The position numbers and the translations under genes were made by a program. From Pirellula sp. (lineage in GTDB: Bacteria > Planctomycetota > Planctomycetia > Pirellulales > Pirellulaceae), in NCBI GenBank assembly GCA_021300015.1, contig JAJTFB010000084.1:1-40716 (forward strand): a DNA stretch of 40,716 nt. Direction: 5' to 3'. Positions 1-40,716 of this stretch are shown here, in pieces. Position 1 is the first letter of the stretch. Every line of letters begins with the position of its first letter. The notes under the pieces were generated by a model. The model ran no database searches and was not told the origin of the DNA. It saw only the letters and a list, made by a program, of their open reading frames with translations.

Positions 1-107
1 ATCGAGCCTGAATTAGACTCGCAATGAATTGCCAAAAAAGCATCCTGAGCCTGGGATGGTATCATGAGGTTTACCACAACTTCAGTACACCAACCCCAAG
101 AATCAAG

Positions 108-206
108 ATGCAACGACAGACTATCCTGAATCGCGTTGAAAAGCAAAAGGGCTTCGTCTATTCCAAGGCTCGTTTCAACGAAAATGGGGAACTGGAAGTC
201 GATCAT
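108..206 (+). pseudogene. ISL3-family transposase N-terminal fragment (remnant)
   Basis: An open stretch beginning MQRQTILNRVEKQKGF and running to about ...ENGELEVD looks like the first ~33 residues of ISL3-type transposases, which open with an ILNxVxxxxxFVY segment just before their zinc-finger domain. The expected cysteine cluster does not follow. After about position 206 the reading frame enters the 3' end of the convergent S46 peptidase gene and the similarity stops. I infer a truncated IS remnant lying against the peptidase gene. The family call rests on one short motif, so confidence is low; it could instead be the start of an unrelated small protein. Confidence 0.35.
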
Positions 207-216
207 TGGTCCAACG

Positions 217-2409
217 CTATTTCGAGAGCATCTCTTGGACCAAGTGCTTGGCACCAAAGACCTCTCCGGTGATCCATAACACGTACCGAACGTCGACCCC
301 TATCGATCGGCTGTACCGCTGGTTCCAAGCAAAATCATTGATCGTCGCTTCAAATGCCCGGTCAAAGTTCACTCCGACCAACTCCCCCTTGGAATTGAGA
401 ACAGGACTGCCAGAGTTTCCTCCAGTCGTGTCGGTGCTGTAGAGGAATGCCACCGGAACCGTCTTGAGCCTCGGATGCTCTAGACCTGCGAACCTCTTGG
501 CTCTGGCTGCCTCCAACACGGGCTTGGGGGTGACGAAGGGCTCCTGATCGGTGGTTTTTTCCAACAACCCATCGAGGGTTGTGATCGGTTTTTTGACGAT
601 GGCATCGACCGGCGAATACGCCTCGACCTTTCCTACCGTCAATCGCAATGTCGCATTGGCGTCAGGGAGAAACTCGGAAGCTTCCGCGAGTCGCTGGATT
701 TCAATGAGCGAACCATAAAGCTGATTGAGCTTCCCCTCTCGCTCCTTGTCCTTGTCTCGTTGCTTGACATACGTCGGATACAGATCGGCGATCCATAACA
801 ATGCTGGGTCACCTGAGGCGATGAGCTCTTGAGGGGATTTGTTGAAGCAACTGATAACGAATTCTAAATCCCCAAGCTTGGTGTTGTCCATAACCGAACT
901 GGCAAGCTTGTTGAGCCCTTCGCTCGAGTTCAAGACACGAGCCACCGGTTCGATATCTTGGGCACCAGGGGTCGATTGCAGCAAATCGAGCATCCCCTGG
1001 AGCATCCTTGCATCGGTGGCTTGGTCTCGGTCACCGACGTCGAGCTTGATCTGCTGGGTGCTTTGCGCCCAGTTCCGATCCATGTAAGGTGCTTCTCGCT
1101 CCAGATCGGGCTTGGCCCTTTCGGTGGCCGAATCGTAGAGAGCAAACGCTATCGCCAGAGCTCTCGGTGCCGTTCGCAATTCCCGAAGGTAGGTTTCCAA
1201 AGTCCCCTTCTTGGACATCTCCGAATAGACCATGTCGATTTGATCGAGGAGCGTGGCATACTTGGAGTACTTCGCCGGATCGCTAGCGATGAAAGCTTTG
1301 AGCTTGGTTTCCCGATCGGCCCTTAGCTGTTGGATCTTGGCCCGTTGGAGTCCGATGAGTTGTCCTCGGGATCGTTTTTCGACATTGGCAAGAGATTTGA
1401 TCCGCGTGGAGTGTTTGATCGCCACGGCGCGGTCTTTGGCTCCGGCCTTCTCCATTTCGGCGATCTGCCAACTGTAGAGCGAGACAATCAGCGGTAGGCG
1501 TACATTCTGCTCGTATTGGATGAAGCTTTCGGTCCGGTTTCGGACGGTCCTGCCCGGATACCCGAGCAAAAAGACGGTGTCCCCTTCATCGATCCCCTTG
1601 GGCTGAACCTTCAACGGTCGCTTGGGCACATATGGAACATTGTTTGGAGAGTATTCGGCGGGCTTTCCATCTGGAGCAGTGTAAGCTCGCATAAAAGAGT
1701 AGTCGCCGGTGTGTCGAGGCCATTCCCAATTGTCGAGTTCCCCGCCAAAGGCACCGATGCTGATCGGAGGAGCAAAAACCAATCGGACATCTTTAAGATA
1801 GGTGTAGAGAAAAAGAACATAGGTCTTTCCGACGAACATTTCTGCGACCTCAGCCCGCATCCCTGGATTGTCTTTTTCCGCTTGGATTTCGAGTTCCTTC
1901 TTTCGTCGATCGATCGCCTTGGTCCGATCGCTGTAACCCATTTCGGGGCTAGTTGCCGAGAGGACCTCGGCCGAGACGTCCGCGTAGGACTCGGTGATGC
2001 GGACGGTGTAGTTGGGGGCTGGAACTTCTTCGGCTAGCGTTTGGGCGATGAATCCATCATTCAGCAGATCGCGTTCAGGGGTACTAGCTTTTTGAATCGC
2101 GTCAAATGCGCAGTGATGGTTGGTGATGATCAGTCCGGCGTTCGATACGAACGAACCGGTGCAACCGTTGACGCGGCAAATGCCATCGACAATGCTTTTG
2201 GCTTGGGGATTGAAGATCTCATCGGCGGTAAGTTCGATGCCTCGGTTTTTTAGCCCGATGTTGGCCAGTTCGCTGATCGGGAACATCCCTTCGTCGCCGC
2301 GGGCCGGAGCCAGTAGCCCCACGAAGCACACGAGGCTCAAGAATCCCGAGCCGGCCCGGGTGCAGAGGAAACGCAAGGCGACAAAGAACAAGGAGTAGCA
2401 ATTGGACAT
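217..2409 (-). CDS. Secreted S46-family dipeptidyl-peptidase (DPP11-like)
   Basis: A predicted exported serine exopeptidase that removes dipeptides from peptide N-termini. The 730-residue product fits the usual S46 length (~720). The ATG at 2409 is chosen because it begins a signal peptide (hydrophobic stretch ending near LLAPARG, residues ~22-38); upstream in-frame codons would run into fabF. The chymotrypsin-like triad is visible: His in TNHHC (residue ~99), Asp in WPRHTGDYSF (~236) and Ser in GGNSGSPV (~666). Eighteen residues after that serine, in VGVNFDR, lies an Arg (~684). In the Porphyromonas enzymes an Arg at this spacing marks DPP11 (acidic P1 preference) and Gly marks DPP7, so cleavage after Asp/Glu is inferred. 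It is the last gene after acpP-fabF on the same strand, 80 bp from fabF, with no obvious functional link. Confidence 0.88.
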   Translation of the reverse strand: MSNCYSLFFVALRFLCTRAGSGFLSLVCFVGLLAPARGDEGMFPISELANIGLKNRGIELTADEIFNPQAKSIVDGICRVNGCTGSFVSNAGLIITNHHCAFDAIQKASTPERDLLNDGFIAQTLAEEVPAPNYTVRITESYADVSAEVLSATSPEMGYSDRTKAIDRRKKELEIQAEKDNPGMRAEVAEMFVGKTYVLFLYTYLKDVRLVFAPPISIGAFGGELDNWEWPRHTGDYSFMRAYTAPDGKPAEYSPNNVPYVPKRPLKVQPKGIDEGDTVFLLGYPGRTVRNRTESFIQYEQNVRLPLIVSLYSWQIAEMEKAGAKDRAVAIKHSTRIKSLANVEKRSRGQLIGLQRAKIQQLRADRETKLKAFIASDPAKYSKYATLLDQIDMVYSEMSKKGTLETYLRELRTAPRALAIAFALYDSATERAKPDLEREAPYMDRNWAQSTQQIKLDVGDRDQATDARMLQGMLDLLQSTPGAQDIEPVARVLNSSEGLNKLASSVMDNTKLGDLEFVISCFNKSPQELIASGDPALLWIADLYPTYVKQRDKDKEREGKLNQLYGSLIEIQRLAEASEFLPDANATLRLTVGKVEAYSPVDAIVKKPITTLDGLLEKTTDQEPFVTPKPVLEAARAKRFAGLEHPRLKTVPVAFLYSTDTTGGNSGSPVLNSKGELVGVNFDRAFEATINDFAWNQRYSRSIGVDVRYVLWITGEVFGAKHLVQEMLSK

Positions 2410-2489
2410 GGCGATCCTCGAAAGATGCAAAGAACCAGCTTGGAGCGAAGCGACCCTGAGCCCATTGTGGGCTAAAAGCGCGATTCTCG

Positions 2490-3725
2490 CTAGAGTTTCC
2501 CGCAGATCAAGGTGGCATTGTGTCCACCGAACCCAAAGCTGTTGTTCATCGCATAGCGGATTTTGCGATTGCGGGGAACCAGTGGTGTGTAGTCCAGGTC
2601 GCAATTGGGGTCTGGGGTTTCGAGATTGATCGTCGGAGGGACGATGTCGTAGAAACAGCTTAGGATCGAAAGGATCATCTCGATCCCACCGCTGGCCCCC
2701 AGAGCGTGTCCGAGGTGTCCTTTGGTGCTCGAAAGGGCAACACTGCGGGCCGATTCACCGAAGACATTCTTCACGGCGACGGTCTCAGCTTTGTCTCCAA
2801 GAGGAGTGCTCGTGCCGTGCGCGTTGATGTAGTCGATTTCGGATGGATCGAGTTTCGCGTCGGTCAAGGCGTTGCTCATGGCCATCGATGCTCCACGGCC
2901 TTGTTCGTCCGGAGCGGTGATATGCCCGGCATCGCAAGAACCTCCGTAACCGAGGATTTCGGCATAAATCTTTGCGCCCCGGGCCTTAGCATGTTCTAGC
3001 TCTTCGAAGACCAAGATGCCTGCGCCTTCGCTGAGCACAAAGCCGTCGCGATCGGCGTCGAAAGGACGGCTAGCTTTTTCGGGCTCGTCGTTGCGGGTCG
3101 AAAGGGCCTTCATGTTGGCAAAGCCAGCGACTCCCATATGAGTGATGGCCGCTTCGGTTCCACCGGTGACCATGACCTCCGCCTCGCCGGTACGAATGCA
3201 CTTGAGCGCATCGCCCATGGCGTTATTGCTCGAGGCGCAAGCCGTAGCGATGGCAAAGTTAGGGCCTTTCAGGCCGTACTGAATCGCGAGGTTGCCCCCC
3301 GCAGCGTTGAGCATCATCTTGGGGATGGTAAACGGGCTGACGCGATCGGGTCCCTTGGTGTGCATTCGAAGAATCTGCTCTTCGATCTCGTTGAGTCCGC
3401 CGATCCCCGACCCGACGATCGCGCCGCAACGGTGGGCTTGTTCTTTGGAGAAGTCCAAGCCGGAATCCTTAATGGCGTGGAACGCAGCCCAGATTGCGAA
3501 CAGGGAGAAACGATCTAGACGCTTAGCGTCTTTCGGTTCGCAGGACTCCCCTGGTTCGAAATTGGGAACATCACCACCAAAGCGGACCTTGTGCAGGGTG
3601 GTGTCCAAGATTGTTAGCGGATGGATACCGCTCTTGCCTTCTAGGATTAAGTTCCAAAGCGTAGGAACATCCAAAGCCAAGGGCGTGACACATCCGAGGC
3701 CCGTGACGACGACTCGACGATTCAT
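2490..3725 (-). CDS. fabF: 3-oxoacyl-[acyl-carrier-protein] synthase II
   Basis: A cytoplasmic condensing enzyme of type II fatty-acid synthesis that joins malonyl-ACP to a growing acyl-ACP. The 411-residue length and the N-terminus RRVVVTGLGCVTPL are typical of FabF. The thiolase-fold catalytic set falls at the same residue numbers as in the E. coli enzyme: Cys163 in ATACASSNN, His303 in NAHGTSTP, Lys335 and His340 in STKGHLGHALG. The C-terminal NNSFGFGGHNA loop is present. The gene lies 88 bp downstream of acpP on the same strand, the classic acpP-fabF pair, so co-transcription from the acpP promoter is likely. Confidence 0.97.
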   Translation of the reverse strand: MNRRVVVTGLGCVTPLALDVPTLWNLILEGKSGIHPLTILDTTLHKVRFGGDVPNFEPGESCEPKDAKRLDRFSLFAIWAAFHAIKDSGLDFSKEQAHRCGAIVGSGIGGLNEIEEQILRMHTKGPDRVSPFTIPKMMLNAAGGNLAIQYGLKGPNFAIATACASSNNAMGDALKCIRTGEAEVMVTGGTEAAITHMGVAGFANMKALSTRNDEPEKASRPFDADRDGFVLSEGAGILVFEELEHAKARGAKIYAEILGYGGSCDAGHITAPDEQGRGASMAMSNALTDAKLDPSEIDYINAHGTSTPLGDKAETVAVKNVFGESARSVALSSTKGHLGHALGASGGIEMILSILSCFYDIVPPTINLETPDPNCDLDYTPLVPRNRKIRYAMNNSFGFGGHNATLICGKL

Positions 3726-3813
3726 GCAACTGCTATCTGAAGAATCAGGGGGTTGCCCAACGACTCAGTTGAGCAAACCCTTGTGACTGAAGATATGGTG
3801 CGAAAGCTACCGC

Positions 3814-4047
3814 TTAGGATTGCTTATCGATGTAATCGATGGCTTCGCCGACGCGCTGAATCTTTTCAGCAGCGTCCTGAGGAATATCGATATCGAATTC
3901 CTCTTCGAACTCCATCACTAGTTCCACTGTGTCGAGCGAGTCGGCACCTAGGTCATTGACGAAGTGCGTATCACGAGTGATCTTGTCTTTCTCGACACCG
4001 AGTTGTTCGGCAACGATATCAATGACTCGTTCCTGAGTTGATGCCAT
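3814..4047 (-). CDS. acpP: Acyl carrier protein
   Basis: A small acidic 77-residue carrier of acyl chains in fatty-acid synthesis. It has the canonical [17 protein letters not shown] helix-II segment, with Ser37 of the DSLD motif as the 4'-phosphopantetheine attachment site. The acidic [11 protein letters not shown] stretch that recognises partner enzymes is also present. The ATG at 4047 has an AGGGGA ribosome-binding site about 11 nt upstream. It is first in the acpP-fabF unit, with a good promoter and a stable stem-loop in its leader (separate entries). Length, motif and neighbour all agree. Confidence 0.97.
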
Positions 4048-4085
4048 AGTCGGGAAATCCCCTTCAACGAAACTGAAATCTGTTA

Positions 4086-4119
4086 AACAAAAAACCTAGC
4101 CGACAGCGTCGTCGGCAGG
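4086..4119 (-). terminator. Terminator-like stem-loop in the acpP leader
   Basis: Read on the minus strand, CCTGCCGAC pairs with GTCGGC(T)AGG around a six-base loop (one bulged T) and is followed at once by six Ts, then GTTT. This has the form of a rho-independent terminator. It lies only ~40 bp before the acpP ATG, and the predicted acpP transcription start falls at its upstream edge. It may stop read-through from the lipoprotein gene, form a protective 5' stem on acpP mRNA, or act as an attenuator. Confidence 0.55.
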
Positions 4120-4125
4120 TGACAA

Positions 4126-4155
4126 AAGATAGAGGATTGCGGTAAAACCGGTCAA
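4126..4155 (-). promoter_or_regulatory. Sigma-70-type promoter for acpP-fabF
   Basis: On the minus strand, TTGACC (4155-4150) is followed after 18 bp by TATCTT (4131-4126), close to the TTGACA/TATAAT consensus. Transcription would start near 4119, about 70 nt before the acpP ATG. No better candidate was seen between the lipoprotein gene and acpP. Confidence 0.5.
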
Positions 4156-4300
4156 GCCAGAATGACCGAATCGACCTAGAATCCGAGCCGGTTTCCTCTG
4201 GTTTCCCAAAAGACTCCTTGGCCTTGTGTTTTAGCTGGTTCCTGCCGTTTGACCCAAAATTTTAACGCCAAACCGCAGGAACAGGGTGTTTCCTTCAAGC

Positions 4301-4318
4301 AAAACAGCCCCTCGGCTG
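4301..4318 (-). terminator. Short intrinsic terminator after the lipoprotein gene
   Basis: On the minus strand, CAGCC and GGCTG pair across a short loop and are followed by TTTT, about 28 bp beyond the lipoprotein stop codon. A second overlapping hairpin (GGCTGA/TCAGCC, 4314-4330) sits just upstream. The U-tract is short, so efficiency is uncertain. Confidence 0.4.
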
Positions 4319-4345
4319 AAAAAATCAGCCCCATCGAGCCGCAAA

Positions 4346-5215
4346 TTAGCGGGGTCCAAGCGGCGGAAGGCCAGCCGCTGGGGCCGGTGGCAAAGCCGAT
4401 GGGAAACCCGAACCTGAACTTGGCGGCAACGGTGGCAAACCTGCGTTGGCTGGCGGAAGAGCTGGGATGCCCCCAGGAATTCCCTGGTTAGCTGCCGGAA
4501 CCCCCGCGTTGGGTGCCGGAAGTGCCGGAATGTTGGCCGGTGGGGCTGGAGACTGGGTATTGCTGTTGGGAACTGCGGCCGTCCGTTCGCCGGTCGACTC
4601 GGCAGCGACTTCGGTTAGATTTTCGAAATTCACGACCTGGACTTCTTCTCCCTCAGTGTGCGTGTCGACGGCCATCTCGCAGATGCGCCATCCATCGACT
4701 TCTTTGATCAGTGCCCAGACGACTTCGTACTCACTCCCAGGCATACCGGAAGCCCCCGGCTCGAGCCAATTGCTCGAGACGAGCATGACGTTCGGATCCT
4801 TGGGATCAATCATCTGTGCCTTACCGATTTCGAATGCGGCGTTGGGGGATCCGATCGGGGAGATCTCGAGTCCCTTGGATTTGATTTCTTGACGAGCCCG
4901 GGTCGATAAAAGCGACTCGATGATCTGGGCGTTGCTGGTTCGCATTCCTTCAAGGAACGCTCCGACGACCTCTTCAGGACGCGTAGGATTCTTCAGGTTC
5001 AGCGAGCTCAGCGGGACCATTTCCTCGGAAGGCAAGCCGGACTGTTGCGAACCGTTGGCATTGGTATTCGAAGCGATCGGGGTACCGGCAGCGTTGGCTC
5101 GATCGCCCGATGGATTCGTTGGGTTGGATTGGGCGACTTGATCTTTCTTGCCAGAGTCACATCCGACTTGGCCAAGTACAGCGGCGAGGGTTGCCGTCCA
5201 AATGAAACGCTTCAT
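4346..5215 (-). CDS. Predicted lipoprotein with Pro/Gly/Ala-rich tail
   Basis: A 289-residue protein of unknown function. The ATG at 5215 is chosen because an AGAGGA ribosome-binding site lies just upstream and the N-terminus MKRFIWTATLAAVLGQVGC is a lipoprotein-like signal ending at a Cys (residue ~19). The linker that follows is Asn/Ser/Gly-rich. The central ~120 residues form a compact globular part containing FLEGMRTSNAQIIESLLS and, later, a strand pattern ending VDGWRICEMAV, similar in layout to small NTF2-like or DUF-type stress domains, although I cannot name the family. The last ~75 residues are low-complexity, with repeated PALPAPNAG/GLPPLPP patterns. It is transcribed away from the TPR lipoprotein gene across a 262-bp divergent region. 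Confidence 0.8.
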   Translation of the reverse strand: MKRFIWTATLAAVLGQVGCDSGKKDQVAQSNPTNPSGDRANAAGTPIASNTNANGSQQSGLPSEEMVPLSSLNLKNPTRPEEVVGAFLEGMRTSNAQIIESLLSTRARQEIKSKGLEISPIGSPNAAFEIGKAQMIDPKDPNVMLVSSNWLEPGASGMPGSEYEVVWALIKEVDGWRICEMAVDTHTEGEEVQVVNFENLTEVAAESTGERTAAVPNSNTQSPAPPANIPALPAPNAGVPAANQGIPGGIPALPPANAGLPPLPPSSGSGFPSALPPAPAAGLPPLGPR

Positions 5216-5477
5216 GAGCTGGTATTTCCTCTGAGGAATCTTAGAAGGGTAGGATCTTGGAATGGTCCTTGTAGGACGATTGCTCCGGGGCGCACGGGTT
5301 GTCCGTGGAGCCGGATCCAATTGCTAGAAGAGGGGGAATACTTCATCGACGCGATGGGCGTCAAGAGCATTCCTGCAAGTGAACTTGCACGCGATTCGTC
5401 TTGCTACAAGCCAGACCCATTCGATACAGTCGGCGGTACTCGACCGATTTTGGAAATTCCCACCAGGAGCCTATGGG

Positions 5478-6236
5478 ATGCCCACCCTTGTCAAAAACAC
5501 CGAGCATCATGCTCAAGTCCCGTTTGCGACCCGAAAACCAGCCGCATCGAGGCGATTGCTCTTGTGCATTTTCCTCCTGGGAATCGCCACGCTGACGGGC
5601 TGCCAGCTTGGGGCAAAGAACCAAAACTCCCGCGGGGTGGCGATGTACCAACAAGGTCGGTACGCTGAGGCTTTGCAGTATTTCGAGCAGGCTAAGGTGA
5701 CCGACGCGGCCAATCCTGACACGTACTACAACCTTGCTTCGGCTTACCACAAGCTAGGCACCGCGTCGAAAGACCCCAAGATGATCGACAACGCCGAGCG
5801 GATGTACAACACCTGCTTAGAAATGTCTCCAAACCATGTCGATTGCTATCGAGGCTTATCGATCTTGCTCGTCGACAAAGGGCAGCCCGAGAAGGGCTTC
5901 ACGCTCCTGAAGGACTGGGCGATCAAAAACCCAGGATTGTCCGAACCCCGAATCGAACTTGCCAGACTCCATCAAGAGTTCAATCAGAATAAAGTGGCCG
6001 AACAGTATCTAAACGAAGCCATTGCGATGGACCCGAACAACCCTCGCGCTTGGGCCGCTAAAGGTCGTTCGCGGGAGATATCTGGGGATTTGATGATGGC
6101 CGTCCAGAACTACGAAACGAGCTTGGCCCTGAACGCCTCGCAACCGGAACTCTACCAACGCATCGGGGCCTTGAAAGTTCGTCTGAGCCAAAATGTACCG
6201 GTCAACCCCACCGGTCCACCCACGACGACCCGCTAG
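5478..6236 (+). CDS. TPR-repeat lipoprotein
   Basis: A 252-residue protein probably anchored in a membrane on the periplasmic side. The ATG at 5478 is preceded by AGGAG nine nt upstream, which decides the start over an earlier in-frame codon. A basic stretch (RKPAASRR) precedes a hydrophobic segment ending in the lipobox LTGC (Cys ~42). The mature part contains several tetratricopeptide repeats: GVAMYQQGRYAEALQYFEQA, then PDTYYNLASAYHKLG, AERMYNTCLEMSPN and a last copy near NYETSLALNASQPELYQRIG. TPRs usually mediate protein contacts in assembly or transport complexes, but nothing here identifies the partner. The tail is Pro/Thr-rich. It stands alone between the divergent lipoprotein gene and larA, 119 bp before larA. 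Confidence 0.85.
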   Translation: MPTLVKNTEHHAQVPFATRKPAASRRLLLCIFLLGIATLTGCQLGAKNQNSRGVAMYQQGRYAEALQYFEQAKVTDAANPDTYYNLASAYHKLGTASKDPKMIDNAERMYNTCLEMSPNHVDCYRGLSILLVDKGQPEKGFTLLKDWAIKNPGLSEPRIELARLHQEFNQNKVAEQYLNEAIAMDPNNPRAWAAKGRSREISGDLMMAVQNYETSLALNASQPELYQRIGALKVRLSQNVPVNPTGPPTTTR

Positions 6237-6355
6237 GGCGTTTGGGGATTTCAGCGGTATTCGCTGGGAGTAAGTCCGGTTTTCTATTATGATTGTCCCG
6301 GCGTTCGTTGTGATAGTTGTCGGACTCACACCAGCAAAAACAGGAGACGATTGGG

Positions 6356-7666
6356 ATGCTCGATACGGTTGAGATCCGCTACGGAAAAAACGAACTATCG
6401 GTAAGGCTTCCCAAAGGCTGCCAACCGGTGATCGTGCGCAAACCCCCGATGCCGCTGCTGAACGATGCCCCGAGCGCTATCCGCGAGGCCCTTCGCCAAG
6501 GTGTCGCATGCCCCTCGCTCCAAGGCGTTGCGCAAGGATCCTCGAGGGTCTGCATCGTGATTTGCGACATTACCCGCCCGGTCCCCAACGGTCCGATTCT
6601 CCGAGGGATCGTCGAGGAACTCAATGCCGCCGGAGTGGCTAACTCACAGATCACCATCCTGATTGCCACCGGCTTGCACCGCCCAAACCTGGGCAAAGAA
6701 ATGCTCGAAGTCGTCGGCGACGAATGGATCTTCAATCACATCCGTATCGAAAATCACTACGCCCGCGACCTTGCTTGGATGGTCGATCTGGGCAAAACCC
6801 CGACCGATGGGATTCCGGTGCTGCTCAATCGCCATTTGGTCGACGCCGATCTGCGGATCGTCGTCGGGCTGGTCGAACCCCACTTCATGGCCGGCTACTC
6901 CGGTGGTCGCAAAGTCGTCGCTCCGGGCGTGGCCGGTGAAGAGACCATCCGAACTTTCCACAACCACCAGTTCATGGCCAATCCCCTGGCCTGCAACGGC
7001 AACCTCGTCGAAAACCCCTTGCACCGCGGCCAACTCGAAATTCTCGAACTTCTCGGGCCGACCTACGCGGTCAATACGATCATCGATGAACAACGCCAAA
7101 TGAGTTTTGTCAACTTTGGCCATTGCGTCGAGAGCCACCTGCAGAGTGTCCAAGTCGTGCGCAAGTACGCTGAAGTTCCCATCGACCGAAAGTTCGCTAC
7201 GCTGGTGACCAGTGCTGCCGGCTATCCACTGGACAAAACCTACTACCAGACGGTCAAAGGGATGGTCGCTCCCCTTCAGATTTTGGCCGATGGTGGCCAC
7301 ATGATTATCGCCAGCCGCTGCGAGGAAGGACTCGGTTCCCACGAGTATCGCGACTCCCAAACCCAACTCAAAACCCTAGGCGCCGAGGGCTTTATCGAAC
7401 GCATCCGAAGCATGAAGCTTGCCGACATCGACGGCTGGCAAACCCACATGCTTCTTCGACCTCTTTCGATCGGACGAGTCTCCTTGTACAGCGAAGGCAT
7501 CCAGGGCAAGGATCGAGAACTGACCGGGGTCGAAATGATCGATTCGATCGAAAAAGCCATCCAACAGAGCGTCGAGACCTCTGGAGACAAAACCATCGCG
7601 GTCATCCCCGAGGGCCCCTATGTCATCCCAATGCACCAAAGTGCAAACACGGCGCTTCAATCCTAA
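6356..7666 (+). CDS. larA: Nickel-pincer lactate (2-hydroxyacid) racemase, LarA-like
   Basis: A 436-residue cytoplasmic enzyme predicted to interconvert L- and D-lactate or a related 2-hydroxyacid by hydride transfer through the nickel-pincer nucleotide. The ATG at 6356 has AGGAG nine nt upstream; an earlier TTG at 6317 has none. The Lactobacillus plantarum LarA residues recur at nearly the same numbers: D71 and R74 in DITRPVP, H108 in GLHRP, H176 in EPHFMAGYSGG, the cofactor-linked Lys at 186 in GGRKVVAPG, H202 in FHNHQFM, and a late Lys in YYQTVKGM. The cofactor makers LarB, LarC and LarE are not in the window and must be encoded elsewhere. It is followed by a permease and a D-lactate/glycolate-type dehydrogenase. 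Other LarA paralogs act on malate or other hydroxyacids, so the exact substrate is open. Confidence 0.85.
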   Translation: MLDTVEIRYGKNELSVRLPKGCQPVIVRKPPMPLLNDAPSAIREALRQGVACPSLQGVAQGSSRVCIVICDITRPVPNGPILRGIVEELNAAGVANSQITILIATGLHRPNLGKEMLEVVGDEWIFNHIRIENHYARDLAWMVDLGKTPTDGIPVLLNRHLVDADLRIVVGLVEPHFMAGYSGGRKVVAPGVAGEETIRTFHNHQFMANPLACNGNLVENPLHRGQLEILELLGPTYAVNTIIDEQRQMSFVNFGHCVESHLQSVQVVRKYAEVPIDRKFATLVTSAAGYPLDKTYYQTVKGMVAPLQILADGGHMIIASRCEEGLGSHEYRDSQTQLKTLGAEGFIERIRSMKLADIDGWQTHMLLRPLSIGRVSLYSEGIQGKDRELTGVEMIDSIEKAIQQSVETSGDKTIAVIPEGPYVIPMHQSANTALQS

Positions 7667-7732
7667 CTTATAGGAAACAGGCGTGAGCCATTTCGTTGTA
7701 TTCCATTTGATTTTTACTCAAGCAGCTAAACC

Positions 7733-9232
7733 ATGAATGTATTTGCGAGAAAAACTCTCGAAGATCTCAACCAGGAGGCAAGGGCCGAGGGACAGGGGAC
7801 ACTCAAGCGTCATTTGGGCCCAGTGAACTTGGTCCTCCTAGGGATCGGAGCGATCATCGGGGCTGGACTCTTTGTACGGACGGCCGCCGCGGCCGCCGAG
7901 CATGCGGGTCCGAGCGTGACGCTGAGTTTCATCGTTGCAGCCATCGGGTGCGCATTGGCCGGAATGTGCTACGCGGAATTCTCCGCGATGACCCCGGTCT
8001 CCGGCAGCGCCTACACCTATTCGTACGCCACGATGGGTGAACTCTTTGCATGGATCATCGGCTGGGACTTGGTCCTCGAATATGCCCTAGGAGCAGCGAC
8101 TGTCGCAATCGCTTGGTCCCAGTACTTGAACAAACTGATCGAAAGCTTCCTCGGAAAAGCATACGTGATCCCTTACCAGTATTGTCACTCGCCGTTCGAG
8201 TCGATCGGCGAGGGGGCCGACAAAGTCACCGGGATCATCAACCTACCGGCCATCGTAATTCTGTTTCTACTGACGATCGTTTTGGTGCGAGGCATCAAAG
8301 AGTCGGCCTTGCTCAATGCGATTGTCGTGAGCGTCAAAGTTCTGATCGTGATCCTGTTTATCGCCTTGGGATGGCAGTTTATCCAACCCGCAAACCACAC
8401 CCCCTTCATTCCCGATGCGACGGTTTACACCGATGCGGTCAAGCAAACCGAAAGGAATTTCGGTGGACTCTGGGGTGTCCTCGGTGGGGCCGGCGTGGTT
8501 TTCTTTGCCTTCATCGGTTTCGATGCGGTCTCGACGGTTGCCCAAGAGACCAAAAAACCCGAACGCGATATGCCGATCGGCATCCTCGGTTCGCTCTTGA
8601 TCTGCACCGTTTTGTACATCCTCTTTAGCTGGGTCCTGACGGGAATCGCCCCCTACGAAGACTTCCGAGATCCCACCAAAGGCAAAGAAGCCTCGGTGGC
8701 CTACGCGATCGAAACCTATATGCCCGGCTACGGGGCCTTGAGCAAATTCATCACCGTAGCGATCCTGTTCGGTTTCTCCTCAGTGATCCTGGTGATGCTC
8801 CTAGGACAAAGCCGCGTGTTTTATTCGATGTCCCGCGACGGACTCGTGCCCAAGATCTTCTCGGATCTGCATCCGGTCCATCAGACACCCTCGAAATCCA
8901 ATTGGATCTTCTTTGTGTTTGTCGCCCTGTTTGCTGCCTTCATCCCCGACAGCGTCGTCGGGGACATGACCAGCATCGGCACCCTGTTTGCCTTCGCACT
9001 GGTTTCGATCGGTATCATCATCATGCGCAAAAGCGATCCGGACGCCCCAAGACCCTTTCGTACCCCCTTGGTTCCCCTCGTCCCGATCCTCGCCGTCGTC
9101 GTGTGCGGTGCGATGATCGCCGGCTTGGGCAAGGAAAACTGGGCCCGCTTAGGAGTATGGCTAGCCATAGGCTTGGTGATCTACTTCGCCTACGGAGTTC
9201 GACACAGCCGCGTGCAATTGAACCGCCAATAG
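7733..9232 (+). CDS. APC-superfamily amino-acid permease (CAT/YfnA type)
   Basis: An inner-membrane transporter of 499 residues with about 12 hydrophobic segments. The N-terminal soluble stretch is followed by the APC signature VLLGIGAIIGAGLFV (residues ~34-48). The CYAEFSAMTPVSGSAYTY segment is typical of transmembrane helix 3, and FFAFIGFDAVSTVAQE of helix 6 of cationic-amino-acid-transporter relatives. The family moves amino acids or polyamines by exchange or proton coupling. Its place between a lactate racemase and a hydroxyacid dehydrogenase (66 and 29 bp gaps) suggests uptake of a substrate for that pathway, but APC members are not classical lactate permeases, so the substrate is unknown. 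Confidence 0.87.
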   Translation: MNVFARKTLEDLNQEARAEGQGTLKRHLGPVNLVLLGIGAIIGAGLFVRTAAAAAEHAGPSVTLSFIVAAIGCALAGMCYAEFSAMTPVSGSAYTYSYATMGELFAWIIGWDLVLEYALGAATVAIAWSQYLNKLIESFLGKAYVIPYQYCHSPFESIGEGADKVTGIINLPAIVILFLLTIVLVRGIKESALLNAIVVSVKVLIVILFIALGWQFIQPANHTPFIPDATVYTDAVKQTERNFGGLWGVLGGAGVVFFAFIGFDAVSTVAQETKKPERDMPIGILGSLLICTVLYILFSWVLTGIAPYEDFRDPTKGKEASVAYAIETYMPGYGALSKFITVAILFGFSSVILVMLLGQSRVFYSMSRDGLVPKIFSDLHPVHQTPSKSNWIFFVFVALFAAFIPDSVVGDMTSIGTLFAFALVSIGIIIMRKSDPDAPRPFRTPLVPLVPILAVVVCGAMIAGLGKENWARLGVWLAIGLVIYFAYGVRHSRVQLNRQ

Positions 9233-9261
9233 GCCAATAAAGCGAACCATAAGGGAGCGTT

Positions 9262-12216
9262 GTGGAAGCAGAGCAGGCGAGAATCCAAGCGGATTTAAGG
9301 GGGATCCTCGACGGCGAGGTCTTCTGCGACTCTCTGCACTCCCAGATGTACGCCAGCGACGCGAGTCTTTACCAGATCGCACCGATGGCAGTCGTTCGCC
9401 CACGGCATGCCGACGATGTGGCCGGGTGCATCAAATACGCCGTCGAAAACGGATTGCCCGTTTTCCCTCGCGGTGGAGGTACCGGACTGGCTGGCCAATC
9501 GCTCGGTCCAGGGATCATCCTGGACTTCTCTCGCTTCATGCGCCGTATGGTCGACCTGGATACACAAAACCTCCAGGTACGTGTTCAACCAGGGATCACC
9601 CTCGGGGATCTCAATCGCCAGTTGGCACCCCATAAGCTAGTCCTGGGAATCGACCCTCCCATGAGAGCCGTCACAACCGTCGGAAGCCTGGTCGCTATCG
9701 ATGCGTTAGGAAGCCACTACCCGCGCTACGGTACGGCCGGATCCCATCTGCTCGGCGCACGGGCGGTTCTGGCCGATGGCCAGCAAGTCGACCTGGCCAA
9801 AACCTCTTGGCACTACCCAAACACCGGAAGTCCAAAACTAGATCGCATTGCAACCGACCTAGGACGATACCTTACCGAAAACAAAGAGACCATTTCATCC
9901 CCACCATGGAAAGGAATTCCGCGAGGCTGCGGCTATAGGCTCGAGTCGATCCTCGAAGACGACCAAGTCGATTTGGCGCGTTTACAAGCCGGTGCCGAGG
10001 GAACATTGTCGGTCCTGACCGAGCTGACATTGAAGGTCGATCGCATCCCCAACGCACGAGCTTTGGTACTGCTGCTGTTCGAAAAAATGGAACTCGCCGC
10101 CAGCGCAGCTCTCGAGGCTCGCAAGGACGAGGTCGCAGCATGCGACCTGATGGACCGTCGTCTGATCGAAATCGCTCGCGAATTGGACTCCCGTTATGAA
10201 GCGATGTTGCCAAGAGGATGCGAAGCTCTCTTGCTCATCGAACATCAAGGAGATGATTTGACGGAGGTCAAGCAACGGCTGGTTGCCTTGGTTCAAAAAA
10301 TCGTTCGCAAAGCACCTTCGACTCAGCAAACAGCAATCATCGTCGACGATGCGGAACGGGATTTCGTTTGGCGATTGAGCCGCCGGATCATCCCTCAGTT
10401 GGCCCGCCTCGGTGGCCCTCAAAAACCGATCTCGTTTGTCGACGACCTCTCGATCCAACCCGAGCGAATGCCCGATTTCCTCCACGAAATCCAGAACATT
10501 CTCAAGTCCGAGCGAGTCACGGCAACGCTTTTTGCCCACGCAGCCCAAGGCAATGTGCAACTGCGTCCGTTCCTCGACCCGAACTCCGAAGAAGACATTC
10601 AAAAGCTCCTGCGGATCGCCGATAAGGTCTTCGAAAAAGTGATTGAATTTCGAGGCGTAATCTCCGGTGAGCACGCCGTGGGCTTGAGCCGCAGCGGTTA
10701 TCTACGTCAACAACTCGGCGAGCTCTATCCGATCTGCCGACAAGTCAAGACTTGGTTCGATCCCGACGGGATCCTCAATCCTGGCAAACTCATCACCGAC
10801 GCTCCCCAACGGCCCATCGATAACCTTAGAACCGATCGCAAAGAACCCGATGCTGAGGAGCTTACGCAGCCAGCAAGACCGATGCTGCCTATCCTGGACT
10901 GGTCAGGCGAAAAATCGCTCGAAGCCACAAGCCGTCAATGCAACGGATGCGGACGATGTCGGACCAACGCACCCACGGAACGTATGTGCCCCTTGTTTCG
11001 GATCTCCCGGAGCGAAGAAGCCAGCCCCAGGGCCAAAGCCAACCTCATCCGTGGTCTGCTCTCAGGGGATATATCAGGCCCACAGAGCGAGAGCGACCAA
11101 ATGCGTGCGATCGCCGACCTTTGCTTCCACTGCCATCAATGCCGCTTCGAATGCCCGTCACAAGTCGACATCCCACGCATGGTCGTCGAACTCAAAGCCC
11201 AGCACACAGCCACCAACGGACTTCGTATCACCGACCGACTCCTCTCGAGGATCGATCTGCTGACGAATGTCGCAAGCCGTTTCCCAAGACTTGCCAATTG
11301 GGCCATGGGAAACCGCTCGATGCGCTGGATCTTGGAAAAATCGACCGGAATTGCCATGGGCCGACGCTTACCCCAAATCGCTAAACAGTCGTTCCTCCGT
11401 TGGGCCGTCAAGCAGAAACTCAATCGAATGAGCCGATCCGGTGGCCGCAAAGTCCTCTACGTGGTCGATCAGTATGCCAATTGGCACAATCCATGGGTCG
11501 GAAAAGCACTCGTCGAGGTGATGCAGCATCAACGGGTCGAGGTCTACGTGCCCACCTGGCAGACCGTTACCTGGATGACCAAAATCTCCCTAGGAGATGT
11601 CGAACGCGTCAAACGCTTAATCGTCCCCCAACTTCGCCGACTCGCTGATGCAGTCAGGCAAGGCTATACGATCGTGGCGACCGAACCGACCGCTGCCCTC
11701 TGCTTGCAGCATGAGTATCCCAATCTCTTTACAAGCGATGATGCAATGCTCGTGGCAAGCAACACTCAAGAGGCCGGACACTATCTCTGGGAGATGCACA
11801 ACCGCAACGAACTGGAACTGGATTTCAAACCCCTGAACATATCGGTCGTCTACCACACGCCCTGCCACCTCCGAGCCTTGGACATTGAGTACAGCGGCAC
11901 GAAACTGCTGGAGTTGATCCCGGGCTTGAACGTCCTGCAAGCCGACTCGGGCTGCTCAGGCATGGCCGGTGTCTATGGACTCAAACGAGAGAACTACCGA
12001 AACAGCCTTCGCGTCGGTTGGGGACTCATCAGCACCATGCAAAAGACCCCGGCACAGATCGGAAGCACCGAATGCGCTTCGTGCAAATTGCAGATGGAAC
12101 AAGGTGTCGATAAACCCACGATTCCGCCGATCGCTCTTTTGGCTTACGCCTACGGTAGGCTACCGGAGGTCAAGACCTGGATTCAGGCCCGACACGATAG
12201 CTTGGTAGTCCCCTAA
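9262..12216 (+). CDS. FAD/Fe-S D-lactate or glycolate dehydrogenase (GlcD-GlcF-type fusion)
   Basis: A 984-residue fusion predicted to oxidise a D-2-hydroxyacid (lactate, glycolate or similar) and pass electrons to the membrane chain. The GTG at 9262 follows AAGGGAG. Residues ~1-530 are a VAO/PCMH-type FAD domain with the nucleotide-binding segment FPRGGGTGLAGQS and the GlcD-like ending WFDPDGILNPGK with SGEHAVG before it. Two 4Fe-4S motifs follow: CNGCGRCRTN...CP (~560) and CFHCHQCRFECP (~620). The C-terminal third carries CCG-type cysteine motifs (HTPCHLRALD, DSGCSGMAG, TECASCKLQ). This order matches proteins that fuse the GlcD and GlcF/GlpC subunits. It is 29 bp after the permease, so it is very probably co-transcribed and forms the oxidative step of the racemase operon. 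Confidence 0.9.
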   Translation: MEAEQARIQADLRGILDGEVFCDSLHSQMYASDASLYQIAPMAVVRPRHADDVAGCIKYAVENGLPVFPRGGGTGLAGQSLGPGIILDFSRFMRRMVDLDTQNLQVRVQPGITLGDLNRQLAPHKLVLGIDPPMRAVTTVGSLVAIDALGSHYPRYGTAGSHLLGARAVLADGQQVDLAKTSWHYPNTGSPKLDRIATDLGRYLTENKETISSPPWKGIPRGCGYRLESILEDDQVDLARLQAGAEGTLSVLTELTLKVDRIPNARALVLLLFEKMELAASAALEARKDEVAACDLMDRRLIEIARELDSRYEAMLPRGCEALLLIEHQGDDLTEVKQRLVALVQKIVRKAPSTQQTAIIVDDAERDFVWRLSRRIIPQLARLGGPQKPISFVDDLSIQPERMPDFLHEIQNILKSERVTATLFAHAAQGNVQLRPFLDPNSEEDIQKLLRIADKVFEKVIEFRGVISGEHAVGLSRSGYLRQQLGELYPICRQVKTWFDPDGILNPGKLITDAPQRPIDNLRTDRKEPDAEELTQPARPMLPILDWSGEKSLEATSRQCNGCGRCRTNAPTERMCPLFRISRSEEASPRAKANLIRGLLSGDISGPQSESDQMRAIADLCFHCHQCRFECPSQVDIPRMVVELKAQHTATNGLRITDRLLSRIDLLTNVASRFPRLANWAMGNRSMRWILEKSTGIAMGRRLPQIAKQSFLRWAVKQKLNRMSRSGGRKVLYVVDQYANWHNPWVGKALVEVMQHQRVEVYVPTWQTVTWMTKISLGDVERVKRLIVPQLRRLADAVRQGYTIVATEPTAALCLQHEYPNLFTSDDAMLVASNTQEAGHYLWEMHNRNELELDFKPLNISVVYHTPCHLRALDIEYSGTKLLELIPGLNVLQADSGCSGMAGVYGLKRENYRNSLRVGWGLISTMQKTPAQIGSTECASCKLQMEQGVDKPTIPPIALLAYAYGRLPEVKTWIQARHDSLVVP

Positions 12217-12347
12217 AGACCGACTGCAGCGTTTTCCTCGATGCCGATCCGCCCGCATCGACCGATTGCGAGTATTACGAAATCCGACCGGAAGCACGAA
12301 CAATCGTTTAACCCGCAGCCAACGGCGAGGAAGTCGCTATTTTGCAC

Positions 12348-12608
12348 TCATGTCGTGCTGATTTCATAGTCAGAATCTGGTGTTGCTTCACCCGTGATGC
12401 AGGTGAAGCAAGCGTACCCAGCCACTGCCGAGCCAACAATCCAAATCTGCTCCCCGCAACTACACCGTTCGCCATCTTTGTGCGCAGCGATCGCGTCATC
12501 CAAACGCGCAACGACATCATCTCGGCGTTCCGAGGGGTTAGCTGCCAAAAAGCGATCGACATAAGCATCTTTCGAGATCAGCGTGAATCCGGATTTTCTT
12601 TGTGTCAT
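12348..12608 (-). CDS. Small cysteine-motif conserved hypothetical protein
   Basis: An 86-residue protein beginning MTQRKSGFTLISKDAYV. The first half is a predicted helix pair (RRDDVVARLDDAIAAHKD). The second half has CSC at residues 49-51 and CFTC at 67-70 around IWIVGSAVAGYA, then a tail with ATPDSDYEI. The four cysteines suggest a small zinc-ribbon or Fe-S knuckle; no function can be assigned. I recall the CSCG...CFTCITGEA pattern from scattered small proteins in accessory regions of other bacteria, but I could not check this. It is the most downstream gene of the minus-strand island and convergent with the dehydrogenase gene. Confidence 0.65.
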   Translation of the reverse strand: MTQRKSGFTLISKDAYVDRFLAANPSERRDDVVARLDDAIAAHKDGERCSCGEQIWIVGSAVAGYACFTCITGEATPDSDYEISTT

Positions 12609-12678
12609 GGTTGAATCTCGGTTAGCGATTTGGTCACGAACGGCCCCGATGACCGAGCGGGGGGAAGTCGAGTTTCGA

Positions 12679-13317
12679 TCAGGAATCAGCCGAATCCCCG
12701 CTTTGGTCCATCGGTTTGTTCCACTTCGTTTCGAAACCCCAGGTATGCAGACTCCCGGATGTTCGAAGTTTCTTGAGTGATGCAATGTGACTATCAGAAA
12801 TGTACTTATAGTTAAGAATGACCAGCGATGGCTTTGGGGATGTTCTCGCAAATTTCGCCGAAGATAGCCAAGCCTCGATGTCTTCGTAGTCCCAAAAACA
12901 CTGGTTCGATTTGCCAAAGATAAAGCCGCGAGCTTCATCGTCCAAGCAGCAAACAAGAAACTCCGCTTCAAGCGACTTTACCGTTAATTTATCCGAATAC
13001 ACTCCCCACTGCGACCAATAAAAAATGAAACGAGTGATGTTTTTGACACAAGAAACTTTCAAAGTCAGATCCGTTCCATCGTCATTCCAAAGAAGAATAG
13101 AGAAAGTTGCATTTTGCTTGGAAAAATGCATCAACTCCTCGACGCTACTCACTTCAACTTCCGGATCAGCATCCACTCGGTTCGCATAGCAAGCGATTCT
13201 CTCGCTCTCGGGTTTAAAGAGCGACCAGCCCGCGTTGTACAGCGACTCGAAAAGATGTGGCAATCGCTCAATACGATTGCCGTCCAACTCGATCGTCACA
13301 AAAAAGTCGCCGTACAT
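12679..13317 (-). CDS. Hypothetical protein (212 aa), paired with an upstream secreted protein
   Basis: I do not recognise this family. The product has no signal peptide or membrane segment and begins MYGDFFVTIELDGNRIERL. It is rich in aromatic residues (FIFYWSQWGVY near residue 100; CFWDYEDIEAWL near 145) and acidic overall, so it is probably a soluble cytoplasmic domain. The start codon lies 2 bp after the stop codon of the 122-residue gene upstream, with a GGAAAGAAG ribosome-binding site inside that gene's end, so the two are almost certainly translated from one mRNA. The DNA looks more AT-rich than the neighbouring core genes, consistent with an acquired island. Confidence 0.65.
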   Translation of the reverse strand: MYGDFFVTIELDGNRIERLPHLFESLYNAGWSLFKPESERIACYANRVDADPEVEVSSVEELMHFSKQNATFSILLWNDDGTDLTLKVSCVKNITRFIFYWSQWGVYSDKLTVKSLEAEFLVCCLDDEARGFIFGKSNQCFWDYEDIEAWLSSAKFARTSPKPSLVILNYKYISDSHIASLKKLRTSGSLHTWGFETKWNKPMDQSGDSADS

Positions 13318-13319
13318 TC

Positions 13320-13688
13320 TTACTTCTTTCCAGGATCAGTTGGCTCACTAGCGACGAGGAGAAGTGAATATTTTGCGAACGCGACGCCATCATTGAGAAA
13401 GTAAAGATCCGCGACCGTGAAATCGCTCACATTTCCAGCGGCCCTTGCGACAAGCGTACCGTCGGCGTACAGCATTCCGTCAACTCCGACAGAAAGTCCA
13501 TTGTGATCACTAATGACTCCCATAATCTCGGCGTCAACACCTCTCAACTCCGATGCATCCGCAATAATCAGCGTCTGCTCGACGAAATTGATAGACCAAA
13601 AATCGGCGATGCCATCGACTTGTGCTAAGACAAACGCTGGGCTACTAAATCCCCAAAGTATCAATAGTATGAAAATCAAAAATCTCAT
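13320..13688 (-). CDS. Small secreted hypothetical protein
   Basis: A 122-residue protein with a clear Sec signal peptide: MRFLIFILLILWGFSSPAFVLAQ, cut after AFVLA or thereabouts. The mature part is about 100 residues, predicted mostly beta (repeated short hydrophobic strands such as LIIADASEL, GLSVGVDGMLYADGTLVARAAG), with no cysteines. No family is recognised. It lies 2 bp upstream of the 212-residue gene on the same strand, so an exported and a cytoplasmic protein are made together. The sequence alone does not show what they do. Confidence 0.6.
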   Translation of the reverse strand: MRFLIFILLILWGFSSPAFVLAQVDGIADFWSINFVEQTLIIADASELRGVDAEIMGVISDHNGLSVGVDGMLYADGTLVARAAGNVSDFTVADLYFLNDGVAFAKYSLLLVASEPTDPGKK

Positions 13689-13848
13689 TTTGTTTTCCTG
13701 TGAAAGTAGAAAGAATCCTTGGAAGTCTTGGGTTTGGGGTGGGAGCCCTTCGAATAAAATCTAGCGACTCTGACCCGTGATCTTATTCTGCGCTTGCAAC
13801 GCAGAAACGTCACAAAATCCTAACCCCAAACCCAATGACACAAGTACT

Positions 13849-14083
13849 GTGAGAATTCTCGCTCTGGATCTCGGTAAGTTCAATACCATGTGCTGCTTTT
13901 TCGACACCAAAACCCGAAAGCACTCGTTTCTGAACGCTCCGACCGAACGAGTCTGCTCCACCAACGGACGCCAGGTCTCAGCCTATTTCGGACTCGTACC
14001 AAGGCATTATCCATCCGACGAAACCGACCGTTAAACGCGGACTCACCATCGCTCAAGATGCTTCAATCGTGCATGGATAACTG
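13849..14083 (+). pseudogene. IS110-family transposase remnant (internal deletion plus frameshift)
   Basis: From a GTG at 13849 the frame reads VRILALDLGKFNTMCCFF, the start of the DEDD catalytic domain of IS110-type transposases (first Asp in ALDLGK). After only ~40 residues it jumps to QVSAYFGLVPRHYPSDETDR, which belongs to the C-terminal transposase_20 region of the same family. A stop follows immediately (14032-14034), and the sequence continues in the +1 frame as KRGLTIA. Most of the ~350-residue protein is therefore missing. It is a dead relic inside the island, showing that mobile DNA once inserted here. Confidence 0.7.
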
Positions 14084-14382
14084 AGGGGATGCAACCTGCC
14101 ACGCAGGTCCAAAAGAGTGAAATGCATCCACACCTCGAATAGTCGCCTAATCAACCATCCTTGACTCAAGAAATTGTTTTTCGGTAGAAGCGGATCGCTC
14201 TTACGAAGCTGACTCACAAACGTCGCCGGTGCCAACTGCTACACCGAGTCGTTGTTAGCCACATAAGGTGAGCGAACAACGATCGTCTCCGCAGTCGGCA
14301 TCTGGGACACGGACCAAAAAAATGCAGGCCCAAACAAAAAATCATCCAACAGTGGCGACCGTCACTTGCCAAACCCAGGACT
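14084..14382. other. Non-coding stretch of the island with a weak, short attC-like inverted repeat
   Basis: No convincing gene is seen here. Within it, 14213-14264 forms an imperfect inverted repeat with outer arms ACGTCGCC.../...GTCGTTGTTAGCC and an inner CGGTG/CACCG pair. The outer ends (ACAAACG and CGTTGTTAGC) resemble the simple sites of integron attC elements, but the stem is short and mismatched. It may be a small or decayed attC left of the better site at 14383-14474, or chance. Confidence 0.3.
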
Positions 14383-14474
14383 TCATAGTCGACCGCAATC
14401 ACCCGGCCGCGACGAGAAATTGTCCATTGTCAAAACGCTCGACTTCGCGGCTCGGGTGCATTGCTTGGTTATGC
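14383..14474 (-). repeat. attC-like recombination site (site 1)
   Basis: Read on the minus strand, the element starts GCATAAC, which contains the TAA stop of the 185-aa gene, and folds into a long stem. GCAATGCACCCGAGCCGCGA pairs with TCGCGGCCGGGTGATTGC except for one extra G and one extra A on the first arm. The loop is ~32 nt. A long imperfect palindrome with a few extrahelical bases directly at a stop codon is the hallmark of integron cassette attC sites. The far R' box (GGTCGACTATG) is degenerate, so this copy may be partly decayed. Confidence 0.55.
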
Positions 14475-15026
14475 CGCAATTTCGCGACCAGTCTCGATGT
14501 CGAGTATGTAGTTGCGGTCGTAAAAGTCCGCTACATGAATCACGTCGCGATCAAGCCGGAAGCCATTTGTGAAAATGTCAGCACCGCCAGTCTGCCAAAC
14601 GATTGTACCACGATGAGTTACGCGAGCAATCAACAATTCGCCGTGCGATAACAGGCAATTGTGATTAGGCGATTCGTATACACCAAAACATGTCGCATCG
14701 TCAGTTTGCGTTGACCAGTTCAGTTCCAATGAAGGCACGGCAACGGACGCCATAAAAGGCCCGACAGCAATGATGCAGTTGCAGTCGTGAATTAACGCGG
14801 TGTTTTCGTGGACGCCAGATGCACCGCCGCCTGCCGAAATCAGGCATGAGCGAATTTGCTGGTCATTGCGGAACAATCGTAAAGCGTGGCGTGAGGTAGC
14901 AGTGGCCGCATCAGCATCGAGAGAGTGCAGTCTGTCGTACGAACAAAGATTGTCAGCCGAGCCGTCGAAATACGGAGGATCGTTGGTTATGTCCAATCGA
15001 TAGTCGCCAACGGTGAGAGATAGCAT
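14469..15026 (-). CDS. Conserved hypothetical protein, probable cassette gene
   Basis: A 185-residue soluble protein beginning [16 protein letters not shown]. It reads as repeated beta strands with conserved-looking turns ([19 protein letters not shown], then [17 protein letters not shown] and [21 protein letters not shown]), like a partial beta-propeller or jelly-roll. I recall this pattern from uncharacterised proteins in diverse bacteria but know no function. It is enclosed by two attC-like sites: one ends 24 bp before its ATG (15050) and the other overlaps its stop codon. No good ribosome-binding site precedes the ATG, which is common for cassette genes. Confidence 0.65.
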
Positions 15027-15049
15027 TTATGAGAGTCTCGATCTTGGTG

Positions 15050-15143
15050 GCATAACGTCCGGGATCAGCGATGTCGCCGGGGACCACATTTCAAAAAGTC
15101 GGGACGGCACCGGCGGCGACTTCGGTGCACCACATTGTTACGT
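15050..15143 (-). repeat. attC-like recombination site (site 2)
   Basis: On the minus strand this begins ACGTAACAATG, overlapping the TAA stop of the 167-aa gene, and ends GGACGTTATGCC, matching the R''/R' box layout of an attC (AAC... and ...G/TTATGC). Inside, AAGTCGCCG and CGGCGACAT form the core of an imperfect stem, with CACCG/CGCTG partly extending it. The boxes are the best of the four sites and the stem is weaker than in site 1. It lies exactly between two unknown genes in the same direction. Confidence 0.5.
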
Positions 15144-15641
15144 GCTTCGTTTGCGTCGTTGGTACGCAACGAGCCCTGTGGGAATTGCAATCAACAGGCT
15201 AGCGATCGCAACACTCATTGGAGGATAGTATAGCACGATTTCCGAATAATCTCGTCCGTGTTGAGCAATTTGATCTGACCACATTGAATTTACGACCAAG
15301 CCGCCAAGGCAACCAGTAACAATCAACGTCACTGTCCCGAAAAACGCCTGTCGCCCAACAACTAGGCCGAAGCTCATTCCAATCATCGCACACATAATCG
15401 CGCAAAGTGGCGCTGAAACCAGGCCAGCCTGTTGTCCGTAGCTCAAAACCGGTTCTGATTCAACATGGCGGTTTTCTAGAATGATTGCTGTTGCGATGTA
15501 ACCGATCGTCCCAAGAATCAATCCCGCGAATGTCAAGAGTGTAAGCGGAATCCAGCTAACGGATGCATGGGTAAATGTACTTTCCGATGCATTCGTGTTG
15601 TCAGTTGCCTGGTATGGATTAGTCACATCTGTGTCTTGCAC
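15138..15641 (-). CDS. Small integral membrane protein (NPYQA type), probable cassette gene
   Basis: A 167-residue protein from a GTG at 15641. The N-terminus carries NPYQATDN, a short motif common at the start of planctomycete membrane proteins. About four hydrophobic segments follow: LTLLTFAGLILGTIGYIATA (~33-52), APLCAIMCAMIGMSFGLVVG (~77-96), a third near GTVTLIVTGCLGGLVV and a last near MSVAIASLLIAIPTGLVA, ending in a basic RRKRST tail. No enzymatic motif is present and the function is unknown. The gene runs from one attC-like site to the next, the arrangement of an integron cassette. Confidence 0.7.
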   Translation of the reverse strand: MQDTDVTNPYQATDNTNASESTFTHASVSWIPLTLLTFAGLILGTIGYIATAIILENRHVESEPVLSYGQQAGLVSAPLCAIMCAMIGMSFGLVVGRQAFFGTVTLIVTGCLGGLVVNSMWSDQIAQHGRDYSEIVLYYPPMSVAIASLLIAIPTGLVAYQRRKRST

Positions 15642-15729
15642 GTAACGCCCCGATTCAGCCAGCCCAGGCAGGAGACTCTACGCAAGTCAGAACGCGCGAC
15701 CGAGGGCTTGGCTGCAATCGTTTGTTCGT
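15641..15729 (-). repeat. attC-like recombination site (site 3)
   Basis: On the minus strand CGATTGCAGCCAAGCCC pairs with GGGCTGGCTGAATCG except for one extra G and one extra A on the first arm, the same two extrahelical bases as in site 1. The element ends GGCGTTACGTG, a good G/TTRRRY-like R' box, directly at the GTG start of the 167-aa gene. The loop is ~38 nt. It sits between two small membrane-protein genes. Confidence 0.55.
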
Positions 15730-15759
15730 CCAGATTCTAGCCTCCAGGCAAGTTGCTCG

Positions 15760-16089
15760 CTAGGTATTTGCAGAATCGATATGTTCCGTGTTTTCTGTGA
15801 GATGGGCTGGTGATGGTGTTGGGAAATGAAAAAGCCCGATCAACCCGATTACCGTCAAGACGATTCCAAGAACAACACACAAACCAGCCCATCCACGGAC
15901 GTTTGTCGCAACGCTAAACGGACCGAGCCAAACAGTATTGGATGAAAATACTATCGGGTCAATGTTTTCTTGCTGTTGAACAGTCGCCGCGTAAATAGAC
16001 GACCCTATCGCTGCCGTCGCGATTAGAACGAGAGGGAAAGCCAATGCAGTCATGAAGATCCAGAAGGGTATCATGGTTGGGGCTTTCAT
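15760..16089 (-). CDS. Small two-helix membrane protein
   Basis: A 109-residue protein beginning MKAPTMIPFWIFMTALAFPL. It has two clear membrane segments: residues ~7-30 (FWIFMTALAFPLVLIATAAIG) and ~67-90 (WAGLCVVLGIVLTVIGLIGL). An extracytoplasmic loop of about 35 residues lies between them. The polar tail ends HIDSANT. No family is recognised. It is the first gene of the minus-strand island, preceded by an AT-rich promoter-like region and followed by attC-like site 3. Confidence 0.65.
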   Translation of the reverse strand: MKAPTMIPFWIFMTALAFPLVLIATAAIGSSIYAATVQQQENIDPIVFSSNTVWLGPFSVATNVRGWAGLCVVLGIVLTVIGLIGLFHFPTPSPAHLTENTEHIDSANT

Positions 16090-16433
16090 ATTCCAGTACT
16101 CTAAGGACGAACATATATTATATTGAGTTTACCATACCCCAACCAAACCGAAATTTACTGTAAGACGTTAGCCGAGTCAAACGAATCCCATTCCTAAGAC
16201 CCTACCGAGCGAGTGTTTGCAGCAGCGTTTGGCTCTGGCAAGCGGCCAGGATATATTGAATTGGTGTTTTCTAGGTTATGTGGAATTTTGCTTTTCCAGG
16301 ATCTATTCGGCCCGTATGGACGCAGAATCGCTTATCGCAGTCATATCTCTCGCAACACCGCAAGCGGCGTCGAAAGCCCAATGGATCGATTGCAATAGAG
16401 TCTCAAGGCACGCTTTGCGTTGAGCCAAGGTGC
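16090..16433. other. 344-bp non-coding stretch between the island and proS
   Basis: Nothing convincing is encoded here. The left end is strongly AT-rich (promoter candidate listed separately). The right part, downstream of proS, shows no clear terminator and no recognisable gene remnant. It marks the boundary between the accessory island and the conserved proS gene. Confidence 0.5.
16117..16146 (-). promoter_or_regulatory. Candidate promoter for the island genes
   Basis: On the minus strand a perfect TATAAT (16122-16117) lies ~28 bp before the ATG at 16089. Eighteen bp upstream is TTGGTT (16146-16141), which matches only the first half of a -35 box. It could drive the first gene and the cassette-like genes behind it. 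Confidence 0.35.
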
Positions 16434-17945
16434 TCAGTACGCCTTAGCAAAGATAGCTTGGGTGGTGGCTGGTTTGCCCGTCACAAAACATGTTCCAGTG
16501 CCTTGTGCTGCATCGAGCGGAATGCATCGGATGGTGACCTTGAGCTCATCGAGCAGACCCTGGACCTCTTGTTCACTGCTGAACCAGCATTTCGCAAAAC
16601 CACCCCCCACCGAGCGACCTTGCTCATCGTCGGGTTGGAAATATGCCCGAAATTCCTTTTCGTTCGCCAGCTCGACAGTGTTCGCCTCCCGCATGGCGAG
16701 CGCTTTGGCGAACAGATGATCTTGGATGGATTTGAGTTGCTCACCGATGCTCTCGACGAGCATCGCGATGGGCATCGACCGGCTCTCGCCTGTATCGCGC
16801 CGAGCCACAAAAGCTGCTTGATTGGCCATGTCCTTTGGGCCGACTTCAACTCGAATGGGTACACCTCGCTTGACGTGATACCACTTCTTCTCGCCACCGC
16901 GCAACTCGCGGCGATCGATCTCAACACGCAGCGGTTCGTCGAACGCTCTTTGGGCTTGAAGCTGCTTACAGAGAGATTCGCAGTAAGCCATGACATCGGC
17001 TTTCTGCTGCTCGTCGCGGTAGATCGGCATCAAGACGACTTGGGTCGGTGCCAATCGTGGGGGCAGGACCAAACCGTCATCGTCCGAGTGGGTCATGATC
17101 AACGCACCGATGAGCCGGGTAGAGACACCCCAAGAGGTTGTCCAAGCGTATTCAATTTGACCGGCTTGACTTTGGAACTTGATCTCTTGAGCCTTCGAAA
17201 AGTTCTGACCCAAAAAGTGGGACGTGCCGGCTTGCAATGCCTTGCGGTCCTGCATCATCGCTTCGATCGATAACGTCGTGACCGCACCGGGGAATCGCTC
17301 ACCGGGTGTTTTCTCACCGCGGATGACAGGCATGGCCATGAAGTTCTCCGCAAAGTCCGTATAGACGTCGAGCATCTTGCGAGTCTCCTCCATCGCTTCG
17401 TCGGCCGTGGCGTGGACGGTGTGACCCTCTTGCCAAAGGAACTCGGCGGTCCGCAAAAACAACCGCGTCCGCATCTCCCATCGCACCACATTGGCCCATT
17501 GATTGATCAAGATCGGCAAATCGCGATAGGACTGAACCCACTTGGCATACGTCGCCCCAATGATCGTTTCGCTCGTCGGACGGACAATCAAGGGTTCCTC
17601 AAGAGGACCGGCTGGGCGCAAGCCCCCTTTGCCATCGGGCTCGAGCCGATGGTGGGTCACGACCGCACACTCCTTGGCAAACCCTTCGACGTGCTGGGCC
17701 TCCTTCTCCAAAAAACTCATCGGAATAAACAACGGGAAATAAGCATTCTGATGCCCCGTGTCCTTGAACATCCGATCGAGCGCTTTTTGCATGTTTTCCC
17801 AGAGGGAATACCCCCAAGGCTTGATCACCATGCAACCGCGAACCGCGCTGTTTTCGGCTAAATCCGCCCCCTTAATGACCTGTTGGTACCACTCCGGATA
17901 ATCTTCGGCACGGGTAGGGGTGATGGCAGTTTTCGCAGTGGACAT
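16434..17945 (-). CDS. proS: Prolyl-tRNA synthetase (archaeal/eukaryotic type)
   Basis: A cytoplasmic class II aminoacyl-tRNA synthetase charging tRNA-Pro. The ATG at 17945 gives 503 residues beginning MSTAKTAITPTRAEDYPEWY. The TSE of RPTSETII (~124-126), motif 2 around RWEMRTRLFLRTAEFLWQEG (~155-175) and a motif 3 region (THSDDDGLVLPPRLAPTQV) are present. There is no YbaK-like editing insert, and the protein ends in Tyr (FAKAY). These are features of the shorter archaeal/eukaryotic-like ProRS found in some bacteria, rather than the E. coli type of ~570 residues with an insert. The in-frame extension up to 18269 lacks similarity and overlaps the divergent gene's 5' end, so it was rejected. 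Confidence 0.95.
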   Translation of the reverse strand: MSTAKTAITPTRAEDYPEWYQQVIKGADLAENSAVRGCMVIKPWGYSLWENMQKALDRMFKDTGHQNAYFPLFIPMSFLEKEAQHVEGFAKECAVVTHHRLEPDGKGGLRPAGPLEEPLIVRPTSETIIGATYAKWVQSYRDLPILINQWANVVRWEMRTRLFLRTAEFLWQEGHTVHATADEAMEETRKMLDVYTDFAENFMAMPVIRGEKTPGERFPGAVTTLSIEAMMQDRKALQAGTSHFLGQNFSKAQEIKFQSQAGQIEYAWTTSWGVSTRLIGALIMTHSDDDGLVLPPRLAPTQVVLMPIYRDEQQKADVMAYCESLCKQLQAQRAFDEPLRVEIDRRELRGGEKKWYHVKRGVPIRVEVGPKDMANQAAFVARRDTGESRSMPIAMLVESIGEQLKSIQDHLFAKALAMREANTVELANEKEFRAYFQPDDEQGRSVGGGFAKCWFSSEQEVQGLLDELKVTIRCIPLDAAQGTGTCFVTGKPATTQAIFAKAY

Positions 17946-18152
17946 ATCGTGTTTTTGAAAATTCGAGAAATAAAAGGTCGCCAAAATAGGGCAAAAAGTT
18001 CGATTTTCGCCTAAGATATTCAAGGGCCCGACAGGAAGTTTAGACGATTCATCACCGCCTACCAGTCCGCCCGAAACAATCGGATCGACAAAACATCGAT
18101 TCACAGCACTCAAGGCTCCATTCAAAACGGTTCCTACCAATAGGGTTTTATC

Positions 18153-19502
18153 ATGCGATCGACCAAGTCCAACAGCAAGTTTGACAGATCCCAACGACGT
18201 TCGAGCAACCGCCGGTTGATCCTCGAAAACCTCGAAAACCGAACCGTGATGGCCGGCGATTGCTTCCACAACTTCATGCTTCCCGAAGACGCTGACGCAA
18301 ACGGTTCGGTCACACCCCTCGATGCGTTAGTCGTCATCGATCGAATCAACCAATCGTTGGCCAACGGACCCTCGCGATCGAACGTGACGACCGACTTGGC
18401 ACTCGTCGATGTGGATGCCGACAATTCGCTCTCCCCCCTCGACGCACTCGGTGTGATCAACCACCTGAACTCCCAAACCTCGATGGGCTCCGGCACAGCA
18501 CGCGCAAGCCGCGTCGAACACAACCGACGCATCGAACGCATCGAACAAGCCATCGCCTCCAACCTCCTACCCCCGAACTTCTCCCTCCAAGACGCACACG
18601 CTGCCCTCGATACCCTCCGCTCCGGCGGTCGACCTGAACTAGGGGACCATGTCGTCAACGGAATCCTGAAATGGAGACAAGACGATAACCCATCGACCGA
18701 CGATCCATCCGAAAACGAATCGGACCAGCCGCAAGATTCCAGAGAACTCAAACGTCTCGAGCACTTTATCGACTCGCTGTCGAAACGACTCGAAGCCTTC
18801 AGCGTCTCACCGAACACCATCGCCACCATCTCAAGCGAATTGCTCTCGGCCCACCAATCCGGCTCTCCGCTAGATCTCATACAAGTCCGTGATCGATTGG
18901 CTCAGTTGGGTGTCGATGTCGATACGATTTTGCCCCAAGCGGCCCGGCCTGAGATACCAGAACGTCCTGAAATGCCAGAACGTCCTGAAATGCCAGAACG
19001 TCCTGAAATGCCAGAACGTCCTGAAATGCCAGAACGTCCTGAGAATCCAGAACGCCCCGAACGGCCGATTATGCCCACAATCGTCGTGACCGAACCCATC
19101 GCCGACTCGATCCTCGCTCGACTCAAAAACGCTGGGATTTCCGCAGAGATCCTCGGAACGATCCGCGATGAAATCTACGCAGGCATCAACGCCGGGTTGC
19201 CTCTGGATCTTCAAGTGGTCCGAAGCCGTCTCGAAGAGCTTGGAATCGACTGGGAAAGGTTGCACGCTCCGCCTGCGAACACTCTCCCAGTGGTACGACC
19301 AAGGCTCGATGGTGCCGCCGTCCTTGAGCAAGTGCTACCGCTCCTTGGACGTCTCGGGATCCAACGCGATGTCGCTTTGAGGATCTACATGGAGGCAAAG
19401 GCCGCCTTAGTAGCGGGCAAACCCCTTTCGATCGACCAAATCGTTGAAAGACTCAAGGCACTTGGGGTTTCCCTCGACTCGATCAACAATCCGGTCGTCT
19501 AA
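18153..19502 (+). CDS. Dockerin-domain surface protein with triple helical repeat and PERPEM linker
   Basis: A 449-residue protein probably exported by a planctomycete-specific route. The N-terminus is basic and contains LILENLENRTVMAGD (~22-36), a LEPR-XLL-type motif. A type I dockerin-like pair of EF-hand loops follows: DADANGSVTPLDALVVIDRIN (~46-66) and DVDADNSLSPLDALGVINHLN (~86-106). Dockerins bind Ca2+ and dock onto cohesins. The rest consists of three ~54-residue helical copies (~207-260, ~317-371, ~390-444) of the pattern G(I/V)...AG.PL(D/S)...V..RL..LG(V/I). The first two are separated by a PERPEM linker (~266-304). No catalytic domain is present, so a structural or adaptor role is inferred. 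It is divergent from proS, with an AGGG ribosome-binding site before the ATG. Confidence 0.82.
   Translation: MRSTKSNSKFDRSQRRSSNRRLILENLENRTVMAGDCFHNFMLPEDADANGSVTPLDALVVIDRINQSLANGPSRSNVTTDLALVDVDADNSLSPLDALGVINHLNSQTSMGSGTARASRVEHNRRIERIEQAIASNLLPPNFSLQDAHAALDTLRSGGRPELGDHVVNGILKWRQDDNPSTDDPSENESDQPQDSRELKRLEHFIDSLSKRLEAFSVSPNTIATISSELLSAHQSGSPLDLIQVRDRLAQLGVDVDTILPQAARPEIPERPEMPERPEMPERPEMPERPEMPERPENPERPERPIMPTIVVTEPIADSILARLKNAGISAEILGTIRDEIYAGINAGLPLDLQVVRSRLEELGIDWERLHAPPANTLPVVRPRLDGAAVLEQVLPLLGRLGIQRDVALRIYMEAKAALVAGKPLSIDQIVERLKALGVSLDSINNPVV
18957..19064 (+). repeat. 18-bp tandem repeat encoding the PERPEM linker
   Basis: Six head-to-tail copies of CCAGAACGTCCTGAAATG: the first four are identical, the fifth ends GAGAAT, and the sixth is CCAGAACGCCCCGAACGG. 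The perfect identity of four copies at DNA level suggests recent expansion by slippage or recombination. The unit is a multiple of three, so copy changes keep the gene in frame and alter only linker length. Confidence 0.95.
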
Positions 19503-19575
19503 ACAAGTTGCTGCGTGCGGCGATGCTCGTCACAAAGTTCAAAAAAACCCAAAACAGGATCGCTTCTGCGAGACT

Positions 19576-20760
19576 CTAATGGGCCGGAGCCGATGGGTAC
19601 TTTGCGATCCGTCTGTCCCCTTGGACCCAAGCTCGCAGATGTCGATGGACCAACTCCGTTGGCAAGAACTCTTGCTCAAGCCGCCGCTTGTCCTGTCCAA
19701 GCAGGAATCGGTAGAGCTCGATCTCTTGGGGCCCTAATCCCACCGGGGGCTCTTCACCGGCGCTTACTGGCTCTTTGACTGCTGAGTGCCGGTGCGATTC
19801 GAATACATCTGCATCCATGAGCAATGCGTCCAACCGGGGGACTGCTAAGCGAGCCTTGGATAAAAATCCGAGCCCCCATGTATCGATATCACCCCAATAT
19901 CCAACCTGCCTTTCGGATAACCAAGCTGCATGCATCCAGTTCAGATCGAAACCTGCTCCGAGGACCGCTAGGGTTCCTGGCAAAGAGCACAACTGATGCT
20001 GCGAGGTTTCGTTTTCAACGACAAGCAATCTTTGCCCCGGCAGTGGTCGGGTCGATAGGTCCGAAGATTTGACGCGTACCTTTTCGAATGGCAAGAGGCT
20101 TCCATCCAAATCGACCACCAAGAGCCAATGATCTGCTTGTTCGGGTGCACCCAAAAAGGTCTCTAGTCCAAGTCGGCTCGGTTCCCCATCGAACCGAGCA
20201 TCGAGCAAGGCGACGAGTAATGCGAAGTTCCTTTCAAAGAACTTCGTGTCGATCCCTTCGATCGCCAATGTCCGCAGGGGCCGGCCCATGGCGCATCCGG
20301 GTTGCAACGCCATAGCCAATCGGGTCGCTTGGAGAACTTCCTCGGATTCTTTTGAGCTCCAGAGCGATCGCCTGCGAATCAGCAGCGATCGGAAAACCTC
20401 TGGGGAATCGGCGACCAAGAGTCCCATGTCGCGAAACTCGGCTCGAATCCGAGGATCTCCGATGGCTTCGATCCACTCGGATGGTTTATCCAATTGCCAA
20501 GCGACTGGGATTCCAACGGGTTGGCTTGCGTGCCGATAGACGACCTGTTCCCAAAGGACTTTGCCTACGTGGACATGCCTCCATCGTTCGAGGTGACGCT
20601 TGACATCATCGAGCTGATCTCGGATTCTGCGGGAGTTGGGTTTACCGATCGAGAGGGTCCAGGGCCACGCACCAGCGAATCCGAGCAGACGCGATTCACG
20701 CAAGCCGGCGTGTTCCCAGTGCCTTCGCAGTTTGGATTTAAGCTCCGAGGGCGATCTCAT
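19576..20760 (-). CDS. jetD: Wadjet nuclease subunit JetD (DUF3322/DUF2220, Toprim)
   Basis: A 394-residue Toprim-type nuclease that cuts small circular DNA captured by the JetABC SMC complex. The ATG at 20760 overlaps the jetC stop in ATGA. The N-terminal arm domain (DUF3322-like) ends with LAIEGIDTKFFERN (~166-178). The Toprim core (DUF2220) contains the catalytic Glu in LLVVENETS (E249), and the DxD in GYWGDIDTWG (D291, D293), followed by LLMDADVFESHR. This order is characteristic of JetD, a relative of topoisomerase VI/Spo11 subunits. The gene is complete and intact, unlike jetA and jetC. It is last in the jetABCD unit and convergent with the dockerin gene. Confidence 0.9.
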   Translation of the reverse strand: MRSPSELKSKLRRHWEHAGLRESRLLGFAGAWPWTLSIGKPNSRRIRDQLDDVKRHLERWRHVHVGKVLWEQVVYRHASQPVGIPVAWQLDKPSEWIEAIGDPRIRAEFRDMGLLVADSPEVFRSLLIRRRSLWSSKESEEVLQATRLAMALQPGCAMGRPLRTLAIEGIDTKFFERNFALLVALLDARFDGEPSRLGLETFLGAPEQADHWLLVVDLDGSLLPFEKVRVKSSDLSTRPLPGQRLLVVENETSQHQLCSLPGTLAVLGAGFDLNWMHAAWLSERQVGYWGDIDTWGLGFLSKARLAVPRLDALLMDADVFESHRHSAVKEPVSAGEEPPVGLGPQEIELYRFLLGQDKRRLEQEFLPTELVHRHLRAWVQGDRRIAKYPSAPAH

Positions 20761-23700
20761 TGACTTTGCGCGATTTCTTCGAGTTTCTCCCAGGAGATCG
20801 AAGCTAGGCTGGCTTCTTTTCCAGGTCTTTGAACGCAAACGACCTTTCGAGTGTGTTTTTTCAGCAGCCCGATTTCCTTATTGGGGGTCACGAAGATTGG
20901 ATGCAGGCTGAAGATTCTTAGCGCTTCGATGATCCTCGTCGCGGCCGACGGAGAGCTTTTCGAGAACGCTTCATCGAGAACGACGGTCCCGTACAGTGGC
21001 CGAGTCGCAGCCGGAGGGCACAAGGCATAGCTCAATGAGGCCGTCAGGATGTGGCTGGCCATCAATTCCTTTTCGCCGCCGCTACCACTTTGTGACCCGG
21101 TGCGGGGTGGAGAGCGTTCAGCGGTCATTCGATCGACTTCGACGACAAAAAACTGCAATCGAAATCTTGGATCCAGAAGAGCCTTGGATCCTTGTAAACG
21201 GCGATTTTCACCTGCATCACGCAGGATCGCTACCATCTCTTGCAATGCTTTGAAGTGGCTCTGACCGCCATCGTCTTTCAAGGCAGCGTGCCGAACTTTT
21301 TGCATGGCGATATTGAGCGATCGAAGTCGTTCATCTTTCATTCTCTGAGGCAGTAGTTGCAGGTAGCGCCCAGAACGAAAATCGACTTTGACCAAGGTGT
21401 GGTTTAGCTCTGCGATCCGTTCCTCGATCGCATCGACCTCTTCGTCGATGCTAGCGAGCAATTGCGTGACCCCTTGGTCCGACGAGCGGTTGAGGTACTC
21501 CAGGAATCGCGTCCGTTTTTCAGGCAGCGCTTCCTCGGTCAAAACCCTTAGTGGCATTTTCCATTTTTCGCACAAGCTGTTGTTCGATATCTGCATCGCG
21601 GATGAGTTGTTCATCGAGTTGGGATTCGATCTCTTTGGCCAATCGTCTTTCGGATTCGATCAAGCGCTGCGGGGGGACCTCTGATTCGACCCTCAAGTGC
21701 TTGCTCGCTAGAGCTTCTTCATGATCCCCGAGACGCCCTTCCGAGCGTTTCCGAGCGTCCTCGCAAGCTTGTTCTGCCGAACAACGCTTGTCGTTGAATA
21801 CAGCGATTTCGGAGCGATGATCGGAGATCTTCTGGCGCAGCGTTTCGAGCTTATCGTTTTCATGTTCGTATTGCAATTTCGCGTGGCTCGTATCGGATTT
21901 CGGATCGAGTAGGCCTTCGAGGCGCAGGAGCGAACGCTGCATGTGCAACTCGGCGTTGGGCAGGTCGATCGTGGCGAAGTCCAGGTTGAGTAGAGCGTCG
22001 AGGATACGGAGGGTTTCCTCGATTTGCTTGAGTTTCAGTTGCGCCGATTGCACGGTTTGTTTTGCTGTTTGGGCCAAATGCGTTTCCTCCACGCATTGCT
22101 TAGCAAGCGCATCGAGTTGGTCCTTGTTATCGAACCCTGTCATCCAGTCTCGATCGAGTCTGCGTTGGTCTTGTTTCTCAAATTTCCCGTGCCGTCCGGA
22201 CATCATCCCTTCGATCGTCAGAGCGTTTTCGGTGATACTCAGTTCGTCGCTGGTCAGTACGCAATGCAGATCGCGAGCAGACAGCAGTCGCACAGCAGCA
22301 TCCTTGAGCGCATGGGGCTTGATGTTTAGCTTCTGGACATAACCGTCTTCGAAGAAGCTGACTCGTTGGGTGGTAGACTCTGCGGATTGAAGCCGAACGT
22401 GCAAGCGGTTATCGCGTTGATTGACCCAACGCAAAGCGTCTTGGATCCTGTTTGCTGGAACGAGGATGCGGAGGCGTTCGGAGCCGATGGCTCGTTCGAT
22501 CGCACCGCGCCAGGGTGCCTCGGAAGCTTTGACCTCGATCAGTTCGGCTAGGAAGGGAAGATCCGAATCCAAAAGCGACAATTCGGAAGCCAACTCAGAG
22601 CGAAATTCCTGGTACGGGATTTGGATATTCGATCCAGGTCGCTGCTTGACCTTGCGGATCGCATCGGTCAGTTCTTCGACGCGTTGTTGGTGGACTTGGA
22701 GCGTGGACATCGACCCGAGGGTCATCGATTGTTGCGCCTCGTATTGTACATGCAGGGCTTGCTGCTGCTTGCGGAGTTCAATTTGATTGGCTCGAAGCAT
22801 GTCTTCTGACAGATCGTCGTTCAATCCGAACCGCAAGACCATTTGGCGATACAGCGCCGCTTGTTTTTTCCGTTCGTCGACGAGTTTTCGCTGGGCAGCG
22901 ATGGTGTTTTCCAATTCACCGATGATGTTTCCACCGAGTTCCAAGTAACGTTCACGCAGCGAATCGACCTCGGATCGCGCCAGCGAGGCTTTCTGTTCCA
23001 TCTGGGTCAATTCTTGCTGGCCTTGGTCGATGATCCCCGAGAGTCGCAGAAACTCGGCTTCCCATTTCTGTTGGCTGATTCGAGCAAACCAGATCGGCAG
23101 AACTCGTTTGAGAATTCGGAGTTTCTCGGTTTTGCGTTGCGATTTCAGCAGCCTCTCGTATTCCTCAAGAACAGGCAGGAGCGATTCGCGTTGGCGCTCG
23201 GCCAGTTGCAGTTCGGCGTGAATGTCCGAGAGGTTATCGAATTCGGCAGCGACCTCGACGGCCCGGTCGAAAGCGGATCGATCCTCTAGGACCAGTTCGC
23301 GAAAAATTTCGTCAATGCTGTTGAGCTGTTTTAAGCCTGCGGCACGGTTTAGAAGGGTAAATGCGTTTTCGCCGACATCAAAGAACTTGCGAATCCGCTC
23401 AAGATAGGATCGTTTGCTTTCAAAGAACCTGAGATTGGCCGTTTCTCGCCCAACCTTGAGCAACTCGCGGATCCCGTCGTCGTGAAGCAACCGTAGCCAA
23501 ACGTCCAAGCTTTGGTCGGGAGCCATCGAAAAGACCCAACGCCGCTTCAAATCATCCGCGGCATTGCCAGTCCCCTCGGTCCAGAATATCCCAGCGATTT
23601 TGACCGTCTGCTTGCCCCCGACGTAGGTTGCGCAAATACCGCTGATGGTCTTGCCGGGCCGCGCGACCTCTTGGCGACCATCGGCACCATCGCCCCCCAA

Positions 23701-24027
23701 GACACCTCGTACGTATTCGATCAGTGTTCGATCGCTTTCGTGACCGCCGGTGGATGCAAGGTTGTAGCGAGGGGAGGCAACCAGCAGAGTCATCAGGGCA
23801 TCGACGAGCGTTGTTTTTCCACTGCCGGTCGGCCCGATGATCGCCGTGCCACGCGGATCGAAATCCGCTCGGTGCATCCCACGAAAGGGTCCCCAGTTGT
23901 AGACCTCCAGTCGGCTCAAAACAAACGAAGCCTCACCCTGGGCGATGGGCATCGCTTCGATATCCTCTGGGGATTGAATCTCTGCGGTTTTGGAGTTCGC
24001 CTCGGAGGTCTTGGCTCGCTGTGGCAT
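20757..24027 (-). pseudogene. jetC: Wadjet SMC-like ATPase JetC, interrupted by a frameshift
   Basis: The MukB-like ATPase of Wadjet, about 1,090 codons. The ATG at 24027 overlaps the jetB stop (TGATG) and follows AAGGAG. The first frame (to a stop at 21520-21522) holds the head-domain start, Walker A IIGPTGSGKTTLVDAL (~63-78), and long coiled coils. The second frame (open from before 21614 to 20757) holds the returning coiled coil, the ABC signature SGSGGEKELMASHI and Walker B VVLDEAFSKSS. The frames join between about 21520 and 21614 by a +1 shift, near T5 and T4 runs. The second frame has ATG codons but no good ribosome-binding site. The segment between LVRKM and LPEKRTRFLEYL also looks some 30 residues shorter than in JetC proteins I recall, suggesting a small deletion. 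Without both halves the ATPase cannot form. A sequencing error remains possible. Confidence 0.85.
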
Positions 24028-24752
24028 CAATCATCTCCTTGGTTTGTTGCAGTAGCCTTGGCTGAGTTCAGAACCGCAAGAAGAGCCGAGAGGGACTCCG
24101 GGTTGGCCAGATGCGCGATCAGAGGTCGAATGACGACTTCCTGTTTCGCGTCGACCTCTGAAACAATCCCATGCGTCTTGAGTTGCTCAAGCAGTTGCAG
24201 CAATCGATTTTCGTTTTTCGCATCGCTTCCGGTGTCGCCGAAGTACGTCAGGAACGTCGGTAGAAGTTCGTCGATCGAGAGTTTAGAGGTCGACTGGCCG
24301 ACTCCATACTCTTGCTCATGCATCGCAAAAGCTTGCCGTAGAATCGCAACCAACAGAGATTGCTCAAGGGTCAGTCGTTGTTTGCGGACCAGCGGATGGC
24401 TCCAGCCATCGAGTTCACTCGACTCGTCTAGTTCGGGTTTAGCGATCCGCAGGAAAGCCACCCCTCGATGCGAGTCGACATTGAGGGTTAGATCCAAAGG
24501 GGCGAGCGTTTGGTTGATCGCGTCGATTTGAACACGGACGCTACGGAATAGATCATGGCGTTGGCTTTCCTCGATGTAGCCTTGGCGAAGGAGTTCTTGA
24601 ACTGCGATTTTTAGCTCGCGCCGGATCGTTCCTGCATCAACGGTCTCGGAAGAGCCGATTGGTTCAGCGGGTTGCGAAGAAGAAATGGCTGGGGATTTTT
24701 GTGGATCGTCGTCTGGAGATTCACCGGCCAATCGATCAAAGATATTGTTCAT
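24027..24752 (-). CDS. jetB: Wadjet kleisin-partner subunit JetB (DUF4194, MukE-like)
   Basis: A 241-residue protein of the Wadjet SMC complex, equivalent to MukE and built of winged-helix domains that bind the kleisin JetA and DNA. The ATG at 24752 overlaps the jetA stop (ATGA), has a GGTGGAG site upstream and begins MNNIFDRLAGES, after which a low-complexity stretch leads into TIRRELKIAVQELLRQGYI. The later LEQSLLVAILRQAFAMHEQE and LQLLEQLKTHGIVSEVD segments are typical of DUF4194 proteins. The frame is intact and ends by overlapping the jetC start by one base. The call relies on position as well as on sequence. Confidence 0.82.
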   Translation of the reverse strand: MNNIFDRLAGESPDDDPQKSPAISSSQPAEPIGSSETVDAGTIRRELKIAVQELLRQGYIEESQRHDLFRSVRVQIDAINQTLAPLDLTLNVDSHRGVAFLRIAKPELDESSELDGWSHPLVRKQRLTLEQSLLVAILRQAFAMHEQEYGVGQSTSKLSIDELLPTFLTYFGDTGSDAKNENRLLQLLEQLKTHGIVSEVDAKQEVVIRPLIAHLANPESLSALLAVLNSAKATATNQGDD

Positions 24753-26148
24753 TCCAATGACTCCACCTTCAGATCTTCGACATCTTCGATTGCCATTTCC
24801 ACCCAAGGGACTTGGAACCTCGTGTCCCCATCGAGTGGGTCATGCAGATCGATCGACTGGGCTCCTTGGCCGAGTTCCAAACCGGCTTGTCGGGCCATGG
24901 CGAGCCAAAAGGAGAGCGTTTCTAGGTCGTGTGTAGGACGGATGGCTTTTGCCAATTGGCCGATGGTGAGTTTTTGGCCGTCTTGTTTAAGGATTTCCAA
25001 GGTGTTTCTGAAGACTGCCTCGCGATTCATGGCACGATAGGCTTGCCAGAACTCGTCCCCCATGCCAGCCGGATCCGCATAGTTTTCATCGAGTTCGAGT
25101 TGACTCACCGAGTCACTTTCGATTTGTTTCGGGAGTAGGCGCTCGATGAGAGGTAGATTACCCGAGGAGATTGCAATCGGAGGCAACGGGCTATCGGTCC
25201 TGCGAATTTTTTGCGATTGCCAATCGAGTTCAAGGGCGGCTTGAAAGATCTCTTGGAGCAGGGCCCCGACGCGCAGTTGTTCGTTGGCCAATCCTGACTT
25301 GAGAAAACCGCGGACGTCGCGTTCGCTGTGCGATCGCGCTTGGATGACTCGTTCGGATTCATAGACGAGTCGCGAGACGAGTTGCTTGAGCTCTGCTTTT
25401 TGCTTTCTGGAAAGCGCTTTGTCGGAATTCCCATTTTCGAGGATTGACCGGATTCGGGACTTCATGTCATGGAGCTCCGAGGACTTGACGAGCTGAGCGT
25501 AAAAGCTCTCGAAGACTTGGCCTTCGACGGTCTGGACGAGTTGTTCGTGTCCGTTGAGGAGTTCGTCGACGATTTGTCCTCGGTTTTGGTTTTCCGAGAT
25601 GATCCGTTGCCTCAGTTGGCGATCGGCTTGGCGATAGGAGTCCTCGACACGTCGAAAGTCGGCTTGAAGGCTCATAGCCAACTGGTACACCTCTCGAATC
25701 CCCTCTTCGGCTTGTTTCCCATCGAGCACATCGAACACGCCGGTTCGGACCGCTTGGAGTTCGATAGCTAGAAGTTCCATACGAGCTTGGATCGCACGCT
25801 CTCGGTCCTTTTGGCTGCGGCTGAGTTGGACTTCGAGCAACTCGATGGCACGTTGAACAGTAGCCAGCCGCGATGCGGTGGAGGTCATCGAATGGTCTTC
25901 GAGCGAGTCGAGGAATAGCAACGCTCTTTGAAATGCATCGGTGGCAAGAATTTTGCCTCGTTGGCATAATCGGCGAAGACCGTAGCGAGACGTTCGACGG
26001 CCTCCTCGAGGACTACGCCCCCTGGGCTCGAGTCGATCAAGCTCTTGAGGCTTGCGAGAATCAGCGGGCCCTTGGGGGAAGCTAGTAAGGACCAGGCCGG
26101 ATGGTTTCGACGGAGCGAAATGTATTTCGATACGGTTTCTCGCGCCAT
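24749..26148 (-). pseudogene. jetA: Wadjet kleisin subunit JetA (DUF3375), interrupted by a frameshift
   Basis: The MukF-like kleisin of type I Wadjet. The ATG at 26148 starts MARETVSKYISLRRNHPAW, matching the N-terminal winged-helix segment of DUF3375, and stays open to a stop at 25885. From about 25950 the homologous protein continues in the -1 frame: KILATDAFQRALLFLDSLED, then TASRLATVQRAIELLE, a long coiled coil, and a C-terminal winged helix to 24749. The crossover is at an A4 run on the coding strand (T4 at 25951-25954 on the plus strand). One added A, or a -1 slip on AAAA, would restore a protein of ~465 residues, normal for JetA. The second part has no start codon with a good ribosome-binding site near the junction. 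This is either a true frameshift, a homopolymer sequencing error or, less likely, programmed slippage. Confidence 0.85.
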
Positions 26149-26224
26149 GAAATTACGATACGAACAAGGTAGATATCGGTCTTGTGGTGGTTTTTCGGTC
26201 TCCTATCAGATTCCTACAGATGCG

Positions 26225-26238
26225 TGTTGATTTCAACA
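26225..26238. promoter_or_regulatory. Palindrome upstream of jetA (possible operator)
   Basis: TGTTGA-TT-TCAACA is a perfect 6-bp-arm palindrome about 77 bp before the jetA start. On the minus strand it contains TTGAAA, usable as a -35 element. It lies in the only intergenic gap (26149-26299) from which the whole jetABCD unit can be transcribed, so a repressor site is conceivable. The arms are short. Confidence 0.3.
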
Positions 26239-26299
26239 GATCGCTTAAGGGATAGCCGATTTTTAGGTCGTTTTCAGAGAAATTTCTCGATCCGAGGGA

Positions 26300-26722
26300 T
26301 CATTCCCAGCGTTGGCCTCGCCCCTGTTTCTTCTCACCGGTAAGCTTCTTTTCGGACAATCGCCGACGCCTTGCCCCAGCACTGGGCTTGGTCTCCTTGC
26401 GCACGACAACAGGCTTCATCGCTTCGAGAACCAAACCCCGAAGCAGATCGCGGCAAGCTTGCAAGTTCCGCGACTGCTCGCGATGGACTTGGCAATGGAT
26501 CTTCAAGAAACCTTCATCGTTGATCCTCGATGCAGCCATGGCCTTCAGACGCATCAGAGCCATCGGAAAAAGGGCCTGGGTTTGATTCAAATCCCAGATC
26601 AACGTCGCCTTGGAGTTGACTTTATTGACATTCTGACCTCCAGGCCCACCGCTGCGAGAATAAACCGCTTGCAGTTCGGTTGCAGGAATCGTCAAATAGT
26701 GGGTAATGCTAAGGTCTTCCAT
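26300..26722 (-). CDS. arfB: Peptidyl-tRNA hydrolase ArfB (ribosome rescue factor)
   Basis: A 140-residue release-factor-like hydrolase that frees stalled ribosomes by entering the A site and cleaving peptidyl-tRNA. The catalytic GGQ is at residues ~28-30 in SGGPGGQNVNKVNSKATL, the standard RF-1 domain context. The C-terminal tail is strongly basic (RRRRLSEKKLTGEKKQGRGQ), as required for insertion into the mRNA channel. The short length and lack of a stop-codon recognition domain distinguish it from RF1/RF2. It stands alone, divergent from the beta-propeller gene. Confidence 0.93.
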   Translation of the reverse strand: MEDLSITHYLTIPATELQAVYSRSGGPGGQNVNKVNSKATLIWDLNQTQALFPMALMRLKAMAASRINDEGFLKIHCQVHREQSRNLQACRDLLRGLVLEAMKPVVVRKETKPSAGARRRRLSEKKLTGEKKQGRGQRWE

Positions 26723-26745
26723 GGTTCTTCATAAGGTAACGGTTC

Positions 26746-28236
26746 ATGCGAGTATTGGCGACAAGTCCGATCCGAATTTTCAGCCCCAGGCTCGCGCTCG
26801 CGGTGCTGGGAATCCTCGGCTCGCTGGCCATTTCTTGGGGACCTCAAAACGCCCTGGTCCAAGAGACTCTCGGCCAAGAGACTCTGAGCCAAGAGTCCGA
26901 TCCAACCGAGAAGCTCTCGTTATGGACACGCACCAAAGGGTCAGACTGGCCTCGAATGCTCGGGGTTCACTACGATTCGAAAAATTCAGAAACAGGGATC
27001 CTGACCCAATGGCCCAAGGATGGACTTCGAATCGTCTGGCATGAAAAAATTGGGACCGGATACGGAAACGGAGTCGCGGCCCTTGGCCGTTGGCTTCAAT
27101 TCGATCGCCATGGAAACGTTGAAAGACTCTCATGCTACGAAGCCCAAACCGGCAAGTTCCTCTGGAAGTGGGAGGCAAGCGTCGTCTACCAAGACGCCTA
27201 CGGATACAACGATGGACCTCGATCTAGCCCGATCGTCGATGGGCGGTATGTGTATGTCTACGGTGTGGCCGGCAGGATTGCGTGCGTCGATATCGCAACC
27301 GGCAAAGAGCTTTGGCAGAGAAACCTCAGCAATGACTACAGCGTCGTACCAAACTTCTTCGGGGTTGGAGCCAGTCCCCTGGTTTACAAGGACTTGCTCA
27401 TCGCCATGGTCGGCGGAAGTCCCAAGCGAGGTTTCTTTTCCCGTTCTGCAACGATCAACGATATGCCCAGTGCTAAGCCCGATGGAACGGGGATGATCGC
27501 ATTGGACAAACGGACCGGCAAGGAGGTCTATCGAGTTGGGAATTATCTAGCCAGCTACTCAGCGCCGATCATCGCGAAACTGCACGGCGAGGATTACTGC
27601 GTTAGTCTCATGCGAGAGGGATTGTTGATTTTCCGCGCCAAGGACGGAACGGGAGAACAGTTTTTTCCGTTTCGGGCCGCAACGCTCGAAAGTGTCAATG
27701 CAGCCAGTCCGGTGGTGCACGACAATAAGATCTTCATCTCGGAAGCCTACGAGATCGGCAGCGCAATGCTGGAGTTCACCGGCTCGGAGCTTAAGCTCCT
27801 TTGGCGCGACGAAGGAATGCGATCGAGTCAATCGATGCGAACCCACTGGACCACACCCCTACTGCATGAGAATCGCCTGTATGCCAGCAGCGGACGCAAC
27901 CCGACCGATACCGATATTCGCTGCATCGAGCTTCAAGGAAACCAGCCCCCAAAAACCGTCTGGAGCCAACGCAATCGCGATCGTGGTACTGGCATGATCG
28001 TCGATTCGCACTGGCTCTGGCTCGGCGAAAACGGCAAATTGCATCTCCTGAGGCTCGGTTCCGACACGCACGAGGTCGTCGCGGAGATGGACCTCCAATT
28101 GAAACCGCAACCAGGCTCGAAAGAACCTATATTAAACCCCCCGAGCTGGGCCCCTCCGGTCCTCTCGCATGGTCTGCTGTTTGTCAGAGGAAGCGACCGA
28201 ATCATCTGCTTGGAACTCATCCCTGAATCGAATTGA
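26746..28236 (+). CDS. Secreted PQQ-type beta-propeller protein
   Basis: A 496-residue exported protein. The N-terminal basic residues precede a hydrophobic segment (LALAVLGILGSLAISWG, ~17-33), followed by a small repeat LVQETLGQETLSQES. The mature part opens DWPRMLGVHYDSKNSE, a relative of the WPxWRGxxxDGxS start of planctomycete PQQ-repeat proteins. It then shows blades such as CYEAQTGKFLWKWEA and CVDIATGKELWQRNL, each with the xxTGKxLW pattern. These proteins are usually scaffolds and often lack PQQ. The gene ends 9 bp before the EutBC fusion, so the two are co-transcribed. A role in handling the same substrate is inferred only from position. Confidence 0.85.
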   Translation: MRVLATSPIRIFSPRLALAVLGILGSLAISWGPQNALVQETLGQETLSQESDPTEKLSLWTRTKGSDWPRMLGVHYDSKNSETGILTQWPKDGLRIVWHEKIGTGYGNGVAALGRWLQFDRHGNVERLSCYEAQTGKFLWKWEASVVYQDAYGYNDGPRSSPIVDGRYVYVYGVAGRIACVDIATGKELWQRNLSNDYSVVPNFFGVGASPLVYKDLLIAMVGGSPKRGFFSRSATINDMPSAKPDGTGMIALDKRTGKEVYRVGNYLASYSAPIIAKLHGEDYCVSLMREGLLIFRAKDGTGEQFFPFRAATLESVNAASPVVHDNKIFISEAYEIGSAMLEFTGSELKLLWRDEGMRSSQSMRTHWTTPLLHENRLYASSGRNPTDTDIRCIELQGNQPPKTVWSQRNRDRGTGMIVDSHWLWLGENGKLHLLRLGSDTHEVVAEMDLQLKPQPGSKEPILNPPSWAPPVLSHGLLFVRGSDRIICLELIPESN

Positions 28237-28245
28237 CCAAAGACT

Positions 28246-30561
28246 ATGAGACCTCCGCGCATCGGACTGACACGACGTAAGATATTGCAGACTGGAATGT
28301 TTGCTGGCATGGCAAGCTGCATCGGTCTGGACGCAGCAGCACAGGACCCGCCCAGTGGACCCTCGGTGCAGAATTTGCCAGAAGGCTTGGAAAACGAGGA
28401 TCTCATCGCCTACGTCCACCGCATCGCAGGAGGCTGGGATGTCGATTGGTACCGCCGCGTTCTGGGGGCAGCCAACGAATACAAAGAAGGGGACGAGATC
28501 CTTGGAGTGTCGGCTCGTACACCCGCTGAGCGGCAATTGGCTCGCAAACTCCTTGAGCAAACCACCTTAGAGCAGATCGATTCCCATCGACCCTTTGAAG
28601 ACAAAATGCTCTCGGCGCTTGGGTTGGCACAAGCCAAAACGCAGACCCAACAGATCCAAGCCTGGAAACTGGCAGAGCTCAAGGCGTTTCTACTCGAGCA
28701 AAGCGAGGAGGAAATCCACGCGATTCGCCCTGGATTGTCGAGCGATTCGATCGCATGCGTGGTCAAGCTCATGAGCAATCAGGAGTTGATCGAAGTCGGC
28801 CGAAAGGTATTCAATCCGCTTCCTGGCTCTCAGCTAGGATCCCAAGGGTACATGGGTGCGCGAATCCAACCAAATTCGCCAACAGATCATCCCGATGATA
28901 TTCGCTGGCAGGTATTCAATGCATTCGCATATGCTGTTGGCGATGTTCTTGTGGGAACGAATCCCGTGTCGAGCGAACCGGACTCCGTCGCCCTGGTCGA
29001 ATCAACGCTTAAAGAGATCCTCGATACCTTCGAAATCAGTTCGACAATTCCTCACTGCGTTTTGGCGCATATAGACATTCAAGCGGCATTGGAACACTCG
29101 CAACCCGGGTCGACCGCGCTTTGGTTTCAGAGCATCGCAGGATCCGATGCAGCCAATGCAACATTCGACGTGACGGTCGATAAACTTTTGCAACACGCAA
29201 AAAACAAACAGGGTAAGTTCGGTTTGTATTTCGAGACGGGCCAAGGAGCCGATTTCACCAATGGCCATGGGTTTGGGACCGACATGATCATCCATGAGTC
29301 TCGCAAATACGGACTAGCGAGAAGCTTGAGCCAAACATTGACTCTGTCCAGGCAACAGCGGGGTGAAAGTTCCGAGCCATGGGTTCACCTCAACGACGTT
29401 GCTGGTTTCATCGGACCAGAAGTATTTCGCAATCGAGAACAGCTCGTGCGATGTTGCCTCGAGGACATCGTCATGGGTAAATTGCACGGATTGATGATCG
29501 GACTGGATATCTGTACGACTCTCCACATGGATGTGACACTCGATGATTTGGGATGGTGCATCGATCAAATCATGCCCGCGAATCCCGGATATTTGATGGC
29601 CTTGCCAACCCGCATCGATCCCATGCTCGGATACCTGACGACCGGCTACCACGACCATGTTCGGATCCGCGAAAAATTTGGTTATCGTGTCAACGATGCG
29701 ATGTGGGACTTTTATAAGCGACTAGGCGTGATCGATCCGCAAGGACAACCTACCGAACATTTTGGCGATCCAGCTTGGGTGTATCTAGCCTACTGCCGAC
29801 GACGCTCGGATGAGCGATCCGACGGAGAGATTCTCGCAGAGGCCAAGGATCGCATCGCACAGGTTCGCCAACGAGGAGTATTTATCTCCGAAGGCTACGC
29901 AGAGGATATATCCGAGCTTCCCAAAGATTTAGACCTGCACATCCATCGAATTTACGAAGACGCAAAGAAATGCATCTGGGCGGAACTACCCGAAGGCTTC
30001 GAAACGACAATCCAAGGAGCCGTTCCGATACAAACCCTTTCGGTCAATCGCAATGACTACATCCTACATCCTGTTACCGGTGAGCAATTGCATCCGGATT
30101 CCGTTCGCAAGCTGGAGCGATTAAGGGACCAACACGCCGATCGCTACGACACAATCTTGGTTTTATCCGATGGACTCAATGCATTGGCCAACAGTTCAAG
30201 CCAGCAGGCGAAAGAGCTCATCGATGATCTGCGAAACGAGCTCGCTAAAGACGGCAGAAAATTGGCTCCTGAAGTATTGGTCATCCGATCCGGACGCGTT
30301 CGGGCCGGCTATCGGATTGGCGAGAGAATGTTTCGCTCCAGAGAAGGCCGGATGCAGATCCTGCATATCGTCGGGGAGCGACCCGGCAGCGGACATCGCA
30401 CGCTATCGATCTACATCACCAGTGCCCAGGGAGAGGACTGGAGCGTCGAATCGAAGGTCGACCACAACATCACTCGGGTCGTATCGGGCATCGCGCACAC
30501 GGCACTTGAGCCGAGCCTTGGCGCCCAAGCCGCTGCGAGGATTCTTCGCACTTTTGTTTAA
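28246..30561 (+). CDS. eutBC: EutB-EutC fused ethanolamine ammonia-lyase with twin-arginine signal
   Basis: A 771-residue fusion of the large and small subunits of the adenosylcobalamin enzyme that converts ethanolamine to acetaldehyde and ammonia. The EutB part (~45-530) keeps the substrate residues of the E. coli enzyme: R206 and Q208 in ARIQPNSPTD, N239 in VGTNPV, E330 in FETGQG, D421 in GLDICTT. VAGFIGPE and MGKLHGL are also typical. The EutC part (~560-771) shows ILVLSDGLNA, VLVIRSGRVRAGYRIGE and HIVGERPGSG. The N-terminus TRRKILQTGMFAGMASC is a good Tat signal, with a possible lipobox at Cys25. Usual EutB/EutC are separate and cytoplasmic, often in a microcompartment; no other eut gene is here. 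The fusion is clear, export is predicted, and ethanolamine as substrate is inferred from the conserved residues. Confidence 0.85.
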   Translation: MRPPRIGLTRRKILQTGMFAGMASCIGLDAAAQDPPSGPSVQNLPEGLENEDLIAYVHRIAGGWDVDWYRRVLGAANEYKEGDEILGVSARTPAERQLARKLLEQTTLEQIDSHRPFEDKMLSALGLAQAKTQTQQIQAWKLAELKAFLLEQSEEEIHAIRPGLSSDSIACVVKLMSNQELIEVGRKVFNPLPGSQLGSQGYMGARIQPNSPTDHPDDIRWQVFNAFAYAVGDVLVGTNPVSSEPDSVALVESTLKEILDTFEISSTIPHCVLAHIDIQAALEHSQPGSTALWFQSIAGSDAANATFDVTVDKLLQHAKNKQGKFGLYFETGQGADFTNGHGFGTDMIIHESRKYGLARSLSQTLTLSRQQRGESSEPWVHLNDVAGFIGPEVFRNREQLVRCCLEDIVMGKLHGLMIGLDICTTLHMDVTLDDLGWCIDQIMPANPGYLMALPTRIDPMLGYLTTGYHDHVRIREKFGYRVNDAMWDFYKRLGVIDPQGQPTEHFGDPAWVYLAYCRRRSDERSDGEILAEAKDRIAQVRQRGVFISEGYAEDISELPKDLDLHIHRIYEDAKKCIWAELPEGFETTIQGAVPIQTLSVNRNDYILHPVTGEQLHPDSVRKLERLRDQHADRYDTILVLSDGLNALANSSSQQAKELIDDLRNELAKDGRKLAPEVLVIRSGRVRAGYRIGERMFRSREGRMQILHIVGERPGSGHRTLSIYITSAQGEDWSVESKVDHNITRVVSGIAHTALEPSLGAQAAARILRTFV

Positions 30562-30791
30562 TCCGGGGTTACTCAAGGCAACCGAGGAACCCTCTAGGAT
30601 AAGAAGGTCAGCACGCCCCCGCCTGAACCTGCTTCGATTCGTCGCATTGCATTTTAGCCTTTTCCGGAGGATTCCATTGGATCGATAGGCCTCGGCTTCG
30701 ATAAAATGAAGGGATAGCACACGATCCAGAAGATCGCCCAGAAGATCGCTTGCGGCAAATCACTCGAACCTAGATAGGGAGGGTAAGGACC

Positions 30792-32063
30792 ATGCTGCGA
30801 ATGCTCCGTTTTTGGTTAGGAGCCACGATTTTATCGGGCTCAACAGCTTACGATGCGCTCGGGCAGGATAGCTTCGACCTGCCTCCCATCCGATACTCCG
30901 AGAGTCTTTCAAAGGATCCTGTCGCTCTCTTGGGGCGAAAAATACAACGCGGCGAACTCGTTCTACCTCAGGACTCCCAGTTCGGCGTATTGCCCGGTTT
31001 GCTCAAAGAACTCAACGTGCCCGTCGAGTCCCAAGTGCTGGTGTTCTCCAAGACGAGTTTGCAGATCCATAAGATCTCTCCGTCGAACCCGCGAGCTCTG
31101 TATTTCAACGATTCGGTTTACGTCGGCTATGTTCCGGGCAGTTCCATCCTAGAGCTAGCGGCCAACGACCCAGACTTGGGCGCCGTTTTCTACACGTTGG
31201 ATTTCGCGCCCCCCAAAGAAGCTAGCCAAGGGGTTCAATTGGTGCGAGATCGAGGCCAGTGCCTCAGTTGCCATGCAACAAGCCGCACCGAAAACGTGCC
31301 TGGATACCTGGTCCGCTCGATTTATCCAGATGCCTCCGGCAGGCCTCGCACTGGGACAAGCAGTTACACCACCGATTACCGAAGCCTTTTCCAGACACGT
31401 TGGGGTGGCTGGTACGTCACCGGTACGCATGGACAAATGCGCCACCTGGGAAATGCTTTTGCTTTGGACCGAAGCGACCCTCAAAAGATGGATCTCGAAG
31501 CGGGTGCAAACCGGTCGGAATTGCCCTCAAGGGTTCAGCGCGAACTTCATCTTCAACCCCATAGCGACCTGGTCGCACTGATGGTACTCGAGCACCAGAT
31601 TCGCGTCCATAATCTGATCACCAAAGCCAATTACGAAGCCCGGCAAGCCATCGCGATGGATGTTTCGATGAACCAAGCTCTCGGACGAGACTCAGGACAT
31701 CGCAGCGAAAGCACACAAAGACGCATTCAAAGCGCTGCAAGCTCGCTAGCCGATGCCATTTTGATGCGAAACGAATCGCCCCTTGAACAAGTCGTGCAGG
31801 GAACCAGTTCCTTTGCCGAGGTGTTTGCTAGCCTAGGACCCAGGGACTCGCAGAATCGCTCGCTCCGACAGTTCGATCTACACACACGGCTGTTTCGCCA
31901 TCGACTTTCGTACTTGATCTACACCCCAGAGTTCCAAGCGTTACCCAAAGATATCCTAGGACCGCTCCGAGAACATCTCCAAGAAACGCTTCGGACCGAC
32001 GAGTATCGAGCCGAACGAGAGATCCTCGAAGCTACCTTGCCAGGATGGCTATCGGCTAGCTAG
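30792..32063 (+). CDS. Secreted c-type heme protein (single CxxCH)
   Basis: A 423-residue exported protein. The N-terminus MLRMLRFWLGATILSGSTAYDALGQ is a signal peptide, and GGGAGGGT-like purines precede the ATG. One heme c motif, CLSCHATS, lies at residues ~157-161, in a context RTENVPGYLVRSIYPDASGRP. Before it is a domain with ALYFNDSVYVGYVPG and after it an Arg/His-rich helical part (LEHQIRVHNLITKANYEARQA). This layout recurs in planctomycete proteins of unknown function; an electron-transfer or oxidase role is inferred from the heme. It follows eutBC after 230 bp in the same direction and is convergent with the MFS gene. Confidence 0.75.
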   Translation: MLRMLRFWLGATILSGSTAYDALGQDSFDLPPIRYSESLSKDPVALLGRKIQRGELVLPQDSQFGVLPGLLKELNVPVESQVLVFSKTSLQIHKISPSNPRALYFNDSVYVGYVPGSSILELAANDPDLGAVFYTLDFAPPKEASQGVQLVRDRGQCLSCHATSRTENVPGYLVRSIYPDASGRPRTGTSSYTTDYRSLFQTRWGGWYVTGTHGQMRHLGNAFALDRSDPQKMDLEAGANRSELPSRVQRELHLQPHSDLVALMVLEHQIRVHNLITKANYEARQAIAMDVSMNQALGRDSGHRSESTQRRIQSAASSLADAILMRNESPLEQVVQGTSSFAEVFASLGPRDSQNRSLRQFDLHTRLFRHRLSYLIYTPEFQALPKDILGPLREHLQETLRTDEYRAEREILEATLPGWLSAS

Positions 32064-32066
32064 CGA

Positions 32067-33479
32067 TCACTCGGGCAATGGCCGATCTTTGGTCTCGGGA
32101 AGGAACACAAGTGCGATCAGGCCGATGAGGAAAAAGACACTCATGTAGGTGCATGCATCGCGGAAGGCTTGGAGCTTGACCTCCGCCGTCGCACCTTGAG
32201 GTATTAACCCATTTTGCAACGCCCCGAGCGTGATCGGTCCCGAGGCGGCCACATAGCGGCCGACGTTGTAACAGAAACTCGTGCCGGTGCTCCTTAGTCG
32301 CGTCGGGAACAACTCGGGCAGATAGACCGCAAAGCCAGCAAAGAGAGCCAATTGGAAAAAACCCATTACGCCGCTAAGCCAGATCGTGGACCAGGTGCCA
32401 TCGAAGGTCCGGAAAAACAGAATGGTCGCTCCCATCGCGGCGATGAATCCGATGGCGAACGCTTTCTTGCGACCGATGCGTTGGCACAAGTAGGTGAAGG
32501 CAAGCATTCCGAAAAACGCACCGGTGTTTTGGATGATGCCATTGATCCCGCGAAACGTCGACTGTGCGGATTTGATCACCGCAGGATCGACGTCGGGATT
32601 CTCCTTTTTCATATTCAATTCGATCACTCCATTGATCAGCTCGGGAGCGAAAAAACCGATCCCCCAAACACCCACAACTCCCGCGATGCACAGAAGCAAA
32701 CCACCGATGGCCGACTTCCGCCATGTGGAATCCCCGAGCAGTTCGCTGTAAGATCCAAACTTCACCCCCGTGAGCTTTCCTTCCTCTCGAGCCCTGACCC
32801 ACTTCTCAGGCTCTTTGAGTCGCCATTGGATAAACACGCACAAGAATGCGGGCAAGGCTCCAAAGAGGAACATGATTTTCCAGCCGAGGCTCGGGTCGAT
32901 GGTGCCTGAAGCACCGAGTTTGCCGACGGCGATGCTCATGAGCCCAGCAGTGATATTCCCAATCGCCGAAAGGGCCTGAAGCAATCCTAAGGCGGGTGTT
33001 CTAGAGCGCTCGGGCAGACTGTCGGCGACCAAGGCGACCGCCAATCCAAACACTCCGCCGACCCCCATACCGGTGATGAAACGGTAGATAAAAAAGTCGA
33101 CCCAGCCAGTCGAAAACGCACTCAATCCCGTACAAAGCGAGTACATCAGCACGGTGATTGCCAAGGTCCGAGCGCGTCCGATCCGATCGCCGATCGCTCC
33201 AAAAATCAGACCTCCAGTCGCCCAACCGATCATGAAGACCGAAGTCGAATACGCAGCATACTGGATAACAATCGACATCTCCGTCGTTTTGGGAAGGAGC
33301 GCCTTGAGTGCATCCTGACGAGCCAGGATGAAGACTTGTTGGTCCAGGCAATCGAAGACCCAAGCCATCGAGGCCATGGCAAAGACGAACCAGTGGTAGG
33401 ACGTCAAACCTTTCCACCATGGTTGCTGGCCCTCGGATTGCTGGTCCAGGTCGGCGGAGGAGGTAGGAGTATAACCCAA
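32067..33479 (-). CDS. MFS metabolite transporter (sugar/acid:H+ symporter type)
   Basis: An inner-membrane permease of ~470 residues with 12 expected helices. The first is around SYHWFVFAMASMAWVFDCLD, followed by motif A GGLIFGAIGDRIGRARTL between helices 2 and 3, and a second half with a related loop, YLCQRIGRKKAF. The DCLDQQ at the end of helix 1 resembles aromatic-acid/sialate-type symporters of the metabolite:H+ family. The start is uncertain: the TTG at 33479 has a weak GGGA site upstream, a TTG at 33536 has none, and longer versions would overlap the PQQ gene. The substrate is unknown. It follows the 33539-34903 gene on the same strand with a 59-bp gap and is probably co-transcribed. 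Confidence 0.82.
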   Translation of the reverse strand: MGYTPTSSADLDQQSEGQQPWWKGLTSYHWFVFAMASMAWVFDCLDQQVFILARQDALKALLPKTTEMSIVIQYAAYSTSVFMIGWATGGLIFGAIGDRIGRARTLAITVLMYSLCTGLSAFSTGWVDFFIYRFITGMGVGGVFGLAVALVADSLPERSRTPALGLLQALSAIGNITAGLMSIAVGKLGASGTIDPSLGWKIMFLFGALPAFLCVFIQWRLKEPEKWVRAREEGKLTGVKFGSYSELLGDSTWRKSAIGGLLLCIAGVVGVWGIGFFAPELINGVIELNMKKENPDVDPAVIKSAQSTFRGINGIIQNTGAFFGMLAFTYLCQRIGRKKAFAIGFIAAMGATILFFRTFDGTWSTIWLSGVMGFFQLALFAGFAVYLPELFPTRLRSTGTSFCYNVGRYVAASGPITLGALQNGLIPQGATAEVKLQAFRDACTYMSVFFLIGLIALVFLPETKDRPLPE

Positions 33480-33538
33480 AAAACAGGTCCCGTTCGATTC
33501 ACGGGCTCTGTCCTTACCAAAGTCACTTTTTGCCAAAG

Positions 33539-34903
33539 TTACTTTTTGATCGCGTAGAGAGCTTGGTAGGACCGGATGTAGAGGACTCCGTCGGCGACCA
33601 CCGGCGATGCTGTGATCGCTTCGCCCATCGGGATCGTCGAAACGATTTGGAAATCCCTGCCGGCCTTGACCACTGTGCAATGGCCGTCATTGGATGCGAA
33701 GTAGATATGTCCATCCGCATACGTGGGACTCGAGCGATGCTGGCCAGTGTAGGTTCGTTGGAAGTAGATTTCCTCGCCTGTTTGATGATCCAAACACTGG
33801 AGCTTGCCATCCTTGTGCAATACATACACAAGTCCATCGACAACCAAGGGGATCGAGACATCGGGTGTGCGTGGTAGGTTCCAAGCCACGACATCCGACT
33901 TTTCAGAGCTGTTGCCCTGCAAGGACGCGTTGACCTTCAGTGCCACCATCGGACCCTCCTTAGCCGTCGGCAGGATGATCGAGCCGGGGATCACCAGCGG
34001 GGATGCGACGAAGCGAAAGGTGGGATCATTCTGTTTCGGATTGATTTTCGTCGGCCCATTGAGCTCACCGAATCGCCACAACTCCTTGCCGTCGGCAAGC
34101 TGGTGACCGGTGGTGCAGTCGGCACCGTGTACGACGAGAAATTCCTGTTTCCCATCCCGATAGATAAAAGGGGATGCATACGAGTGCTTGCACTCGAATT
34201 CGGCTTGGGTCACCCGGTCGATCGACCAGATCGTATCGCCGGTTTTCTTGTCGAGTTTGATAACCTTTCCCGTCCGGGTGTTGTCATCGCGGCGCATCGG
34301 ACCATGGAGCAGTTGAAGGTAAAGCGCCTCTCCATCGAGCACCGGAGTGCTGGTCATACCGAATTGAATGTCGAGTTTGCCATAACGTTCGTTCACGTCG
34401 ATCTTCCAAACCGGTTGGCCATCGACGGTAAAACAAGCTAGGATGCCAGTTCCGAAGAAACACCAAACATGCTTGCCATCGGTGCTCGGGGAAGGAGATG
34501 CCGAGTTGCCCTCGCCAGCCCGGGCGTCTTGATTGCCCGATCCGACCTTCTGCTGCCACAACGGCTTACCATCCTTGGTGCTCACAGCCATGAGAACCAA
34601 ATCGTCTCCTTGGGCACTGGTAAGAAAAATCCGTTCGTTCCATACCACGGGCGTCGCTCCAGCTTGGCCTGGCAACTCGCACCGCCACAGAACGTTCTCC
34701 TTGGTAGTCCACTGGGTTGCGATGTTTTTTTCATTCGATACCCCATCGTTCTTAGGTCCACGCCACTGCGGCCAGTTGTCGGCCAATGTGTCGCTGATCG
34801 TCCCACAAGCCACCACGGTGCTGAGGAACATGCTGGAGATACGGACGGCTTTCATCGATCGTTGCATAGGAGATTTGCTCATGTTCATCAGACTTATGCT
34901 CAT
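33539..34903 (-). CDS. Secreted PQQ-repeat beta-propeller protein
   Basis: A 454-residue exported protein. Several ATG codons are possible; MKAVRISSMFLSTVVACG (from 34855) looks like the actual signal peptide core, so the true start may be 34855 or 34882. The mature protein begins DNWPQWRGPKNDGVSNEKN, the hallmark opening of planctomycete PQQ-like repeat proteins. Blades follow with VSTKDGKPLWQQKVG, KLDKKTGDTIWSIDR, CLDHQTGEEIYFQRT and a closing YIRSYQALYAIKK, about seven in all. Such proteins typically act as periplasmic scaffolds without catalysis. It lies upstream of the MFS gene on the same strand and is divergent from the amylase gene. Confidence 0.85.
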   Translation of the reverse strand: MSISLMNMSKSPMQRSMKAVRISSMFLSTVVACGTISDTLADNWPQWRGPKNDGVSNEKNIATQWTTKENVLWRCELPGQAGATPVVWNERIFLTSAQGDDLVLMAVSTKDGKPLWQQKVGSGNQDARAGEGNSASPSPSTDGKHVWCFFGTGILACFTVDGQPVWKIDVNERYGKLDIQFGMTSTPVLDGEALYLQLLHGPMRRDDNTRTGKVIKLDKKTGDTIWSIDRVTQAEFECKHSYASPFIYRDGKQEFLVVHGADCTTGHQLADGKELWRFGELNGPTKINPKQNDPTFRFVASPLVIPGSIILPTAKEGPMVALKVNASLQGNSSEKSDVVAWNLPRTPDVSIPLVVDGLVYVLHKDGKLQCLDHQTGEEIYFQRTYTGQHRSSPTYADGHIYFASNDGHCTVVKAGRDFQIVSTIPMGEAITASPVVADGVLYIRSYQALYAIKK

Positions 34904-35056
34904 CACACAAGACGTCTTTAGACTAGGGGGTTATCGCGAGGGGAAGAGACGGGGCAGGGTGTCGGCTAGGTTATTCGGCTCGCCGACGGCATCTAGTATA
35001 ATCGGTCCAGTGGGTTTTTGTGCGTCGGTTGCATCTCCAATAGTTCCCAGGTTTTC

Positions 35057-37177
35057 ATGTCTCAAAAATATAGGGCCTTGGGCCCACGGATCTGCCGCTC
35101 GCAAAAATTGGTTTTGCTGATCGCTAGCTTGATCTTGCCCATGCAAGTGCAAGTGCAAGCCCAAGCCCAATCCCAATCCCAATCCCCAAGCCGAGCCGAA
35201 TCGGCGAAGGATTCCGAGCCCAATCCGCAACCTCTCGAGGATCGTTTGGTCGTCACAAAGGTCGATCCCCCTTCCTGGTGGACCGGTTCGACCGCCAATC
35301 CCATCCGGTTGCTCCTAACAGGACAGGGTCTCAGCAAGGATCTTGTCTTGACTGCGGATCGCCATGGACTGCAATTTACGAATCTCAAGGCCAGTCAGAA
35401 CGGGCATTACCTCTTTGCCGATCTGCATATCGCCCCGGATTGCAAACCCGGCCCGGTCCAATTCGAATTGTCCCAATTGTCCCAACAGAACCCGACGACG
35501 AACCCGCAACGAACGGCCTGGACTTGGGAAGTCCTCGCCCCCCCGGCACACCGCCCCCAAGGATTCGGCCCCGAGGACTTCATCTATTTCCTCATGCCAG
35601 ACCGTTTCTGCGATGGCAATCCTGCGAACAATCGCACGACAAAATCACCAGAGCTCTACGACCGAAACAAATCGCGGTTCTATCACGGTGGTGATATCCA
35701 AGGCATCGCGAGCAAACTCGATTACATCCAGAGCTTAGGAGCCACCGCGATATGGACGACTCCTATCTACGACAACAATGACGCTCCAGACCTCAAAGAA
35801 CTCCATCCTGAGCCCGGTCAATCCGAGCGTGTGCCGACCACAGGATACCATGGCTACGGTGCAATCGATCTTTATGCGGTCGATGAACATTTCGGAACGC
35901 TCGGGGAACTCCAATCATGGATCGCCCAATCGCACCAAAGGGGCCTGAAGGTCATCCAGGATCAAGTCGCAAACCACACCGGTCCCTACCACCCTTGGGT
36001 CCTAGATCCACCGACTCCAACGTGGTGGAACGGCACGGCGGCTAAGCATCCGAAGAACAATTGGCAAAAATGGACGGCGATGAATCCAAGAGCCACCCGA
36101 CAAACCCAACAACTGAACCTCGATGGATGGTTCGCTGATGTGCTTCCAGATCTAAACCAGGACGATCCCGAAGTCGCCAAGTACTTGATCCAACACTCGA
36201 TCTGGTGGCTCGGTGTGGCCGGCTATGATGCGATCCGTATGGACACCCTACCCCATGTGCCTCGCCGTTTTTGGGAGCACTGGGCCAGCGAGGTCAAACG
36301 GGAATTCCCAGATACCAAAGTCCTCGGCGAACTGTACGACTCAGACCCAGTGCTGGTTGCCTACTACCAAGGTGGCCGGCGGGGTCACGACCAAATCGAT
36401 ACGCAAATCGATACCCTTTTTGACTTTGGGCTTTTCACTCCGATCCGAAACGCATTTGCCAAGGGCAAGGCACTGCGGGAGGTCCATCAGATGTTCGCCA
36501 GGGACTGGATCTATGCCGATGCGAACCGTTTGGCAACGTTCATCGGTGTCCACGACATGCCCCGTTTCATGCATGAAAAAGGTGCCACGCTCCAAGGGCT
36601 CCAATCGGCGATGACCCTGATGATGACCAGCCGCGGTACGCCAATCCTCTACTACGGCGATGAATTGGCCATGCCCGGCGGAGAGGACCCAGACAATCGA
36701 AGAGATTTCCCCGGCGGCTTTCCAGGGGATGCTCGCAATGCATTCGACCCAACAGGTCGCGAACCGTCCGAACAGGCCGTATGGAAACATATCGCAAATC
36801 TCGGCGCTTTACGTAAGAAATATCGAGCACTTGCAGTAGGTGAGTCGCTCGATTTGCTCGATGCCGAACAGCAATATGCTTATGCACGAGTAAGCGATCG
36901 CCAGACGCTCATCGTCGTATTGAACAACGATACCGAGCCTGCCACGATCGAGTTCGATACCCAGAGATTGCCCAGCCAAGCGATCCAAAAAGGTTGGTCG
37001 TTTCAATGCGACGATCTGTTAGGTGGATCGAATCGGCTGACAGTCCAGGTCGAAGCCTCCAACCTCGCCCCAAGTCTTCCCGACACGCAAAAGCCCCAAA
37101 ACAACGCTGGGGCTCAAGCCGGTGCGAGCCTGACGCTACCGGCACGCACCAGCGCGGTGTTTCTCCTCCCAGAGTGA
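35057..37177 (+). CDS. Secreted GH13 alpha-amylase / neopullulanase-type glucanase
   Basis: A 706-residue exported glycosidase acting on alpha-1,4-glucans or cyclodextrins. The signal peptide has a core of KLVLLIASLILPMQ (~17-30). An N-terminal Ig-like domain (~60-160) resembling that of cyclomaltodextrinases precedes the TIM barrel (~170-620). Catalytic residues are visible: nucleophile D396 in YDAIRMDTLPH, acid/base E425 in VLGELYDSD, H499-D500 in FIGVHDMPRF, and region I DQVANHTG (~302-309). The C-terminal beta domain ends SAVFLLPE. Bacteroidetes SusA-type neopullulanases share this layout. A small tandem repeat lies just after the signal peptide. The last ~90 bp contain a hairpin that could be a terminator for the convergent gene. 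Product specificity cannot be read from sequence. Confidence 0.92.
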   Translation: MSQKYRALGPRICRSQKLVLLIASLILPMQVQVQAQAQSQSQSPSRAESAKDSEPNPQPLEDRLVVTKVDPPSWWTGSTANPIRLLLTGQGLSKDLVLTADRHGLQFTNLKASQNGHYLFADLHIAPDCKPGPVQFELSQLSQQNPTTNPQRTAWTWEVLAPPAHRPQGFGPEDFIYFLMPDRFCDGNPANNRTTKSPELYDRNKSRFYHGGDIQGIASKLDYIQSLGATAIWTTPIYDNNDAPDLKELHPEPGQSERVPTTGYHGYGAIDLYAVDEHFGTLGELQSWIAQSHQRGLKVIQDQVANHTGPYHPWVLDPPTPTWWNGTAAKHPKNNWQKWTAMNPRATRQTQQLNLDGWFADVLPDLNQDDPEVAKYLIQHSIWWLGVAGYDAIRMDTLPHVPRRFWEHWASEVKREFPDTKVLGELYDSDPVLVAYYQGGRRGHDQIDTQIDTLFDFGLFTPIRNAFAKGKALREVHQMFARDWIYADANRLATFIGVHDMPRFMHEKGATLQGLQSAMTLMMTSRGTPILYYGDELAMPGGEDPDNRRDFPGGFPGDARNAFDPTGREPSEQAVWKHIANLGALRKKYRALAVGESLDLLDAEQQYAYARVSDRQTLIVVLNNDTEPATIEFDTQRLPSQAIQKGWSFQCDDLLGGSNRLTVQVEASNLAPSLPDTQKPQNNAGAQAGASLTLPARTSAVFLLPE
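35143..35186 (+). repeat. Hexanucleotide repeat at the signal-peptide junction of the amylase
   Basis: CAAGTG, CAAGCC and CAATCC units follow one another in two or three copies each, giving alternating VQVQ-AQAQ-SQSQ residues at and just after the predicted signal-peptide cleavage site. The six-base unit preserves frame, so length changes would alter only the spacer before the mature domain. Confidence 0.85.
37092..37114 (-). terminator. Candidate terminator for the SAM_HAT_C-like gene, inside the amylase 3' end
   Basis: On the minus strand AGCCCCA and TGGGGCT pair across a nine-base loop and are followed by TTTTGCG. It lies ~107 bp beyond the stop codon of the 96-aa gene and within the last codons of the convergent amylase. 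The U-tract is short, so function is uncertain. Confidence 0.35.
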
Positions 37178-37220
37178 TCTCAGTTGATCTCCGGTTACCC
37201 CCAGTCATCTCCGGGCTTGG

Positions 37221-37511
37221 CTACCAACAAACCTCGACACTCGCACCGGATCGTACACTCAACATAATCGAAGCAGAGTCGTCGACCAAATGAAGCTTCA
37301 GCGGACTCTCCCCATCGGCGATCGCAATAAGGGTCATGGCAGGTTGCCCGTGGTCGTTGCCAAAAATCCCAACCGTCTCGTGCTCCTGGTCAACCTTCAC
37401 CCGAGTCTCGCTCGAACGAGGGATGTCCCTCCAATCCTTGGGCGCGATGTCTGTGATCAAGTCTCCGTTGGCACCAACCTCAACGACCTTTCCTTGAATG
37501 CGTCTCGACAC
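37221..37511 (-). CDS. Stand-alone SAM-hydroxide adenosyltransferase C-domain-like protein
   Basis: A 96-residue protein starting at a GTG (37511) with AGGAG eight nt upstream. GKVVEVGANGDLITDIAP near the start matches the GRVxxVDxFGNLITN strand of the C-terminal beta-barrel of SAM hydroxide adenosyltransferases and the related fluorinase. PAMTLIAIADGESPLKLHLV and SGASVEVCW fit the later strands of that domain (usual ending ...GDPVxV). The N-terminal catalytic domain is absent, so the known hydrolysis of SAM to adenosine is not expected from this chain alone; a binding or regulatory role is inferred. The domain call is from pattern only. The gene lies between the amylase and the MCE gene. Confidence 0.6.
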   Translation of the reverse strand: MSRRIQGKVVEVGANGDLITDIAPKDWRDIPRSSETRVKVDQEHETVGIFGNDHGQPAMTLIAIADGESPLKLHLVDDSASIMLSVRSGASVEVCW

Positions 37512-37652
37512 GTAAACTGCTCCTGGGATGTGACTCTAGCGGCAAATTCGACTCGGACCGAGCATTGCAAGTTTGTTTACAACGTCATCATTCTATACAA
37601 AGCTGTCAACGGTGGGGATGCTTCGAAAGATTAAGAAACCCTCATTGAACCC

Positions 37653-39152
37653 TCATTGAAGTGGTGCCCTTAGTGCAACTAGCCAACCACGGGATTCCCT
37701 TCGCAATACTCCTAGCCAACGGCCTTGCTGCACGTCGACGACAAATGCCCCATCGAGTTCGTCAGGAAGCTCGATGGCGTCGTCAAGACGCAGGCCTCGA
37801 TCGTTTTTCTCGAACCGATTGCTGTCGACCAGAATCGATCGATCGGTTTCCGATCCGATAATCAGCAAGTCTTGTGGCTCGCTATCGATAGGCTTGAGAA
37901 ACTCGCGCGAGTCAAGCAACGGTTCGCTGATCGAAGGTTGTGCAGTCAAGCGGATACCAAGCACCTTGCTGCCGTCGGAAAGCGGTAAACTCTCGATAGG
38001 CTCGAAGGTCGCTTGGGAAACCCCCGCGACCTCAATCTGTCCAGACTTTTCGATCGCGGATTTTGAAAGGGTCGCGAAATCCTCACGGCACAAGAGCATG
38101 CCGTCATCAAGCAACAACCCCCAACCAAGTTTTTGCTTGGTGACCGAAAAGCCAAATGAGTTCTGTTTCCATACAAGACTGGTTCGGTAACTGACGGGCG
38201 ATTGCCGCTGCAGCTTGTCCCAAATCGCCCCGTAAGGAAGCGACGGTTTCCATTCGTTCCATTCCTCTTCGGGTTTCTCATAGAGCATGAAATGAGCGCC
38301 CGTTCCGACGACCTTGCCCTTCGAATTCGGTGTTGCAAACTCGATGCCCCCATAAAGCACCTCGCTCAACGAGTCGGCCTCAAGTTTCAGGCCGGTAATC
38401 CCTAAGTTCACTCGCCAACCGCTCCGCAACCAGAACTTGGAGTTGCTCCGAACAAGTTCGTGGTATTCCGGATCGATCGCACAGCGCACCAGCACGCTTC
38501 TCGCATCGCTCGCAAGGCTTACGGCCAAGACATCCCCTACGTGAAATCCTCGGTGAAGGATCGGAGTGCCGCTGTCGAGCCCATAGCGTTTGGGCGAATC
38601 GAGGATAATCTCGACCGAGCCCTCCTTGGGGCGAATCGGCGGTGCTGACTCAAGTCCCTGAAAAAGCTTGACGTTGTACTTGGTCGATGCCCCCGGCTCC
38701 ATAGCGATGTACTTCGGCCCGACAATCGTGTCGAGCCCACGGACCGAATCGAACGAGACAATCGGCCTTGCAATCCAAAAACTCGTTCCGTCAGTCACGA
38801 CGCGCCTGGCTGTCGGATTCAATCGTACCGAAACCTGTATTTTTGGGCCTTGGTTTCCCTTGATCGAATCCTCAGTCGATGGCACCTGCAAAGCGGATTC
38901 CTGCAGGGCGATTTTTTCAACTCGGCCAACATCGATCCCGCGATACCGAAGCGATTCGCCCGGTTGCAAACCATGCCCCTCCTCAAACTCGATTTGGATC
39001 AACTCCCCCTCGTTTTGATACGCCCGCACAAACAGAACCAAACTAAGCAGTCCACAGATCGCGGTACCGACCCAAAGCCACGATAGTCGCCGAGGATTCT
39101 TAAGGATTGGGACCGCTAGGGGTACAGATTCTTCGATCGGCGAAGGTTCCAT
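37653..39152 (-). CDS. PqiB/MlaD-like MCE-domain protein
   Basis: A 499-residue inner-membrane-anchored periplasmic protein of the lipid-transport MCE family. One membrane helix (WLWVGTAICGLLSLVLFVRA, ~25-44) is followed by MCE domain 1 (~50-145) with QIEFEEGHGLQPGESLRYRG and GRVEKIAL. MCE domain 2 (~174-280) has VEIILDSPKRYGLDSGTPI and GDVLAVSL. A third, shorter MCE-like segment and a C-terminal region with SLPLSDGSKVLGIRL follow. PqiB proteins form hexameric tubes that move phospholipid between the membranes, usually with a PqiA partner; no pqiA is seen here. The gene appears monocistronic. There is no strong ribosome-binding site upstream of the ATG. A direct repeat AACCCTCATTG x2 lies at its stop codon (37637-37658). 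Confidence 0.85.
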   Translation of the reverse strand: MEPSPIEESVPLAVPILKNPRRLSWLWVGTAICGLLSLVLFVRAYQNEGELIQIEFEEGHGLQPGESLRYRGIDVGRVEKIALQESALQVPSTEDSIKGNQGPKIQVSVRLNPTARRVVTDGTSFWIARPIVSFDSVRGLDTIVGPKYIAMEPGASTKYNVKLFQGLESAPPIRPKEGSVEIILDSPKRYGLDSGTPILHRGFHVGDVLAVSLASDARSVLVRCAIDPEYHELVRSNSKFWLRSGWRVNLGITGLKLEADSLSEVLYGGIEFATPNSKGKVVGTGAHFMLYEKPEEEWNEWKPSLPYGAIWDKLQRQSPVSYRTSLVWKQNSFGFSVTKQKLGWGLLLDDGMLLCREDFATLSKSAIEKSGQIEVAGVSQATFEPIESLPLSDGSKVLGIRLTAQPSISEPLLDSREFLKPIDSEPQDLLIIGSETDRSILVDSNRFEKNDRGLRLDDAIELPDELDGAFVVDVQQGRWLGVLRRESRGWLVALRAPLQ

Positions 39153-39303
39153 CGATGGTATTCTCGGTTTTCAACGCTTCCGGGGTTCTGCCAACAGTCC
39201 AAGGATTGTACGATAATCCTTATCAAAAAACTCGATGCAAAAAACGACCTAGCCCCGAGACCCCAGGCCCGAGACCGCCGATAACCACAGGATAGCCATC
39301 TTC

Positions 39304-39534
39304 ATGACATTCAACGACATGGCAGCTAACAATATGCCCGCGATCCATATGCCCCCGATCCGTGCTTTGGCACCTCTGGCACACGCCGGACACGGACCGA
39401 TCGACGCAAGTCATCCGGCCCACTTCCTGACAGCTCCCGAGCACTCCGTGGTGATCCTCGCCATCCTTGCCTCGGTCGCCTGCCTAGTGTGGCTAGCCGT
39501 CCGACGAGCCTATCGGATTTCGAAACCTACCTGA
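39304..39534 (+). CDS. Tiny membrane protein with HAGHG motif
   Basis: A 76-residue protein with a His-rich segment LAHAGHGPIDASHPAHFLT (~25-43) followed by one membrane helix (VVILAILASVACLVWLAVRR). Small proteins with HAGH...PxH before a terminal helix occur in other bacteria, often of unknown role; metal binding by the histidines is possible. The ATG at 39304 has AGGA about 11 nt upstream. Its 3' end overlaps the SIMPL gene by 25 bp in convergent orientation. Whether it is expressed is uncertain because it is short and isolated. Confidence 0.55.
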   Translation: MTFNDMAANNMPAIHMPPIRALAPLAHAGHGPIDASHPAHFLTAPEHSVVILAILASVACLVWLAVRRAYRISKPT

Positions 39535-40562
39535 ACTCCGACCGAAAGGACTAGGTCGTTGGGATTGACCTGAAGCGTCCTGCGCTCTGTTTTCTCCTGT
39601 GCGTCTTGAACGCCATAAGGCGAACTGACCAGAACTCCATTGATATAGCTCGGGCTGTTGCTGTTGACACTCGGTGCTAAAGACTGGATTGTTGAACTGA
39701 TCATTTTGACATCGCCTAGCTGCTTGCCAGCCGCCTCGGCCAGACGCTGAGCCTGAGCCTTGGCTTTCTCAAAACATTTTTTCAGCGCGGCTGCTTCCTG
39801 GGCCTCGGTCATGACTCCCACGTACAAGACCTGGGTTTCGTTGTTGGCCGCCCCGGGGTTTGTTGAGGAAGCATAAGCACTCGCGCCCATCAGAGGCATG
39901 ATCTGCTCGAGTTCTTCTTCGGTCAATTGAACCCGAAGCTTCGTCCCGCGGAACTCTTTGGCTTGTGCAAGCCGCCGAAGTTTCGCACCGAACTCCGCAC
40001 TGCTGTCGAGATTCGAATCGGCAATAGGCCACTCGGCAATCAACCGATTGCTCGCCGAATGAATCATCGGAAGTGGCTCGGATTCCCCGTCGAGCTCCTC
40101 CTCTTCCTGCAAGAGCATTTCGCGCAGACGGCCCTTCATTTGCGGATTGTTCACCTGCATTTGTGCCGCTTGACGACGCATCCACATTCGGGCCGATTCT
40201 GGGTTCTCGACAAACGGGACCGTATGGTTCAAGACCGGGACGGTCCACCGGTAAGTTCCATCGCTGCGGCCTAATTCAGCGAGCGCTTTCTCCACCGTTG
40301 CTCGGTGCTCTCGCAACGCGACGACGGCCTGCTGAGCCTCCCGGTCCTCGACTCGAAACGCCGCACGCAATTGGATGGCCACCGGTTGCAGAGTGATCGA
40401 CTCTTGGGCCGAAACACTGAGCAAAGGTGGACCTTGCGAAGCAGGGATGAAGGCACCCGTCGATTGCGCAAGGCCGATCGAAGGACCCAAGGCCCCCAGG
40501 ATACCGGCCAAAAGGACTCGATTCGCAACGAGCCGAAGAGCGAACAACCAATTTCGTAGCAC
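39510..40562 (-). CDS. SIMPL-domain (DUF541) secreted protein
   Basis: A 350-residue exported protein of unknown function. The GTG at 40562 is preferred because GGAGG lies seven nt upstream and the product begins with a signal peptide (LRNWLFALRLVANRVLLAGILGALG), whereas an earlier GTG (40604) lacks a ribosome-binding site. The mature part has GPPLLSVSAQESITLQPVAI near the start, a coiled-coil stretch (REHRATVEKALAELG), a Met/Gln-rich middle (WMRRQAAQMQ) and a C-terminal block AAALKKCFEKAKAQAQRLAEAAG...GDVKMISS, the SIMPL core. SIMPL proteins are periplasmic or outer-membrane-associated. The gene is the rightmost in the window. Confidence 0.83.
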   Translation of the reverse strand: MLRNWLFALRLVANRVLLAGILGALGPSIGLAQSTGAFIPASQGPPLLSVSAQESITLQPVAIQLRAAFRVEDREAQQAVVALREHRATVEKALAELGRSDGTYRWTVPVLNHTVPFVENPESARMWMRRQAAQMQVNNPQMKGRLREMLLQEEEELDGESEPLPMIHSASNRLIAEWPIADSNLDSSAEFGAKLRRLAQAKEFRGTKLRVQLTEEELEQIMPLMGASAYASSTNPGAANNETQVLYVGVMTEAQEAAALKKCFEKAKAQAQRLAEAAGKQLGDVKMISSTIQSLAPSVNSNSPSYINGVLVSSPYGVQDAQEKTERRTLQVNPNDLVLSVGVQVGFEIR

Positions 40563-40675
40563 GATGGAGCCTCCAGTACCACTCGGGAGTGTCGAAAAAG
40601 CCACTCAGTACATGATACAACGAAGCCATCGGCCGATGGCCGACAAAGCCCCGAAATTCGCCCGCACCCCTCTGC

Positions 40676-40716
40676 CCGATCCGTCCGATCCGTCCGATCC
40701 GTCCGATCCGTCCGAT
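40676..40716 (+). repeat. 9-bp tandem repeat running off the window edge
   Basis: At least four perfect copies of CCGTCCGAT (40681-40716), preceded by a partial copy, continue to the last base. They lie upstream of the SIMPL gene. The true length and context cannot be seen; a coding repeat (for example Ser-Asp-Pro type) or an intergenic minisatellite are both possible. Confidence 0.9.

Follow-up and report, generated by a model that had tools for sequence, protein, structure and literature searches.

The open reading frame at positions 28246 to 30561 of the window, by which we mean the whole 40,716-nucleotide stretch of Pirellula DNA that was analysed, probably encodes an exported, single-chain ethanolamine ammonia-lyase that belongs to a clade of fused EutB-EutC proteins, as judged from comparisons of sequences and predicted structures. 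The fusion itself is already known: the 2012 genome paper on Pelobacter carbinolicus calls its pair of eutBC genes 'an unusual fusion', and the description of the lyase in that paper does not mention an export signal (PMC3543383). An earlier, sequence-only reading of the window had taken EutBC to be known as separate proteins, and must be corrected on this point. The features of the predicted protein are these:

28246..30561, + strand: fused EutB-EutC chain with a putative N-terminal export signal, an ORF of 771 aa (Pfam, NCBIfam, Foldseek)
28246..28347, + strand: predicted signal peptide region, residues 1-34, with TRRKILQ (9-15) as the Tat motif, then Cys25 as a possible lipobox and AAAQD (30-34); pN/pS ~0.16-0.21
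28450..29757, + strand: EutB domain with the substrate and radical site, residues 69-504 (Pfam; best Foldseek match 3abo chain A)
28861..29508, + strand: span containing R206, Q208, N239, E330, F388 and D421, unchanged in 56/56 fused chains
29758..29946, + strand: residues 505-567, which link the two Pfam domains, at the position of the E. coli EutC N-terminal region
29947..30552, + strand: EutC domain, residues 568-769, with the SDGL, GRV and GERPG motifs kept

That one chain joins EutB and EutC, as had been read from the sequence, is borne out by the exact 771-residue frame and by Pfam matches above the cut-off for both domains (437.5 bits against a cut-off of 25 for EutB; 89.9 bits against 25.8 for EutC). 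The first half passes the NCBIfam model of an EutB subfamily (569.8 bits, cut-off 554) and the second lies far under the cut-off of the NCBIfam EutC equivalog (67.8 bits, cut-off 230); solved EutC chains are matched by this half in both profile and fold comparison. An AlphaFold2 model built on 25 aligned fused chains has a pLDDT of 80.6 and a pTM of 0.82, with residues 1-44 and 452-465 below 50, and a Foldseek search with the model gave E. coli EutB (3abo chain A) as the top match and found EutC chains as well. The identity to E. coli EutB is ~31%. In the alignment, R206, Q208, N239, E330, F388 and D421 correspond to R160, Q162, N193, E287, F329 and D362 of E. coli EutB, which we take to be its substrate-binding residues; these include the five (all except F388) that the sequence-only reading had named as key residues, and all six positions are invariant in the 56 fused chains aligned. 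When joined EutB and EutC sequences are aligned, the N-terminus of E. coli EutC pairs only with the linker of the fused chains; EutC residues 1-19 have a targeting role in encapsulation by the Eut microcompartment (PMC3299773). The window's chain is therefore like E. coli EutBC (3abo) in its two domains, their folds, the substrate residues and the EutC motifs, and unlike it in being a single chain, in its predicted export signal and in having a linker in place of the EutC N-terminal region; the genetic setting also differs from that of the E. coli enzyme, in that EutA has no match in the genome and the contig carries no shell genes. The unchanged substrate residues, together with growth of P. 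carbinolicus on ethanolamine (PMC3543383), support ethanolamine chemistry for the predicted enzyme.

The N-terminus of the window's chain, MRPPRIGLTRRKILQTGMFAGMASCIGLDAAAQD, presents a twin arginine, then a weakly hydrophobic stretch, then an AxA-like end. An in-frame stop lies 12 nt ahead of the ATG of the fused gene. Within the first 70 residues, in-frame start codons occur at residues 1, 14, 18 and 22 (inside the signal) and at residues 41, 44 and 48; the last three are GTG/TTG codons, at which a shorter chain might in principle begin. In comparisons with the relatives L031 and L033, codons 1-34 gave pN 0.026 with pS 0.161 and pN 0.111 with pS 0.536, respectively, from small counts of nonsynonymous changed sites (2 to 8.5). 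The corresponding values are pN 0.137 with pS 0.261 and pN 0.306 with pS 0.750 for codons 35-50 (pN/pS 0.41-0.52), and pN 0.022 with pS 0.219 and pN 0.076 with pS 0.517 for core codons 51-360 (pN/pS 0.10-0.15). These values agree with a signal that is translated and constrained and has a looser stretch after it, with codons 1-34 apparently under purifying selection. Cys25 is a possible lipobox cysteine; it is present in the window's chain, L031 and L033 and absent from L030 and the 76%-identical L032, and L034 and L058 have a cysteine at a similar position. A TatC gene is present in the same genome (178 bits). The proposal that the lyase is exported, perhaps by Tat into the periplasm, gains support from this gene, from the constrained Tat-type signal and from the retention of an export signal across the clade, to which we now turn.

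We recognize 56 distinct fused loci, which come from Planctomycetota, Rhizobiales, Desulfuromonadales and relatives (including Tharpella), Bacteroidota and Acidobacteriota, among others. With kinds assigned from score, length and tree, EutB was found in 30 of 392 genomes of the phylum sample (the window's own included), as 12 canonical, 16 window-type fused and 2 of another fused kind, and a scan of genome contigs yielded 40 further window-type fused loci. Canonical EutB is missing from 38 of the 39 fused-bearing genomes searched. The fused form is patchy in its occurrence, since among 385 alphaproteobacterial genomes sampled only the chosen centre carries it, while 27 have canonical EutB. Plasmids of Sinorhizobium carry the fused lyase. 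Database labels hide this fused, apparently exported form: a copy on pSymA of Sinorhizobium meliloti is labelled just EutB. Of the 20 plasmid records listed, 3 use this plain label, and in the one inspected the annotated gene begins upstream of the signal. A second, separate family of fused EutB-EutC proteins without an export signal is represented by L019 and L023, and probably also by L160, L161 and L162; L019 and L023 have Ala where E. coli has Asp362, and their substrate may differ. The genome of L019 has an EutA-type gene immediately upstream of the gene for this second kind of fusion.

A home-made test for export signals, which is permissive in that 27% of shuffled fused N-termini and 5% of shuffled canonical ones pass it, assigned a signal-like start to 55 of 57 fused rows (after dropping a duplicate, 54 of 56), to 2 of 38 canonical EutB and to 0 of 2 proteins of the other fused kind. 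A strict Tat pattern, defined as RR followed by a hydrophobic stretch without charges, occurs in 39 of 55 fused rows, in 0 of 38 canonical EutB and in 8 of 214 background ORFs. Shuffled fused N-termini would be expected to give it in 0.16 of 55 rows, and its frequency in the fused chains is therefore more than chance; combined with TRRKILQ, the weakly hydrophobic stretch and AAAQD in the window's own chain, this result upholds the earlier assignment of a Tat-type signal. The 16 rows that fail the strict pattern comprise nine with Sec-like starts (Desulfuromonadales, Tharpella and relatives, L066 and L067), three from Bacteroidota with RK- or lipobox-like starts and two (L027 and L032) with near-miss RR starts, all as judged by eye, as well as L024 and L028, which are fused chains without a signal. 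Within one Desulfuromonadales order, 18 distinct fused chains were inspected by eye and every one has a Sec-like start; 3 of these were already in the set of 56, and 5 more listed chains lie outside the 18. AxA-like ends recur, again by eye, in many of the fused-chain signals.

In a tree of 81 EutB rows, to which signal states (none, Tat, Sec-like or lipoprotein-like) were assigned by hand, the fused chains form a single group with support of 100/100, and 53 signal-bearing rows form a single group with support of 85/97 that is present in 87% of bootstrap trees. Given canonical EutB as the root, L028 and L024 branch first. The minimum number of changes on the tree is one for the presence of a signal and at least four for the four signal states. 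It would appear that the signal was gained once, after the fusion, and that its type later shifted between Tat, Sec-like and lipoprotein-like forms. The strongest evidence that export matters, and is selected, is that the export signal persists on the tree while its type changes. The branches between fused and other EutB are long, at 2.13 changes per site to one side of the midpoint and 1.69 to the other.

If the lyase acts outside the cytoplasm, ethanolamine, for example from the breakdown of phosphatidylethanolamine, would be split there to acetaldehyde and ammonia, which might diffuse inward to be used as carbon and nitrogen. Fusion of EutB to EutC would make the enzyme exportable as a single unit and would fix the subunits at 1:1 around cobalamin. 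The benefits might be that no microcompartment is needed to keep aldehyde and radical chemistry away from the cytoplasm, and that charged ethanolamine need not be imported. For the Tat lineages, including that of the window, loading of the cofactor before export would be a natural option; a Sec-type chain should cross the membrane unfolded, and its cobalamin would therefore be inserted outside the cytoplasm. Export of the folded enzyme with its cofactor, as had been proposed from the sequence, would be only one option, since the Sec-like relatives imply loading outside, and the clade offers a direct way to tell insertion of adenosylcobalamin ahead of export, in the Tat lineages, from insertion beyond the membrane, in the Sec lineages. 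We know of no exported adenosylcobalamin radical enzyme, and if the export reading is true, the lyase would be the first to our knowledge. The lack of such a precedent, and the need for a supply of adenosylcobalamin outside the cytoplasm, count against this reading. A further counterpoint is that the acetaldehyde-capable neighbours in relatives, and phosphoketolase, are of normally cytoplasmic kinds.

In Desulfuromonadales, some of their relatives and one acidobacterial MAG, the gene for the fused EutBC comes after those for a porin-like protein and, often, a solute-binding protein, and before that for a multi-pass membrane protein. The latter, which is ~270 aa long (L055:10241-11071, L043:10478-11299, L066:10337-11152 and relatives), is present in 12 of 46 stretches examined and is followed by ABC genes in 9 of the 12; the other three are L059, where the contig ends at that place, and L156 and L157, which are second copies. 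Neither Pfam nor NCBIfam has a family that matches the L055 copy, and NCBIfam has none that matches the L043 copy. The best NCBIfam matches of the L055 ABC set are a corrinoid ATPase and a B12 permease, all under the curated cut-offs, and the top NCBIfam match of the L055 binding protein is a non-corrinoid family. Five fused loci have genes for aldehyde ferredoxin oxidoreductase nearby. The stretches fetched for rhizobial loci contain a match to zinc alcohol dehydrogenase in 18 of 20 and to phosphoketolase in 12 of 20. A more far-reaching interpretation, which we regard as possible though rather doubtful, is that the clade consists of adenosylcobalamin radical enzymes whose work outside the cytoplasm takes the place of a microcompartment, that the Sec-type apoenzyme is loaded, and perhaps reloaded, in the periplasm, and that the conserved porin-like, multi-pass membrane and corrinoid-like ABC partners form an extracytoplasmic unit for cobalamin supply or recycling.

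The N-terminal segment might instead be an uncleaved membrane anchor, or be skipped by way of an internal start (GTG, residue 41), leaving the enzyme on the cytoplasmic side like other EutBC. The in-frame GTG/TTG codons at residues 41, 44 and 48 would permit the second of these, and the normally cytoplasmic kinds of the potential acetaldehyde-using neighbours in relatives, together with the two early-branching fused chains without a signal, would agree with either; yet codons 1-34 are tighter than codons 35-50, AxA-like ends recur, and the signal persists on the tree despite its changes in type. An anchor facing the cytoplasm would, moreover, leave the conservation of the twin arginine unexplained, and we consider a cytoplasmic-side enzyme unlikely.

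An exported chain might also have changed its job, to the binding or handling of cobalamin or to another amino alcohol in place of ethanolamine splitting, as could be suspected from the long branches that separate fused from other EutB, from the low score of the EutC half against its curated cut-off and from the corrinoid-like transporter genes that adjoin in several lineages. Such a change seems very unlikely to us given the six invariant substrate residues, at a site which, as the Ala at Asp362 in the second fused family shows, can drift. Its improbability is also indicated by P. carbinolicus, which grows by splitting ethanolamine or choline and has both of its reported lyase genes fused, although the authors suggest that one of the two may act on choline (PMC3543383). 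This organism has no eutA, and its eutBC cluster includes genes for an aldehyde ferredoxin oxidoreductase and for a transporter related to corrinoids (PMC3543383). In a genome whose gene order matches this description, and which we infer to be that of P. carbinolicus, both fused copies start Sec-like. EutBC1 and EutBC2 of P. carbinolicus would accordingly resemble the window's chain in the fusion of large and small subunits, and differ from it in being two copies within a cobalamin gene cluster (PMC3543383) and in having a Sec-like signal rather than one of Tat type.

The reading of an exported, cobalamin-dependent lyase is supported by the window's own genome, which encodes a cobalamin adenosyltransferase besides TatC. 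One protein with a B12-binding domain is also present; because the assembly is ~81% complete, absences from it are weak evidence. Within that assembly EutA has no match, and BMC shell matches occur on contigs 22 and 52 only, the window being all of contig 90, so that the earlier remark that no microcompartment or reactivase gene is nearby stands. The BMC locus on contig 52 holds genes for DeoR, acetate kinase and a class II aldolase, a set that presumably resembles the sugar-type microcompartment of planctomycetes and not Eut, and a microcompartment link for the fused lyase was rejected on the basis of this gene content. The absence of EutA was likewise set aside as evidence for export, as it does not discriminate: in the 12 planctomycete genomes with canonical EutB, EutA is unmatched in 11 and weakly matched, below the cut-off, in 1. 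Short EutA matches of ~19-37 bits in other genomes look like cross-matches of the ATPase fold. Five rhizobial genomes (G407, G408, G424, G429 and G430) have two EutA-type genes separated by ~27-28 kb; the contig that holds them is not the one with the fused lyase. No cobalamin riboswitch was found in the window, and the idea of one ahead of the fused gene was dropped, the single example in nine relatives scanned (L066) preceding a TonB-receptor gene. The sole cobalamin riboswitch found in the window's own genome (L083; contig 108, 49572-49856, minus strand) seems to precede the gene for a DUF4465 protein with a PEP-CTERM tail, which we assume might be a surface cobalamin-binding protein.

Among known systems, reductive dehalogenases involve no adenosyl radical and have a fold different from that of ethanolamine ammonia-lyase. 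PceA and RdhA are like the window's chain in combining a corrinoid enzyme with a Tat signal, and reach the periplasm folded; their chemistry is different and they contain iron-sulphur clusters (PMC6095959). The breakdown of ethanolamine is described as a process inside the cell, often housed in microcompartments, in part because acetaldehyde is toxic and volatile (PMC5821096). The Eut microcompartment and the window's lyase would share the first reaction and the aldehyde to be handled (PMC5821096), and differ in the predicted export signal on the enzyme and in the location of the shell genes, which are on other contigs only. If the lyase has indeed moved outside, this would represent a different solution to the toxicity and volatility of acetaldehyde. 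In a literature search whose coverage excludes preprints and most subscription papers, no title or abstract opening among the matches listed describes an exported ethanolamine ammonia-lyase, and no paper was found that contains both 'ethanolamine ammonia-lyase' and 'twin-arginine'.

In the window itself the fused gene is flanked by two genes:

26746..28236, + strand: PQQ_2-type beta-propeller protein, upstream, its gene separated from the fused one by 9 nt; by eye, the N-terminus is hydrophobic and signal-like
30792..32063, + strand: 423-aa protein, downstream, with a single haem-c motif of the CXXCH form at residue 157 (CLSCH); by eye, the N-terminus is signal-like

The downstream protein has no Pfam or NCBIfam match. 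Neither gene is widely kept: of the 14 other planctomycete loci, the three closest share the PQQ_2-type neighbour, and one contains a match to the CXXCH gene, which spans 222 of its 423 residues. A role of these cytochrome c and PQQ neighbours as partners in acetaldehyde oxidation gains no support from this limited conservation. The counterpart of the CXXCH gene (L031:10508-11278) is a 256-aa ORF, and the gene may be shortened in L031. A Pfam scan of ten proteins of the window (24749-40604) detected no cobalamin or acetaldehyde protein apart from the lyase. Elsewhere in the window, positions 19576-25921 on the minus strand hold a Wadjet (JetABCD) defence locus, in which JetC is represented by two ORFs (836 and 285 aa) where L031 and L032 carry one of ~1,110 aa, and positions 18153-19502 encode a protein with a repeated PERPEM motif and, judging from its translation, a dockerin-like stretch near its start.
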